Assembly (NCBI GenBank): GCA_930367205.1
Contig: CAKNEZ010000003.1
Location: 62,001 to 126,000 of the forward strand
From: Acanthosoma haemorrhoidale
Taxonomy: Eukaryota; Arthropoda; Insecta; Hemiptera; Acanthosomatidae
Length of the DNA: 64,000 nucleotides
Direction: 5' to 3'
A model generated the notes under the pieces. That model did no database searches, was not told where the DNA came from, and saw only the letters and a list, made by a program, of their open reading frames with translations. A program made the position numbers and the translations under genes. Positions within the stretch are counted from its first letter, which is position 1, and each line of letters begins with the position of its first letter. Below, piece after piece: positions 1-64,000 of the stretch.

Positions 1-73
1 ACCTTCTTGCAACAGCTTATGTAAATAATAATTTTAGTGGTGCGCAAAAAGATAAGCAGAAACATGTTTATAA

Positions 74-508
74 AAAGGTTCTAAAACTCCTGATAATTTT
101 GTTGCACAGAAACCTGTGCTGGTTCAAAATAAATTTACTAAGTTATGGGCTCAAGGGTACATTGTGAAAAAAATAGATTTTCGATCTTATATAGTTGATA
201 TTAATGAAAAAAGGTACAGGAGAAATTCTAGGTTTATTAGGAGATTTAAGAAACCACTAATGTTTGAGGCAGATTTAAATAGATATAATAAAGATTTTAA
301 AGCCCCTTTAGCTGAAACAAATTATAATGATGGTGATTTAGAATGTAATGAAAATTGTGATGAAAAACTAAATGAAACTCTTGAAGATAATATGTTTGGC
401 CAGGAAGCTGGCATTAATGATAGTGGTAATAATTTTGTTAACAACCCTGAAGTTTACCAAACTAGGGCAGGAAGAGTGTTAAGGCAACCAAAAAGATTCC
501 AAGAGTAA
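74..508 (+). pseudogene. C-terminal tail of a Ty3/Gypsy pol polyprotein
   Basis: The frame is open from about 74 to the stop at 508. It encodes the end of a retroviral-type integrase: a small SH3-like segment with a KLWAQGYIVKKI-type strand and a basic arginine-rich stretch, then an acidic spacer, and the ending TRAGRVLRQPKRF. That Thr-Arg-x-Gly-Arg ending is common at the end of pol in K02A2.6-like Gypsy elements (recalled from family knowledge). The catalytic core lies upstream of the window or is lost; a stop in frame at 71-73 shows decay. It is followed by a polypurine tract and an LTR, as expected for the 3' end of an element on the plus strand. Confidence 0.7.
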
Positions 509-687
509 AGATAAGGCCTAATTAGTATCATCCTAAGATTTTAATTGTTTTATATGTAATTGTTTTGTATTTTACCTATAGGTGTAGCTTATATTATTTT
601 CTTGATAATGTTTCCTACAGCTATGGTGCTTAGTGATTGAAATGTTTTGTTTTTTTAAGTATAAATTGAGAGACTTGAAGGGGAAGA

Positions 688-980
688 TGTTTGGATATTG
701 TATGTTGAATATTTTAGAATACGGTGACAACACTGTCGTTTCCTTTTTGTATGGTTATATGTTGTTATCAAGGAGCTGTGTTTGGAGTCATAGTTGCCAT
801 GAGCTGCTGTGATGTAATTATGATTAATAAATGTGAATACAAATGTAACAGTTTTGTTTATTCAATAATAGCCACACAAAACATAACTTTATTGAAAAAA
901 AAAACCTTTGCTGGATAAACCAAAAAATAAAGTTTCATCATTAAGTTTTGAGTGCTTTCGCTAGGGTCAGTGTCCTAACA
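688..980 (+). repeat. 3' LTR of the Gypsy element at the left edge
   Basis: A purine-rich primer tract (GAAGGGGAAGA) ends at 687 and the LTR follows with TGTTTGG and ends CCTAACA, the usual TG...CA boundaries, giving 293 bp. AATAAA-like sites lie near 825 and 926. There is no second copy in the window to prove the boundaries. Confidence 0.6.
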
Positions 981-2106
981 AGCACAGTTATGGAATATGA
1001 ATACGAAACTCACTTCATTCCGTTTATGATTTAAAGCTGACCGGCGTAAACCAGCATGGGTTCGGATGTAAATGGAACATTACAAGCCCGTGCTGATTCC
1101 AATACCAACTGTATTGAAATGAACATGGGGATATGGGTACCAGCTGTCGAGATGTTTTAATTAACCCTCGCCTAAATTTTCGTCCATGTGGATGGTCTGG
1201 AAATTGCCGTAATTACTGTGTTCTTCCCGTTCCATACCCTATCTCCTACCTACAGGATTCCAGGGTACAAAAAAACATGAGACTCCGGATCTCTCTACGG
1301 CCTCTCTCAGTCATGTTTAGAAACCCAAAGAGGTCTCGGGCCGGGGCTTGAACTTGTCACTGATTTCAAATGAAGGAAATATGCTTCTAGGATGACCAAG
1401 TCCTCCTTTTATAATTTATCCTTTATTCTATCATCATGCCTGGGCTGTTATCTTATTTTATAGGCGATATTTAGCCGATAACTAAAGCATAAGTACGTGA
1501 CAGCCTTATATTTACAGATATTGGTGTTGGTACAGAAAACTTACAAGTAACATTGGTGTGTTAAACTTATTTTCAAACAAATTAATGAGTAAATAGGAAA
1601 TATTATATTACTGATAGCAAATCGTTTGATGTTTTCGTGATAAATTGATAAGACTCACTATTAAGGTGTAGGAAAGTATGTTCTAAGAGCTTTTTATTTC
1701 TCAACTCGGAAGGTTTGGTAGAGAGTTTTAGAACGGGTATGAAGCTAATTTTCAAGGGTCTTATAGAATTGAGTAGCTGGCTGGAAAGGATCATGTTGCT
1801 GTCGACAGTATTTTCCATCTTAATCATCCAAATAGACTTTGTTGTGCCACTTCTTTAAGAACAAATAAAGTAGAAATTACCCTCTTATTGAACCAGAAAA
1901 CACCCACCTAACATTTCATATTTTTCAATAAATCTTCGGCGTCAGCTTAGAGATAGGAGGGACCAGTTTACGATCCCGACTCGGCTGGAGCACACTAGGG
2001 GGCGTAAGCAGAGCCCAGCCTCTGTCTAGCCGATATAAGGCTGAAATTAAGCCGAATTTTTAGCTTTTTCCATTTAGACGGAACCCGGCACGAAGAGAGT
2101 CTCTCA

Positions 2107-2116
<10 letters not shown>
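981..2116. other. No gene seen
   Basis: I see no convincing coding frame. A weak tRNA-like B-box resemblance lies near 1960-1975 (see rejected list). Probably intergenic or intronic, with old unrecognised repeats. Confidence 0.4.

Positions 2117-2172
<56 letters not shown>
2117..2172. repeat. (CT)n microsatellite
   Basis: Twenty-eight uninterrupted CT units, with an imperfect CT-rich lead-in from 2095. The Arg-Glu repeat frame on the opposite strand is only this microsatellite read as codons. Confidence 0.95.
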
Positions 2173-2175
<3 letters not shown>

Positions 2176-2730
2176 CTGGCTCTTCCTGCTTCCATAGCCA
2201 TACATAAGTTTAAATCGGAATAAGTTCAGGCGTTAATGCTGGCCTGAAACAGTTCATTTCTTTGTAGCCAACTTGATTAAATATAATATATTATATGTAA
2301 CATTAAAACAATTTATAAACGCCAACTGCATTGAATTGATGGTGTGCAAACTTGAATACAGATAGCATTAGAACTGGTAGGTTAGAATAATCAGCAGCTG
2401 ATACATCACTCCATGTATGTGTACATCACTTTAGAAGCCGGTATGGGGATGACCAGAAATATTTTATGGATAAACCTCATTTATTATAATTTTCATATTA
2501 AAATTAATTTTTTATAATGGCATTTATTATTATGGATTATAATTTAAAGCCTTTCATTCAATTGTTATTTTTAGTCTATCTTTATGTATTCTTCACGATA
2601 CAAACAACACTAAGTTGACTGATTGATTTAAGCTAGACATTAATAATATTATTTAAAAATTTCATCAACAACAGACTTTAAACCTTCTACAACTCAATCA
2701 ATAAACAGATCTTTGAATTATTTATTCCAG

Positions 2731-2962
2731 TATTTTCTTAAAAAACGCGCTAATTTATATTTACCAATGAACCGACAAGAATTGGATCAAAGGAGGACAG
2801 TTATACGGGATGAGAATTTATATCGTGAGTATTTCCGGAAGCGAAACCCTTTTTTAAAATTTACCGATTTTCAAGATATATTTGAAGAAGTTTCATACTT
2901 ATGGTTTCGAGAACTTAGTAGTTCTAAAGTACTCCTACCACTTTGTTGCATGAACCGTGTAG
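2731..2962 (+). CDS. Candidate exon of a host gene (unrecognised)
   Basis: A frame open from 2713 runs through a first ATG at 2767 and ends at a strong donor (GTATGT from 2963) after one base of a codon. Just upstream of 2731 is a plausible acceptor (TTTATTCCAG). The peptide is rich in charged and aromatic residues and matches no family I know. Support for a real exon is that the phase at 2962 (one base left over) fits the acceptor of the candidate exon at 10920, which supplies two bases and keeps the frame open. If so, the intron is about 8 kb and holds the Copia/Gypsy nest. It could also be chance. Confidence 0.35.
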
Positions 2963-3179
2963 GTATGTTTTCAGTTATAAAAATGGTCCTACATGCTAAC
3001 AGAATATTATTTATTATATGCCAAGCAGTAAAACTTTTAAATTGATTACATTTATTTATAGAAAAGAACAACTGAAAACAAATTACTTTTTCCTTTATGT
3101 ATTATTTAATTATTGATGTTAACAATTTTGTGAGATAACTTGCAAAACTGGCTAGTCCGGAGTTCTAAAACTAATCTTC

Positions 3180-3470
3180 AGTGTGGGGGCCACCGGGGAT
3201 CCGGTATACGCGAGTTGCGTCACCAAAGTGTCTCCCCTCATTTGTTTTGCGCTTCTGGGGGGCGACGGAATATGGATAGGGTGGTGGCACAAGGTAGTGG
3301 TTAAAGACTACCTTGGTGCACACCACTGCGTCACTTGCCAGGGCTACGGGAACTTCACAGCCATTTGCTCTAAAGAAGAAAAGACCTGCAGATGGTGTGC
3401 TCAGGAGGGACACACTGATGAGGTATGCCCACGAAGTGTGAGCGCCCGCGATGTGCAGGCTGCGTGAGAG
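3180..3470 (+). pseudogene. Fragment of a LINE ORF1 zinc-knuckle region
   Basis: The plus frame encodes a CVTCQGYGNFTAIC segment followed by CRWCAQEGHTDEVC, two CCHC-like knuckles spaced as in the nucleic-acid-binding ORF1 proteins of R1/Jockey-type LINEs. The first knuckle has lost its histidine (asparagine in its place). The local base composition is much more GC-rich than its surroundings, which fits a mobile-element fragment. No reverse transcriptase follows. Confidence 0.5.
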
Positions 3471-3716
3471 CAGGGCTTTTCATGAATTCAGGGCCCAGAT
3501 CATACTCAATGTTACTTTCATAAGTTATAATTAACCCTTAAGAAATTCACCTATTTCTTTTGTGAAATAAAAAAAAAAAATCATTCATTTAGAGCTGTGA
3601 TTAAAATTGAAAAAAAAAAAAGAGGAACTTAACTGGGTGCTCGCTGCATATCGATTCCCGAATTTTTTTGCAGTCAGTAGATATTTTATTTTACTCGCCA
3701 CATCAGCTTCAGTATT

Positions 3717-3921
3717 TGTTAATGATAAAAATATGCCATGTCAACACTGTCGATTATGTTTGTCTTTGGCGGCAACACTGTCTGTAACCTCTCCTTGTTG
3801 TTAGCTACTTTCGTTTCGTCTGACCACATGTATTCTGTACAGTTCTTTATTAAATATGAGTTTATATTCAAGCTGTGATTATATTGAGTATTCCTAAAGC
3901 CACCTTCCTGATCCTTTATCA
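3717..3921 (+). repeat. 5' LTR of a Copia element
   Basis: Starts TGTTAATG and ends CTTTATCA (about 205 bp). The right boundary is set by the primer-binding site beginning at 3922. The left boundary is a guess from the TG rule because the 3' LTR is missing. Confidence 0.5.
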
Positions 3922-3935
3922 GGTTATAGGCCCAG
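3922..3935 (+). other. Copia primer-binding site
   Basis: GGTTATAGGCCCAG directly after the LTR closely resembles the Drosophila copia primer-binding sequence, which pairs with an internal segment of a cleaved initiator tRNA-Met (family knowledge). This supports the Copia assignment and the plus orientation. Confidence 0.65.
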
Positions 3936-4017
3936 TAACGGGAACGTGAACGTTTGAAGTGTTCTGATAGTTTGTTGAAGTGTTCTAAAAGTAAGTGGGA
4001 TTGACTTCTCAGACGAA

Positions 4018-5577
4018 ATGGAAACATCGAGGGCTGCTATTGATAAATTGGAGTCCACTTGGATAGACCGGAAATTCCAGGTTAAAATACAGCTTCAGGT
4101 TCATGGAGTTATAGACGCTGTGGAAGGAAAACTTGTATACCCGGAGAAGCCAATTCCTACTGATGATCAAACCGACTATAATAAGAAGGTTGAGGCTTTA
4201 AACAAATTGGAGTATATGGTGCAAAATACAATAGTTTCTTCATTATCAAGTCAGGTAAGACAACTTGTTAATATGTGTACAAACGCCAAATCTATGTGGG
4301 AAAAACTTCATAGTGTTTATAAGCCGAGGACAGAGCAAAGGCAAGACAGACTATTTAATCAATTTTTTGGTATTAAGGAGAAGGAATCTGGTGACTCTAT
4401 AGCCAAGCATATTGCAAAGCTAGAAAAATTATGGCAGGAGTTATGCGATGAAACCTGGAAAGACGACAAAGTTAAATTGCCGGACTCTCTGTTCTTAAAT
4501 ATAATTATCTAAATACTATGCCTTCAGAATACCATGAGTTTATAAATGCTTGGGAATCTGTCCCCAAGGAGCAGAGGAACTTAAATCTACTGAGAGAAAG
4601 GCTCTGTGTTGTGGAAATGAGAATGAATGAGAGGTCGGAAGGTGCTAGTGGTACGTCAGCTGCCTTTTATGTGAAGCATAGTAATGCGGGTAAGTCCTCT
4701 TTTCACAATTATAAAAGTCAACATTATAATAAAGACAAAATTCCACCTAAGGACAGTAATGTAACACTGAAATGCTATCATTGTCACCAGCAAGGTCATT
4801 TTAAAAAGGATTGCCCAAAGAAACATTCATTTCATAAAAATGGTGGTGCTTTTGTCTGTAGTATAGCTGAGGGTGACTTGAACGCTGCATGGATCACTGA
4901 TTCCGGTGCTACTCATCATATGTCCATGAGGAAGGATTTATTGGTTTGCTACTTTCGAATTCTTTCCAGCGGAGAAATATGTCCAAGTCGGTAACGGACA
5001 GACCATGAAGGCTTATGGACAAGGTAACATTAATGTTGAAATGTTTATTGATGGTAAATGGATTGGTGGTTATTTGCAGGATGTATGGTACGTGCCAGAT
5101 GCTGATAAAAATTTGTTTTCCCTTACATGAGCTCTCGATAAAGGATATGTAACAACATTTAGTAATAATGAATGTTTATTGCTAAAGGATGGTCGACTGG
5201 CAGCACAATCAACCAGGACCGGTGGTTTATTTTCAATGAACATGAGGGTTATCCCAGCCTAATCGGCAGAGGCTCAACTTGCGGTTGAAGATACATTGCA
5301 GACCTGGCACGAACGGATGGGCCACCAGAATAAGAGGTATGTCGCAGAATTTTTAAAACGTAGTGGTGTAAACTTTGGCGGCCAAGTATCTTCAGACTTT
5401 TGTGATGCATGCATAATTGTAAAGATGCATAGGTTAAGCTTTTGCAAGAGAAAGAAACAAGTCTCCAGTCCGGGGGATAGAAAAAATGCTGACGTCTGTG
5501 GACCTATGCCCACTCTGTCAGCGGGTGGAAGTAGATACTTTTTAGTCTTAAAGGATGAATTTTCTAAGTATCTGTTG
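4018..5577 (+). pseudogene. Copia gag-protease-integrase (5' half, broken)
   Basis: The ATG at 4018 starts a Copia-type gag (WIDRKFQVKIQL region, then the retrotrans_gag UBN2-like block up to 4509). After a stop and frame change the gag continues from 4518 to a CCHC knuckle (CYHCHQQGHFKKDC, near 4770-4815) and a protease active site WITDSGATHH near 4890-4920. After another frame change near 4960 the protease and the integrase zinc domain continue (WHERMGHQN..., then CDAC, 5305-5415). The frame ends just after the GGSRYFLVLKDEFSKY strand of the integrase core, where the Gypsy element beginning near 5575 cuts it. Reverse transcriptase and RNase H are not found on the far side. The copy is dead, with at least two frameshifts, in-frame stops near 5129 and 5262, and a missing 3' half. 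Confidence 0.8.
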
Positions 5578-5785
5578 TGACAAGGGGCTGAATAATGAGA
5601 CACATTTTTAAATGTAATTGAATAACGCGACACAATTTATATACACAATACATATGACATGGGTATTGAAAACAGTACGCATATACTCAAACTGAACCCT
5701 TGAACACATGCCAGGTGTGTTGTAAGAGACTGTTATTTATAACAGTTAACCAAACTTATAGTTATTTATAACTGCTTCACTATAA
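5575..5785 (-). repeat. 3' LTR of the Gypsy element 5575-10377
   Basis: Homologous to 10168-10377 over its whole length with many substitutions and small indels. It abuts the truncated Copia integrase on the left and the element's polypurine tract on the right. Confidence 0.75.
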
Positions 5786-5795
5786 TCTCCCCCAC

Positions 5796-6770
5796 TTATT
5801 TATGGACAGGTCCACAACAAACGTTGGAGACATAGTCCTCGAGATACTTCGGCTTTTTCCGGCTCCTGGTAGGGCTAGGTGATGGAGGCCCAGACGGACC
5901 AGGCTGAACAGGTGGCCTTGGATGGCATGGATTAGGCAAGTCACGCTGTGTACCTGGACTACTTACATGTAGTGAAGGAGGTGTTGGTGGCGATTGGTGG
6001 TTTAGTGGCAAGCTTGTAGTTTCAGTTTTGGATGGCACCCCCATTCTGTGCTGTAAAACCAAAGGAGTTAAGGAGACTTCTTTCTTCGGAACCAATGTGA
6101 CGACCAGTTGATTAATATGGCTTTTCAGGGTGCGACCTGTGTCCAACTCGACAATATAATGGTACTGGCCGAGTTTCCTCCTGATGGTGCCAAACTGCCA
6201 AACGTCTTGGTTTTCTAAGCGAATCTTCGCCTGCACTCTCTCCCCCACTTGAAGATTACGAACCCGCAATGCAGTAGGCACAGTTTGAGCCAGAGGTTTG
6301 CTGTTTGGTATCAGAACATCGAGACGAGTACGGATCCTTCTCTTTAGGTAGAGTTCCGAAGGAGATAGACCTGAGGCTAAGGGTGTTGCCCTGTAGTGGA
6401 ACGTTATGTTCCGCAGCTTAGAACACAGCGGAGCAGGATCATCAGCTGCAGCCTTAAGCCTTCTTTTCAATGTCTGGATGCTGCGTTCTGCTAGACCATT
6501 CATGGCTGGATGATTTGGCGCGCTAAACTTTTGAAATATCCCCCGCTCTTTGCAATACTGCTGGAACTCTTCACTTTTGAAGATAGCGGCGTTGTCTGAA
6601 ACCATCACCGAGGGGTATCCATGTACCGAAAATATGCCTTCAAGCAGAGTTGTTGTTGAAAACGAGGACGGAGCATCGCGGATCATGCGAACTTCTGCCC
6701 ACTTCGACTTTGCGTCCACACACATAAAAAAGAAATAGCCATCGCAAGGCCCCGCATAGTCAATGTGCAC
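5796..6770 (-). pseudogene. Gypsy integrase
   Basis: Reading the minus strand, the frame begins in the core domain (MHIDYAGP, first catalytic Asp), continues to VSDNAAIF (second Asp) and NGLAERSIQ (catalytic Glu), and ends with an SH3-like C-terminal domain (VGERVQAKI ... HINQLVV) and a proline-rich tail. Upstream in the same frame, 6771-6866 encodes the Cys-Cys half of the zinc domain (ESCAK). A single TAA at about 6866-6868 separates it from the RNase H/zinc-domain frame, so apart from that nonsense codon the integrase is nearly complete. It would insert element DNA, but as part of a broken polyprotein it is unlikely to be made. Confidence 0.8.
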
Positions 6771-6869
6771 TCTCTCCCAATTCTCATCAGGCTGATCCCA
6801 GTGATGAAATGGCGCTTTCTGCGGACTGTGACGGACTTTGGCACAGGATTCACAGCTCTTTACAAGACG

Positions 6870-8490
6870 TTATATGTCCTTGTCCAATCCTTCCCAGCAA
6901 ACGTATCTCCTGGCGAGTTGCTTCATCTTAGTCATTCCCAAATGCGATGCATGAAGCTCTTGGAGAATTGGCACTTGGAGAGACTTTGGGATTACTGCTC
7001 GATCGGAACGGAATAACATGTTCCCAGAGACAGTGTACGAGCTATCCTTGCGGCTCTTCTTGAGCTCCTGCAGTAATGCTTGCAACTTTGGATCTTTTCC
7101 GGTTTCCTTGGCTACTGTGTCTGCAGTGATAGCCATACTGAAGATCTGGAGCAGTGTTTCAGCATACATAACGTTGACTTCCTGATCAATCGACATTGCT
7201 TGTGAGTCGCTTGCTGTAGAGACTGGTGCCCGGGATAGACAATCGACATTCTCGTTCTCTTTCCTTTTCTTGTATCGAACGGAGTAGTCGAAACCACTGA
7301 GAAAAGAGGCATACCTCAGTAAACGCGAAGAGGTCATCTGCGGCAGTGTCCGGTCTGGATGAAAAATCCTCGAAAGCAGCTCATTGTCTGTGACGAGAAC
7401 GAAACGTTTGCCGAGTAGGTAGTTAAAGAAGTGTGTTGCGGCATATACGATAGCCAGGGCTTCCCTGTCAAACTGGCTGTAGTTTGACTCAGCCTGCGTC
7501 AGAGCTCGTGAGGCGTAGGCGATTGGACGCTTGGCCATCAATTTCATGACTAAGTACTGCGGCTATCCCGGTTGGCGAGGCATCAGTTGTGAGAATAACC
7601 ATTTTTGAAGGGTCAAACGGAATAAGCACTTTGTCTGGGCACAACTCTGTCCTGAGATTCCGGAAGGAGGCCTCAGCAGCTGCAGACCAAAAGAATCGTT
7701 CACCCTTCCTGAGTAAGCAGCGTAGTGGGTAGGACTTCGAAGAGAAATCGGGAATGAATTTGGAATAATAAGTGATTAAACCAAGGAATCTCCTCAATTC
7801 ATCCACATTCTTTGGTTGCAGCATCCGAGAAACTGCTTGAACCTTAACCTTAACCTGAATTTGATTGTGTGACACTACATGACCGAGGTAATTTATGCTT
7901 TCCTTGAAGAATGAGCATTTAGCACGATTGAGATGGAGATCATATTCTTTGAGTGCTTCCAAACATACGATGAGAGTTCTGGAGCATTCTTCGAGATCTG
8001 AGCCATGACAGATGATGTCATCAAAGTATGCCTCGACCTTTGGTAGGCCGTTCATCAATTGGCCTAGGATTCAGTTGAATTCTGCTGGAGCGGTCTTAAT
8101 TCCGAAACGGAGGCGATTCATTTTGAACGTACCCTAATGCGTTGAAATCGTTTGTATCTTGCTCCCTTCTTCATCGACCCGGAAATGCAAATATGCCTTG
8201 TGTAAGTCCAATTTACAAAAATACCTAGAATCTCTGAGACTATGTAGAACCTCATCTATTCTGCGGATAGAGTGATTTGAGGCAACGAGTCTGGAGTTTA
8301 CCCCACACTTATAATCCACACATAGCCTTACACCACCATCAGGCTTAGCTATAACAACGAGTGGCGATCCCCAATCGCTTGATGCAACGGGACTAATGAC
8401 TCCTTGAGACTCTAGCGTGGCTAACTCTCTCTCAACTCGCTCTCGCATTGCAAACGGAACATCCCGTTCACGGACAAAAACTGGTTTCAC
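6870..8490 (-). pseudogene. Gypsy reverse transcriptase and RNase H (broken)
   Basis: Three overlapping minus-strand frames cover this stretch. 8134-8490 holds the RT fingers (SPLVVIAKPDGGVRLCVDY and KLDLHKAY, motif A). 7489-8058 holds the YFDD active-site box (AYFDDII, near 8020), the thumb (CSFFKESINYLGHVV) and the start of RNase H (TTDASPTGIAAVL). 6870-7547 holds the rest of RNase H (YSQFDREALAIVYA, VTDNELL) and the His-His half of the integrase zinc domain. Frame changes near 8060-8134 and 7500-7547 mean the protein is not made as one piece. Confidence 0.8.
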
Positions 8491-8595
8491 CCCTTCTCTA
8501 AGTTAAAGCTTAACTTCAACGTTTGGAACACACCCGATCCTTTCTTCGAAAATGTCTTCGTATTTCCTGAAGATCTCTTCTTCAGATGTCTTCGA

Positions 8596-9234
8596 TCAGA
8601 GTGACTGCGTTGACATCAACTGGACGGAGAGCTGAGTTTTTGTGGCTATCAATCTCATTGAGGCTGATCCGAGACTACGAATCCACATGCGTCCAAGTAA
8701 AGCGTCATGTCCTGCTGGGACTATAAATAAATCGGCTTCCATCGAATTCCCTTTGTATGCAACTGAGACGGTATCTTTACCCTTTGGCTTGATGAGGTGA
8801 TCTGAGTAAGAGCGGAAAGTGACTGGAGCCGGTTGCAGCGGTACGCTAAGTTTAAGTTTCTTGAAAGCAGTTTCTGAGATCAAGGAGAAACGTGCACCTG
8901 AATACACTTCAAACGATTGCGGTTTGTTGTTGAGAGTGACTGTGACGATGTATTTATCGGTGTCTGGTCCAACCTCATACAGATCCTCGACGGTTTTAAT
9001 CCGAACGATACCATATTCGTTGTTGGGGTGATGATCCTCTTCCTCTTGAAGGTATTCAGTTGACAGCTTCTTGGTCTTCGATTTCTGGAGCAGGGTGGTG
9101 ATACAAACTTTCGTGACATGCCCGATTTTTTCACAAGAGTGGCACTTCATGGATTTACGCTCTGTTCTGCAATCACGCGATTTATGGTTGAGCGACCACA
9201 GTTGAGACAAAGGCCATCGAGACCTAATGCTCAC
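8596..9234 (-). pseudogene. Gypsy gag zinc knuckle and aspartic protease with lost active-site Asp
   Basis: The frame starts in a zinc-knuckle region (CHSCEKIGHVTKVC, CCHC type). It then runs into a retropepsin-like domain whose active-site loop reads EVYSGARFSLI, near 8885-8917. Family members have Asp-Ser-Gly or Asp-Thr-Gly there; here the Asp codon has become Tyr, a change expected to kill the protease. The later strand LLGRMW matches the flap-distal part of retropepsins. Between this frame and gag (9235-9601) coding similarity continues with frame changes. Confidence 0.7.
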
Positions 9235-9601
9235 TAATCCACATGGCTTCTGGTGCTGCGGGACTGAGAACGATGACGCGGATTAGAGCTGGACTGATGA
9301 CGATTGTCTTGAGATCCAGAACGCTGGCGGCTGGGACGATTTCTTTCTTGACGACGATCAATCTTGTTTGCGTCTGTAACTTGATCCGGCGGCTTCTCAG
9401 GTAGCTTATTTAATTGACCCGACTCAAATCGAGATGCTTCCAGTGCTGTGGCCTTCGTTACGAATCCATCGAAATCCTTGAGGGTTGTGTCTTGAAGGAT
9501 CTGTTCGCGTATCCAATTGTCCTTCAGGCCTCTGATGAACTGAGCACGGAGGAATATTTGAGCTATTAAGAACCTCTTTTACAGGTTGCATTGGGACAGG
9601 T

Positions 9602-10033
9602 TTACAGGTCCTTCAACTTTCCCTTTAGGGATGCGACGAAATCCGAAATTGATTGATGTGGCTGCTGGGTGATGCTGAGGAAGTAGTGCTGTGAGACGAC
9701 GGTTGAGATTGATGGAGCCAGCATTTTTTCGAAATGGCACTTCAAGGTTATGAAGTCGATTTCCTTGATAGGATCATCTGGCCCCAGAAAAGCGGCTAAG
9801 TTGTTATAATGTTCTTTTCCAATTGATGAACGCAAAAGTTGAACCTTTTTTGTATCATCAGTGACGTTTTTGAGATCACAATAATTGTCAAAACGCTCCA
9901 TGTATGACGAAAACTGTTCAGATTTGGGGTCATAGTTTTCAAATGGTGTCAGTGGTAATGCTGGTGTGGTTTTTTGACTTCCCAGAGCGGATGACAAGAC
10001 TAACATCAACTTCTCGAATTGTTCTGAATTCAT
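9602..10033 (-). pseudogene. Gypsy gag, N-terminal part
   Basis: ATG at 10033. The 143-residue frame contains a retrotransposon gag block (YMERFDNYCDLKNV ... LLRSSIGKEHYNNLA). It begins about 135 bp inside the 5' LTR, with the putative primer-binding site between them. The frame stops at 9602 and gag continues in other frames. It would form the nucleoprotein shell of the retrotransposon. Confidence 0.7.
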
Positions 10034-10167
10034 TGTGACTTGATTTGCTTGTTTAAATCAGGCATATGACGGTTAGTAAAAAAATAAAATACCTTTTAGC
10101 GATTATAGTGTTGTTAGTGGCACTCAATTTTCCCAATGTTTTGTACTTTTATCCTCGTCGCCAACTT

Positions 10168-10377
10168 GTTGTTACAAGGGCTGAATAATGAGACACATTT
10201 TTATATGTAATTGAATAACGCGACACAATTTATTTACACCATGAGACATAGATATTACAAACAGAATGTATACACTCAAAACAACTGAAACCTTCTGAAC
10301 ACATGCCAGGTTTCGTAACACACTGTTATTTATACCAGCTAACCAAACTTATAGTTATTTATAACTGCTTCACTATA
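10168..10377 (-). repeat. 5' LTR of the Gypsy element 5575-10377
   Basis: Diverged partner of 5575-5785. In element orientation it starts TATAGTGAAGC and ends TTGTAACA, directly followed by the putative primer-binding site. Confidence 0.75.
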
Positions 10378-10919
10378 GAAACCGACACTGTGGAATGACG
10401 TTTCAAAGAAACGGCTCTGAATTAAGGGCCAATCGTGAGAGTAGTCCAATAGTCCAATGAATATGATGAACTTTATTTTCAAATTTTTGTGGTTTTGATT
10501 CGTCCTTCAATCTAGTATGTGACAGTTACAAAATGAGAAAACACGCAAAAACACATATGGGTTGAGCAGTGTAGTATTCACATATTGTTTATTCGTCTAC
10601 AGAATTCAACTCCAATGAAGAAACATAACTAATATATGAAATTCACACTGTTGTACCTTTAGTATTCACAGTGCGATTCATATCGCAGTTGGGAAAATAT
10701 AGCCTGGCTTAATTTAAAGATTTTTATTATTTTTAATTCTGTAAAAGTTTTTAATCTTTATTTAGTTTGCTTTTATTTTTGAGGGTATTGTTATCCACGA
10801 TCTATTTAACTTCTATATAATGTTTTTGGTTCCTCTATGTTCCATCTAAATTAAATTGATTTATTAATAAGTTTGATTTAACTCAATTATATAATTACTT
10901 ATTATCATATATTTTTTAG
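10378..10919. other. No gene seen
   Basis: AT-rich. I looked for the missing 3' half of the Copia element here and found no RT or RNase H motif. It ends in a pyrimidine-rich stretch and AG that may be a splice acceptor. Confidence 0.4.
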
Positions 10920-11027
10920 AGTGTTTTGAAAAAACCAAGCTTAGGACGCAAATGTGTAGTAAGTGCATCCCATGTGACATATTTAAGAAGCACTTGAATT
11001 GCATGTGTGATAAAAGCTACTTTTTTG
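10920..11027 (+). CDS. Candidate cysteine-rich exon of a host gene
   Basis: After an acceptor (ATATTTTTTAG) the frame is open to a consensus donor (GTAAGT from 11028). It encodes about 35 residues with a Cys cluster (CSKCIPC ... HLNCMC) that looks metal-binding. Incoming phase (two bases) and outgoing phase (one base) are both compatible with the candidate exon at 2731-2962. If the donor is not used, the frame continues to 11266 with no known domain. I do not recognise the protein. Confidence 0.35.
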
Positions 11028-12908
11028 GTAAGTTATCAGGTAATTTTGGGATCAATAACCATCAAAAGCTAAACCACGTTTATTTCATAAAGGCAGATAC
11101 AAATATTCCATGTATTGAAAATCTAATTTTGGAAGAACGGGTTGCAGTTATGTCAAGTGGTAGAAATCGAATGCAGGAACATTTAAAGAAACTCCATTTC
11201 TCTGACATGCCATACAGAATATTTGGTAGTTGCAGAAATAAATTTACCAGCGTACCTTTTTTTTAAAATTGAAAACGTATTATTTGCAACTCATTTTCGT
11301 TTTAGTTATAAAGCCCCAAATTAGAGGAAATATTAAACCGTAATAAAAAAAGACAATTAGCTTAAACCTACGGTTTATCTAAGATTTTTTTTGTATTTGC
11401 TGAATTCGACTCTGCATTCATAAGGGGAGGTCCAACGATCCAAAAGTGTCTGTTCCTTTCGTTCAAAACGATTTTACTTGAATGTTAGATACTATTTGCT
11501 TGCCATGACTGTGAATTGCCGAAGAAGATAGAAATTTCCTTTGTTGATTTTACAAGCTAGTAGGTAATTTCATAAACATTTAAAAATAGAAAAATAAAAT
11601 AATGTATTATTTATCTAGTCGCCTCGGGAATGGAGAACAAATGAATTGCTCTAATAACCTTCACGTATCTGATGAAGCTAATAATGGAAGTATTGAAAAT
11701 CAGGTTTTGAATGGAAGTGTGGTAAGAAGAAGGAGCAAATAAATTAGGAATAAAGGGATAGGGTTAATAAAAACCATACCGCCTGTATGTAAACTGTTGC
11801 TTGACACAATTCAAAAAACCAACAAATTCTAATATTGTATTAAGATAAGAACCACTAGTTGCAAACCTCTGGTCTTTTTGTTATTTTATCTTTTGCTTTG
11901 ACAGTTTATCAGTATTCTCACCCTCATACCGTGATTAGTTGAAGTTTTCTTTCATACCTGTTTGCTTTTTGCTATGACATTGCATTTTTTCGTTATTATC
12001 AAAGTTTTCTTGATTCTTGGACTTGAAATCTTTAATGTGGAACTTCAGTACCTTATCTATAAAAGTATAGAAATAAATGGATTTTTATTTAACTTATGTA
12101 TTAATTGTGACTTCTGTGAACGATATCAAGTAATCTATCTTGCTTAAAACACCAGTATAGCTTCAACTTTACCTCAAGACAATTACCTTCAACATTATTT
12201 TTAACTCTCCAGCCAGGAGAATAATACATTTTTTTCTGCCAATTATTCCAGCAACTATCTTGAAAACCAAGACAGCTGGTGGGGATACAAAAAATACACA
12301 AAACAATAATGTAAAATCGTAAACTTTCTTTCCTTCTTTTATCTTTAGCATACTCCCAGTCCCCAGTCCATAACGTCAGGTTTAAACTTTATTTCACCTC
12401 CACTAATTATGAAAAAAGAAGTAGAGATTAAAATAGGGAAGCAGTAAGCCATTCAGAAATCGGTAGACTCAAAGCATAAGTACATATATATTATATATAT
12501 ATTGTAACATTCATGATATTTGAGAATATCATGAACCAGCGACCCTTCCATCTGGTCAGCATCGTCCCTTGTGCTCTTAGGAGTGGGGATGAGATGAAGA
12601 GCCAGTCTTAGCCCAGGCCGCGTAGAAAAGCGGTCTCTTAGCAAGCTCCCGAACTGGCGGTACCATATAGAAAAAGAGGAAAGAAGAACCAACAGCAGAC
12701 AGTAACGTTGATTGGATTATACGGAGATCATCAATTGGGTGATAATGATATTGTTTTTTTATTATGGATCCATTAAAAGAGTTTGAGCTCAAATTTCATG
12801 TTTTCTTTGTAATTAGTAGTAACTATCCTTGTTCAAAAGGAATTGATACTTTTTGTCAGCACTATTTATAATTATAATTATTTGTTATAACCATTTTATT
12901 TATATACA
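11028..12908. other. Probable intron or intergenic DNA
   Basis: No transposon frame was recognised. A possible short exon at 11619-11721 has an acceptor (TTTATCTAG) and a donor (GTAAGA) and one open frame, but its phase does not follow directly from the exon ending at 11027. Short TA-rich runs lie near 12484-12502. Confidence 0.35.
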
Positions 12909-13226
12909 TGTAAGTTTCGAATTCAGAAACTTAAAAGGAGAAGGAGGTTCTCAGGGTATAAATCGAACACTTGCAGATGCAGTTTAGAACTGTAATATTA
13001 AACATATGTACACATTAGCTAGCGCTACAAATATAACAATAAACCAATAAAACTTATAACTAACCTGAATCAATACAATTGTCGATACTTAGAGTTGACC
13101 ATTGTCTTAACAAGTGTACCCATATCAGGATCAGGAGGTTACAACTAAGCGTCCTTTGATAGTAGCGCTCTCTGTCGGGACATCTCGCATATGTGCCGAA
13201 GTTTGGCGGTTACGTTCAAACTTACA
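12909..13226 (-). repeat. 3' LTR of the complete Gypsy element
   Basis: TG...CA ends and 318 bp, the same as 17276-17593. Its inner edge abuts the polypurine tract AAAGGGGGGA (minus strand). The gag-pol stop codon TAA lies inside the first bases of this LTR. Confidence 0.95.
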
Positions 13227-16200
13227 TCCCCCCTTTATGAGACAGAGGGTAATAAAGCCCTTTGGAATAAGGCACGAGCTTACTAGCATGAAATAAGTTT
13301 GACTCCTTTTTACGAAATCTACTATCTATTAAAAATATTACCTCTGAGATTTTCTGTTTTATTTTGAAAGGTCCTACTCTGATCGCATCTAATTTATCTC
13401 TATTCAATTTGTTACTGTTTTGTACATATACAAGGTCTCCAACTTCGTATTCAAACTTTTTAACATTTTTATCATAATACTTTTTATTTTGGTTATGTGT
13501 CTTTTCTGAGTTTTTATAAGCTATTTCCCTATTATTTTCTAAATTTGTAATTTTATTTTCATTTAGTTCATCAGGTACAAATGATGCATCTATTCCAGTT
13601 AATAAGTAATTGGGGGTAAACCCAGTAGAACTATGTATCGTGTTATTGTATTCCTCGATACACTTTTCTGCTACTATTGGCCACGATTTATCTCTATTTT
13701 CATGAATTTTGCACCTTATTCTGTTAACTAGTGTTTGATTTGCCCTTTCATTTAATCCATTAGAAAATGCACAATCTACTGCTGTAAAAATTAATGTTAT
13801 CTTTTGTTTATTTACATATTGTTTAAATTGTGCTGAATTTATACCAGGATATTGATCTGTTAATAATGTTTTTATATTTCCAGCTTTTTCTACTTTCTTG
13901 ATTAGATTAATAAAATCTTTTGCTATTTGTGTTTTCGAGGTGCTGATATATGCGTACCTTGTGAAATGATCTACTACCAAGTGTAGATATTTTATTGTAC
14001 TTTTATTCCCTTTAAATCCTCCTATTGTATCTAAAGATATTATATCTAGTGGTTCTTTTGCTGGACCAAGTTGAGACAAGGGAGCCTTAAAGCAACCTAT
14101 TCTTGACTTATTTTTGATACATGTTTCACAAGATCTGCAAATCAATCTTATATTTTTATACATATTTTTAAAATAAAATTTTTTTCCTATTGTTAAAATT
14201 AATTGTTTCATTCCTATATGCCCTTGATCTTTATGTACACTTTCAATAAGTGAAATACCAAATTCTTCTGTTATCCATATTTTCTCACTCTTATTCAGTA
14301 TTTTGTAAATTATATTATCTTTAATTATGCATTTGTCATCCAATGTTATTAGCTTTTGATTTTCTTTTAAATCTTCCAGTTTTAATAAATTTGATGTTTT
14401 AATCGCAGAGTTATCATCTGTTTCTTCATTTGATTCTAAAACTGGATTTCTGGATAGACAATCTGCCTCCAAATTTTCTTTACCTGGATTATATACAATC
14501 TCAAAGTCAAATTGTGAGATATAGTTTAAAATTTGTAGTAGTTCTGGATCATTACTTTTCTTCACATTAAAATTTTCTAATGGTCTGTGGTCTGTAAATA
14601 TCACAAATTTTTTTCCTATCAGATAATATTGCCAGTAAAGTATAGCTTCTTTAATAGCTAAACATTCTATAAATATTGCTTTTTTTGTTTTCTGAGCGTT
14701 TGTCAATTTTTTTGAAAAGAAAAATACTGACTTTAGAGATTTGTCTTCTTGTGGTTGTTTTAGAATTGCTCCAACTCCTTCAATACTTGCATCAGTGAAT
14801 ATATATGTTGGAGATTCTGGATCAAATATTGCTAGCGCAGGCGCTGAGCATAAGTATTTTTTTGTTGTCTCGAAACAATCTTTACATTGTTTTGACCAGT
14901 GAAAATCTACATTTTTTCTTAATAAATTTCTTAAGGGATCTAGCAAAATAGTATGTTTTGGTATATACTCCAAATAGAAGTTTATTTTTCCTAAAAATTG
15001 TCTAACCTGTTTCTTTGTTTGAGGTACAGGAAACTTTTTAATTGCTGTGAGATTGTCATTCATTGGTTTTATATAATTATTTCCTATTTCATGGCCCAGA
15101 TAAGTTATCTTGTTTTGTGCAAACTGACACTTTGATTCATTTAATTTAAATCCTTGTTTCTGTAGTGCTTTTAACACTAATTCTACATGTTTTACATGGT
15201 CCTCATAATTCTTCGAATGAATCAATACATCATCTATGTAGTTTACAGCAAACTTATCTAGGTTATTTCTTCTTATCACACTTGACAAGACTCTTTGAAA
15301 TATAGCCGGAGCAGACTTCAAACCATATGGCAAGCAATTCCATTGCCAATGACCATGATGGGTTACGAAAGCCAATTTATATTTATCCTTTTCACGCACT
15401 GGTATCGACCAAAACGCCGAATTTACATCCAATTTTGAAAAAAATTTACAGTTTCTGGCGCGTACTGTCAGATCATCAATCCTAGGAAACGGTTGACTTT
15501 CTGGCACAATTATTTTATTTAGTTCCTTAAAGTCAATACAAAAGCGTGATCTTTTTCCTTCTTCATTCTTAAATACCATCGTGACAGGAGCTGCATAGGG
15601 ACTGCTTGATTCTTCAATTAAACCAGCTTTTAATAATTCATCCACTTGCATTTCAATTTCAATTTTGTCTTGAAATGAGCACCTGTATGGTTTCTTTGAA
15701 ATATATCTATTTTGTATTAATTTTACTGTTGCTTCATAACCTTTTATTTTTCCTATGTCGAATTTTGACTTAGCAAAAATGTCCTTATTTTTTTGTATAG
15801 TATTTTCTATCTTGTTTATATCTGATATTTCAGTCTTATTAATTTGCCGATCTTTTTGTTTTGTTATCTCTTTTTGAGTTATTATTAAGTTTTCATCTTG
15901 ACATAGTTTGAATTTTTTTATTAAATCTAATCCTAATAGAAAATGATCTTTAAAATTAATACTTTTCACAATAAAAAACTGAAAATTTTCTTCAATATTA
16001 CCGATTTTAATTCTTAATACAACCGTACCCTCTGTTTTTGCTACTCCTGTTACCCCTTTTATATTATCTCTCCCACCTATTATTTTTTTAATATCTTTAT
16101 TATTATTTAAAAATTCATAATTTATCAAAGAAATATTAGATCCAGAGTCATAAAGACCAATAGCTGGATTTCGATTAGCGAGAAATTTTATTTTAATAAG

Positions 16201-17265
16201 TGGGAGGACTACTCGTTTTTTTGCCCCTTCAGAGCTTGCTATCATATCTTGAACTTCTCCATTATTTGTAACCTTAATATTCTCATTTTTTATTTTTTTC
16301 AATTGTTTATCTTTTAAACGACACAAACTCTCTAAATGAAATCTATTTTGAAAACCTAATTTTTCACATATTGTACATGGTTTTTTCTCGCTTGAACATT
16401 TTTGTGTTTCTTTCTCTTTTTTTCTTTCATTTAACTTACCAAATTGTTTTAATTTTGCCATTAAATTTTCCATACTTACAATTGACTTTCTTTCTAATTT
16501 ATTTTGTATAAAATTTGGTAAGTTAATTACAATCAGATTAATTTGAGTATTTAGTGAGATACTTTCATCTATTTCTAACAATAAACTTCTTTTCTTAAAC
16601 GCATATTCTAACAGGGAACCATTTAAATATTTAAAATTATATGCATATGTTATATCGGTCCAGGACTGTGCAGAGAAGGTCTCAATAAAGGAATTATTCC
16701 AAGCTTCCCAATTAAACATTGAGTTCTGTTTCCAGAATATATTATACCAATCTAATGCAGACTTTTCTAAGAATAATCTTAGAGCTTCTGCATATTTGTC
16801 TTGAGTAATCCCCACTCTAGCACACTCCTGAACGAATAAATTTAGCCATACATTAGCATTTAAATTTTCACCATTAAATTTTTCTATAACCATATCTTTA
16901 ACCCGAGAACACATATGTTTTTCTACGGTACCTGTTATAGCATTGTTTATGTTAGGTATAACCTCTTCTAAATATTCATCATAAAATGTAACATTACCTT
17001 CTACATCCAAATAAATGTTGCTGAGCTCTACAGTCATTGTTATCACTATTTTTCGAAATTTGTTTCGAATTCTCAAACTCTTCACCACATTCTTCACTAC
17101 TGCAGTATCGAAGAGTTGTTTGTGCTGAGTGCTAGACTGTTTATCTTTTGGAAATACAAAAATTTCCGGTTGGCCAACCAGCTGAATCGTCATAACTTTC
17201 ACGACCGTGGTTCTGGAATCTTCACCAGCTTCTGAGATGAAATGAAATTTCGCCTTTGTCTCCAT
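13222..17265 (-). CDS. gag-pol: Gag-Pol polyprotein, intact
   Basis: ATG at 17265 lies 10 bp inside the 5' LTR, and one frame runs to the stop in the 3' LTR with no gag/pol frameshift. Domains in order by approximate residue: gag block 130-250; a CCHC-like knuckle near 297-315 (CTIC ... HLESLC); aspartic protease with DSGSN near 372; reverse transcriptase with KLDVNSAFWSIPV (motif A) and the YIDD box near 677; RNase H with FTDASIEGVGA near 822; integrase zinc domain HH near 1000-1015 and SCETC near 1048; integrase core with Asp at SLDTIGG (about 1077), Asp at TDQYPG (about 1138) and Glu at GLNERANQ (about 1171); and an SH3-like C-terminal domain without a chromodomain. All catalytic residues are present. 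It would reverse transcribe and insert the element; particles form in the cytoplasm and integration is nuclear. Confidence 0.93.
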   Translation of the reverse strand: METKAKFHFISEAGEDSRTTVVKVMTIQLVGQPEIFVFPKDKQSSTQHKQLFDTAVVKNVVKSLRIRNKFRKIVITMTVELSNIYLDVEGNVTFYDEYLEEVIPNINNAITGTVEKHMCSRVKDMVIEKFNGENLNANVWLNLFVQECARVGITQDKYAEALRLFLEKSALDWYNIFWKQNSMFNWEAWNNSFIETFSAQSWTDITYAYNFKYLNGSLLEYAFKKRSLLLEIDESISLNTQINLIVINLPNFIQNKLERKSIVSMENLMAKLKQFGKLNERKKEKETQKCSSEKKPCTICEKLGFQNRFHLESLCRLKDKQLKKIKNENIKVTNNGEVQDMIASSEGAKKRVVLPLIKIKFLANRNPAIGLYDSGSNISLINYEFLNNNKDIKKIIGGRDNIKGVTGVAKTEGTVVLRIKIGNIEENFQFFIVKSINFKDHFLLGLDLIKKFKLCQDENLIITQKEITKQKDRQINKTEISDINKIENTIQKNKDIFAKSKFDIGKIKGYEATVKLIQNRYISKKPYRCSFQDKIEIEMQVDELLKAGLIEESSSPYAAPVTMVFKNEEGKRSRFCIDFKELNKIIVPESQPFPRIDDLTVRARNCKFFSKLDVNSAFWSIPVREKDKYKLAFVTHHGHWQWNCLPYGLKSAPAIFQRVLSSVIRRNNLDKFAVNYIDDVLIHSKNYEDHVKHVELVLKALQKQGFKLNESKCQFAQNKITYLGHEIGNNYIKPMNDNLTAIKKFPVPQTKKQVRQFLGKINFYLEYIPKHTILLDPLRNLLRKNVDFHWSKQCKDCFETTKKYLCSAPALAIFDPESPTYIFTDASIEGVGAILKQPQEDKSLKSVFFFSKKLTNAQKTKKAIFIECLAIKEAILYWQYYLIGKKFVIFTDHRPLENFNVKKSNDPELLQILNYISQFDFEIVYNPGKENLEADCLSRNPVLESNEETDDNSAIKTSNLLKLEDLKENQKLITLDDKCIIKDNIIYKILNKSEKIWITEEFGISLIESVHKDQGHIGMKQLILTIGKKFYFKNMYKNIRLICRSCETCIKNKSRIGCFKAPLSQLGPAKEPLDIISLDTIGGFKGNKSTIKYLHLVVDHFTRYAYISTSKTQIAKDFINLIKKVEKAGNIKTLLTDQYPGINSAQFKQYVNKQKITLIFTAVDCAFSNGLNERANQTLVNRIRCKIHENRDKSWPIVAEKCIEEYNNTIHSSTGFTPNYLLTGIDASFVPDELNENKITNLENNREIAYKNSEKTHNQNKKYYDKNVKKFEYEVGDLVYVQNSNKLNRDKLDAIRVGPFKIKQKISEVIFLIDSRFRKKESNLFHASKLVPYSKGLYYPLSHKGGM

Positions 17266-17275
17266 TGTATTGATT

Positions 17276-17593
17276 TGTAAGTTTCGAATTCAGAAACTTA
17301 AAAGGAGAAGGAGGTTCTCAGGGTATAAATCGAACACTTGCAGATGCAGTTTAGAACTGTAATATTAAACATATGTACACATTAGCTAGCGCTACAAATA
17401 TAACAATAAACCAATAAAACTTATAACTAACCTGAATCAATACAATTGTCGATACTTAGAGTTGACCATTGTCTTAACAAGTGTACCCATATCAGGATCA
17501 GGAGGTTACAACTAAGCGTCCTTTGATAGTAGCGCTCTCTGTCGGGACATCTCGCATATGTGCCGAAGTTTGGCGGTTACGTTCAAACTTACA
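17276..17593 (-). repeat. 5' LTR of the complete Gypsy element
   Basis: Identical by eye to 12909-13226. In element orientation it ends CTTACA and is followed within 10 bp by the ATG of gag-pol, so the primer-binding site (AATCAATACA region) overlaps the leader and start codon area. Confidence 0.95.
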
Positions 17594-17815
17594 TACATAT
17601 ATTTCACAATTCCCAGTTTCTAAATTTATTAATAACTACGACATTAGCCTTGAGATCGGGCCATTCAATCGGGATAATTTCCTATGTCGAAGACATAAAA
17701 ACAAGTTGAATTAAAGATCTTATGACGGACCTGCCAAATTAGTTAAGGTCAATTGATCTAATAAATTAGAAAAAGAAATGGTAAAAAATGAGGTAGGTTT
17801 CAATATATATATATA

Positions 17816-18121
17816 TGTAAGTTTGAACGCTACCGCCAAACTTCGGCACATATGTGTCCTACAGAGCGCGCTAAGATCGAAGATGCTCTGAGTTGTAACC
17901 TCCTAAATATGGGTACTCTTGTTAAGACAATGGTCAACATCTATTATCGACAATTGTATTGATTCAGGTTAGTTATAAGTTTTATTGGTTTATTGTTGTA
18001 TTTGTAGAGCTAGCTAATGTGTACATATGTTTAATATTACAGTTCTAAACTGCATCTGCAAGTGTTTAGATTATAACCTGAGAACCTCCACCTCCTTAAG
18101 TTTCTGAATTCGAAACTTACA
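17816..18121 (+). repeat. 5' LTR of a second copy of the same Gypsy family
   Basis: About 306 bp, TGTAAGTTTGAACG to GAAACTTACA, in the opposite orientation to the complete copy. It has a dozen or more differences including small deletions. A (TA)n run precedes it. Confidence 0.85.
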
Positions 18122-18131
18122 AATCAATACA

Positions 18132-18690
18132 GTGGAGACAAAGGCGAAATTTCATTTCATCTCAGAAGCTGGTGAAGATTCCAGAAGCACTGTAGTGAAA
18201 GTTACGACGATTCAGCTGGTTGGCCAAACGAAAATTTTTGTATTTCCAAAAGATAAACAGTCTAGCACTCAGCACAAACAACTCTTCGATACTACAGTAG
18301 TGAAGAATGTGGTGAAGAGTTTGAGAATTCGAAACAAATTACGAAAAATAGTGATAACAATGACTGATGAGCTCAGTAACATTTATTTGAATGTAGAAGG
18401 TAATGTTACATTTTATGATGAATATTTAGAAGAGGTTATACCTAACATAAACAATGCTATAACAGGTACTGTAGAAAAACATATGTGTTCTCGGGTTAAA
18501 GATATGGTTATAGAAAAATTGAATAGTGAAAATTTAAATGCTAATGTATGGCTGAATTTATTCGTTTAGGAGTGTGCTAGAGTGGGGATTACTCAAGACA
18601 AATATGCAGAAGCTCTAAGATTATTCTTAGTCTGCATTAGATTAGTATAATAAATATATTTTGGAAACAGAATTCAATGCTTAATTGGTT
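18132..18690 (+). pseudogene. Truncated gag of the second copy
   Basis: Nearly the same as the first 145 codons of the complete gag-pol, but the start ATG has become GTG and the frame stops at 18567-18569 where the complete copy reads on. Similarity continues in broken frames to about 18690, where a poly-T run marks the 3' end of a LINE in the opposite orientation. The rest of pol is missing. Confidence 0.85.
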
Positions 18691-21600
18691 TTTTTTTTTC
18701 TAAGCTCTCAAATTTATAAAAATAGGAATGTGGGAAAAATAAGGAAAATTATTTTGGCTGGAAAGTGCCTTTCACTAAGGGGAGACCCCTATTTGAAGGA
18801 TGTATGAGAAGGATATGGGGTGTGGAATGCCTAGAAAGGCGGATGGAGTCAGGAAGGTAGTGAGAGTCTACCACGGATTGAGCCTAGGGGTGCCTAGGTG
18901 ATGGATTGTTGTAGGCGAGGCGAAGCCTTGCCGGCCACCCCACCAGGGGCCTGAATGAGTCGGCCTAATCGGCCGGAAGATCAACCCTGCTTACACAGGT
19001 AGATGGGGTAATGTGGCGTCGGTTGAGTCGGCCGGGAGATAGGCCTCGATCTCTCGGCTGGGTGTAGGTCCGTCAGTCCTCTGGTTCTATGATGTCTTTC
19101 ATTCGCCAAGCTTCGGCGGTCCAGCAGTGCTTCCATCTGACGGGCATTGATAGTGGCTGAAGGTCGGAGAATAGTGGGTTATGGCTATGTCTTAGGGAGT
19201 CAAAAAATTTGATGTGCCTTCTCTTGATAAAATCTTGGATAGTGAGCACTTCGAATTTTTTGTGGATTTCGTCGGCCTTCATTCGGTCGAAAGGGGTGTG
19301 TCTGAGGGAGGGGCGGAGAACTCTATTCTGAAGTTGCTAGAGCGTTAGGAGAGTGTTGGGAGTCAAATACTTGTAGAGAGGGGTTCCATACATCAATGCA
19401 GGTCTTAGGACGCTCTGGTATATCAGCAGCTTGAGGCGTACTGATAGAGCCGGGCTGTGAAGTAGGTGTCCGAGGCTGAAGAATTTCTTCCTTACACTTT
19501 TTAATTTCCTGCCGAGGTGCGTTGTGAACGACAAGTGCCTACCGAGGGTAATTCCGAGGTAGCACAGCTTGTTGCTTACAGGGGATTTTTTGCCGTCTAA
19601 CACGAAGGATTTCGGGAGCTTCTTTTTTCCGGATTTGTAACTAAATATTATTCCTTGCGTCTTGGCCGGATTGACTTTAATGTAGACGGCATCGAGTTTC
19701 TCGGCGATTTATTGACTGGCGCTCTCAGCGAATTTCAGGGCTCTAGAGGGATTGATGCTAGTGCTGTAGACACCTATATCGTCCGCGTACGCGGATACCT
19801 CGCAGTTGGAGTACGAGGCTCCTACGATGTGGGCGGTGTAAATGTTGAACAGCAACGGGCCTAGCACCGATCCTTGGGGGACACCGGCAGAATAGTTTCT
19901 TCGGGTCGTGGTCGTAGTGCCTATACGAACCGAAAATGTTCTGCCTGTAAGCTAGGATCTCATTAGGCTCTGCAGCTGATCCGAGAATTCGTATTCCCTC
20001 AGACGTTGGAGTAGGATGTAGTGATCCACAGAGTTGAAGGCTTTCGAACAGTCCAGAGAAATCATTGCGGTAGCTCTGTTGCTTCGGACGTTCGATGCGA
20101 CGTGCTGTTGCAATCTCACCAGGTTGTTATTCGCGCTTAAGCCTGTGCTGAAACCAGTCTGCTCTGGTGGGATGATTTCTTGTGACTCGCAGTGCCCAGA
20201 GAGATGTATGTGGATATTTCTCTCGAACAGCTTCGAGAGTTGAGTCAGCAGACTGATGGGGCGGTAATGAGATGGCTCATATCCGCTCTTCGCTGGTTTC
20301 AGAAGAGGGATCACTACTGCATGTTTCCAGTTCTTAGGAAAATAATGAAGCCTGAAGCAGGAGTTCAAGATGTTAGTTATGAACGAGATTCCTTTCCTCG
20401 GCAGCTGCTTCAGTAGGATGTTCTGGATCGAGTCCTGCCCTGGTGAATTCTTGCCGGTTGTTCTCCGAATGATGGCTCCGACTTGCCTGTTGACTTGTTG
20501 ACTTGACTTGTTCAGATATCGGTAGTGGTGGGGAGAGAGGGGGAGGGGGGATCGAGCATTCCTATTGGTTCACCTTGGCCACGGCTCACTTCCTCATAAT
20601 AGGTCGCCAAAATGTCCGCTTGCTCGGTGGTGGGGATGAACTGGCCGTTCACGGCCACCCTGACACCATTCCTTTTTGAAGGAAGAGGTCTTCACGAGTT
20701 TCCACAATTGCTTATGGTCGCCGTGCAGACTGGTGAGGCGATCTTCCCAGACCGAATTTTTCCATTGAGCCATCAGGGACCTTACTTGGTTTGTGAGAGA
20801 ATTTAAAACCGGTTTTAAGTCCCTGTTTCTGGTCCTAAACCACCTGTTCTTAATGTTGTTACGCTGTCTTATCAGTTGCAGGATGTGATCCGGAGGTTTC
20901 CTCAGAGAAGGGGGCTTCGGAGAAAATTTGGGGATCGATGCATCGGCAGCTCGTTCGATGACGTCCTATAACTGATAGATAGCGTAATCTATGTCCCAGG
21001 TGTGCCTAAGGGGCGTGATAGTGTGCAAATCGGTTTTAATGAGACGCTTGTAGAGGTCCCACTTAGACTCATCGTTCCTGTATCTAGAAGCAGGTGGCTT
21101 TGGCATGTCGCCTTCTAGTTCGTAGATAACAGGACGATGATCGGAAGTGGTAAAGTCCAGAGCGGAGCATCCGGTGACCCGGTGTGGCTCTTATGTCAGG
21201 AGCAGGTCAGGCGTGGAGGTTCTGTCTGGGTTAGCAAAATGACGGAAGGTCGGCAATCCTGGGTGGATGACCGTAAATGGAGTTGTGGTAATATAGCGGC
21301 CTAGGCCGTTTGCCCTAGTACTACTCCACCAGCTGTGGTTTGCATTTAGGTCATCCACAATGACGTGTCTTCGGTCATGAGCTACCGTACTGAGCAGACG
21401 CTTGTACGGGTCACAGGCGGCTCTCGGTCTTCTATAGACTCCTGACACAATGGTATTCTTCGTGAGCCGTAGCTGGAGCGTTACAATAAATTGATTGGGG
21501 CCTAGGTTGACGGGGGGGGGGGGGGCAGTCTCCTACAGGGTATACCGTTTCTGACTAACACCGCTCCTCCTCCTGAGGTAGTTTTGGTGTCGTGACGGTA

Positions 21601-21778
21601 AACAGTATAACCCGGGAAGCGGCAGAAGTGTATTTTCTTCAGCCGGGTATCTGTGAGGACGACAACGTCCGGCGTATGGCACCGTAGAATTACTTCTACG
21701 TCGGCTTGTTTGGGCGTAATGCCGCAGACGTTGTAATTTAAAATTGCGTGCCCACTCATTTAGATGCAAGTTTTCTGA
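18691..21778 (-). mobile_element. Jockey-type LINE, 5'-truncated and decayed
   Basis: The left edge has poly-T (18691-18702), the A-tail of a minus-strand LINE. Minus-strand pieces in order: an endonuclease-exonuclease-phosphatase domain start (LNYNVCGITPKQADV and VVVLTDTRLKK, 21502-21759); more endonuclease (VYRRP, DDLNANHSWW, 21191-21448); RT with PLLKPAKSGYEPSHYRPISL, EQTGF and SLDCSKAFNSVD (19952-20368); the YADD box (19778-19789); the RT thumb (CYLGITLG, 19337-19603); and the C-terminal region (19073-19282). Several frameshifts break ORF2. Only the last few codons of ORF1 remain at the right edge. The homologous copy at 31453-34117 confirms the extent. Confidence 0.85.
19073..21759 (-). 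pseudogene. LINE ORF2 (endonuclease and reverse transcriptase), broken
   Basis: Start ATG at about 21759 with MSGHAILNYNV. The endonuclease contains the expected N-terminal Asn motif (LNYNVCG) and a TDTRLKK block, though the Asp-His motif of the C-terminal part is not clear. A 14-base G run at 21509-21522 coincides with one frameshift. RT motifs are intact in pieces, including YADD, which the plus-strand copy has lost. This enzyme would nick the target and copy the LINE RNA there; this copy cannot make it. Confidence 0.8.
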
Positions 21779-21935
21779 AATCTTTCATAATTTTCGTTTC
21801 TTTGTTTACGGATAAGATTGTGTAAATAATGTGAATAATTGTTATAATATAAAATGTAGTGAATAAAATTGCTTGCTTTGCTTGCAGAGAAACTGATTAC
21901 AGTTTATTCACTCCAAATTCAATAATTGGCTTACA

Positions 21936-24900
21936 AAACGAATATTAGAGTTATAATGTCAAAAACTGGCAATTCAAATTTAACTTTATGGCATCACCGA
22001 AGGATAAGAAGACAAATGTCCTTGCCATAACCTCAATTTAAACAGAGGAAAACAAAGGATATGTGTTGCCATAAGAGAAAAGGTTTATGAGTGAACATTA
22101 AGAAGTTACAAATAAAGTTATTTATATAAGATTGAGAAATAGTTTTACTGAGAGAGGTCAAAAAAAGAAAGTGTGGATTACAAGAAAGATAGAAAGAGTA
22201 AGAAAGAGACTGAACTAAATTTAAGACATAAAGCAGAGAAGTTCATGTTTGAGAAATTTACATGCAAACACTCAAATTCTAAACAGTGGCTATAGATGTT
22301 TGAGAAAGAATGTAGAACATCTGAAAGCAATGAAGACAGTACGATAAGATTGAGATATTACGGTCGTTTATGAAAAAATCATGTTTAGACTGGCTCTCGG
22401 CAACCCTAACAATATTAGCAAGGACTCCATATGGTCTGAATGGAAAGAGAAATTTCCGGAAACTTTTGCAGATCAAGGATGAAGTACAGAAATGCATGCT
22501 ATATTCTATAGGTATATACAAGATCTACTGATGAAATACGCCATGAAGAAAGAGAAATTATTGTTAGGAATGGATGAAAATATTAGTTCAAAAACTTTAA
22601 TGATGCTTATAGCTGCAGGTTTGCCTGAGTTGGTTAGAAATAAGATAAATTAAGACAAATGTGAGAATTCAAATAGATTATTTCATGAAATTAGAAAATG
22701 TTAGGGTCTAATAGAGAAAAATAATTTTATAAAAAAGAAAGAGAAAAGGCCATGCAATAACTGTGAAGAATTAAACAAAGGTATTAGGTATCATCCAGAA
22801 GCTTCATGCTGGTTTAAAAAGGAAACAAAAATGAAACTAGAATAATAGGAAGCAACTCGGTTGAATGAAGTAAAAATATTATTAGAAGAAAATGGAAGGT
22901 ACAGGTAAACAGAACATACGATCCAGGATCCAAAGTCTCTCTAATAAATTCAAAATTAATTAAGGTGAATATAAGACAGAAGACGTAAATAAGATTTTTA
23001 AAACAGTCAATGGTGTTACACAAACAAAAGGTTTAGTAACCATAGAAGTAAAAATGTTTGACATAGAAAAATATGTAGATGTGTTCATTGAAAAGAGGGA
23101 TGATTTTAAAGATTTTCATATAGAATTAGATATTAAAAGAAAATTTAGATTATTCCAAAATGAGAATCTACATATATTACAGACGAAAGAAGATGAAACA
23201 GGAAATACTGAGAAAAAATGAAGATGTTAAAGTGAATTTTAACGAATATATCGAAGAAGACGGGTTAAAAACAAAATTAGATCACTTAAATAATATGATA
23301 AAGATTAAGATAGAAAGACTGATTAAGAAGCTCAAATTGACTTACTGGTAGACAGAGTCTGCAGCAAGAGGCCGTATAGGTTCACAATGATGTGTGACAC
23401 TATTGTAAAAAAACACTATTGTGTGACAAGATTGTAAAAAAATAATTTAATTGAAGGGTCTTACAGCCTGTTGAAAGCCCCGATAACCCTAGCATTCAAA
23501 AGAGATGAGAACAAACGACAAAGATTATGCAGATTTTCGTGAACTTAACAAACTAGTTATACCACAAGCTCAACCATTCCCATTAATAGATGATTTAATA
23601 ATACAAACAAGAAACTGCTAATACTTCCCCACACCAGATAAAAATAACGCTTTTTTGTCAATTCCATTACGCATCGAAGATAGACAGAAAAAATGATTTG
23701 TCACACAAGAAGGGCACTTTCAATGGACACGCCTACCATACGGTTTAAAGACATCACCAGCTATTTTCCAAAGAATTTTATCCAGCATCTTAAGACATCA
23801 CAATTTAAAAGACTTTCCAGAATATTGCATAGATGACAACTTAATTTTTTTTTTAAATCATCTAAAGAACATATAGAACACATAAAAGAACTAATGAAAG
23901 TAATAGTAAATGAAGGTTTCAGATTAATATTTAAAAAATGAACATTCGCAGCAGAATCAGCAAAATACCTTGGACACATAATACCACACAATACAATATG
24001 ACCAATAAAGGTCAACTGAATTTTAATAAATAACTTTCCAGCTCCAAAAAACCCAAAGAACATCAGTCAATTTTTTGAAAAAATTAATTTTTATCACGAG
24101 TACATAGCAAAAAGCTCTCTCAAAGGTATTGGTGGTGTTTGAAACCATGTGCAAAACGATGGAAAAGAAAAACCAGTAGTGTATTTTTCAAAAAAATTAA
24201 GTCAACCACAAAAAATAAAAAAATAAAGTTATACAGAATGTCTGGAAATCAAAGAGGCGTAAAATATTGGCAACATTGGTTCATTGAAAGAAAATTCATT
24301 CTATTTTCAGAATACAAACCATTAGAAAATTTAAACATAAGAACATGGACGGATGAAGAACTTAAGGAGTTAACTTACTATTTGTCATAATACAATTTTA
24401 AAAATTAAATACATTCTAAGAAAGGATAACACCGAAGCAGATTATTTGAGCAGACTCCCGGTATTAGAACCAATTGAAAATAAAGAAGAAATTCTAAAAA
24501 TACAAGAAATTAAAACAGATCAAGAGGAAAATAGAATATTACAAAACACCAAAACAAAATTAATAAAAAAAGACGGAGTGTTCTATAAAAAAGTAACAAA
24601 TAATGAAAAGATAATTTTATCTGAAAACTTATGTTGAGAATTAATTAATGAAATACATTCTGAATGATGCCATATTGGAATTAAACAAATGATGAATAGG
24701 GTATGCCCTTATTATACAGCAAAAAATATAACTGCATATATAAAAAATACAGTATTAAAAAGAAATCCAGAGGGTAAGAAAAATATGGACTAATTTCACA
24801 ACTAGGGCCGCCAACAAAACCTTTCAAAATAATGTCAATTGACACTATTGGAGGTTTTGGATGTCAACGATCAACAAAAAGATATCCACCTGCTTATTGA

Positions 24901-25660
24901 CCACTTCACAAGATATACATTAATGTCAAAATCAAAAACTCAGAGTGCCACCGACTTCGTCAAGTGAGTAAATAATGTACTGAAAACAAACAAAATAGGA
25001 ATAATATTTACAGATCAATACCCAGGAATCAACTCAGGAGAATTCAAAGATTTCTTAAGGGAAAAAGAGGTTCGATTGATATTTACAGCAGTTAATGCAC
25101 CCTTTTCCAATAGTTTAAATGAGGGACTAAATCAAACCTTACTCAATAAAATCAGATGTAAATTGCACGAAAAAGAGAAGCAAATAACCTTTACAACTTA
25201 AATAAGAACTGTTGTTAAAGAATGTGTGGATAAATATAATGAAACATAACATACAGTGACTGGTTTTCAGCCCAAGTATTTATTAGATGGCACAGATACA
25301 AGCGTTATATCTGAAGAATTAAAAAAAGGAAACAAGATAAGAACTAGATGAATAACAATAAATTAGCCTTGGAAAGAACAAAAAAGTGTCATGAATATAA
25401 CAAGAAAATATTTGATAAAACCAGAAAATATTAGGAATTCAACACAAGAGGTACAGCATATATAGAAAATGGCAACAAATTAAACAGGATAAAATTAGAT
25501 GAATAAAAAATTGGTCCCTTTGAAATAACAGAGAAGATATCAAATTCGGAAAAAGGAAAGCAAGAAACCGGATTCATTCACATAAAAAAAGTACTTCCTA
25601 TATTACCAGACTGAAAATTTTCAATTTTTTGAGAATTTTCACCTTAGAGAGAGAGAGGGG
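21936..25660 (+). pseudogene. Gag-pol remnant with many stops
   Basis: Recognisable blocks: gag with a CNNCEEL knuckle (22750-22780); RT with GHFQWTRLPYGLKTSPAIFQ (23715-23775) and the following YCIDDN catalytic box (about 23825-23840); RNase H tail with EADYLSRLPVLEP (24436-24470); integrase zinc domain near 24655-24760; integrase core with MSIDTIGGF (24833-24860), TDQYPGINS (25012-25040) and NSLNEGLNQ (25110-25140), where Gly replaces Arg after the catalytic Glu. Frameshifts and stops are spread throughout, so no protein longer than about 80 residues could be made. Confidence 0.8.
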
Positions 25661-25663
25661 AGA

Positions 25664-25961
25664 TGTAAAAAAGTATACTTTTTTATTTTGAATTTGCCAC
25701 GCTGGTTCAACTGACCACCACTAGATGGAGCTATAAGCAATATTCTAAGAAGTGAGAAGATAGAAAGGTTATATTAAGTAACTAAAGTTGTAATTAGAGT
25801 GTGTACAGAGATGTGTGTAATTTTTGTTTCTTTGTTTGAAAGATTGTGTAAACAATATGAATAATTGTTGTCGTATAAAATACAGTGAGTAAAATTGCTT
25901 GGTTTGCTTACAGAGAAACTTATTTGAGTTTATTCACCCCACCTTCAATAATTGTCTTACG
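25664..25961 (+). repeat. 3' LTR of the decayed Gypsy element
   Basis: Contains the segment AGATTGTGTAAACAATATGA shared with the 5' LTR remnant (21810-21830 region), and CCTTCAATAATTGTCTTAC at its end, also shared. A diverged solo LTR of this family is at 28092-28328. Confidence 0.75.
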
Positions 25962-26534
25962 TATATATATATGGTATGTATATAAAGAACTTGTCTGAAA
26001 TCATCATCATTGTTCTTAATTTTTAAATTCACAGTGCACAAATAACATGTCCGACGGCAGCAGAGAACAGGAGATAACTGAATTAACGTGACTAGGAGTT
26101 TCAAAGAGAGAGGTGGTGTAGAGGAATAAGTGTGATTTTGAGTTAAGCAAAGTTAAAGTCAGGAATTATAAATTTATGTGGAGAAATAACACCCATAAGA
26201 AATAACCCGAAAGGTAGCAATTGTGTGATGTGCAAGGACGTTCCTAGCATGAATTATTCTATCTCTAAGCTTTGTGTGTTCTTTGATTGTATTTTGTATT
26301 TGTTTTTTGTTAGTTCCCCTTTTCTTCTAATAATGTCTAAAGTCTGTTTGTGCGATTGATCGGTGTCAATTTCATTCCCTTCCTACTAATAATTAATCTA
26401 TCCACGATTGAAAAGTACTTTTTGGTTTTATACGAATTGAACCTCGACTAGACATGCTCCAATGCCTTCATAGTAATAAGTAAGTACTCAGAAGCTCAAA
26501 CCTGGGAATGTATTTTACCCACAGACAGAGCCTA
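25962..26534. other. No gene seen
   Basis: A short plus frame near 26050 (MSDGSREQEITEL) looks like the start of some protein but is soon stopped. I could not assign it. Confidence 0.3.
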
Positions 26535-26900
26535 CTACGTCCGTAGAACGTCACCGACATCTCGATTCAATCTTTTAGTCATAATAGATTGTGGGTGACG
26601 AATAATTTGGGTTCCGTGGTCCGTAACGATTCTTACAGGTTTTCTTACTTCGGAGCTAAATTTCTTCACGCTGCCCAATGCTGAGTCTACAGTTCTTTTG
26701 TTACTGGATATAATTTTGAATATTTCGAAACATTGTGACCAAGAGATATCTTTTCTTAACCATTGCAGTAGGTAAGGGTTCCAAAACATCCGTTGAGACT
26801 GTCATGAATTTGTCAGGATGTTCCAAATACATGTGATTTGCATAAAGTTTGTTGTTGGTAATTTTACAAACTTGACGAAGTTGCCTCATTTGTCAATTAC
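26535..26900 (-). pseudogene. Remnant of a Gypsy integrase core
   Basis: On the minus strand, two overlapping frames show VSTDVLEPLPTA followed by KKRYLLVTMF (the first catalytic Asp strand and its partner in Gypsy integrases), then VRKPVRIVTDHGTQ (the second Asp). The third catalytic residue and flanking domains are not found. This is a short relic of another Gypsy lineage. Confidence 0.6.
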
Positions 26901-27423
26901 ATTAATCTACATTCTTCCAAGTATAGGCGTGATTTATCTATATGCATGGTTTACTTATTACTAGCATAAATAAAATAATAGCAAACATATGACGATTTAC
27001 AATAAATTAGCTTACCCACACAAATTCTTCGTAAAAATAAATATTGAGTAGTGGAGGTAAAGTCTAAGAATGCCTTATGATTTACAATCAGCTGGACAGC
27101 AAAACAACTTGCAAAATATCTTCAAACAATAAATAAACATGACTGGATGATTTAACAAAACGGTTACAATACTACCATTAATTTTTCAAAGTTTCATTAA
27201 ATATGAAACAAATCCTTTTCTAAAATTTTATTTAATTTTTCTCGTACGCATCAGTACTTCTAAAATTTATTTTTCTTTTATACTTTTTCTTTTTATACCG
27301 TAAATATGATAAACATTTTACAAATTTTCTCGCTTACCAATTGCCTATTGCCATTGAACAATCAGTCAAATTTAAATTATAATTTTTTTTTCATTATGTT
27401 CATAATGTATTTATATTTTGCAG
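26901..27423. other. AT-rich, no gene seen
   Basis: Ends with a long T-rich tract and TATATTTTGCAG, a very good splice acceptor. Probably intron. Confidence 0.4.
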
Positions 27424-27583
27424 CCTACCATTAAACGTCTTATAGACGAAGTTGGGGTGATTAATAAAATGCCATTTATTTCATGGGAGGTCTTTAATGA
27501 AATGATTTTTCCATGCTCAATCATAATTTATAACATTTCGGATAGTGAGTGTGAAAGAATTGAAGCCCGATATGTAGTAAACA
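27424..27583 (+). CDS. Candidate host exon (unrecognised)
   Basis: A strong acceptor (long pyrimidine-rich stretch, TTTTGCAG) is followed by 53 open codons (PTIKRLIDEVGVINKMPF onward) and a possible donor (GTAAAT from 27584). The peptide does not resemble any transposon protein. It may belong to the same plus-strand gene as 2731-2962 and 10920-11027, but phases between them cannot be checked because exons could be missing. Confidence 0.28.
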
Positions 27584-28059
27584 GTAAATATATTATTTGT
27601 ATATGTAAACTGTATTACCTTACCATCAAATAAAAAAATTTAGTTTCTAACTAAAACATATATTGTGCTATCTTTCATCTTTATTTGTACTTAATATAAT
27701 GTAATATCATCTATATCAGTATTTTTTCCGTACATACATTGTCCAGAATTTACCAAATTATATTACTAATGTATATCTACTAAAAACATCAGGTAAATCA
27801 TATAATACAACAATCCCTTAAATGATGAAAATATTACAATAGTACAATTTCAATTTGTCATCAGCTAACAGATTACTTCAAAGCGTGGTTAAACCAAAAA
27901 AAAATAATATCAATAACTTCAAAAAATATTTAAAATAAGAAATGCAAAAAATCAAAACCTAAATTACCACAAATGATTTCATATATACATATAGTTACGC
28001 TATATATATTTATACATATAATAAAATTATATACATTATATATATAAATAAAACACATA

Positions 28060-28061
<2 letters not shown>
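27584..28061. other. AT-rich, no gene seen
   Basis: No coding or repeat structure recognised other than scattered TA runs. Confidence 0.4.

Positions 28062-28091
<30 letters not shown>
28062..28091. repeat. (TA)n microsatellite
   Basis: Uninterrupted TA dinucleotides, a frequent insertion site: LTR sequences start directly after it. Confidence 0.9.
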
Positions 28092-28093
<2 letters not shown>

Positions 28094-28328
28094 ATTGGTT
28101 AGGTCTTCTTCTTATAACAATAAGTAATCTGTTTCTCTGTTAAACAAAAGAAACAACAATTACAGTTTATTGCTATCACTGTTTGCACTTTACTTGTTTC
28201 ACACTCAAAACCTTTTGAAAACCTTCTGGTCATATGTCTCTAGCTCCACCTAGTGGTAGCCAACTGAAGCACGCGCCTGATATACAAAGCGCTGCTAATT
28301 TAATTGAAGAAAGCTTACTTTCTTTACA
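28092..28328 (-). repeat. Solo LTR related to the 21779-25961 Gypsy family
   Basis: Read on the minus strand it starts TGTAAAGAAAGTAAGC, like TGTAAAAAAGTATACT of the LTR at 25664. It shares the block AGCTCCACCTAGTGGTAG (here plus strand) with the opposite strand of the 25720-25740 region (ACCACTAGATGGAGCT). No internal region follows. It is diverged and its left edge is approximate. Confidence 0.55.
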
Positions 28329-28342
28329 TATATATATTATAT

Positions 28343-28627
28343 TGTTCTGAAATAGAACAAACGGTTGTTGTACAGTAGTTAGGAAATAATTGTATTAACG
28401 TGTATTATTTGAGGTTTCCATTAATGTTTTAGAATTTTGCGACCTGCTGTTAATTCTAGATTGAAGTATCGATTTACATGTGATATTTTTTTCAATAAAA
28501 AACTATTTTAGAGGTGTTCTTCATATTCCCTGTTATTATTTTCCTAAATCCGTGTGAAGTTCCTTGAGCTTGCCAACCATTCTTTTCAGCGTTCCTCGAC
28601 AAGTCTAGAAAGGAGCCAGGGGTTACA
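28343..28627 (+). repeat. 5' LTR of the Gypsy element 28343-36658
   Basis: Ends GGGGTTACA at 28627. The start lacks a few bases present in the 3' LTR (TGTAACCGTTCTG against TGTTCTG). Confidence 0.8.
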
Positions 28628-28698
28628 AATTGGTGTCAGGTGTGGGGTAGGGTTGCAAGAATATTCCTATTGCACAGAAGTCGTGACCACGCTCGAAA

Positions 28699-29774
28699 AT
28701 GGCGGAAGCAAAGCAAGCGGAACTGGAGAAGTTGGTAAAACAGCTACGAGCGGCAAACCAGCAGTTTGCTGAGGAAAATGAGCCGAGGTACGAGAAAGAG
28801 TCCTTAGCCCAACGGATCAGTGCGATGACGGCTCAACTGGATAAAGGAGAATCGAGGAGCCGGGGAAAACGGGCCTAGGGTTGCAGAACCTGGTCAAGCC
28901 TTGGACAGGGACCCCGGGAAGTAGATCGGTCACTCAGTTTTTCAAGAAGTTAGAGAAGATAAGTGCAGTAGGGAATTGGACGGAGCAGGACAAAATAATA
29001 ATTGCAGAACAGAAACTGGGTGGAGTGGCTGAGAAGTTCCTCGAGTCTAAGCCAGAGCTAGTAGGAGAGGGAGCGTCTTACGATATCCTGAAGAAAGAAG
29101 TGGCGAAGAGATTGGATGATCCCCGAGAGAGAAAAACTAGACGGAGAGCTGAGTGAAGCGAGACAAGGAACAATCGAGCCAGCCAGGGTTTTCGCCGTCA
29201 GAGTCAGAGCAATTGGAGCCCGGCTGATTGCAGATATAGACGGGGTAGAAGAGCGAGACATACTCTCAAAGCACATTGAAAGCAGAGTGCTACCGGCTTT
29301 CCGGAGAGTACTCTTGCCCAAAACGGTGAGGCTAATGTAAGCTTGGCTCCAACCACGCTTGAGGAGGCCATCATGAAGGCGGAACCGTTTGACGGAAATG
29401 AGGGTAGCAATAAAGGAAGTAGGAGCCACAGAGACGTATTTGGAGTAGGGGCCGATGCTATGATTACAGGAGAGAACGGAAATAGCTCGCACGACGCGGT
29501 ACAAAGAGAAGTATACTTGGTAAGGCCAACAGGAAGAACCCAGTTGAGATGTTACCGCTGTGGGAAGGAAGGACACTTAGCGAGAGGATGCCTCCAGGGC
29601 CCCGCACCGACGCCTAGGGGGGCAGGTGACCGGCAGAATCGTCAATGCTTTGCATGCGGAAAGGAGTGGCATTTTGCACGAGACTGTAGGAGTCGACCGA
29701 CCCCAAGAGGGGAGCAACCAAGAAACGTCAACTCTCCTGCCGGCCCCGTAGACCCAAAAGCCCAAGACCGGTAG
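28699..29774 (+). pseudogene. Gag with two zinc knuckles, broken
   Basis: ATG at 28699 starts a Lys/Glu/Gln-rich coiled-coil-like N-terminus that meets a TAG at 28876. Gag continues in other frames: 28881-29156 (TQFFKKLEKISAVGNWTEQD), 29116-29340, and 29343-29774, which has two CCHC knuckles (CYRCGKEGHLARGC and CFACGKEWHFARDC). Frameshifts near 29120-29340 break it. This is the coat and RNA-binding protein of the retrotransposon. Confidence 0.8.
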
Positions 29775-30196
29775 GACACCCTGCCCACAGGTTCGATAGA
29801 CAAAGGGGATACATTTGCCTAGTGTCAGGGATAAGAAGAAGAGGGGGTGGGACAATCTCAGTGGCGATGGAAATAGAAGGCGTGGCACATGACATGATGG
29901 TGGATACGGGAGCAGAGGTCACGTTGATCAGGGCAGCTGTCCCCGGAATATACCTAGGGCCGGCTAGTCTACGGGCTGAGGGAGTGACGGACCAACCACT
30001 GCAGATAGACGGGATTCAGCTGCTGCGATGTAAGCTACAAGGAAAGGAGTTTACACACCCCATCGTGATATCCCCACTGGATCTGCCCGGAGACGGAATC
30101 ATCGGCATGGATGTGCTCACTAGGATGGGAGCGAATGTGTTGGTCAGGGAACGAAAGCTAGAGATCATCGAGGGAAGCACCGTCCCAGTTGTCTGA
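29775..30196 (+). pseudogene. Retropepsin-like protease
   Basis: The frame from 29822 contains MMVDTGAEVTLI, the catalytic Asp-Thr-Gly-Ala loop, and later GDGIIGMDVLTRMGA, the second conserved strand pair of retropepsins. The domain itself looks intact although the polyprotein around it is broken. Confidence 0.8.
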
Positions 30197-31452
30197 AGAA
30201 TAGTCGGAGGTAGCGAAGAGATAGAGAGGCTGAGTCAAGCTGTCGAGAACCTGAACAAGAAGTGGAACTCGGTGGTAGAGCCATTGAAAGCTAGGGACGA
30301 AACGGACCCACGGAAGGAGAAGCTGAGAGAAAGAAACATCAGAAAGAGAAAGACAAGAAGGGCAGAAGCCCGCGCGGAACGGAGAAGAGACTACTAGACA
30401 AGGGATACGGCCGACCAGGGGGCCCCACGAGAGGGAGAAGGAAGGGAGTTTGTAAGAAGCGTTCCGCAGGTGAAGATACCACCCTACTGCGAAATCTTAA
30501 CAAGAGGTCTTGTATCCGGAGAGGAACTATCAGACATAGTAATAGAGCCCACAACGCTGAGGCAAAACGGTGCCCGAGCAGCTCGCTGCTTATCTAGGAT
30601 TAAAGATGGCAGCGTGTGGGTACAGGTGATCAATATGGGCCCCCAGGAAGTTTGTTTGGACCGAAATCAAACTCTAGGGGTAGCACCGAAATGGAACCAG
30701 GGAAGCAACATTCTAACAAATGCCCAAAGGGAAGGGAAGGAATTCGAAGGGGACCGAAGGACATCTGGATTCAGATCAATAAAAATGAAGGGCCCTGACT
30801 GGGGCTTAAGCCATCTTCCGAGGATTGAATGCACTGACCCAAGTCGACGCGTACCCGCTGGCTCTAATACAAGAGACGCTAGAGATGCTAGGAAAGAGTC
30901 AAATTTTCTCCACCTTAGATCTAAGCAGCGGATACCACCAAATACCAGTAGCCAAAAAGGATAAGCCAAATACGGCCTTTACCACTTTCGACGGCCATTA
31001 CGAGTATAACAAGATGCCGTTTGGGCTGGCGGGAGCACCAGCGACCTTCCAAACGACCATGGATCAGATCCTTTCAGGTATCAAGGGTCTAGAATGTTAC
31101 GTATATTTAGATGATATCGTCTTCAGTGAAGACTTGGAATAACATAGAGACCGATTAGAACACGTGTTTGGCCGATTGAAGGAAGCAAACCTTAAACTGG
31201 ACGGGGGAAAGTGTAAGTTCGCTGTTAGGCAAGTACAATACCTCGGCCATTTAGTGACCGAAGAGGGAGTCAAACCAGACGAGGCTTCCTGGGGTTAGCG
31301 GACTATTACCGGAGGTTTATTCCCCGCTTCGCCGAGATAGCCAAGCCGTTAACACTCCTTACCGGGAAAGATAAACGCTTCCAGTGGAAGAAAGACCAGG
31401 AAGTGGCTTTTCAAGAGCTGAAAGAGGCGTTGTGTACCGACTCGGTGTGCTT
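30197..31452 (+). pseudogene. Reverse transcriptase, partial
   Basis: From 30825: VDAYPLALIQETLEMLGKSQ, STLDLSSGYHQIPV (motif A), YEYNKMPFGLAGAPATFQ (motif B) and YVYLDDIVF (the catalytic YLDD box). A TAA at 31141-31143 and a deletion near 31290 (joining thumb sequence to WGLADYYRRF) break it. The expected segment before motif A is lost or out of frame near 30780-30825. The LINE interrupts RNase H at 31453. Confidence 0.8.
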
Positions 31453-31458
31453 TTTTGA

Positions 31459-31979
31459 GTGAGAACTTTTCACGAAAAAAGAGGGATCCCAATGTGCCTG
31501 AACTGCCAGGAATACGGCCATACCAGACGGTACTGTTTCAAGCAGGCCAAGTGCGTGAGGTGCAGCGAGCCTCACGACATAAAAGACTGCCCAAGAGACG
31601 CTTCAATTCCCCTCAAATGTGCCAATTTTGGGGGAAATCATGTCGCGTCGTACCGACGGTGCCCGTACAGGGTAAAACTTCTACAGTCTGCAGAGATAAA
31701 AAGGCTGACACAGAATATTACAGCCGGGCCCCGCATATATGCCTGCCCCCCCCTACACCACGACAGACTGCCACCTATGCTCAGATGGCATCCGGAAACA
31801 CCAGGGCTCTGGAAGTTCTCCCAGAGCCCCTAACTCAACCTACTAACAGTAATATTGAAGCCTTGATGAGTATCTTGGGCAGTATGATGAACATGTTGAG
31901 CAGCATGACCGCTGCCATGAGTAAACTCACCGAGGCGGTAACGCAGATGATGTCAGAATTCAAAAAATCAAACATCTAA
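31459..31979 (+). pseudogene. LINE ORF1 C-terminal part with three zinc knuckles
   Basis: The frame from 31459 encodes CLNCQEYGHTRRYC, CVRCSEPHDIKDC and a third degenerate knuckle, the Jockey-type gag pattern. A frame change near 31700-31740 moves the reading into the overlapping frame, which ends at 31979 with a Met/Ser-rich tail, just before the ORF2 start at 31983. The N-terminal half is missing because the copy is 5'-truncated. Confidence 0.75.
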
Positions 31980-31982
31980 ATC

Positions 31983-33807
31983 ATGGGGCACGTAATTTTA
32001 AATTACAACATCTGCGGCCTTCGGCCCAAACAAGCCGACGTAGAAGTAATTCTATGGTGCCATTCACCAGACGTTGTCGTTCTCACCGATACCCGGTTGA
32101 AGAAAATACAATTATACTGCTTACCGCCAAGACACCGAAACTATCTCTGGAGGAGTAGCGGTGTTAGTTAAAAACGGAATACCCTGTAGGAGACTGCACC
32201 CACCCGTCAGCCTAGGCCCTGAAAAATACATAGTCACGCTCTAGCTACGGCTCACGAACAACATCATCGTGTCAGGAGTCTACAGAAGACCGGAAGCCGT
32301 CTGTGACCCGTATAAGCTCCTGATCACTTCGATATCTCATGACCGAAGGCACGTCATCGTGGGTGACCTAACTGTGAACCACAGCTGGTGGAGCAGTACT
32401 ACGGCAAACGCCCTAGGCCGTTACATCACTAAAACTCCATTTACGGTCATCCACCCAGGATTGCCGACCTTCTGTCATTTCGCTAACCCAGATAGAACCT
32501 CCACGCCTGACCTGCTCCTGACACAATAGCCACACCGGGTCACCGGATGCTCCACCTTAGATTTCACCACCTCCGACCATCGGCCTGTTCTCTATGAACT
32601 AGAAGGCGACATGCCAGAGCCACCGGCTTCTAGGTACAGGTACGATGAGGCCAAATGGGACCTCTACAAGCATCTCATCAAGACCGAGTTGCCCACAATC
32701 ACGCCCCCGAGATATTTTTGTGACATAGATTACGCTATCTATCAGCTACAGGACGTCATTGATCGAGCTGCCGATGCATCGATCCCACAATTTTCTCCGA
32801 AGCCCCCTTCTTTGAGAAAACCTCCGGATCACATCCTACAACTGATAAGACAGCGTAACAACATTAAGAACAGGTGGTTTAGGACCAGAAACAGAGACTC
32901 CATCCCCACGACTACCGATATCTGGCCCTCTCACAGGCAAGTCGGAGCTATCATTCGAAGAACGACCGGCAAGAAGTCACCAGGGCAGGACTCGATCCAG
33001 AACATCCTACTTAAGCAGCTGCCGAGGAAAGGAATCTCCTTCATAACCAACGTTTTGAACTCCTGCTTCAGGCTTCATTATTTCCCCCAGAACTGGAAAC
33101 ATGCAGTAGTGATTCCCCTTCTGAAACCAGCAAAGAGTGGTTATGAGCCATCTCATTACCACCCCATCAGTCTACTGACTCAACTCTCGAAGCTGTTCGA
33201 GAGAATCATCCAGATACATCTCTCCGGGCACTGCGAGTCACAAGAAATCATCCCACCAGAGCAGACTGGTTTCAGCACAGGCTTAAGCGCGAATAGCAAC
33301 CTGGTGAGGTTGCAACACCACGTAACATCGAACGTCCGGAGCAACAGAGCTACCGCTAGGATTTCTCTGCACCTCGGCAAGAAATTAAAGAGTGTTAGGA
33401 AGAAATTCTTCAGCCTCGGACACCTACTTCACAGCCCGGCTTTATTGGTTCGCCTCAAGCTGCTGATATACCAGAGCGTCTTAAGACCTGCTTTGATGTA
33501 TGGGACCCTTCTCTACAAGTATCTGACCCTTAACACTCTCCAAACGCTCTAGCAATTTCAGAACAGAGTTCTCCGCACCTCCCTGAAACATACCCCGTTC
33601 GACGGAATGAAGGCAGACGAAATGCATAAAAAATTTGAAGTGCTCACTATTCAAGATTTTAACAACAGAAGGCACATCAAATTTTTTGACTCACTTAGAC
33701 ATAGCCACAACCCACTATTCTCGGACCTTCAGCCACCACCAATGCCCGTCAGATGGAAGCACTGTTGGACCGCCGAAGCCTGGAGGATGATCGACGTCAT
33801 CGACTGA
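31983..33807 (+). pseudogene. LINE ORF2 with endonuclease, RT palm deleted
   Basis: ATG at 31983 (MGHVILNYNICG) starts the endonuclease, broken near 32160-32270. A 313-codon frame (32611-33552) then joins the linker, PLLKPAKSGYEPSHYHPISL, EQTGF and, across a deletion near 33368, the thumb LGKKLKSVRKKFFSLGHLL. The deletion removes motif A and the YADD box, so this long open frame cannot be a working reverse transcriptase. A second deletion lies near 32910. The C-terminal region follows at 33607-33807. Confidence 0.8.
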
Positions 33808-34117
33808 ACGACCTACACCCAGCCGAGGGATCGAGGCCGATCTCCGGGCCGACTCAACCGACGCCACATTACCCCATCTACCTGTGTAAGCAGGGTCAAC
33901 TTTCCGGCTGAGTGGCTGACTCATTTCAGGCCCCGGGGTGGGCGCCAGGCTTCGCCTGGCCGACTACACACCACAGCCTAGGTGCCCCTAGGCTCAATCC
34001 TTGGTAGACTCTCACTACCTTCCTTATTCCATCCACCTTTTTAAGCATTCCACACCCTATATCCTTCTCATACATCCTTCAAATGGGGGTCTCCCCTATA
34101 AAAAAAAAAAAAAAAAT

Positions 34118-36067
34118 TCCCAAGTGAGAAACGGAGACCGTTAGCATATGCAAGCCGCCAACCACATCAGGCGGAACCGAACTACTCGGCTACCGAGCGG
34201 GAGCTGCTGTCGGTAATATGGGCCACGAAACACTTCCGGTGCTACCTGCTAGGGCGGAAGTTCACCTTGGTAACGGAACACGCGGCACTGTGGTGGATGT
34301 TGTCTCTCAGGGATCCGTCGTCCCGACTGACGAGATGGGCGCTCCGGCTGGAAGATTTTGACTACGAGATAGTCCACAAACCCGGACGCAAACACACCAA
34401 TGCGGATGCGCTAAGCCGTGTGGTGGCCAAGCTAACTTCAGAGGAGGCCCAGGACTACGAACGATATAGCTAAGACCAGCTAAAGGACAAAGAGTGCCAA
34501 AACTGAGCGAAAGGCAACCCCCGATTGTGCAGGTGGGACGAACAGGGGTTAATGTACCGATGAGAGAACGACGAGCGAATACAGTGGAAGGTGGTAGTGC
34601 CTCAAGTCAGGAGAAAAAAAGCTTTGACCGACCATCACAACAGCGTGTGGGCTGGTCACCCCGGGGGGCGAGAGAACGCTTCCCGTCTTACGGCAAAGGT
34701 ACTTCTGGCCTTCAATGAAGCAAGACGTGGAGGCGTTTGTAAAGACATGTCACTCGTGTGCCACCCGGAAAACACCGGCGGGATGGACGGTACCAATTGA
34801 GAGGCTGTTCTTTCCATCGTGACCTTTCGAAATGGTGTCCCTTGATATAGTGGGACCTTCCCAAGGAGCCAGAGAGGGAACAAATACCTTTTGACCTTTA
34901 TCGATCACTTCTCTAGATACACCGAGGCCGTAGCCATTACCGAACAGATGGCGGGAGCCACGGCAAAGGCTTTCGTAGAGAACATCACCACCAGACATGG
35001 GGTGCCACTGCGCCTACTAACTGACCAGGGCCGAAATTTTGTCTCCGAATTGTTTAAGGAGGTGTGTAAAGCGCTAGGGATCGCCAAGCTAGGTTCCACA
35101 GGACTTTGGGCGATTCGTTAGCTCACTTTGCCAGAAAGGATAGGAGGGACTGGGACAAATGGGTCCCGTATTCCTTGATGGCGTACAGAGCCATTCCCCA
35201 CTCGGCCACTGGATTCTCGCCTAACTACCTCCTTTTCGGACGGGAACTACGGACACCAGTGCGACTAGAGAAGGTCACCAAAGACGAAGGAGACATGGAC
35301 GAGGCTAGCGAGGTGGTGCAACAATTAGGGGACCGGATACAGAAAGCCCAAATTGAGGCAAGACAAAGAATTGACCGAGAGTGGACACGACGCACAGAGC
35401 GGATAAACAAGACGAGGAAGGAAAGAGAGTTTAGAGTGGGGGACTTCGTATACCTCCATGTACCCGCGGTAAAGCCAGGCCATTTCCCAAAGTTTCACTG
35501 CCCATGGACTGGTCCCCATGAGGTGACCAAGAGGTTAGGGAAGGTCACATACGAAATAAGGAGTGAATCAGGAAACACTCAGGTGGTCCATATAAACAGG
35601 CTGAAGCCAGCTCACAGAGGACTACATGGAGGAGTGCCTGTGACGAGTCAAGGGAAACCGGGACGACTGGAACTCTTCCCTGAGCAGGCGGAGAGCAAGC
35701 TTGACAGTACGGACGAAGAAGACGACCTAGAACTCGTACCGATGGCAAGCTCAGATGATGACGAGGAGGAAGGAGAGGGAGACGACCACATGACCCCACC
35801 ACATACATTGGCCACTAGCTCCCCAAAAGGAAAGGGCCCAATTCCGTGGCAAGTAGTAGTAACGGCAGGAAGACCCAGTGTCATACCAAGAGGTCTAGAA
35901 CCGGTCCCACTAACCGCATGAGAGAGACCCCTTCCTGTAGCGAGGAGATTGAAGAGAGTACCCTCGAACCCTCTGACGACCCCCTGGACCCGATGTGGGA
36001 ACCTGAACCTCTACCAGCCCTACCCACACACCAAAGTTTGTACAACCTACGGAATCCAAGGAAGTAA
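34118..36067 (+). pseudogene. RNase H and integrase of the Gypsy element, broken
   Basis: RNase H resumes (LAYAS, YSATERELLSVIWATKHF, TLVTEHAALWWM; 34145-34300), then HTNADALSR and the integrase zinc domain (HHNSVWAGHPG, CHSC ...; 34630-34770). The core has FIDHFSRYTEAV and LLTDQGRNFVSEL (34891-35060), but the segment that should carry the catalytic Glu is deleted at about 35095-35110, where the frame shifts into the next piece (YSLMAYRAIPHSATGFSPN, 35106-35921). The C-terminal domain and an acidic tail follow, ending in SLYNLRNPRK (36067). Integrase activity is lost. Confidence 0.82.
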
Positions 36068-36383
36068 TGACGAATAATGTTTCAGGAGGACTGATGTTGG
36101 TGGTGAAGCGGGATAGGAACATTGAGAGAATTACCGCAAGTAATCGGCCTCGCCTGGCTGGTATACCGCTGGCGTGCCCAGCGTCAACCCCAAGAGGAGT
36201 CAACCCCTACAGCAGCCCAGGTGATTATTCGTTACCCGAAGGAACAAGAGCCTGTCCCATCTACAAATAACGGGAAGGAGTGAGTGAAGGTGGTGACAGT
36301 GAATAGTTCAGTGCAACGTACCCCCGAGGATACTTAGTGAAAAGAGCCGATGATAGTCGCCTCTTTTGTAAAGGAGAGGATAT
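36068..36383. other. 3' untranslated part of the Gypsy element
   Basis: No gene seen between the end of pol and the polypurine tract. A short open frame at 36067-36270 has no recognisable domain. Confidence 0.5.
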
Positions 36384-36658
36384 TGTAACCGTTCTGAAAT
36401 GGAACAAACGGTTGTTGTACAGTGGTTAGGAAATAATTGTACTAACGTGTATTACTTGAGGTTTCCATCAATGTTTTAGAATTTTGCGACCTGCTGTTAT
36501 ATTCTAGATTGAAGTATCGATTTACATGTGATATTTTTTTCAATAAAAAACTATTTTAGAGGTGTTCTTCATATTCCCGGTTATTATTTTCCTAAATCCG
36601 TGTGAAGTTCCTTTAGCTTGCCAACCATCCTTTTCACCAGGAGAAGCCAGGGGTTACA
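36384..36658 (+). repeat. 3' LTR of the Gypsy element 28343-36658
   Basis: TGTAACCG to GGGGTTACA. Partner of 28343-28627, with scattered substitutions and a short deletion near its end. Confidence 0.85.
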
Positions 36659-36667
36659 TATATATAT

Positions 36668-37403
36668 TGTAAACAAATGTAAATACCATTACCAAAATAT
36701 AAATCATTGTAAATATCGTAAACAACAAAACATGCTGCCAGGCCCAATTAGTTATATGAGGTGGGTCACCAGCTGTCAGGGCAGGTATAGGACCTACCGG
36801 CCGGTAGACCTTCCCAGCTAACGTCTCTTTGTCACAGGACAAAGGAAACCGCATACTACAAAAGCAGTCCTTATTGACTACTGACGGAGCAAGCTAGGTA
36901 TTTAAGGCCGGTGGAATCGAGCCTGTTTATCATTCTACTGACTCGTGGCTGCTCTGCTCGAAACTCTGAAACGTGCTGCTTCTTTATGAAAAACCTCTGC
37001 ATCTCTTTCTCTCCTCACCTCGCTACGTTTTAGTCCTCGCTAAATCTAGCACTTCCTAAGGAGAGACCTCTCCCTGGTGGAGATGGTTATCGTGGCCCTG
37101 CAAACTTACCAAGCAGTGTTTCCCACGGTGATTAAGTCTGCCTCACTCCGGTTCACACTCGACTCTTGGATCCGGACGGATTTTGCCTACCCTCAGATAC
37201 CGAGTGTGAATTTGTGGTCATTCTAAGACCACACAAACTACCTACCCTATACATCTTCTCCGGAAAATAGAGCATTGCCTGGGCAAATACCTATCAAAAA
37301 ATGGAGTCAGATAGTAAAGCCGTCATGAAACGATTGTCCAAGTTACTCTCATTTTGTCACCAGGGCTAGGGTAACTAGGCACCCACCTCGTGACGACCCG
37401 ACA
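36668..37403 (+). repeat. Solo LTR, family X copy 1
   Basis: TGTAAACA to GACCCGACA, 736 bp, between TA runs. No coding sequence. The right end (CTAGGGTAACTAGGCACCCA region) matches the right end of the split LTR at 52467-58418, which proves a common family. The strand is not certain. Confidence 0.65.
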
Positions 37404-37423
37404 TATATATATATATATATATA

Positions 37424-37736
37424 TGTAAGTTTCGAATTCAGAAACTTAAGGAGGTGGAGGGTGGCAGGTTATAAATCGAACACTTACAGATGCAGTTTAG
37501 AACTGTAATATTAAACATATGTACACATTAGCTAGCACTACAAATATTAAAATAAACCGATACAACTTAAAACTAACCTGAATCAATACAATCGTCGATA
37601 ATAAGCGTTGATCATTGTCTTAGCAAGCGTACCCATATTCAGGAGGTTACAACTCAGAGCGTCCTTTGATAGTAGCGCTCTCTGTCGGGACATTTTGCAT
37701 ATGTGCCGAAGTTTGGCGGTTACGTTCAAACTTACA
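37424..37736 (-). repeat. 3' LTR of the split third Gypsy copy
   Basis: 313 bp and about 95% like the LTRs at 12909 and 17276, with small differences (AGGAGGTGGAGGGTGGCAGG region). It opens the Gypsy copy whose remaining parts are at 37737-37878, 52216-52466, 58419-58878 and 63767-64000. Confidence 0.9.
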
Positions 37737-37878
37737 TCCCCCCTTTTTGAGACAGAGGGTAAAGCCCTTTGGAATTAAGCACGAGCTTACTAGCATGAAA
37801 TAAGTTTGACTCCTTTTTACGAAATCTACTATCTATTAAAAATAATATCTCTGAGATTTTCTGTTTTATTTTGAAAGG
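37737..37878 (-). pseudogene. Third Gypsy copy: 3' end of pol
   Basis: Matches 13227-13371 of the complete copy with small indels that break the frame. It ends at the provirus insertion, GAAAGG at 37873-37878 being the left target duplication. Confidence 0.88.
37873..37878 (+). repeat. Left 6-bp target duplication of the provirus
   Basis: GAAAGG, repeated at 52216-52221. The uninterrupted target is seen in the complete Gypsy copy (GAAAGGTCCTACT near 13365). Six-base duplications are typical of Polintons. Confidence 0.93.
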
Positions 37879-38155
37879 AGTAGAGGTAATTCGGGAAAAG
37901 AGCAGGGAGGATGGTGTTGCATGGTGGGGGAAACCGGTTTTCTATTGTGTTCTGATGTGAAAATGACGGGGCTCGGTGTTCGCTAGACCCGCACGACATG
38001 GTTTTAATTAATTTAAAGTTATGCGAAGCCTGTTAAGGTATGTGGAGTTGTAAATATCAAAAGTTAATCGTCGATGAGTATCGTTTATTACGACTTGTAA
38101 TTTTACTTTTTCTTCTCAGTATATAATGGGACAAGTAATGAGTAAGACTCGAAGG
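37879..38155 (+). repeat. Left terminal inverted repeat (277 bp)
   Basis: Pairs with 51939-52215; the only difference I find is at 37964/52130. It carries a possible leader exon, a candidate intron (38038-38119), and the ATG and first ten codons of the BIR gene. Confidence 0.96.
38038..38119 (+). other. Candidate 82-bp leader intron in the left inverted repeat
   Basis: Donor AAG|GTATGT at 38035-38043; acceptor after a pyrimidine tract (TTTTTCTTCTCAG) ending at 38119, six bases before the ATG of the BIR gene. The mirror copy is at 51975-52056 on the minus strand. This is a prediction only. Confidence 0.5.
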
Positions 38156-38455
38156 AGTAAGAACTTGAGATATGAGGAAGATCGTCTTTCTACATTTGTT
38201 GGATGGAAATCGCCGGTAAGTGTCGTTAAGCTCGCAGCAGCGGGATTTTATTATTTGAAACAATCGGATTTAACGAGGTGTCCTTTCTGTGGAGTGATAT
38301 TACACGAGTGGATGGAACATGATGATCCTTTAGTAGATCACAAGAAATGGTCTAATTATTGTCCGTTTATCGACTACCTGGATCAATTAGAAAAGCTCCC
38401 GTTGATAACAATAGATGAAGTTGATTATAAAAAAGAAACCAGTTGTTGTTGTTGA
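38126..38455 (+). CDS. Viral BIR-domain protein with N-myristoylation motif
   Basis: 109 residues from ATG 38126. The single BIR zinc domain spans about residues 18-82: RLSTFVGW, LAAAGFYY, then Cys52, Cys55, His72 and Cys79, the exact C-x2-C-x16-H-x6-C pattern of inhibitor-of-apoptosis proteins. There is no RING domain. The N-terminus MGQVMS fits the Met-Gly-x-x-x-Ser rule for myristoylation and is followed by basic residues, suggesting membrane attachment (inference). The first ten codons lie in the inverted repeat. It ends in CCC. It may block host cell death, or be a zinc-binding structural protein. A coiled-coil frame overlaps its end (38415-38597). Confidence 0.85.
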   Translation: MGQVMSKTRRSKNLRYEEDRLSTFVGWKSPVSVVKLAAAGFYYLKQSDLTRCPFCGVILHEWMEHDDPLVDHKKWSNYCPFIDYLDQLEKLPLITIDEVDYKKETSCCC

Positions 38456-38456
38456 T

Positions 38457-38597
38457 ATGCACAAGAGACTCGAGCATTACCTTCATCGACTTGAGGATTT
38501 AAAAATACAAATTAAAATCTATGAAAAAAGAAGATGTGAAATAAATCAACTAGTAAAAAAAATAGAACAACTTCATCTATCCCCACCTCTCTGTTAA
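38457..38597 (+). CDS. Small coiled-coil protein next to the BIR gene
   Basis: A frame open from 38415 overlaps the end of the BIR gene in another frame. An ATG at 38457, two bases after the BIR stop codon, gives 46 residues. It is rich in Leu, Lys and Glu with heptad-like spacing (HKRLEHYLHRLEDLKIQI). It may be a separate small gene or the displaced C-terminal part of the BIR protein after a slip in the nearby A run (38429-38434). I cannot tell which. Confidence 0.4.
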   Translation: MHKRLEHYLHRLEDLKIQIKIYEKRRCEINQLVKKIEQLHLSPPLC

Positions 38598-38629
38598 ATA
38601 TTTTAGTCTCAACGTTGAAGCCTAGCAAG

Positions 38630-39226
38630 ATGGAGGGTCCACGACGATTGGAACTAGTGACTGATTACCACATCACTAGTAGTAAACTAGTCCGAGTCGG
38701 TCTTTGTGATTTTGTGCCCACTGTCGCTGTCATCGATAAGAAAACTACAGTGTATATGGACACAGAAGAATGGAAATTCATCGTCGACCAAGTTCCAAGG
38801 ATGTTGTCTCTTTTCCAAAGCAGGCCCAAGAAAGTGGAGGTTGAAGACCGAGTAGGATGTAAAAATGTATATTGCATATTTTCCAAGAGAGGGAGGAACA
38901 GGATCATGAAAATTGAACAGGTAGTTCTTTGTTTCGCAATGTTTAACCAGAGTCCATTAACCCTTCAGCTGAATACACCTTCGGCATGTTTCAACAAAAA
39001 TGATGTGACAAAGCTTTGTAGAGACGTTAAGAAAATCAACGAATCATTGGACTTGATAACCAAGATGGCTGAACTCTACAAGAAAAATGAAGAAGACGTA
39101 GAACCTGTGGAATCTACATCAATGGACTTTAATATTAATACTAATACCCTTTTTAATAATTTAAATGAACTCGAGAAAATGTGTAATAATACCCACGTAA
39201 ATTGTAATTTGAACTATATTCAATAA
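38630..39226 (+). CDS. Provirus protein of unknown function
   Basis: I chose ATG 38630 (AAGATGGAGG, a fair initiation context) over the upstream TTG; this gives 198 residues. It has no domain I know. The N-terminal 130 residues look like a mixed alpha/beta globular protein with scattered Cys; the C-terminal third is helical, then Asn-rich (NINTNTLFNN). It ends 4 bases before an AATAAA-type poly(A) signal at 39223-39232. It is co-directional with the BIR gene, so possibly an early or host-interaction gene of the virus (inference from place only). Confidence 0.7.
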   Translation: MEGPRRLELVTDYHITSSKLVRVGLCDFVPTVAVIDKKTTVYMDTEEWKFIVDQVPRMLSLFQSRPKKVEVEDRVGCKNVYCIFSKRGRNRIMKIEQVVLCFAMFNQSPLTLQLNTPSACFNKNDVTKLCRDVKKINESLDLITKMAELYKKNEEDVEPVESTSMDFNINTNTLFNNLNELEKMCNNTHVNCNLNYIQ

Positions 39227-39380
39227 ATAATTGTTATGTCTATACATTTTTTTTTTGTTTTTTTTTTTGAACCTATCCCTAAGTAAAAAGGAAAATAAAG
39301 GTAAATAAAAAATTTTTTTTTTTAATTTTTATGGTTTATTTGAAATAAAACATGAATAAATTATAGATATAATATTGCAA
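39227..39380. terminator. Convergent 3' ends with poly(A) signals
   Basis: AT-rich; several AATAAA on the plus strand (near 39225, 39292 and 39303) and TTTATT (AATAAA on the minus strand) near 39338. Rightward and leftward gene clusters end here. No other gene seen. Confidence 0.6.
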
Positions 39381-39602
39381 TTAATAATAAGTAGAGTCTT
39401 CATCAATGTAGGAATGTCTTCGTATCTGGATAAATTCCTCGTCATTTTGCCATTCCTCAGGTAAGTTGTTCCAGATTTAATCCAATGTACAGTTCAAAAC
39501 GTACAAAAGCAACGAGCGAGGTAAAATTCTCAGTTCTTCAGTAGTTAAAGTTCCTATGCCTTCCTCTCCCAAGCGACGGATTACAGTCTCTAGTCTGTCC
39601 AT
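39381..39602 (-). pseudogene. Small broken gene after the second BIR gene
   Basis: ATG at 39602, 35 bases downstream of the stop of 39638-40330. The frame encodes 41 residues (MDRLETVIRRLGEEGIGTL at the start) to a TAA at 39477-39479, then reads on open to a final TAA at 39381. Amino-acid use on both sides of the internal stop looks coding (WNNLPEEWQNDEEFIQIRRH). So it is a small gene with one nonsense change, two tiny genes, or a sequencing error. Function unknown. Confidence 0.4.
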
Positions 39603-39637
39603 TATCAAAGTGATGATGTCAGATCCTTCCGTTCCTT

Positions 39638-40330
39638 TCATAAATAATACTCCTCCTCAAACCACAAGCACTGAGGACGACTCTTCCTATGGTACTTGAG
39701 AGGGTTGATTAGTGATTTGGAGTCATAGACCAGTCCACAGTATACACAATTAACATTATCCTTGACTCCGCGTATAAATCCTGCAAACGACAGCAGATGA
39801 TGAGACGAGTCGATGTTTCTAAATGATTGCTTACGTACCTCTTCTTTTTTGAAATTTATAGCCTCAGAATTTTTTCTGATCCATGTAGCCAATCGATGGG
39901 CTTGATTTAATGAGCAAACAAAGGAAGTGTTCAAATGAAAATCACATGCAATCTTATCATTTTCTAAAATTTTCAAGTTTGGACAGCCGAAATCATGGAG
40001 ATCATAGACTGGTTTATCGATAAGTTCTTCTATAAAATGACATTTTTCCCCTCCTTTCCCCCATAATGTGTCAAAGTCTTCCGTGATGGATAGTAAGAAA
40101 TATTTCATATCCTCATATGGTACATCACCATAGTTCCATTCCAGTCCGTGAATATGTTTCTTTACCCAAAGATTTGTTTTCGACTCACCCACTTCTCCAG
40201 CATCTCGAGGTGGTTTGAAAAACCAATGCCACGATGAACCATGGCTGATGGAGATTACAGATAGTTCTTTAATGATCAATGAGTTAGAAGCCGAGCGATA
40301 GCCCTGAAAATCAATGACCGCCGAACGCAT
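39638..40330 (-). CDS. Fusion of a Polinton FQGF/KEL-type protein with a BIR-like domain
   Basis: 230 residues from ATG 40330. The N-terminal part begins SAVIDFQGYRS and has KELSVIS, an HGLEWNYG block and a FGCPNL block. These belong to a protein family I recall from many arthropod mobile elements; a nuclease-like fold has been supposed but is not certain. The C-terminal part (about 150-225) has FAGFIRG and then Cys195, Cys198, His214 and Cys221: C-x2-C-x15-H-x6-C, one residue shorter than a standard BIR. A TATA-like CTATATATAG lies at 40388-40397, 58 bases upstream. It is the sixth gene of the leftward virion cluster. Confidence 0.75.
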   Translation of the reverse strand: MRSAVIDFQGYRSASNSLIIKELSVISISHGSSWHWFFKPPRDAGEVGESKTNLWVKKHIHGLEWNYGDVPYEDMKYFLLSITEDFDTLWGKGGEKCHFIEELIDKPVYDLHDFGCPNLKILENDKIACDFHLNTSFVCSLNQAHRLATWIRKNSEAINFKKEEVRKQSFRNIDSSHHLLSFAGFIRGVKDNVNCVYCGLVYDSKSLINPLKYHRKSRPQCLWFEEEYYL

Positions 40331-40387
40331 TATATGCTTGAGTCAATGTCCTACGGTGAAGTGATATTTTTGCAGTCGACTTAATCT

Positions 40388-40397
40388 CTATATATAG
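40388..40397 (-). promoter_or_regulatory. TATA-like box before the 40330 gene
   Basis: Palindromic CTATATATAG between the capsid stop (40412) and the ATG at 40330. It may start a separate transcript for the BIR-fusion gene. Confidence 0.45.
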
Positions 40398-40411
40398 ATG
40401 TATGTGCTGTT

Positions 40412-41629
40412 TCAGTACATTTTACGGACCAAACCGGTTCCCACCTCATATTCTACAATTTTATCGTGAAGAATAAGGCAGTAAGCCTTAGTATTTGCCG
40501 GAAAGTTCTCACCCGCCTCTAGTAATGCACGAATATCAATAGTCGTACTTTTTATTGCTTCAGATTGTTTAGAACAATCAATGATGGCTATAGGTGCAAA
40601 TGTCTCAAAATCAGATCGTGACAGTAGAGGCTGAGAATGCCTACTATTATAATAACTCTCTTGAAACTCAGCATACATTTCGTAGAGGAGAGCCACTTTT
40701 CCTTGTGCAAAATCTAAATTCAAATCGTCATAAGGATATTGTTCGCTATTCAGGTAGAGTTTCAAATTTTTCAATTTGCAACTATCAAACTGACTGCTGT
40801 CTTTGGTAGCGTTTCTCGTTCGATCAGTCTGGAATGCTATAATAACATAGCGCGGCTTTTCTAAATTTGTCGATGTTTTGACAGTCCAATTTTCCTGCTG
40901 TGTTGCAGGCAAACTAGGGTATTCGTAAAGATCCCATGATCGAAACGGAATTGATATGACCTTGTTTTTGTCAACCATCTTCAGCAATCTCAGACGTTCT
41001 TGATCAGAAACACGAACATGAGGCATCTTCCAAACCACTTTGTCCAATTTTATTTGGACGTTATCATCGCCACCCTTCACACAGTTCAAGTCCGTACTCG
41101 ATCGAATCAAAACGAGTTCCTGCTTAAGATTTATTAAAATTTTTCTATAGTCCTCACATATTCCTAAGAGAATATCCAGGGGCAGGCATGCGCTGAAAAA
41201 TCCGTTTTTGTCTAAGGAAAGAGTATTGTTGACACCGGGCATCGTCCACCCCGCATTTTCTAGTCCTTTGACATGAGTAGGTGAAAATGATGCATGACCT
41301 TTAAGCGTTGTAGTTATTCCAGGATTTCTCACTCTATCAACTTCAATGCCATTCAATTCATATCTAATCTCATCAAACAAAAACGCAAACGCGTTATTAG
41401 TCAATTTTGAAGTAGCTCCAGGAGTACCATCTTTTTTTAAAATTCGTCCTTCAAGATAAACATAACTTAATGAAGGAAACGTGTAGACATCTTGTTGATG
41501 TACAGGTATTCTGATTTCGTCGGACCTGTTAAAGGTGTTCCCCGCATACGGCTGATGTGAATGATACTGGAATTGCGTAAGGGAATCGTCAAATTTTATA
41601 TCTGATGTAACGCTTAGTATGTTATTCAT
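40412..41629 (-). CDS. MCP: Major capsid protein (double jelly-roll, hexon-like)
   Basis: 405 residues, ATG at 41629, overlapping the stop of the small gene before it (ATGA). It matches the conserved Polinton/adintovirus hexon: the N-terminal block QFQYHSHQPYAG, LFDEIRYELNGIEVDRVRNPG (first jelly roll), then DRTRNATKDSSQFD, KLKNLKLYLNSEQYPYDDLN and LYEMYAEFQESYY (second jelly roll), ending with AYCLILHDKIVEYEV and VRKMY. It would form the trimeric capsomers of an icosahedral particle assembled in the nucleus (family inference). No stop or frameshift is seen. Confidence 0.93.
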   Translation of the reverse strand: MNNILSVTSDIKFDDSLTQFQYHSHQPYAGNTFNRSDEIRIPVHQQDVYTFPSLSYVYLEGRILKKDGTPGATSKLTNNAFAFLFDEIRYELNGIEVDRVRNPGITTTLKGHASFSPTHVKGLENAGWTMPGVNNTLSLDKNGFFSACLPLDILLGICEDYRKILINLKQELVLIRSSTDLNCVKGGDDNVQIKLDKVVWKMPHVRVSDQERLRLLKMVDKNKVISIPFRSWDLYEYPSLPATQQENWTVKTSTNLEKPRYVIIAFQTDRTRNATKDSSQFDSCKLKNLKLYLNSEQYPYDDLNLDFAQGKVALLYEMYAEFQESYYNSRHSQPLLSRSDFETFAPIAIIDCSKQSEAIKSTTIDIRALLEAGENFPANTKAYCLILHDKIVEYEVGTGLVRKMY

Positions 41630-41781
41630 TTTTTCTTATTTTGTAACCGAAAACCGCACTGTTTCAAAAAGTTAGCGTTTGCACTTGTTAACTGTCTCGT
41701 CAATTTAGGATTACTAATTCTTAACATGGCTTGCTCTCTCCTTTTATAACGAGCTACACTATTATTCTGCACACCATCCAT
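41626..41781 (-). CDS. Small basic protein between penton and capsid genes
   Basis: 51 residues, ATG at 41781, 7 bases after the penton stop; its TGA overlaps the capsid ATG (ATGA). It is rich in Arg, Lys, Asn and Gln (ARYKRREQAMLRI; ending LQNKKK) with a run of likely helix. The tight fit between two virion genes argues that it is real. It may be a small core or cement protein, comparable in size and charge to minor core peptides of adenoviruses, but there is no sequence proof. Confidence 0.65.
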   Translation of the reverse strand: MDGVQNNSVARYKRREQAMLRISNPKLTRQLTSANANFLKQCGFRLQNKKK

Positions 41782-41788
41782 GGTAAAA

Positions 41789-42496
41789 TCAATCCCCATT
41801 TTTCTTCAAATGTATTCTCAATGTAACAGTTTCTCCCCTAAAGTCAATAAGTTCTCCGCCTTGATCCACTAACCGAATGGTAATATTGCCAACAGTCCTC
41901 ACGTTAGTAGGAAAGTAAATGATAGGATTCGGGGTTTCTATTATTTTATATCCTGGTTCTACAGCCGGAAAGAATTGATGTATGCTATGATCCGGATCTC
42001 CATTGACGTAAGACCCTGATGCGATGTTACAATGAATCGAAATAGTGTTTACAGAAAGAATTTTCACAATGCCATCTGATTCGCTGTACCGATGCACTGG
42101 GTTAATGACTTGATTGGGACGATGAAAACCCAGCAGTGGACCAATAGAATGGGGCTTGTCGGGGAAGTTGAAGTAGACCGGCTTCGTTGTTCTAAGTTCA
42201 GCCTTTAAAGTATTCTGATTTCCTCGCAGCATAAACCCCCCACCAGGTTCCTGGTGATCAATTTCGGCGCGAAGAAAAGTATTTAGAGCATCGATATCAT
42301 ACGATCCTTCAGGTATCTTGATCGTCGAATTTCCAAAATAAAACTTATCGTTAACATCCTTTCTTATATTAGGAATAGTATTATATGTGTCAAAAGATAA
42401 TAACCCAACTGTATAACTTGAGCCTAATTCCAGCGGAGGTAAAAAGTTTGCATGAAGAACACTAGAATTTCCCGTAAACGTTACTGTATAGCTCAT
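41789..42496 (-). CDS. Penton (single jelly-roll minor capsid protein)
   Basis: 235 residues, ATG at 42496, 12 bases after the protease stop. Motifs typical of Polinton pentons: SSVLHANFLPPLEL and YTVGLLSFDTYNTIPN at the N-terminus, IKIPEGSYDIDALNTFLR in the middle, and TVGNITIRLVDQGGELIDFR and VTLRIHLKK at the end. The protein would form the fivefold vertices. Order protease-penton-capsid agrees with other members. Confidence 0.9.
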   Translation of the reverse strand: MSYTVTFTGNSSVLHANFLPPLELGSSYTVGLLSFDTYNTIPNIRKDVNDKFYFGNSTIKIPEGSYDIDALNTFLRAEIDHQEPGGGFMLRGNQNTLKAELRTTKPVYFNFPDKPHSIGPLLGFHRPNQVINPVHRYSESDGIVKILSVNTISIHCNIASGSYVNGDPDHSIHQFFPAVEPGYKIIETPNPIIYFPTNVRTVGNITIRLVDQGGELIDFRGETVTLRIHLKKNGD

Positions 42497-42508
42497 TATT
42501 ATGAATGA

Positions 42509-42856
42509 TCAAAATTTATGAGAAACGTCAGCTAAATACTTTAAGCAGAGATGTCCACAAATCGGAGTATTCCACTTCTGATAACGAAGTCTGTTGTAAG
42601 TTATTTGTAAACCTTTAAAGTAATCAAGTAGCTGTGGTGGTGGTTTCAAATTTCCAAACGAATCAAAGTATTTCACAAGATTATCTTTTTTTATATAACA
42701 AACCCAATGAGAACCAGGTTCTGAACTTGTATGCAAATTTACAATAGCTGTCTCATGCTTTTTTGGATATTTAGGGAGACTATCAATCATGAATACTCCA
42801 CGAAAATTTTCAATATTTAAAACTTTAGCTATATGATTTAATTCAAGATCGCTCAA
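42509..42856 (-). CDS. Adenain-like maturation cysteine protease
   Basis: A 115-residue frame with the catalytic set of the adenovirus protease family: His50 in GSHWVCY, Asp65 in KYFDSFG, Gln93 and Cys100 in YQKWNTPICGHLC; the seven-residue step from Gln to Cys equals that in adenain (115 to 122). The frame as it stands begins with TTG (42856). The nearest upstream ATG (42875), which overlaps the stop of the preceding gene as ATGA, is out of frame; a tandem TGAC repeat lies between them. So this copy may have lost its normal start or may be read by another means. The role is cleavage of virion precursor proteins during maturation. Confidence 0.88.
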   Translation of the reverse strand: MSDLELNHIAKVLNIENFRGVFMIDSLPKYPKKHETAIVNLHTSSEPGSHWVCYIKKDNLVKYFDSFGNLKPPPQLLDYFKGLQITYNRLRYQKWNTPICGHLCLKYLADVSHKF

Positions 42857-42871
42857 CGGTTTATTCGTCAG

Positions 42872-43639
42872 TCATATTGTTCTCGACCTTTTTTGTCGGT
42901 TTATAAACAAACCGTAACCATTCTTATATGGTTTCAAATAAAGTCCGTTACCAACTTTCTGACCTTCTATGGCCAAATTATGCCTCTTTTGCTCATCCAA
43001 TTTTAGCTTGGCTTCTTTAGCCTCATTGACCGCTTTCGCTACACTTGCGGCTCCTCCAGCCAAAGATCCCACAGCGGAAAGTCCTGCCATCAACGGTACA
43101 AGAAATTGGAGAAAGCCCCCCTCCTTTGGCAGCGGGAGAACTCTGGGCGGTAAAGGTTTTGTCTTACCACGTAGATGCATTTTAGCCTTCTTATATGCCA
43201 CCTTTGACGCGTTCAGAATAGATGATACATCATCTACTTTTGATGATTTAACCAAGTCAATGAAGATAATCTTCTTCTTCTTTTTCTTTTTTAAACCTGA
43301 TCCAATTTTTCTTTTCGCTTTCATGGCATTTGTAACTAACCAAGCCGCGGCTTTTTCTCCCCATGACGAATCTGAAGCTTTAACTCGTTTCCAAGCATTA
43401 TCAGCTAAGATTTTGTCTGCTTCCTTACGACTATCCATATCTTTATATTTGCTATAAGCTATATCGTGGTCTTTACAGGCTTTATCAAGCTGATTTATTC
43501 CACTATCACCTTTAGTTAGTCGCTTTTCTAGATCCGTACCAGGACCACAATACTGATAGCCCGGAAGATGTAATTCAATAGGCAACTTGTTTATAAAACT
43601 GTTCACTAGTCCTCTTCCTTTGTGAGCTTTACGAATCAT
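42872..43639 (-). CDS. Virion protein with phospholipase A2-like domain
   Basis: 255 residues, first gene of the leftward cluster. The N-terminal domain (about 24-75) has the calcium loop YCGPGT (30-35) and the catalytic His58-Asp59 pair in CKDHDIAY, as in parvovirus VP1 and adintovirus PLA2-like proteins. A lysine run (about 117-124) may act in nuclear entry or DNA contact. A hydrophobic Gly/Ala-rich segment (about 177-208, FLVPLMAGLSAVGSLAGG) looks membrane-active, followed by an acidic-basic helix and a basic end. Expected role: breaching the endosomal membrane during entry. Glycine-flanked sites in the C-terminus could be cut by the maturation protease (inference). Confidence 0.88.
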   Translation of the reverse strand: MIRKAHKGRGLVNSFINKLPIELHLPGYQYCGPGTDLEKRLTKGDSGINQLDKACKDHDIAYSKYKDMDSRKEADKILADNAWKRVKASDSSWGEKAAAWLVTNAMKAKRKIGSGLKKKKKKKIIFIDLVKSSKVDDVSSILNASKVAYKKAKMHLRGKTKPLPPRVLPLPKEGGFLQFLVPLMAGLSAVGSLAGGAASVAKAVNEAKEAKLKLDEQKRHNLAIEGQKVGNGLYLKPYKNGYGLFINRQKRSRTI

Positions 43640-43693
43640 ACTGTACTAAGAAAATGAAGAACAGACTTATATATCTATATATACTGAAGCATA
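43640..43693. promoter_or_regulatory. Divergent late-type promoter region (54 bp)
   Basis: Between the ATGs of the PLA2-like gene (minus) and the packaging ATPase (plus). It holds TATATATCTATATATA (43668-43683), two TATA-like boxes readable from both strands. It probably drives both virion clusters. Confidence 0.6.
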
Positions 43694-44416
43694 ATGCCGT
43701 CGTTTGCATTCAGAATGAAATTAGTCAAACAAGAACAACGTTTTTCCACTATCGACTTTTCACCAGTTAAAGTTGATTCAGAAGGAAGACATAGTGCATT
43801 ATTACCGAACACCATTCGAGCATCAATTTGCGGACCTAGCGGTTGTGGAAAGACTAATATTATTATTGCACTTTTATTAAATCCAAATGGTTTAAAGTTT
43901 AAAAATGTTTATCTTTTCGGAAAAACATTACATCAGTCTAAATATCAGTATTTAAAGAGTGTCATAAATCTTGTTCCTGAAATAGGATTATATGAATTTG
44001 AAGATGCGAATGAATCGCCTCAGGAAGTTGAATCCAATTCGGTCTGTATATTCGATGATGTCAATATGGAAAATCAAGATGTAATTAAACGGTACTTTAG
44101 CTATGGTCGTCATATGAACCTTGATTGTTTTTATTTAACACAAAGTTATGTTTGTATCCCAAGACACCTTATCAGATGTAACATTAACTTTTTAATAGTA
44201 TTTCCTCAAGATGAATTAAATTTGAAACATATTTACGAGGAGCACGTAAGCACTCCGGATTTAAGTTTCACACTTTTTAAAGAGATGTGTTCATTATGTT
44301 GGAAAGAGCCTTTTAATTACATTGTAATTGACAAGAGTAGGGACCTGAACAATGGACGTTTTCGAAAAGGAATCGATACATTCATTGTAGATATATATAA
44401 AGAGCAGTCGTGGTAG
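43694..44416 (+). CDS. Packaging ATPase (FtsK/HerA, A32-like)
   Basis: 240 residues from ATG 43694. Walker A GPSGCGKTN at 47-55, Walker B SVCIFDDV at 116-123, and a sensor-like YLTQSY after SYGRHMNLDCF. Length and motifs agree with genome-packaging ATPases of Polintons and adintoviruses. It would pump genomic DNA into the capsid. No breaks. Confidence 0.93.
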   Translation: MPSFAFRMKLVKQEQRFSTIDFSPVKVDSEGRHSALLPNTIRASICGPSGCGKTNIIIALLLNPNGLKFKNVYLFGKTLHQSKYQYLKSVINLVPEIGLYEFEDANESPQEVESNSVCIFDDVNMENQDVIKRYFSYGRHMNLDCFYLTQSYVCIPRHLIRCNINFLIVFPQDELNLKHIYEEHVSTPDLSFTLFKEMCSLCWKEPFNYIVIDKSRDLNNGRFRKGIDTFIVDIYKEQSW

Positions 44417-44434
44417 TAATTGTCATTAACAACC

Positions 44435-45574
44435 ATGGACCCAAAAGTCACTCGTGAGATTATAAAAACTAGTGAGATTTTGAAAAACAAATTTCGGTCA
44501 TTGAAGCGTACTCTCCAGGATGTTGAAAAAGGTCGGCAAGATTTTTTTACACCCGTGCTCCAACCACTAGAAGACATTAAACAATCAGTAAAGTTGTACC
44601 AGACCAAATTGGAACCCCCAGTGACGCCAAAAAAAGTAAAAAGGAGAGATACTAATGTTTGGGACGAATCACCTGATAAAAGCGAGATAGAGTCTACTAG
44701 TATTTACAGAAAATCAACATTATTACCAAAAACAATGTCTCACTACAAAAGAGCTACAACAGTTTCATCCGATGATACAAAAACTAGTACTGTGCAAACA
44801 CCATTATCTCACTTAACGGTTCCCGTTCATGAGTTCATATCACCAGAAGTAGATGAGGGCGAGTATGTGACAGACGATCCACTATCAGAAAAAGTTAAAG
44901 AATATGCTCAAACTCCAAAGGGAGAAGCAGAATTTAAAGAGCGTCTCGCCGCTTTTGGAAATCTACAGAGAGAATACTTGGATAAGATGTTGAAAGGTGA
45001 TAAGACACACGACTCTCGTTACGGCATTAGAGTCATGCCTTCTGGGGGATTAGCCATTGGTGACTCGACTGATGTTCAGCTTTTCGAGAACAGTGACGAT
45101 ATGTCTATTAACGATGTGGTTTATGAAGGAACATCGGGATTGCTGGAGCTACTCTACTTAAAAAATCCTAAAGATTACACAGAGTCGGACTTGGATAATT
45201 ATAAGAATATTTTACTCTCGACCAATGCTCACAAGAGAGGATATAGTGAGGAACAGGGGGTATTAGGAAATAGATCCGATAAATATAGAAATATAATATC
45301 GAAGTTATTTCCATCGCAAACTTTGAAACAACGCCCCCCTTCCTCCGCTTCATCAGCTTCGAGCAGGCTAACTTCACTCCGTTCTTACACTTACAAACGG
45401 GGCACTGGTCTTATGAGAGCCAATAAACCCTTGTACGAGTATTGGAACGACCCTAACGAACTTGTTGATCGACTAAGGCTGTTAATGTCTTCAACTCATG
45501 CCGGACATGAAGGACACCAAAACGAAATAGAATCAATTATTGAAGAGCTGCGAGAAGAAAATATCATATATTAA
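44435..45574 (+). CDS. Conserved Polinton protein of unknown function (DUF8207-like)
   Basis: 379 residues. I take ATG 44435 (AACCATGG, good context) rather than the TTG 15 bases earlier. The N-terminal 70 residues are Lys/Glu-rich and likely coiled coil; the middle is Ser/Thr-rich. The conserved block at about 190-260 has YGIRVMPSGGLAIGDS, YEGTSGLLELLYLK and YKNILLSTNAHKRGY, which I recall from many arthropod mobile elements as a domain of unknown function (the number is from memory). The C-terminus has a basic, Ser-rich stretch and a tail with YWNDPNELVDRLRLL. The place after the ATPase suggests a virion core or minor capsid protein. Confidence 0.75.
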   Translation: MDPKVTREIIKTSEILKNKFRSLKRTLQDVEKGRQDFFTPVLQPLEDIKQSVKLYQTKLEPPVTPKKVKRRDTNVWDESPDKSEIESTSIYRKSTLLPKTMSHYKRATTVSSDDTKTSTVQTPLSHLTVPVHEFISPEVDEGEYVTDDPLSEKVKEYAQTPKGEAEFKERLAAFGNLQREYLDKMLKGDKTHDSRYGIRVMPSGGLAIGDSTDVQLFENSDDMSINDVVYEGTSGLLELLYLKNPKDYTESDLDNYKNILLSTNAHKRGYSEEQGVLGNRSDKYRNIISKLFPSQTLKQRPPSSASSASSRLTSLRSYTYKRGTGLMRANKPLYEYWNDPNELVDRLRLLMSSTHAGHEGHQNEIESIIEELREENIIY

Positions 45575-45608
45575 CGCTCACATTTTTATATTCAGATTCA
45601 GTACAAGC

Positions 45609-46049
45609 ATGACGATAAACAAGTTCGGATCCCACATAGCGATAAAGCATTCAAAGTACAAAAAACGTTATTTTCCCTTTAGCTTATTAAAGTCTGAAAA
45701 GGATATCGATGCGGAACATTTACGAATAATCAATATTGCAAATCCAGTCTCTGCTCGCGACGCTGCCAATAAAGTGTATTGTGATAATTTAGCATTTTAC
45801 TATACCGATTTAAAAAATTGGCCTGGTAATTATATAGATGGAAAAGGAAAAAGACTGGTAAACTTTGCACAACCTAAAGATGGATCTGATGTTGTTACCA
45901 GAAAATATTTAAACACCGTTGCTTTAACTTTGGTTGCGAATGAGTATGACTGTGCTGGCAAGAAAATAGCAAACGTTGGTGAGCCTGCAGAGGAAGCTGA
46001 TGTGGTCACGCTCGGTTATCTTAACAAATTACTTAAAAAGAAGTTATAG
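45609..46049 (+). CDS. Small protein with three phage-fibre-like repeats
   Basis: I choose ATG 45609, giving 146 residues; an upstream start at 45540 would lie inside the previous gene. It has three copies of a motif of the form Asn-[Ile/Val/Phe]-[Ala/Gly]-x-Pro-x4-Asp-[Ala/Val]-[Ala/Val]-x3-Tyr-[Leu/Cys]: about 41-59 (NIANPVSARDAANKVYC), 85-102 (NFAQPKDGSDVVTRKYLN) and 122-139 (NVGEPAEEADVVTLGYLN), 43 and 37 residues apart. This pattern is common in the stalks of tailed-phage fibres, where it links trimeric segments. A receptor-binding or vertex-spike role is possible. The stop is followed at once by the ATG of integrase (TAGATG). Confidence 0.75.
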   Translation: MTINKFGSHIAIKHSKYKKRYFPFSLLKSEKDIDAEHLRIINIANPVSARDAANKVYCDNLAFYYTDLKNWPGNYIDGKGKRLVNFAQPKDGSDVVTRKYLNTVALTLVANEYDCAGKKIANVGEPAEEADVVTLGYLNKLLKKKL

Positions 46050-46985
46050 ATGAATTCATCATTGATAAAAAGAACTGTTGTTGACGAATTACACAAGCCG
46101 GCTCGGAAGATATATCCCCGGCGAAAGACAGTTTTAAAAGGAATAAATGATTTGTGGCAAATAGATCTTGTAGAAATGATACCTTATTCTCGAGAAAATA
46201 AAGGTCATAAATATTTATTAACAGTTATAGACTGCTTTTCGAAATACGCTTGGGCTGTGGCACTAAAACAGAAAACAGCGGACAACGTGGTCAAAGCGAC
46301 GGAGAGTGTGTTTCTATCGAGTAAACAATCTCCAAAAAATATTCAAAGCGATCAGGGAAAGGAATTTTACAATTCAAAGTTTAATTCTCTGATGAAAAAA
46401 TACTCTATTAATTATTATTCTACTTTTTCCTCAATAAAGGCTTCCATTGTGGAGAGATTTAATAGAAAATTGAAAGCTAAAATGTGGAAAACATTCAGCT
46501 TACTAGAAAATTACAAATTCTTAGATATTTTACCTCAGATCCTGCTAGATTACAATACCTCATTTCATTCAACCATAGGTATAAGACCAATCGATGCCCA
46601 CAATAAAAAATCTGAAAAGTACTTGTTAAAAAATGTGTATTCGTCCATAACCAAATCAAATGTACAAAAGCAGAAGTTTGAAGAGGGCGATTTTGTCAGG
46701 ATATCAAAACAAAAGACAATATTTTCAAAAGGCTATACACCAAATTGGTCGAGTGAAATATTTAAAGTAGTCATGGTTCAGAAGACGTACCCGTACACAT
46801 ATCAACTTGAAGATCTGAAAGGGCAACCTATCAGTGGTTCCTTTTACGCTGAAGAGCTTCAAAAAGTAAAACATCCAGATGTATACCTTGTAGAAAAGGT
46901 TTTGAAAAGAAAAGGAAATAAATTATATGTAAAGTGGTTGGGATTGGAGGAACGCAGTTGGATCAACAGGAAGGATATTGCATAA
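46050..46985 (+). CDS. Retroviral-type integrase with C-terminal chromodomain
   Basis: 311 residues from ATG 46050. RNase H-fold core with Asp39 (WQIDLVE), Asp101 (SDQGKEF) and Glu135 (VERFNRK); I count 33 residues between the last two. An SH3-like segment (GDFVRISKQK) follows, then a chromodomain at about 275-311 (VYLVEKVLKRKGNKLYVKW). No HHCC zinc domain is seen, as usual in Polinton integrases of this type. It would insert the linear genome and make the 6-bp duplication. The chromodomain may steer insertion to marked chromatin. No breaks. Confidence 0.93.
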   Translation: MNSSLIKRTVVDELHKPARKIYPRRKTVLKGINDLWQIDLVEMIPYSRENKGHKYLLTVIDCFSKYAWAVALKQKTADNVVKATESVFLSSKQSPKNIQSDQGKEFYNSKFNSLMKKYSINYYSTFSSIKASIVERFNRKLKAKMWKTFSLLENYKFLDILPQILLDYNTSFHSTIGIRPIDAHNKKSEKYLLKNVYSSITKSNVQKQKFEEGDFVRISKQKTIFSKGYTPNWSSEIFKVVMVQKTYPYTYQLEDLKGQPISGSFYAEELQKVKHPDVYLVEKVLKRKGNKLYVKWLGLEERSWINRKDIA

Positions 46986-47278
46986 TGTTTGGAAGAAAAA
47001 AAAAAAAACATTTATATTTGACATTTATTTTTTGTTACTACATGTTTTTCTTACATTAATAAATTTTTTACAATAATAATGATTATATTTATTTTCCCAA
47101 TCACCATACACTCTAGTTCTAATACAAAAAATCTAATGCTTTTTACATAATTGATGTCCAAGGTTACAAATTGTAATGTGACTTCATTGATTAAAATAAT
47201 TTTTTACAATACAATAAATAAATTTCTATGGTTACATGTTGTAATGTGACTTATAATTGGAACAGCGTCTTAATTGAT
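46986..47278. terminator. Convergent 3' ends of integrase and polymerase genes
   Basis: A-run at 46997-47008, AATAAA near 47059 (plus) and TTTATT (minus-strand AATAAA) near 47215-47222. No coding frame. Confidence 0.5.
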
Positions 47279-50200
47279 TCACTCTAACTTTTCTTTACTT
47301 AAGTGATGACCATATGGAACAGTGTCGATCCCATTTTCTAATGTAAAACGTTTATCATCTAAACCATTTAAAGAAATTTTGTTAATTAACACTGTTTGTA
47401 CACGATGTTTCTTTGATTGAATAGCTTGAAACGATGAATGCATGCTTTCATTGGAATGTAATATTTGTTTATAATTTTCAAATGTAAATTCATTTACAAC
47501 ACATGTTTTTACCCCTTTTGCCTTTCTTATTACATTGCAAGTATTTGTAATATAAGAATACATCTTCGGTCTCAAACCTACAAATTCTACTATCGGATCT
47601 CCTGCGGTTTCATCCTTTAATAAACCAACAACCTTTTTATTTCCACAGGAATAGCAATGATGTGAATGAGGGTAATTGCTAGTATCAAAATACTTACACA
47701 AGTCATTTTTAATATCATCGTAAATATCATTGGTTTGTATTTGATATATGAAGGAATCTGTATCAGTGTAACATAATTTTATATTTTCTATACCATATTT
47801 CTTTATAAACACATTATAATGGTAATCATACATCAAAGTTTTGCTCAATTCTAATATTGCAAAACCAACATAAATTGGTTTGTTAAAAACAATTTTTTCT
47901 TTTTCCAAATGAACTGCTATAACATTTTCAGCGAATATCTGTCTATCTTTAAAGTTTGATTTGTTGACAAGTTTATTTAATTTGGACTCGGATGTTACTA
48001 ACCGTATGTCTACGCGATTGCGGATGTTTTCCATACTCTTACCAAACACGCTGTTAACCATAAGTTTGTAAAAATCTGACTCAAAGGTTGTTTTAGCATG
48101 AGATCTATGTTGTGAATTTACATCAATATATGGCACTAGCCATTTCTTTTGTCTGAATTTTAAAATACGATTAATCTTCTCTATTTTCAATCCGAGTTTT
48201 ACTGCCTGTTTTAAATTTTCATAATGTATAATATAATGAGACTTTGAGAGTAGTGTAGTCATTAATTTATTATATTTACTTCGAGGTGGAGTCCTCGCTT
48301 CGGGTAGTAATGGAAACTGAGAATGAAAATCATGAAATTCCAGAGGATAGGAGATATCGACATCTAGTATATAACCAAATTCAGAGTTTTCGGGGATCTC
48401 TAATACATTAATATCATCTTCTACCCATTCAAAATTATCATATGGAAGAGATTGAGCCATCGCATAGCCATACAAATTGTTTACATCTACATAAAGTATG
48501 TAACTATTTGCTTTATCGGGGTTATAGTCATTAATGTAGGGGTTATTTGCTTTAGCATGTCGAGTAACAACTTGGACAAGACCACCTCGTAGTCCCTTTT
48601 CAATAAAGAGAATCATATCCAAATCTTTCAACAACGCAAGTTTTATTTTTGTCATTCGCAACATTGCATTCCATGCTAATTGTGGGAGTGTATAACACCA
48701 AGCAGGATCTAATCCATATATCTTTAATGAAAGGCTTCGGAAAGTTTCGAACACTTCACAAAGCAAAATTACATCGGTCTTAATATAAAGTTCTGTATAT
48801 TCTTTCATATTTTTAATGTGAAATGTTGACCAAACTAATTGTGCATGTGTGTAATCTTTATCACTAATGTGTTTGTTAGTTAGTGAATTATAAAAACTAT
48901 CCTGTTGAGGTAATTGTGTTTCTTCAAGTTTATCATAAGACTCCATATAATTATATGGATAGATACCTTTTTGACTGATTAATGAAAGTTTGTATTCATC
49001 GCTTATGAACTGTTTTAAATGTGGAAATGTGTGACAGAGGTTTACAGATTGAGATTTCATATTGTTAACTAAAGTTTCTAAACTAGATGATAAAAATTTA
49101 TATGAATCAAGAAATCTGATTTTAGTTTTACAGCCGTCAAAGGTTTTAGTGACAGACATATATTTTTCACTATTGCTCGGAATTATTTCAACATTGCCTT
49201 CATCTATTCCAAGATATTTAACTATAAAGTGAGAATCAAAATTAGTAAAATTGTGTATAAACACGGGTATAAAGTCTGGTTTACTAGCATGTAAATTACA
49301 TGAGTTGTGTGCAGCCCCAATAAACTTAGATGTGATGTGACAATGATGTTTTACTCTCTCTCTCTTATCCAATTCATTCTCGCATAAAACACATATATTC
49401 GTAGTAGCGAACGACTGTTCTTGTTCATGACTCAATGTTTCGATTGGAATTATATTAGCATATATTTCATCGGCTTTAAGAGCTAAGGATTTTAATGTTT
49501 TCATGAAATTGCTCATGCAATTGCTACCGGTGTGAACAACTGGATCGCTGTCAAAATCGGGAATAGAATATTTTACCATAAGTGCTGCACAGAAAACTTC
49601 ATGGCTTTGTAAAGAACGTGTCCAAGATGTTTGAGGATTCGGATTTGAACCTGCGATGGGCACTAATAATGTTTCGAAATCGGCATACGCTACAATTTTA
49701 ATATTCTGTGTAAATTCAACATTTTTGAATGTAATATAATTATCTTTAGGAACTTCAGATCTAACGGGTCTATGTTGTTTGCAAAATAGTTCATGATCTT
49801 TTAAGCGTTCAAAAGCATTTTGTCCTTTACGCGTAATATAGTCTTTCGAATAATATTTAAAGCATCTGCGACACATCAGATAGGAATGATGACCACGAGT
49901 GATTTGTGAGTACACTAGTTTCGGTAAGTTGACTATTAAACAGTAGTGGCTATTATTATCTTGTTCCATGAATAGAATATCGAAGCATTCCTTATAAATT
50001 TCTTTTTTACTGATTCGTAAAGGATAAAGTTTATTTTTATCATCTAAAGCAAATACATTAATAGATACATTGTTAACTTTTTCAAATTTTGAAATGTCTT
50101 TAAATGATGTGGGATATGAAATGCCATCAAAAGAATAAATACCCTGTATATTGTTATAAGAATTTGGATCGTTGGAACCGATAACTTTACTTAAAATTGC

Positions 50201-50983
50201 TAGTCGGAAACAATCATCACTATCTGTATTTTTTACATTAATTACCGCATGTTTATTTCGAATACTTTTTGGGAGCGCTATGAATCTGTTGGCATTCAAG
50301 GGTGTATATTTTGTTAAGTGCAAACAGAGATAATTTGCAGATACGAAAATCCATCCTGATCCCCTCCCCATAAAATCATCTATTTCTGATAAGATTTTCT
50401 GAAATGAGTCTATTATAAATTCTTCTAAGTTACTAGATTTGTCTAAAGTTTCCATTTTTGTTTTAAAATTAAAATCAGTGTGCTCGATTTCTTTTCCCTC
50501 AACACTTTTTTTATAATTACATTCTAATAAGATCATAATTTTTATAGTATTCCACCTCATAATATATTTATTCAAAATGTTATTTAATTTATTTTTAACA
50601 TTATCAAGAAATTCGTTTGGGATATAATTAACCTTATCATTTTTAATATAAATGTCTGCAAGCGTCTCGTTGATAGCCGTTGTAATAATAATATTGTTTT
50701 CATCTGATGTTGATTGTTCCCGTAAGCATTTGTCAAATACTATATATTTTCTTTTTTTAATCGAAGGATCGGACCGGGACTGCATTTGTTTCGATACGTT
50801 CACCTCTTTCTCTATGTTTAATTTGAGAGCAACGCATGTTTTTATATGTCTTTTATAATTTTGTTGACTGCATTCTCTACCACACATTTTACACAACATA
50901 TATGACCATTTACATTTATGTTTCCAATTGTTTAGTAAAAGTCCACATTTTGTACATAAGTATGTATTTCTAAAGGTACTCAT
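47279..50983 (-). CDS. polB: Protein-primed DNA polymerase B
   Basis: 1234 residues from ATG 50983, uninterrupted. By approximate residue: zinc-finger-like Cys/His pairs 8-52; Cys-rich segment MCRRCFKYY near 370-380; exonuclease motif I YADFETLL near 434; a recombination endonuclease VII-like zinc motif (CVLCENELD, HHCHI) near 530-550; exonuclease II HNFTNFDSHF near 579; exonuclease III YIKTDVILLCEV near 735; polymerase motif A YVDVNNLYGYAMAQ near 833; motif B KLMVNSVFGKSMEN near 975; motif C CYTDTDSF near 1074. This is the Polinton type of family B polymerase, which replicates linear DNA from a terminal protein. It is convergent with integrase, which also fits the group. Confidence 0.95.
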   Translation of the reverse strand: MSTFRNTYLCTKCGLLLNNWKHKCKWSYMLCKMCGRECSQQNYKRHIKTCVALKLNIEKEVNVSKQMQSRSDPSIKKRKYIVFDKCLREQSTSDENNIIITTAINETLADIYIKNDKVNYIPNEFLDNVKNKLNNILNKYIMRWNTIKIMILLECNYKKSVEGKEIEHTDFNFKTKMETLDKSSNLEEFIIDSFQKILSEIDDFMGRGSGWIFVSANYLCLHLTKYTPLNANRFIALPKSIRNKHAVINVKNTDSDDCFRLAILSKVIGSNDPNSYNNIQGIYSFDGISYPTSFKDISKFEKVNNVSINVFALDDKNKLYPLRISKKEIYKECFDILFMEQDNNSHYCLIVNLPKLVYSQITRGHHSYLMCRRCFKYYSKDYITRKGQNAFERLKDHELFCKQHRPVRSEVPKDNYITFKNVEFTQNIKIVAYADFETLLVPIAGSNPNPQTSWTRSLQSHEVFCAALMVKYSIPDFDSDPVVHTGSNCMSNFMKTLKSLALKADEIYANIIPIETLSHEQEQSFATTNICVLCENELDKRERVKHHCHITSKFIGAAHNSCNLHASKPDFIPVFIHNFTNFDSHFIVKYLGIDEGNVEIIPSNSEKYMSVTKTFDGCKTKIRFLDSYKFLSSSLETLVNNMKSQSVNLCHTFPHLKQFISDEYKLSLISQKGIYPYNYMESYDKLEETQLPQQDSFYNSLTNKHISDKDYTHAQLVWSTFHIKNMKEYTELYIKTDVILLCEVFETFRSLSLKIYGLDPAWCYTLPQLAWNAMLRMTKIKLALLKDLDMILFIEKGLRGGLVQVVTRHAKANNPYINDYNPDKANSYILYVDVNNLYGYAMAQSLPYDNFEWVEDDINVLEIPENSEFGYILDVDISYPLEFHDFHSQFPLLPEARTPPRSKYNKLMTTLLSKSHYIIHYENLKQAVKLGLKIEKINRILKFRQKKWLVPYIDVNSQHRSHAKTTFESDFYKLMVNSVFGKSMENIRNRVDIRLVTSESKLNKLVNKSNFKDRQIFAENVIAVHLEKEKIVFNKPIYVGFAILELSKTLMYDYHYNVFIKKYGIENIKLCYTDTDSFIYQIQTNDIYDDIKNDLCKYFDTSNYPHSHHCYSCGNKKVVGLLKDETAGDPIVEFVGLRPKMYSYITNTCNVIRKAKGVKTCVVNEFTFENYKQILHSNESMHSSFQAIQSKKHRVQTVLINKISLNGLDDKRFTLENGIDTVPYGHHLSKEKLE

Positions 50984-51156
50984 CTTTTATTCATAATCCT
51001 TATATTATAATCCTTAATTATTATGATGCTTACTTAGACTGCTTTGTGAAATTTGATAATATGACTTCTCTTTATTACACCCTCATATGATAAAGTGAGA
51101 TCGCCTAAAACAAATGTTAGAGTTAATTTAAGAAATACATTTTTTTTTTTTTATTC

Positions 51157-51405
51157 TTATATTTTTGCATACTTACCACTCTTATATTGTTGTATATCCT
51201 CATCAGATATGCAATGAAGATAGCGTTCGGGAAGAAACGTTTTAATTAAAAATCCGTTTTCCTTTGAATCTAATATTACTTGTAGACAATCGCCATGTTC
51301 TGTTTTAGTTTTTGCAAAATGTGTTATCAAATATTTTTCACCTTGTTCTAGTTCTCCAATTCTTTTATAAACGGGTAAACTGTTTAATTTTTCGATCATG
51401 GACAT
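51157..51405 (-). CDS. Small protein, possible OB-fold single-strand DNA binding protein
   Basis: ATG at 51405 gives 82 residues. Sequence upstream of this ATG on the minus strand is TTTCCTTTTCAG, a strong splice acceptor, so longer versions of the frame are probably intron. The blocks LPVYKRIGELEQGEKYLITHFAKTK, CLQVILD and TFLPERY resemble a short beta-rich domain that I recall from many arthropod mobile elements, probably an OB fold. Its position, directly upstream of polymerase and in the same direction, suggests a replication role. Confidence 0.65.
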   Translation of the reverse strand: MSMIEKLNSLPVYKRIGELEQGEKYLITHFAKTKTEHGDCLQVILDSKENGFLIKTFLPERYLHCISDEDIQQYKSGKYAKI

Positions 51406-51893
51406 CTGAAAAGGAAACCAGTAGGTTGAGTAAGGAAAATTAAAAAAAAAAATTTTAATACTTATTAAATTGTAATTCCTTACCAATTACTTTTTACTAG
51501 TCTATTATTTACGATATGCTTTACTTATTCACAATCGGCGTTATCTAAGAAACAAATAACATACTTACGATTGCTGTATAAAAGCTTCCACACCTGTGTG
51601 AGGAATAAAATTTTCCAAGGGCTCTTATACTCCTTTTCCTGAGAAGAGGGGGAAACCATAGCTATTAATTTATATTTTGACATCTGCTTTATATTCTCAC
51701 AATATTAATTTCTTACCTTTGGACGCCAGAAGATTCTTATCTTCACACATGTAATCCAGTAACATTTAATCATCAACGATGTAAATCTCCAGTTTATAAA
51801 CTCATGTATGACACAGAACGATATTAAAATTTTATTTTTATTTTTATTTTTTTTTTTTAATATCTGCTCAACATTCGTATGTAAGCCTTGAGA
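51406..51893. promoter_or_regulatory. Leader region of the polymerase side
   Basis: No gene seen. On the minus strand there are a TATA-like GAGTATAAGAG (near 51625-51635), donors GTAAGT (near 51567) and GTAAGA (near 51715), and the acceptor at 51406-51417. A TATAAAAG is readable on the plus strand near 51578. The leader is probably spliced into the 51405 gene. Confidence 0.4.
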
Positions 51894-51968
51894 TTAATGA
51901 ACAACATCAATCCCCTTCGAGCCGCCGCAGCCGGTTTGCCTTCGAGTCTTACTCATTACTTGTCCCAT
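51894..51968 (-). CDS. 24-codon frame starting in the right inverted repeat
   Basis: Same ATG and first ten codons as the BIR gene (MGQVMSKTRR), then 14 unrelated residues and a stop. The mirror promoter and intron of the right inverted repeat would express this leader. It may be a useless by-product, an upstream frame, or a first exon; no donor is clear at the end. Confidence 0.35.
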   Translation of the reverse strand: MGQVMSKTRRQTGCGGSKGIDVVH

Positions 51969-52215
51969 TATATACTGAGAAGAAAAAGTAAAATTACAAG
52001 TCGTAATAAACGATACTCATCGACGATTAACTTTTGATATTTACAACTCCACATACCTTAACAGGCTTCGCATAACTTTAAATTAATTAAAACCATGTCG
52101 TGCGGGTCTAGCGAACACCGAGCCCCGTCTTTTTCACATCAGAACACAATAGAAAACCGGTTTCCCCCACCATGCAACACCATCCTCCCTGCTCTTTTCC
52201 CGAATTACCTCTACT
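51939..52215 (-). repeat. Right terminal inverted repeat (277 bp)
   Basis: Reverse complement of 37879-38155 with one mismatch. A protein-primed origin is expected at the outer end (family knowledge). The mirror intron lies at 51975-52056. Confidence 0.96.
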
Positions 52216-52466
52216 GAAAGGTCCTACTCAGATCGCATCTAATGTATCACTATTCAATTTGTTACTGTTTTGTACATATACAAGGTCTTCAACTTCGTAT
52301 TCAAACTTTTTAACATTTTTATTATAATACTTTTTATTTTGGTTATGTGTCTCTTCTGAGTTTTTATAAGCTATTTCCCTATTATTTTCTAAATCTGTAA
52401 TTTTATTTTCATTTAGTTCATCAGGTACAAATGATGCATCTATTCCAGTTAATAAGTAATTGGGGG
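52216..52466 (-). pseudogene. Third Gypsy copy: integrase C-terminal part
   Basis: Starts with the right target duplication GAAAGG (52216-52221). It matches the complete copy from about 13365 to 13616, with the frame mostly open on the minus strand (52228-52479). It is cut at a G run (52462-52466) by the solo LTR. Confidence 0.9.
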
Positions 52467-52493
52467 TGTAGTGACTCAACTACATAAGTGTTA

Positions 52494-52504
52494 AATCACC
52501 CTAT
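52494..52504 (+). repeat. Left target duplication of the first LINE
   Basis: AATCACCCTAT, repeated at 57636-57646. It proves that the LINE inserted into the LTR. Confidence 0.9.
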
Positions 52505-52583
52505 TATTATTATTATTATTTGTTCCGGCATTTGTGCACCGCGGCCTCACTGAGACCTATTGTGCGCCGTCCATGTCCCTGTC

Positions 52584-55526
52584 CTATATATGTGACAGGC
52601 CCACGGCCTTTGCAAATCTGAGGATACTGAATGGATCGATCAGTTCACATAGTTTGGGGTCTACAATGCGATCACTACCAAAGTGAAGGTATCGCCTTCT
52701 AGCTAAGTTATCACAGTCACATATTATATGACGTGCCGTTTCTCCCTCTTTCTTGCAGAATCTGCAGATTGGTGATCCCACTATCCCCAAATTAAAGAGG
52801 TGTTTATTTAACCGACAGTGACCTGTATAGAGTCCTGTCACACTTTTGAGTGTCCACCTGTCCATTGATAGAAGTGCTGAGCTTCTTTTCTTACAGGGTC
52901 CATTAAGAAACAGTTTCGAGTGTTCCTGTTTCTTAGTTTCTCTCCAAGAAAGTCTTGCCTTGTCCTCTAAAGCTAATTTTATACGCCTTTTAGCGTAGCT
53001 GAGGCTGATACCACATATGGGTTCAGGTGCAAGAGGTGTCTGTTCTGAGCCCACCCTTGCAAGGCCATCTGCCTTCTCATTGCCTGTGATGCCTGTGTGT
53101 CCTGGCACCCAGTCGATTCTAACCTTATTGGCTAGCGAGAGTGTGTTTAAGTTGTTTTTACACTCCTCAACCAAATAAGATCTGGTCGTATAGCTTCTCA
53201 GGGCACCAATGGCTGCCTGGCTATCCGTGAAAATTGTGATCAGTCTGTTTCTTACACCCTCCCCAATTAAGGTTTGGGTACAGACATTGATCGCCATCAC
53301 TTCGGCCTGAAAGACCGAGGTGTGTCTACCTAAAGGAATAGGAATCCCAGATTCTGGTTTATCTTTCCTCCATATGCCGGCCCCTGATCCGTTTTCTGTT
53401 AGTGAGCCGTCTGTGTAACAATTAATCCCATTACACAGTTTATGTGGTTTGGTCTTTGTGTTTTCCGCACAGTATAAAACGTCTGTGTGTTTCTTAACTT
53501 GTAGGTCAGAGTGCATTGACAGCACCTCATCCTCATCAATTCTTCTGAACAAGTTCCCATGTCCCATGTGAGTCATGACTTTGGATCTTGTTCCTGATTT
53601 CGCAAGTCTGTAAGCCACGTTCAAGGCTTGCGCTTCTACTTCTATGTGCAGTGGATTCAAGTTCAATAAGACTTCCATTGCAGCAGTAGGAGTTGTACTC
53701 ATGGCACCAGTGATCATGAGACATGAAAGCCTCTGTAATTTGCCAAGCAAAGTTCTATTTTTACTAATACTACCTCTGTGCCACCACACCATAGAGGCAT
53801 AGAGCACCATTGGTCTAACTGCTGCGGTATATAGCCAGAATAACATTCTGGGTTGTAGTCCCCAGGTCCTACCCACAGCCCTTTTACATGCATAGAGGCA
53901 TCGAAGTGCCTTCATAGTAGTATTCCTGATGTGTTTAGACCAGTCCAATTTTCTATCCAGAGTAACCCCTAGATGCTTTACCTCACTACAAATGCTTACC
54001 TGTGCCCCCCCTATATAGGGTGGTCTAACTATAGCATTTCTTTTGTTAGTGAAGATACAGAGATTTATCTTCTGGGGATTGATTCCTAAACCATTCTTTT
54101 CACACCAATCCCTCAAAAGATCCATCGATGCGGAAAGCAACTCAGAAATGGTTTCTGAGAACTTGCCCCCTATGAGCACAGCAATGTCATCAGCATATCC
54201 CTGTGCGTAGAACCCTGCAGAGTTTAGGTTTGTTAACAATGAGTCAACGACCAAACACCACAGTAATGGAGATAACACCCCTCCCTGTGGACATCCTCCC
54301 ACTGGCTTCATCCACAGTTTGGTTTGTCCCAATTGTGATTGTAAAATCCTATTCTCTAGCATGGTGTTTATCCAGCTAGAGGCTAAGGAACTAATCCCCT
54401 TTCTTTCTAAGGCTGATGCCATAGTGTTATAGGGTGTGCGATCAAAGGCACCTTCTATATCAACAAAGATGCCTGCCATTATTTCTTTATGAACTAGGGA
54501 TCTCTCTATCCTGGAAACCAGGTGGTGGAGAGCAATTTCACAGGATTTTCCTGCCTGGTATGCGAATTGAGCGCTATGGAGCGGTCGTTCTACCAGTATT
54601 CCATCCCTAATATGTCTGTCTATGACCTTTTCCAAGGTCTTCATTAAAAATGAAGTCAGACATATTGGTCTGTAAGACTTGGGTTCGTCATAGGACTTTT
54701 TCCCAGGTTTTGGTATGTAACACACTTTTGCCATCCTCCAGCTTACTGGAATATAGCTCAGTGCCAAGCTTCCCCTTAACAAGGTAAGTATAAGGGGCCT
54801 AATTACTGGTAGGCCTTTTTGTAGCAAGGCTGGGAATATCCCATTAGTACCAGGTGATTTGAAAGGAGCAAAAGAATTAATTGCCCACTTTACTCTTGCA
54901 GAATTGACAATTTTATTTGCTTCTGCCCAGTTACCCTTGCAACTAGTGTGTTCACAGTTGGTAGGGTCATTATTAATCGTATCCATCAGTCCGCAGCCAG
55001 GAAAATGTGCGCGCGCCAGGGCACCGAGGGTTCCCTCCTCAGAATCCGTATAGCCCCCTCCCACCCTGATGGAGCCCAATACTCCCCTGTCAGACTGCTT
55101 GGATAAGATCCTATTTACTCTAAACATGGAAGTTGTATCGTTTATTTCGCTACAAAATTTCTTCCACGCCCTTCTTTTAGCCTTTCTGACTTCTTTGTGA
55201 TAATCAGTGAGTGCACGTTTATAAGTGTCCCATCTGCCTGATCTTTTGGCCGCGTTAAAGAGTTTGCGTGTAAGAGCTCTTAACTTGCCAAGTTCATTGT
55301 TCCACCAGGGACAGTTCCTGTTGGATCTAACATTACATACAGTGTTATTATCAGTGTATGACTTAATCATTGCCTCAGTCAATGTTGAGTTTAAATGTTC
55401 CAAATGCCAGTTGCTACTCACCACTCTAGGACAGCATTTGACCTCCTCAAGCTGTGTATAGTAGGTTTCCCAGTTTGTGAGTTTGGGATTCCTATACACA
55501 GCTTCGGACGTGATGTTACTTACCAC
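52584..55526 (-). CDS. LINE ORF2: reverse transcriptase and RNase H part
   Basis: 980 open codons on the minus strand. RT motifs: SFAPFKSPGTNGIFPALLQ, PKSYRPICLTSFLMKTLE, GIFVDIEGAFD (motif A), GGCPQGGVLSPLLW (motif B), GYADDIAVL (motif C, near 54180-54205) and KHLGVTLD. RNase H: CYTDGSLTENGSGAG, VFQAEVMAI, IFTDSQAAIGAL and WVPGHTGITGNEKADGLA, all catalytic acids present. The C-terminal CCHC-like CRFCKKEGETARHIIC follows. The reading continues upstream into the endonuclease in another frame (55527-55946). Confidence 0.9.
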   Translation of the reverse strand: MVSNITSEAVYRNPKLTNWETYYTQLEEVKCCPRVVSSNWHLEHLNSTLTEAMIKSYTDNNTVCNVRSNRNCPWWNNELGKLRALTRKLFNAAKRSGRWDTYKRALTDYHKEVRKAKRRAWKKFCSEINDTTSMFRVNRILSKQSDRGVLGSIRVGGGYTDSEEGTLGALARAHFPGCGLMDTINNDPTNCEHTSCKGNWAEANKIVNSARVKWAINSFAPFKSPGTNGIFPALLQKGLPVIRPLILTLLRGSLALSYIPVSWRMAKVCYIPKPGKKSYDEPKSYRPICLTSFLMKTLEKVIDRHIRDGILVERPLHSAQFAYQAGKSCEIALHHLVSRIERSLVHKEIMAGIFVDIEGAFDRTPYNTMASALERKGISSLASSWINTMLENRILQSQLGQTKLWMKPVGGCPQGGVLSPLLWCLVVDSLLTNLNSAGFYAQGYADDIAVLIGGKFSETISELLSASMDLLRDWCEKNGLGINPQKINLCIFTNKRNAIVRPPYIGGAQVSICSEVKHLGVTLDRKLDWSKHIRNTTMKALRCLYACKRAVGRTWGLQPRMLFWLYTAAVRPMVLYASMVWWHRGSISKNRTLLGKLQRLSCLMITGAMSTTPTAAMEVLLNLNPLHIEVEAQALNVAYRLAKSGTRSKVMTHMGHGNLFRRIDEDEVLSMHSDLQVKKHTDVLYCAENTKTKPHKLCNGINCYTDGSLTENGSGAGIWRKDKPESGIPIPLGRHTSVFQAEVMAINVCTQTLIGEGVRNRLITIFTDSQAAIGALRSYTTRSYLVEECKNNLNTLSLANKVRIDWVPGHTGITGNEKADGLARVGSEQTPLAPEPICGISLSYAKRRIKLALEDKARLSWRETKKQEHSKLFLNGPCKKRSSALLSMDRWTLKSVTGLYTGHCRLNKHLFNLGIVGSPICRFCKKEGETARHIICDCDNLARRRYLHFGSDRIVDPKLCELIDPFSILRFAKAVGLSHI

Positions 55527-55946
55527 TTAGATCAAATCTAATGTATCTATGATCTGAGCATGACTCTTCTTCAGAGACGTGCCAGCCTTTAACCCTTAGG
55601 CTTATAGTACGTGTGCTAAGGGTTATGTCAATGACCTCAGATCTGATTCTGTTGTTAAAAGTGGCAATATTGCCTCTGTTTAGAATTTCTAGGTCATTAC
55701 TAGTTATGTACTCTACTAAACACTCACCTCTCTGGTTGTTGTTCTTGCTCCCCCAGAGCTGATGGTGAGCGTTCGCGTCAAGCGATGCTATAAGCTCGCC
55801 CCTTAAAACAGTCCCTTCCGTTAGCTTACTAAGTGCCTCGGTTGTATTAGAATAATATCAATATCCTTACCTCTCACATACTGCTGCAGAACACCACATG
55901 CTGCAATACAGTGGTGTAGATTAATTTGCAGCAGCCTCACCACCAT
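55527..55946 (-). pseudogene. LINE ORF2: endonuclease part with internal deletion
   Basis: ATG at 55946 (VVRLLQINLHHC) starts an EEP endonuclease. Near 55842 about 220 bases are missing compared with the copies at 61918-62500 and 63397-63755, taking the middle with the catalytic Glu region (QEPYL). Downstream blocks remain (LDANAHHQLWGSKNNN and the DITLSTRTIS end). A frame change near 55526 separates it from RT. Confidence 0.8.
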
Positions 55947-55948
55947 GA

Positions 55949-57206
55949 TCAGTGCCCGCCGGCCCCCGGAGGGCCACCCCGAGGCGGACGCCGGGAGACA
56001 GCGCCAAACCCAGGCCTCCCCATCACAGAGGGCCGAGACCCAGCGCGCCCCCCAGCCCCCGCCACGGGGCCACCCCCCTCAGCCGCCATAGTCATCGCCT
56101 TGGGACCATCCTTAGGAGTTGGCAAATTCGTCGTAGCGATCCCCTTCGACTCCACCGCCTCAGGATCGCTCCTTGCCTCCTCCACCTTATCAGCCGGCTT
56201 CCTCTCCTGTACTACTTTCGGCGGCTTCTTCTTATCCAATACCCTGAGAGCGACCTTAGTGAACCCATAGTTCAGCTTAAGCTTAGGCTTCTCAAGGTAT
56301 TCCATGCTAGTCTCTGGGGCAGACAGGATCGCAAAGAAGCCATGCTTCTCCACCTTGGTGCCCAGGAGTCTCCATAATCTAATATCAGGTACCCTAGAGT
56401 TTTGGGTCCTGATCCTCTTCATGAAATGTTCTTCCAGAGGCATTTCTCCTGTAATGAAGGTTCCTACCTTCACGGTTTTATGAAGCTCCTCCACCTTTCC
56501 TACACGGAGCTCCAGATCCCCACTGATGTTAAAATTGGGTACTATAATCGACAACCAGTCCTTGGTCTCCTGGTTGTCGCAGATTATGACACAGGCTCCC
56601 ACATGTGGGTAAATTCCACTGAATTCAGCCTGAGTCCCTTTCTCTTCTTCCAGCTGATCGACAAATTTCATCAGCTGGCCCTTCATTTCCTCGCAATTCT
56701 CCTTCGTCAGCTGAGTGGACGGATATCCACTAGGGATAATCGCCACCCTGCTTCCTCCGGCAGCAATCGCGTAGGATGCAATACCTGCAATGCCTCTTTG
56801 CTGTAGGCGCAGAGGTACCGGGTGAGGACCTAATCCTTTTCTCTGGAGCGCACCCAGACCCTGCCGTATTCCCGGACCCCGAAGTTCCTGGAAGTCCGGC
56901 CGGATCCTCAGGTGGCCCTCCAGCCAACATTGCCCTCCTCCACTTCTTTCTCTGGGCTCCAGAAAACTTGTGCTTGGAGGTCTCACCTGCATCCTTGGAT
57001 GCAGCGTCCCTACCAGGCGCCAAGCTCTCCGGCTCCATTACCAGTCCGCTTACCTCCTCTACAAGCGTCGCAAGCGAGCTCATAGAGGCTTCGTCGTCCA
57101 CTACCTCAGCGCCAAGGTCCATTGAAGGCCCCTGGGCTGAGTCCTCTCCGCTGATCAAACTGACCAGCTCCTCCATGTCTTCATTATTAGTTGTTGTAGT
57201 ACTCAT
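55949..57206 (-). pseudogene. LINE ORF1 (DUF4780-like), frameshifted
   Basis: ATG at 57206. The N-terminal 140 residues are acidic then Pro/Gly/Ser-rich, ending SAPTAKRH. A short deletion near 56797 shifts the frame, after which the downstream frame gives SRVAIIPSGYPSTQLTKENC, GAFVIICD-like strands (VGACVIICDNQETKDWL) and a C-terminal Gly/Pro-rich tail, to the stop at 55949. The middle domain resembles DUF4780, which occurs in ORF1 of LOA-type LINEs (recalled). The stop codon lies one base upstream of the ORF2 ATG region (TGATCATGG). Confidence 0.8.
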
Positions 57207-57646
57207 ATTTTGTTCCCACGAAAGCGGGGAAAGTTACTCTGCAGGTACTGCCCCCTCTCCCTGCAGAGGGCATTTAATACAATGGGGTGCGCCTGGTGTC
57301 CCAAGGGGGTCGATTAAAGACAGTGCATTTTTATACACCCCCTGCCATTCGTCCACAGCTCGAGCTCCTCTACACTTGGCTTGGGTGTTAAGGAGATCTC
57401 CACATGGATTTCATGGGGAGATCCCGCCTCTGTCGTCCGCGAGTCCATCGGACTCCCCAGGGGGTACCACTTGGAGGTGACAGTAGGCGTTGGTAGGGAT
57501 AGGTCAGACTGGGAGTTCACAAGCAGTGAGTAGGGCACTATTGCTTGATTCCTCCGCTACGAGTACAGGAGACCCCCGCACTTGTCTCCCTCTCTAGTCT
57601 TTCCATTACCCTACCCATTTACCCCCCATTTACCCAATCACCCTAT

Positions 57647-58418
57647 ACTCTGGTGCATAATGTATTATAATATAAATGCAAATCTTTGTAAACTTCTTGT
57701 AATAAATCATAGAGAGGTCGGAAGTCGTATAACAAGGCATAGAGGGTCGAAGGTCGACAGCAATAAAAACTGAGAGGGTAAGCCACCTACCTCTAATAAA
57801 ATAGACCCGGGCAGACCTTCAATCACTTTCCGGCGGTCATAAAATCTAAAAGCCATGCCAATAAACAGTGCTTTAGGGGACGAGGGGCATGTACTCGGCG
57901 CAGGTGTGACATCATAAACATACTTCGTTCAAGCTAGGCTCCTCCTTCCGGTAAGAAGGGGAAGTAATGTTTTAGGAAGGGGAAGTAATGTTTAAAACCA
58001 AGGGGTTTCGCCCTGGAAAACCACTCTTTTTCCTAGTCTCCTCAGCGGCACTACTTAGACGCTTTACGCCAGGGCCGCTTGGCCCTGGTAGGCAGACACG
58101 CAGACTCCTCGTTAACCTACTATCTCTGCCACAACTCTGCGCCGTCCCTGTCTCACAGCCTCTAGCAGACCCTCTGACGACTTGTAACTTTTACGCTGCC
58201 GATCTCCCGCCCGAACTCTGAAAACTGGTCTTATTCTTTATGAACCTCTGAACCTCTTCTTCTGAACACAGTGTATTGTCGGGACACATCCCTATCAACA
58301 AAATGTAGTCAGATATAAACGCCGACATGGAACATGGTCCATGTTATTAACTACAACAATCCGCACTTATCACTAGGGCTAGAGTGATTAGGCACTCCCG
58401 TAGTGACGCCCCCCGACA
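57647..58418 (+). other. Right portion of the split solo LTR
   Basis: No gene. Given separately because the LINE splits the LTR. Homologous to the right part of 36668-37403. Confidence 0.7.
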
Positions 58419-58878
58419 GGGGGGTAAACCCAGTAGAACTATGTATCGTGTTATTGTATTCCTCGATACACTTTTCTGCTACTATTGGCCACGATTTATC
58501 TCTATTTTCATGATTTTTGCACCTTATTCAGTTAACTAGTGTTTGATTTGTGCTTTCATTTAATCCATTAGAAAATGCACAATCTACTGCTGTAAAAATT
58601 AATGTTATCTTTTGTTTATTTACGTATTGTTTAAATTGTGCTGAATTTATACCAGGATATTGATCTGTTAATAATGTTTTTATATTTCCAGCTTTTTCTA
58701 CTTTCTTGATTAGATTAATAAAATCTTTTGCTATTTGTGTTTTCAAGGTGCTGATATATCTACTACCAAGTGTAGATATTTTATTGTACTTTTATTCCCT
58801 TTAAATCCTCCTATTGTATCTAAAGATATTATATCTAGTGGTTCTTTTGCTGGACCAAGTTGAGACAAGGGAGCCTTA
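58419..58878 (-). pseudogene. Third Gypsy copy: integrase core part
   Basis: Continues the pol homology (complete-copy positions about 13612-14090) with a 19-base deletion near 58757 and several substitutions. The integrase motifs TDQYPGINS and FSNGLNE are still readable on the minus strand (58528-58746). It is cut at 58878 by the second LINE. Confidence 0.88.
58868..58878 (+). repeat. Left target duplication of the second LINE
   Basis: AGGGAGCCTTA, repeated at 63767-63777. In the complete Gypsy copy the site is unbroken (GGGAGCCTTAAAGC near 14080). Confidence 0.92.
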
Positions 58879-58956
58879 TTATTATTATTATTTTGTTCCG
58901 GCATTTGTGCACCGCGGCCTCAGTGAGACCTATTGTGCGCCGTCCATGTCCCTGTC

Positions 58957-61867
58957 CTATATATGTGACAGGCCCACGGCCCTTGCAAATCTGAGGATAC
59001 CGAATGGATCGATCAGTTCACATAGTTTGGGGTCTACAATGCGATCACTACCAAAGTGAAGGTATCGCCTTCTAGCTAGGTTATCACAGTCACATATTAT
59101 ATGACGTGCCGTTTCTCCCTCTTTCTTGCAGAATCTGCATATTGGTGATCCAACTATCCCCAAATTAAAGAGGTGTTTATTTAACCGACAGTGACCTGTA
59201 TAGAGTCCTGTCACACTCTAGAGTGTCCACCTGTCCATTAATAGAAGTGCTGAGCTTCTTCTCTTACAGGGTCCATCAAGAAACAGTTTCGAGTGTTCCT
59301 GTTTCTTAGTTTCTCTCCAAGAGAGTCTTGCCCTGTCCTCTAAAGCTAATTTTATACGCCTTTTAGCGTAGCTGAGGCTGATACCACATATGGGTTCAGG
59401 TGCAAGAGGTGTCTGTTCTGAGCCCACCCTTGCAAGGCCATCTGCCTTCTCATTGCCTGTGATGCCTGTGTGTCCTGGCACCCAGTCGATTCTAACCTTA
59501 TTGGCTAGCGAGAGTGTGTTTAGGTTGTTTTTGCACTCCTCAACCAAATAAGATCTGGTCGTATAGCTTCTCAGGGCGCCAATTGCAGCCTGGCTATCCG
59601 TGAAAATTGTGATCAGTCTGTTTCTTACACCCTCCCCAATTAAGGTTTGGGTACAGACATTGATCGCCATCACTTCGGCCTGAAAGACCGAGGTGTGTCT
59701 ACCTAAAGGAATAGAAATCCCAGATTCTGGTTTATCTTTCCTCCATATGCCGGCCCCTGATCCGTTTTCTGTTAGTGAGCCGTCTGTATAGCAATTAATC
59801 CCATTACACAGTTTATGTGGTTTGGTCTTTGTGTTTACCGCACAGTATAAGACATCTGTGTGTTTCTTAACTTGTAGGTCAGAGTGCATTGACAGCACCT
59901 CGTCCTCATCAATTCTTCTGAACAAGTTCCCATGCCCCATGTGAGTCATGACTTTGGATCTTGTTCCTGATTTCGCAAGTCTGTAAGCCACGTTCAAGGC
60001 TTGCGCTTCTACTTCTATGTGCAGTGGATTCAAGTTCAATAAGACTTCCATTGCAGCAGTAGGAGTTGTACTCATGGCACCAGTAATCATGAGACATGAG
60101 AGCCTCTGTAATTTGCCAAGCAAAGTTTTATTTTTACTAATGCTACCTCTGTGCCACCACACCATAGAGGCATAGAGCACCATTGGTCTAACTGCTGCGG
60201 TATATAGCCAGAATAACATTCTGGGTTGTAGTCCCCAGGTCCTACCCACAGCCCTTTTACATGCATAGAGGCATCGAAGTGCCTTCATAGTAGTATTCCT
60301 GATGTGTTTGGACCAGTCCAATTTACTATCCAGAGTAACCCCTAGATGCTTTACCTCACTACAAATGCTTACCTGTGTCCCCCCTATATAGGGTGGTCTA
60401 ACTATAGCATTTCTTTTGTTAGTGAAGATACAGAGATTTATCTTCTGGGGATTGATTCCTAAACCATTCTTTTCACACCAATCCCTCAAAAGATCCATCG
60501 ATGCGGAAAGCAACTCAGAAATGGTTTCTGAGAACTTGCCCCCTATGAGCACAGCAATGTCATCAGCATATCCCTGTGCGTAGAACCCTGCAGAGTTTAG
60601 GTTTGTTAACAATGAGTCAACGACCAAACACCACAGTAATGGAGATAACACCCCTCCCTGTGGACATCCTCCTACTGGCTTCATCCACAGTTTGGTTTGT
60701 CCCAATTGTGATTGTAAAATCCTATTCTCTAGCATGGTGTTTATCCAGCTAGAGGCTAAGGAACTAATCCCCTTTCTTTCTAAGGCCGATGCCATAGTGT
60801 TATAGGGTGTGCGATCAAAGGCACCTTCTATATCAACAAAGATGCCTACCATTATTTCTTTGTGAACTAGGGATCTCTCAATCCTGGAAACCAGGTGGTG
60901 GAGAGCAATTTCACATGATTTTCCTGCCTGGTAAGCGAATTGAGCGCTATGGAGCGGTCGTTCTACCAGTATTCCATCCCTAATATGTCTGTCTATGACC
61001 TTTTCCAAGGTCTTCATCAAAAAAGAAGTCAGACATATTGGTCTGTAAGACTTGGGTTCGTCATAGGACTCTTTCCCAGGTTTTGGTATGTAACACACTT
61101 TTGCCATCCTCCAGCTTACTGGAATATAGCTCAGTGCCAAGCTTCCCTTTAACAAGGTAAGTATAAGGGGCCTAATTACTGGTAGGCCTTTTTGTAGCAA
61201 GGCTGGGAAAATCCCATCAGTACCAGGTGATTTGAAGGGAGCAAAAGAATTGATTGCCCACTCCACTCTTGCAGAATTGACAATTTTATTTGCTTCTGCC
61301 CAGTTACCCTTGCAACCAGTGTGTTCACAGTTGGTAGGGTCATTATTAATCGTATCCATCAGTCCGCAGCCAGGAAAATGCGCGCGCGCCAGGGCAACGA
61401 GGGTTCCGCCCTCAGAATCCGTATAGCCCCCTCCCACCCTGACGGAGCCCAATACTCCCCTGTCAGACTGCTTGGATAAGATCCTATTTACTCTAAACAT
61501 GGAAGTTGTATCGTTTATTTCGCTACAAAATTTCTTCCACGCCCTTCTTTTAGCCTTTCTGACTTCTTTGTTATAATCAGTGAGTGCACGTTTATAAGTG
61601 TCCCATCTGCCTGATCTTTTGGCCGCGTTAAAGAGTTTACGTGTAAGAGCTCTTAACTTGCCAAGTTTATTGTTCCACCAGGGACAGTTCCTGTTGGATC
61701 TAACATTACATACAGTGTTATTATCAGTGTATGACTTAATTATTGCCTCAGTCAATGTTGAGTTTAAATGTTCCAAATGCCAGTTGCTACTCACCACTCT
61801 AGGACAGCATTTGACCTCCTCCTCAAGCTGTGTATAGTAGGTTTCCCAGTTTGTAAGTTTGGGATTC
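58957..61867 (-). pseudogene. LINE ORF2 RT and RNase H, second copy
   Basis: Same domains as 52584-55526 with few differences (GYADDIAVL, TDGSLTENGSG, TDSQAAIGAL). One nonsense codon (TAG, 59218-59220) replaces a Lys codon before the C-terminal zinc region, which continues at 58957-59214. The open frame runs upstream to 61953, but its first roughly 29 codons are antisense of the inverted ORF1/ORF2 junction and are not natural protein. Confidence 0.88.
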
Positions 61868-62503
61868 TCCCGGCGTCCGCCTCGGGGTGGCCCTCCGGGG
61901 GCCGGCGGGCACTGATCATGGTGGTAAGGCTGCTGCAAATTAATCTGCACCACTGTATTGCAGCATGTGGTGTTCTGCAGCAGTATGTGAGAGGTAAGGA
62001 TATTGATATCATTCTAATACAAGAACCTTACCTGTATAAGGGCAGGATGGGGGGGCTGGCGATGCGTGGGTATGAGATTATTTCTGTACCCACGCGTGCC
62101 AGAGCCTGTATCCTGCATAAGAGCAGTCTTAAAATGCTGCCTCTATGGCAATATTGTTCTAGAGATTTAGCAGCAGCTCAAATGGCCCTTAACGAGGGAA
62201 ATCAAGGTGGGAGGTTGACGATTGCATCTGTCTACCTCCCATATGAAGAAGGAGTCCCGACCGAGGCACTTAGTAAGCTAACGGAAGGGACTGGCCTAAG
62301 GGGCGAGCTTATAGCATCGCTTGACGCGAACGCTCACCATCAGCTCTGGGGGAGCAAGAACAACAACCGGAGAGGTGAGTGTTTAGTAGAGTACATAACT
62401 AGTAATGACCTAGACATTCTAAACAGAGGCAATATTGCCACTTTTAACAATAGAATCAGATCTGAGGTCATTGACATAACCCTTAGCACACGCACTATAA
62501 GCA
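61868..62503 (+). pseudogene. Inverted segment: ORF1 end and ORF2 endonuclease
   Basis: In plus orientation: the end of ORF1 (GGPPGAGGH, stop), then ATG 61918 and the EEP endonuclease with QINLHH, IILIQEPYLYKGRMGG (the catalytic Glu region), SVYLPYEEG, SLDANAHHQLWGS and IDITLSTRT. It keeps the middle part missing from the first LINE. Confidence 0.85.
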
Positions 62504-62826
62504 TGGCAGGGTCTGGGTGCGCTCCAGAGAAAAGGATTAGGTCCTCACCCGGTACCTCTGCGCCTACGGCAAAGAGGCATAGGGGTGGGGATACTAGCAT
62601 TGCATCCTACGCGATTGCTGCCGGAGGAAGCAGGGTGGCGATTATCCCTAGTGGATATCCGTCCACTCAGCTGACGAAGGAGAATTGCGAGGAGATGAAG
62701 GGCCAGCTGATGAAATTTGTCGATCAGCTGGAAGAAGAGAAAGGGACACAGGCTGAATTCAGCGGAATTTACCCACATGTGGGAGCCTGTGTCATAATCT
62801 GCGACAACCAGGAGACCAAGGACTGC
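62504..62826 (+). pseudogene. Inverted segment: middle of ORF1
   Basis: Plus-strand ORF1 from AGSGCAPEKRIRSS to DNQETKD, in frame with the endonuclease before it by chance. It contains a short stretch (RGGDTS) that the first LINE lacks, showing that the frameshift at 56797 is a deletion in that copy. Confidence 0.85.
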
Positions 62827-62895
62827 TAGTGCTTGACTATTTATATAATAGTGTGAATAATATAATAAATAAATGTGAATAAATAGCATAGCATA
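62827..62895. other. AT-rich filler at a rearrangement junction
   Basis: Not found elsewhere in the window; repeated AATAAAT and ATAGCATAGCATA-like words. Possibly untemplated or slipped synthesis. Confidence 0.4.
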
Positions 62896-63165
62896 TGCCA
62901 AACCCAGGCCCCCCCATCACAGAGGGCCCAGACCCAGCGCGCCCCCCAGCCCCCGCCACGGGGCCACCCCCCGCAGCCGCCATAGTCATCGCCTTGGGGC
63001 CATCCTTTGGAGTTGGCAAATTCGTCGTAGCAATCCCCTTCGACTCCTCCACCTCGGGATCGCTCCTTGCCTCCTCCACCTTATCAGCCGCCTTCCTCTC
63101 CTGTACTGCTTTCAGCGGCTTCTTCTTACCCAATACCCTGAGAGCGACCTTAGTGAACCCATAGT
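62896..63165 (-). pseudogene. ORF1 C-terminal segment, normal orientation
   Basis: Homologous to 56007-56275 with small differences. Encodes the LNYGFTKVALRVLGKKKP to GGPG region. Confidence 0.85.
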
Positions 63166-63175
63166 TCAGGTTAGA

Positions 63176-63358
63176 CAATTTTTGGAAAAGATTGTTTCGA
63201 GACAAAAAAAAAATACTTATGCTCAGCTCCTGCGCTAGCAATATTTGATCCAGAAGCTCCAACATACATAATCACTGATGCAAGTATTGAAGGAGTTGGA
63301 GCGATTCTAAAACAACCACAAAAAGACAAATTTCTAAAGTCAGTATTTTTCTTTTCTT
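63176..63358 (+). pseudogene. Captured fragment of Gypsy RNase H
   Basis: Plus-strand match to the RNase H of the complete Gypsy copy (minus strand, about 14715-14870): SAPALAIFDPEAPTY, TDASIEGVGAILKQPQ and KSVFFFS are readable. It lies between LINE pieces inside the target duplications. Confidence 0.88.
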
Positions 63359-63396
63359 GCATTTATTCAATCTATTTATAGAATAGAATAGAAAAA

Positions 63397-63755
63397 GTGG
63401 CAATATTGCCTCTGTTTAGAATGTCTAGGTCATTACTAGTTATGTACTCTACTAAACACTCACCTCTCCGGTTGTTGTTCTTGCTCCCCCAGAGCTGATG
63501 GTGAGCGTTCGCGTCAAGCGATGCTATAAGCTCGCCCCTTAGGCCAGTCCCTTCCGTTAGCTTACTAAGTGCCTCGGTCGGGACTTCTTCTTCATATGGG
63601 AGGTAGACAGATGCAATCGTCAACCTCCCACCTTGATTTCCCTCGTTAAGGGCCATTTGAGCTGCTGCTAAATCTCTAGAACAATATTGCCATAGAGGCA
63701 GCATTTTAAGACTGCTCTTATGCAGGATACAGGCTCTGGCACGCGTGGGTACAGA
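63397..63755 (-). pseudogene. Second copy of the endonuclease segment
   Basis: Minus-strand endonuclease from SVPTRARACILHKSS to ILNRGNIATF, the same region as the inverted 62083-62440 piece. It joins the Gypsy integrase zinc region at 63756-63777, making a hybrid open frame (63372-63851). Confidence 0.85.
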
Positions 63756-63766
63756 AACCCATAGAA

Positions 63767-64000
63767 AGGGAGCCTTAAAGCAACCTATTCTTGACTTATT
63801 TTTGATACATGTTTCACAAGATCTGCAAATCAATCTTATATTTTTATACATATTTTTAAAATAAGATTTTTTTCCTATTGTTAAAATTTATTGTTTCATT
63901 CCTATATGACCATGATCTTTATGTACCCTTTCAATAAGTGAAATACCAAATTCTTCTGTTATCTATATTTTCTCACTCTTATTCAGTATTTTGTAAATTA
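63767..64000 (-). pseudogene. Third Gypsy copy: integrase zinc domain, running off the window
   Basis: Starts with the right target duplication (63767-63777). It matches the complete copy from about 14080 to 14310 (CETCIKNKSRIGCFKAP and the GHIG region) with a few substitutions. The rest of the element should follow beyond 64000. Confidence 0.9.

What the first reader, a model, noticed from the sequence alone, without database searches (positions are those of the whole stretch)
37879..52215. A complete, apparently intact Polinton/adintovirus provirus
All hallmark genes (PolB, integrase, ATPase, protease, penton, capsid) sit between inverted repeats that differ at 1 of 277 bases, with a 6-bp duplication. 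The core genes have no stops. Seen directly: termini, duplication, motifs. Established: this gene set defines Polintons and adintoviruses. Inferred: insertion was recent and the element may still be able to form particles.
Basis: partly seen in the sequence, partly recalled or inferred. Interest (0 to 1): 0.9.

Follow-up and report, generated by a model that had tools for sequence, protein, structure and literature searches.

The report
Near-intact insect Polinton/adintovirus provirus
A virus-like DNA element of a known family (Polintons, also called adintoviruses) sits almost undamaged in what looks like an insect chromosome, carrying two cell-death-blocker-like genes and a phage-like fibre gene; it is a good new member of a known kind rather than a new kind.

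Summary
A 14,337-bp element (37879-52215) has 277-bp inverted repeats with one mismatch and a 6-bp duplication, GAAAGG. The insertion is proven at base resolution: a second copy of the target, a Gypsy element in the same window, matches the joined flanks through the junction (194 of 200 bases, no gaps). Capsid, ATPase, integrase and PLA2-like genes are supported by Pfam. PolB is supported by 1,295 homologues, one of the 120 listed being a named adintovirus PolB. Penton and protease rest on position and motif; single-sequence models of both were unusable. It is a new member of Polintoviricetes/Eupolintoviridae (formerly Adintoviridae); its nearest relatives are unnamed contigs, 88% (capsid) and 86% (PolB) identical. 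Extras: two BIR (IAP-like) proteins and a small protein with phage-fibre/YadA-stalk repeats. 'Intact' is only partly supported: the protease frame has no ATG before residue 23, whereas an ATG start could be assigned to the other 12 of 13 ORFs. Host, copy number and activity could not be tested (genome search did not complete).

The parts
37873..37878 (.). target-site duplication, left copy (GAAAGG)
37879..38155 (+). left terminal inverted repeat, 277 bp; contains the first codons of BIR1 and, by inference, its promoter
38126..38455 (+). BIR1: 109-aa single-BIR (IAP-like) protein, no RING found; begins inside the TIR; MGxxxS N-terminus and C-terminal CCC (lipidation is inference)
   Evidence: Pfam BIR 9.7e-19; 'Apoptosis 1 inhibitor' BIR 53.9 bits
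38630..39226 (+). ORF2, 198 aa from its first ATG, unknown; length within the range of chance
   Evidence: no significant family; shuffle control
39638..40330 (-). BIR2: 230 aa, unknown N-terminal part and partial C-terminal BIR
   Evidence: Pfam BIR 5.9e-6, profile positions 18-69 of 70
40412..41629 (-). major capsid protein, double jelly roll, 405 aa
   Evidence: PF21738 1.6e-119; 1,728 homologues, best 88%; no significant PDB sequence hit
41789..42496 (-). probable minor capsid/penton protein, 235 aa
   Evidence: position, size and order only; no family hit; single-sequence model pLDDT 30, unusable
42509..42856 (-). probable adenain-like cysteine protease, 115 codons from the first start-type codon, which is not ATG; first in-frame ATG is codon 23
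   Evidence: motifs by eye; no significant Pfam/PDB hit; model pLDDT 42, unusable
42872..43639 (-). PLA2-domain protein with basic/hydrophobic C-terminal part (membrane-active capsid core candidate), 255 aa
   Evidence: PF08398 2e-15; sub-threshold Adeno_PX 0.098
43694..44416 (+). A32/FtsK-type packaging ATPase, 240 aa
   Evidence: PF04665 1.4e-7
44435..45574 (+). unknown 379-aa protein (from its first ATG)
45609..46049 (+). fibre-like protein, 146 aa from its first ATG, three stalk repeats of phage T7 tail-fibre/YadA-stalk type
   Evidence: PF03906 4e-12, 3 stretches; 3 homologues of 24 candidates; 4 of 4 members match PF03906, 1 of 4 YadA_stalk
46050..46985 (+). RVE integrase with chromodomain-like C-terminus (by eye), 311 aa
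   Evidence: rve 3.5e-16; solved integrase chains from 1.1e-7, chains named PFV integrase from 4.3e-7
47279..50983 (-). DNA polymerase B of the protein-primed Polinton type, 1234 aa
   Evidence: 1,295 homologues incl. Ladona dragonfly adintovirus PolB 42%; 11 chosen motif columns invariant in 21 of 21; no relevant Pfam or PDB hit of its own
51157..51405 (-). small ORF, 82 aa from its first ATG, unknown; could be chance
51939..52215 (-). right terminal inverted repeat; repeats the start of BIR1, giving a 24-codon ORF (51968 downwards)
52216..52221 (.). target-site duplication, right copy (GAAAGG)
12897..13617 (.). uninterrupted second copy of the target (Gypsy element), i.e. the empty-site equivalent; the hexamer is 13366-13371

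Best explanation
It is an integrated genome of an insect-type Polinton/adintovirus (class Polintoviricetes, family Eupolintoviridae, formerly Adintoviridae). Shown: a linear element with near-identical inverted repeats was inserted by staggered joining (6-bp duplication) into a Gypsy retrotransposon copy; it encodes polymerase, integrase, packaging ATPase and double-jelly-roll capsid in open frames. Inferred from the family: protein-primed PolB copies the linear genome from its ends, the RVE integrase inserts it, ATPase and protease package and mature a DJR capsid, and a PLA2 protein breaches membranes. Inferred here: a trimeric fibre made of phage-type stalk repeats stands on the capsid and binds cells, and one or both BIR proteins blunt host apoptosis early in infection, BIR1 being driven from a promoter inside the terminal repeat. 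The insertion is recent; whether this copy is competent is undecided because the protease frame has no ATG before residue 23.
For: TIR and duplication; gap-free empty-site match; Pfam MCP, ATPase, integrase, PLA2, BIR; PolB homologues and motif columns; 2 of 21 PolB members match DNA_pol_B_2 and 15 of 21 Endonuclease_7; MCP and PolB trees place it in supported clades with unnamed close relatives; 13 ORFs covering 82.7% of the element; fibre family; BIR1 alignment with BIRs of 'Apoptosis 1 inhibitor' and 'Baculoviral IAP repeat-containing protein 1'.
Against: PolB itself has no relevant Pfam hit even at E=10 and none in PDB sequences, alone or as a 21-row profile. Protease and penton have no significant sequence or usable structural support. 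Protease frame has no ATG before residue 23. PolB homologues include corals and molluscs as well as insects, so the insect label rests on the capsid hits and the surrounding transposons. No second copy, transcript, particle or host identity could be examined (16 unanswered genome-search runs). Roles of BIR and fibre are inferred from domains.
Confidence: 0.9

Rival explanations
1. A recently dead copy (a sub-case of the best explanation): the provirus integrated lately but the protease no longer starts properly, so no mature particles can come from this copy; PolB and integrase could still move it as a transposon.
For: The protease is the one ORF of 13 to which no ATG start near its beginning could be assigned; the ATG that overlaps the preceding gene's stop lies in another frame.
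Against: For 4 of the other 12 ORFs the ATG was simply the first one inside the listed frame, so the contrast is soft; capsid, PolB and fibre are nearly full length against their nearest relatives, 2 gap runs each; non-AUG start, reinitiation and splicing were not tested.
Confidence: 0.45
2. A transposon that no longer makes virions: capsid genes are kept only because the insertion is young.
For: It lies in a nest of transposable elements; no particle evidence.
Against: MCP relatives at 88, 86, 77, 75 and 63% identity in unnamed contigs keep lengths of 402-410 aa, which fits selection on the capsid across the lineage; codon-level selection was not measured (no nucleotide sequence of close relatives).
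Confidence: 0.15
3. The host, not the virus, uses it: a domesticated provirus.
For: BIR genes could serve a host.
Against: Both ends, integrase and PolB are present and open, and the insertion lies in a transposon nest.
Confidence: 0.03
4. Assembly artefact or contaminant virus contig joined to insect DNA.
For: Not checked with reads.
Against: 6-bp duplication on both sides and gap-free empty-site match in a paralogous Gypsy copy.
Confidence: 0.02

Closest known systems
Insect adintoviruses/Polintons (Eupolintoviridae), e.g. Ladona dragonfly adintovirus and Drosophila-associated adintoviruses 1-3
   Same: Drosophila-associated ones: 13.3-14.6 kb; number 1 encodes PolB, integrase, capsid, protease and FtsK homologues (PMC8363768, passages). 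Ladona: PolB 42% over 99% of the region
   Different: Ladona PolB lies outside the supported 8-row group of the window in a 21-row tree; two BIR proteins and a phage-type fibre, which I could not compare with those genomes (not fetched; Starrett 2021 not held)
Intact vertebrate Mavericks
   Same: TIR, 6-bp duplication, open core genes; TIR and element length within the published 46-1,447 bp and 12.7-24.6 kb (PMC8097293, passages)
   Different: Gene order differs from the vertebrate plan described there; the terminal hexamer is AGTAGA, not (AGT)2 or (AG)3
IAP proteins with BIR domains (Apoptosis 1 inhibitor, i.e. Drosophila DIAP1 as I recall; baculoviral IAPs, recalled)
   Same: BIR zinc signature CX2CX16HX6C in BIR1 (read by eye); 53.9 bits to Apoptosis 1 inhibitor
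   Different: One BIR and no RING found in BIR1; BIR2 has an N-terminal part without family
Phage T7 tail fibre N-terminal domain / YadA stalk; bacteriophage-like fibres of polinton-like viruses of protists (PMC12220804, passages)
   Same: repeats of the trimeric stalk type
   Different: only 146 aa, no recognisable receptor-binding head, in an animal-type element

Membership tests
Polintoviricetes / Eupolintoviridae (Polinton, Maverick, adintovirus) | DNA polymerase B of the protein-primed type | tested here: met
   homologues incl. one named adintovirus PolB; 11 motif columns, chosen by me from recalled motifs and the invariant list, invariant in 21 rows; protein priming itself not testable
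Polintoviricetes / Eupolintoviridae (Polinton, Maverick, adintovirus) | RVE-family integrase | tested here: met
   rve 3.5e-16, solved integrases from 1.1e-7
Polintoviricetes / Eupolintoviridae (Polinton, Maverick, adintovirus) | double-jelly-roll major capsid protein | tested here: met
   PF21738 1.6e-119
Polintoviricetes / Eupolintoviridae (Polinton, Maverick, adintovirus) | single-jelly-roll minor capsid (penton) | tested here: inconclusive
   ORF of right size and place; no family hit, model unusable
Polintoviricetes / Eupolintoviridae (Polinton, Maverick, adintovirus) | A32/FtsK-type packaging ATPase | tested here: met
   PF04665 1.4e-7
Polintoviricetes / Eupolintoviridae (Polinton, Maverick, adintovirus) | adenovirus-type cysteine protease | tested here: inconclusive
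   motif by eye, no significant Pfam/PDB hit, model unusable
[quoted passage not shown]
Intact (potentially active) Maverick as defined in PMC8097293 | conserved intronless ORFs undisrupted, plus TIR and TSD | tested here: inconclusive
   no internal stops in 13 ORFs, but protease without ATG before residue 23; the paper's PW, PM and PZ genes not tested
Intact (potentially active) Maverick as defined in PMC8097293 | common vertebrate end motif (AGT)2 or (AG)3 | tested here: not met
   ends begin AGTAGA; a vertebrate feature, not a family-wide one as far as I saw
IAP (BIR) proteins | complete BIR zinc domain | tested here: met
   BIR1 covers profile 1-69 of 70; BIR2 only 18-69
IAP (BIR) proteins | binding of IAP-binding motifs or caspase inhibition | not testable with these tools
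   needs binding or cell assay
Trimeric fibre | stalk repeats of phage tail-fibre/YadA type | tested here: met
   no relevant PDB sequence hit; trimerisation and virion location not testable

The most novel reading that the evidence does not exclude
A still-circulating insect adintovirus lineage that spreads between hosts as virions, uses a minimal fibre built from phage-type stalk repeats, and carries two IAP-like proteins that suppress insect apoptosis, with the left-end IAP gene switched on from a promoter duplicated in both terminal repeats. The relatives at 86-88% identity in other samples would be its sister viruses.
Probability: 0.3. Interest if true: 0.6.

Novelty: new member of a known kind. 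Interest (0 to 1): 0.42.

Why it matters
Whether Polintons are transposons or viruses is a long-running question; a young, nearly undamaged copy in a probable insect, with exact ends, a proven empty site and infection-type genes (fibre, PLA2, IAP-like), is a good subject for testing it. The BIR genes would tie an insect Polinton to the same arms race over apoptosis that baculoviruses fight (recalled). But the kind of element and the idea are already in print.

Tried and rejected
Assembly join: rejected from the duplication and the empty-site match. Second Polinton remnant in the window: none found by tblastn at E 0.01; the 13 proteins match only themselves, apart from the integrase against two stretches of retrotransposon integrase. 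Relatives with DNA context: MCP alone, PolB alone and the MCP alignment in viral contigs gave none; the PolB alignment gave 2 loci of 80 pattern matches, at 35-36%, too far to judge the protease; fibre alignment and BIR1 gave none; the MCP alignment in genome contigs gave none. Structure predictions of protease and penton from single sequences were too poor to use, so no fold search was run. Rfam and tRNA scans of the window: 0 matches. Endonuclease_7, zinc-finger and Rho_N labels among PolB homologues and weak hits of ORF2 were not followed. Dating: with a recalled insect mutation rate of about 3e-9 per site per generation, one TIR mismatch would be roughly half a million generations with a very wide interval; not used as evidence.

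Print search: IAP/BIR or fibre with Polinton, Maverick or adintovirus (25 of 665 papers listed; 16 of 16; 15 of 25; 5 of 5; 4 of 4; 12 of 47). In those listings and the passages opened I saw no BIR/IAP gene reported in an insect Polinton, but three of the listings were capped. [quoted passage not shown] PMC4061559 (passages) guesses that bidnavirus NS3 is an apoptosis inhibitor unrelated to IAPs; PMC4642659 (passages) says some Polintons encode PLA2-like lipases. The key paper, Starrett 2021, is not held, so absence from print is not claimed.
Full report
What is there. The element spans 37879-52215 (14,337 bp). Its ends are 277-bp inverted repeats with one mismatch, flanked by GAAAGG on both sides. 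The termini read 5'-AGTAGAGG, close to but not identical with the (AGT)2 hexamer reported for vertebrate Mavericks (PMC8097293, passages).

Empty site. The left flank matches the low-coordinate LTR end of a Gypsy-type retrotransposon elsewhere in the window, and the right flank continues into that element's coding part. Joining the flanks with one hexamer gives a sequence that aligns through the junction to 12897-13617 at 93.2% over 723 bp, and at 194 of 200 bases without a gap around the junction, where that copy has GAAAGG once. The insertion and its exact ends are therefore shown, not inferred. The target is a Gypsy copy whose pieces lie at 37412-37878, 52216-52467, 58420-58878 and 63766-64000; non-LTR elements lie in the other gaps, so it looks like a nest of insertions (inference).

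Genes. Pfam names the double-jelly-roll capsid (1.6e-119), a PLA2 domain (2e-15), a poxvirus-A32-type ATPase (1.4e-7), BIR in two proteins (9.7e-19 and 5.9e-6) and an RVE integrase (3.5e-16). PolB has no relevant Pfam hit and no relevant PDB sequence hit, but 1,295 of 5,840 candidates are homologues: the best is 86% identical, the first named one is from Rhodnius prolixus (46%), and the one listed hit with an adintovirus name, Ladona dragonfly adintovirus PolB, is 42% identical. Of 21 aligned PolBs, 2 match DNA_pol_B_2 and 15 match Endonuclease_7; the window's own matches neither at E 0.01. Eleven positions of the exonuclease and polymerase motifs (names recalled, positions chosen with the invariant list in view) are invariant in all 21. 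The protease and penton assignments rest on gene order, size and motifs read by eye; profile, PDB (protease only) and structure attempts gave no support either way.

Placement. The MCP search scored 1,728 homologues of 4,438 candidates. For trees I took 16 of the 120 listed MCPs and 20 of the 120 listed PolBs. The window groups with unnamed contigs (MCP: P0007 and P0008, support 98; PolB: P0135, support 100), and Ladona PolB lies outside the supported 8-row group that holds the window. The family Adintoviridae is now Eupolintoviridae (PMC12451622, passages). The element belongs to this known kind.

Extras. (1) BIR1 (38126-38455) begins inside the left repeat, so its first codons, and any promoter there, are duplicated at the right end, where they yield only a 24-codon ORF. 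Its BIR aligns with 'Apoptosis 1 inhibitor' (53.9 bits) and, over three BIRs together, with 'Baculoviral IAP repeat-containing protein 1' (109 bits; best single domain 47). Its N-terminus fits a myristoylation signal (inference, motif recalled). (2) BIR2 (39638-40330) has a partial BIR at its C-terminus. (3) The fibre-like protein (45609-46049) has three stalk repeats of the phage T7 tail-fibre type (4e-12), matches several phage tail-fibre families, best 9.1e-9, and has 3 homologues of 24 candidates, all in unnamed contigs. It is less conserved (108 of 145 identical to its nearest relative) than capsid (354 of 402) or PolB (998 of 1,232 over the whole length), as a receptor-binding part would be, though the three relatives need not be the same virus.

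How far intact. The 13 ORFs have no internal stops (partly by construction) and cover 82.7% of the element; the 1,235-codon run exceeds every one of 100 shuffles (maximum 199), while the shortest unknown ORFs do not exceed chance. An ATG start could be assigned to 12; for ORF2, the 379-aa protein, the fibre and the 82-aa ORF it is the first ATG within a longer listed frame. The protease frame follows the PLA2 gene's stop in the same frame, its first ATG is codon 23, and the ATG that overlaps the PLA2 stop lies in another frame. Without relatives' DNA I cannot tell damage from a non-AUG start, reinitiation or splicing. The claim that all core genes are intact is thus open for the protease.

Host. 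Not identified. Named capsid relatives among the 120 listed are bugs, a beetle and an ant, and the neighbouring non-LTR elements carry DUF4780 (that it is typical of insects is recalled). Named PolB relatives are mostly insects but include corals and molluscs. Search of the host assembly did not complete (16 calls), so copy number, other insertion sites and polymorphism are unknown.

Verdict. A real, recent, well-bounded Polinton/adintovirus provirus of a probable insect: a new member of a known kind with unusual accessory genes. A complete insect-associated adintovirus of 14,567 bp (PMC8363768, passages) and 134 intact vertebrate Mavericks (PMC8097293, passages) are in print, so the find is good but not surprising.

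Noticed in passing
12909-17594: Gypsy-type LTR retrotransposon with a 1,347-aa ORF and LTRs identical over 319 bp, so itself probably very young; a copy of the same family hosts the provirus.
   Followed up: partly
52504-55491 and 58876-61867: Two non-LTR elements 97.8% identical, with RT/RNase H ORFs and DUF4780 ORFs beside them, lying in other gaps of the same Gypsy copy.
   Followed up: partly
51600-51968: Right TIR repeats the first codons of BIR1, yielding a 24-codon ORF with a myristoylation-like start; a remnant or a duplicated promoter end.
   Followed up: partly
51157-51405: Small 82-aa ORF near the right end, unknown family.
   Followed up: no
L001, L002: Two IMG/VR contigs (15.6 and 13.5 kb held) with PolB at 35-36% to this one; L001 also has integrase- and ATPase-like matches, L002 a PLA2-like one.
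   Followed up: partly
62081-62445 and 63393-63757: Inverted pair of 365-bp stretches 99.7% identical in the retrotransposon-rich right end.
   Followed up: no
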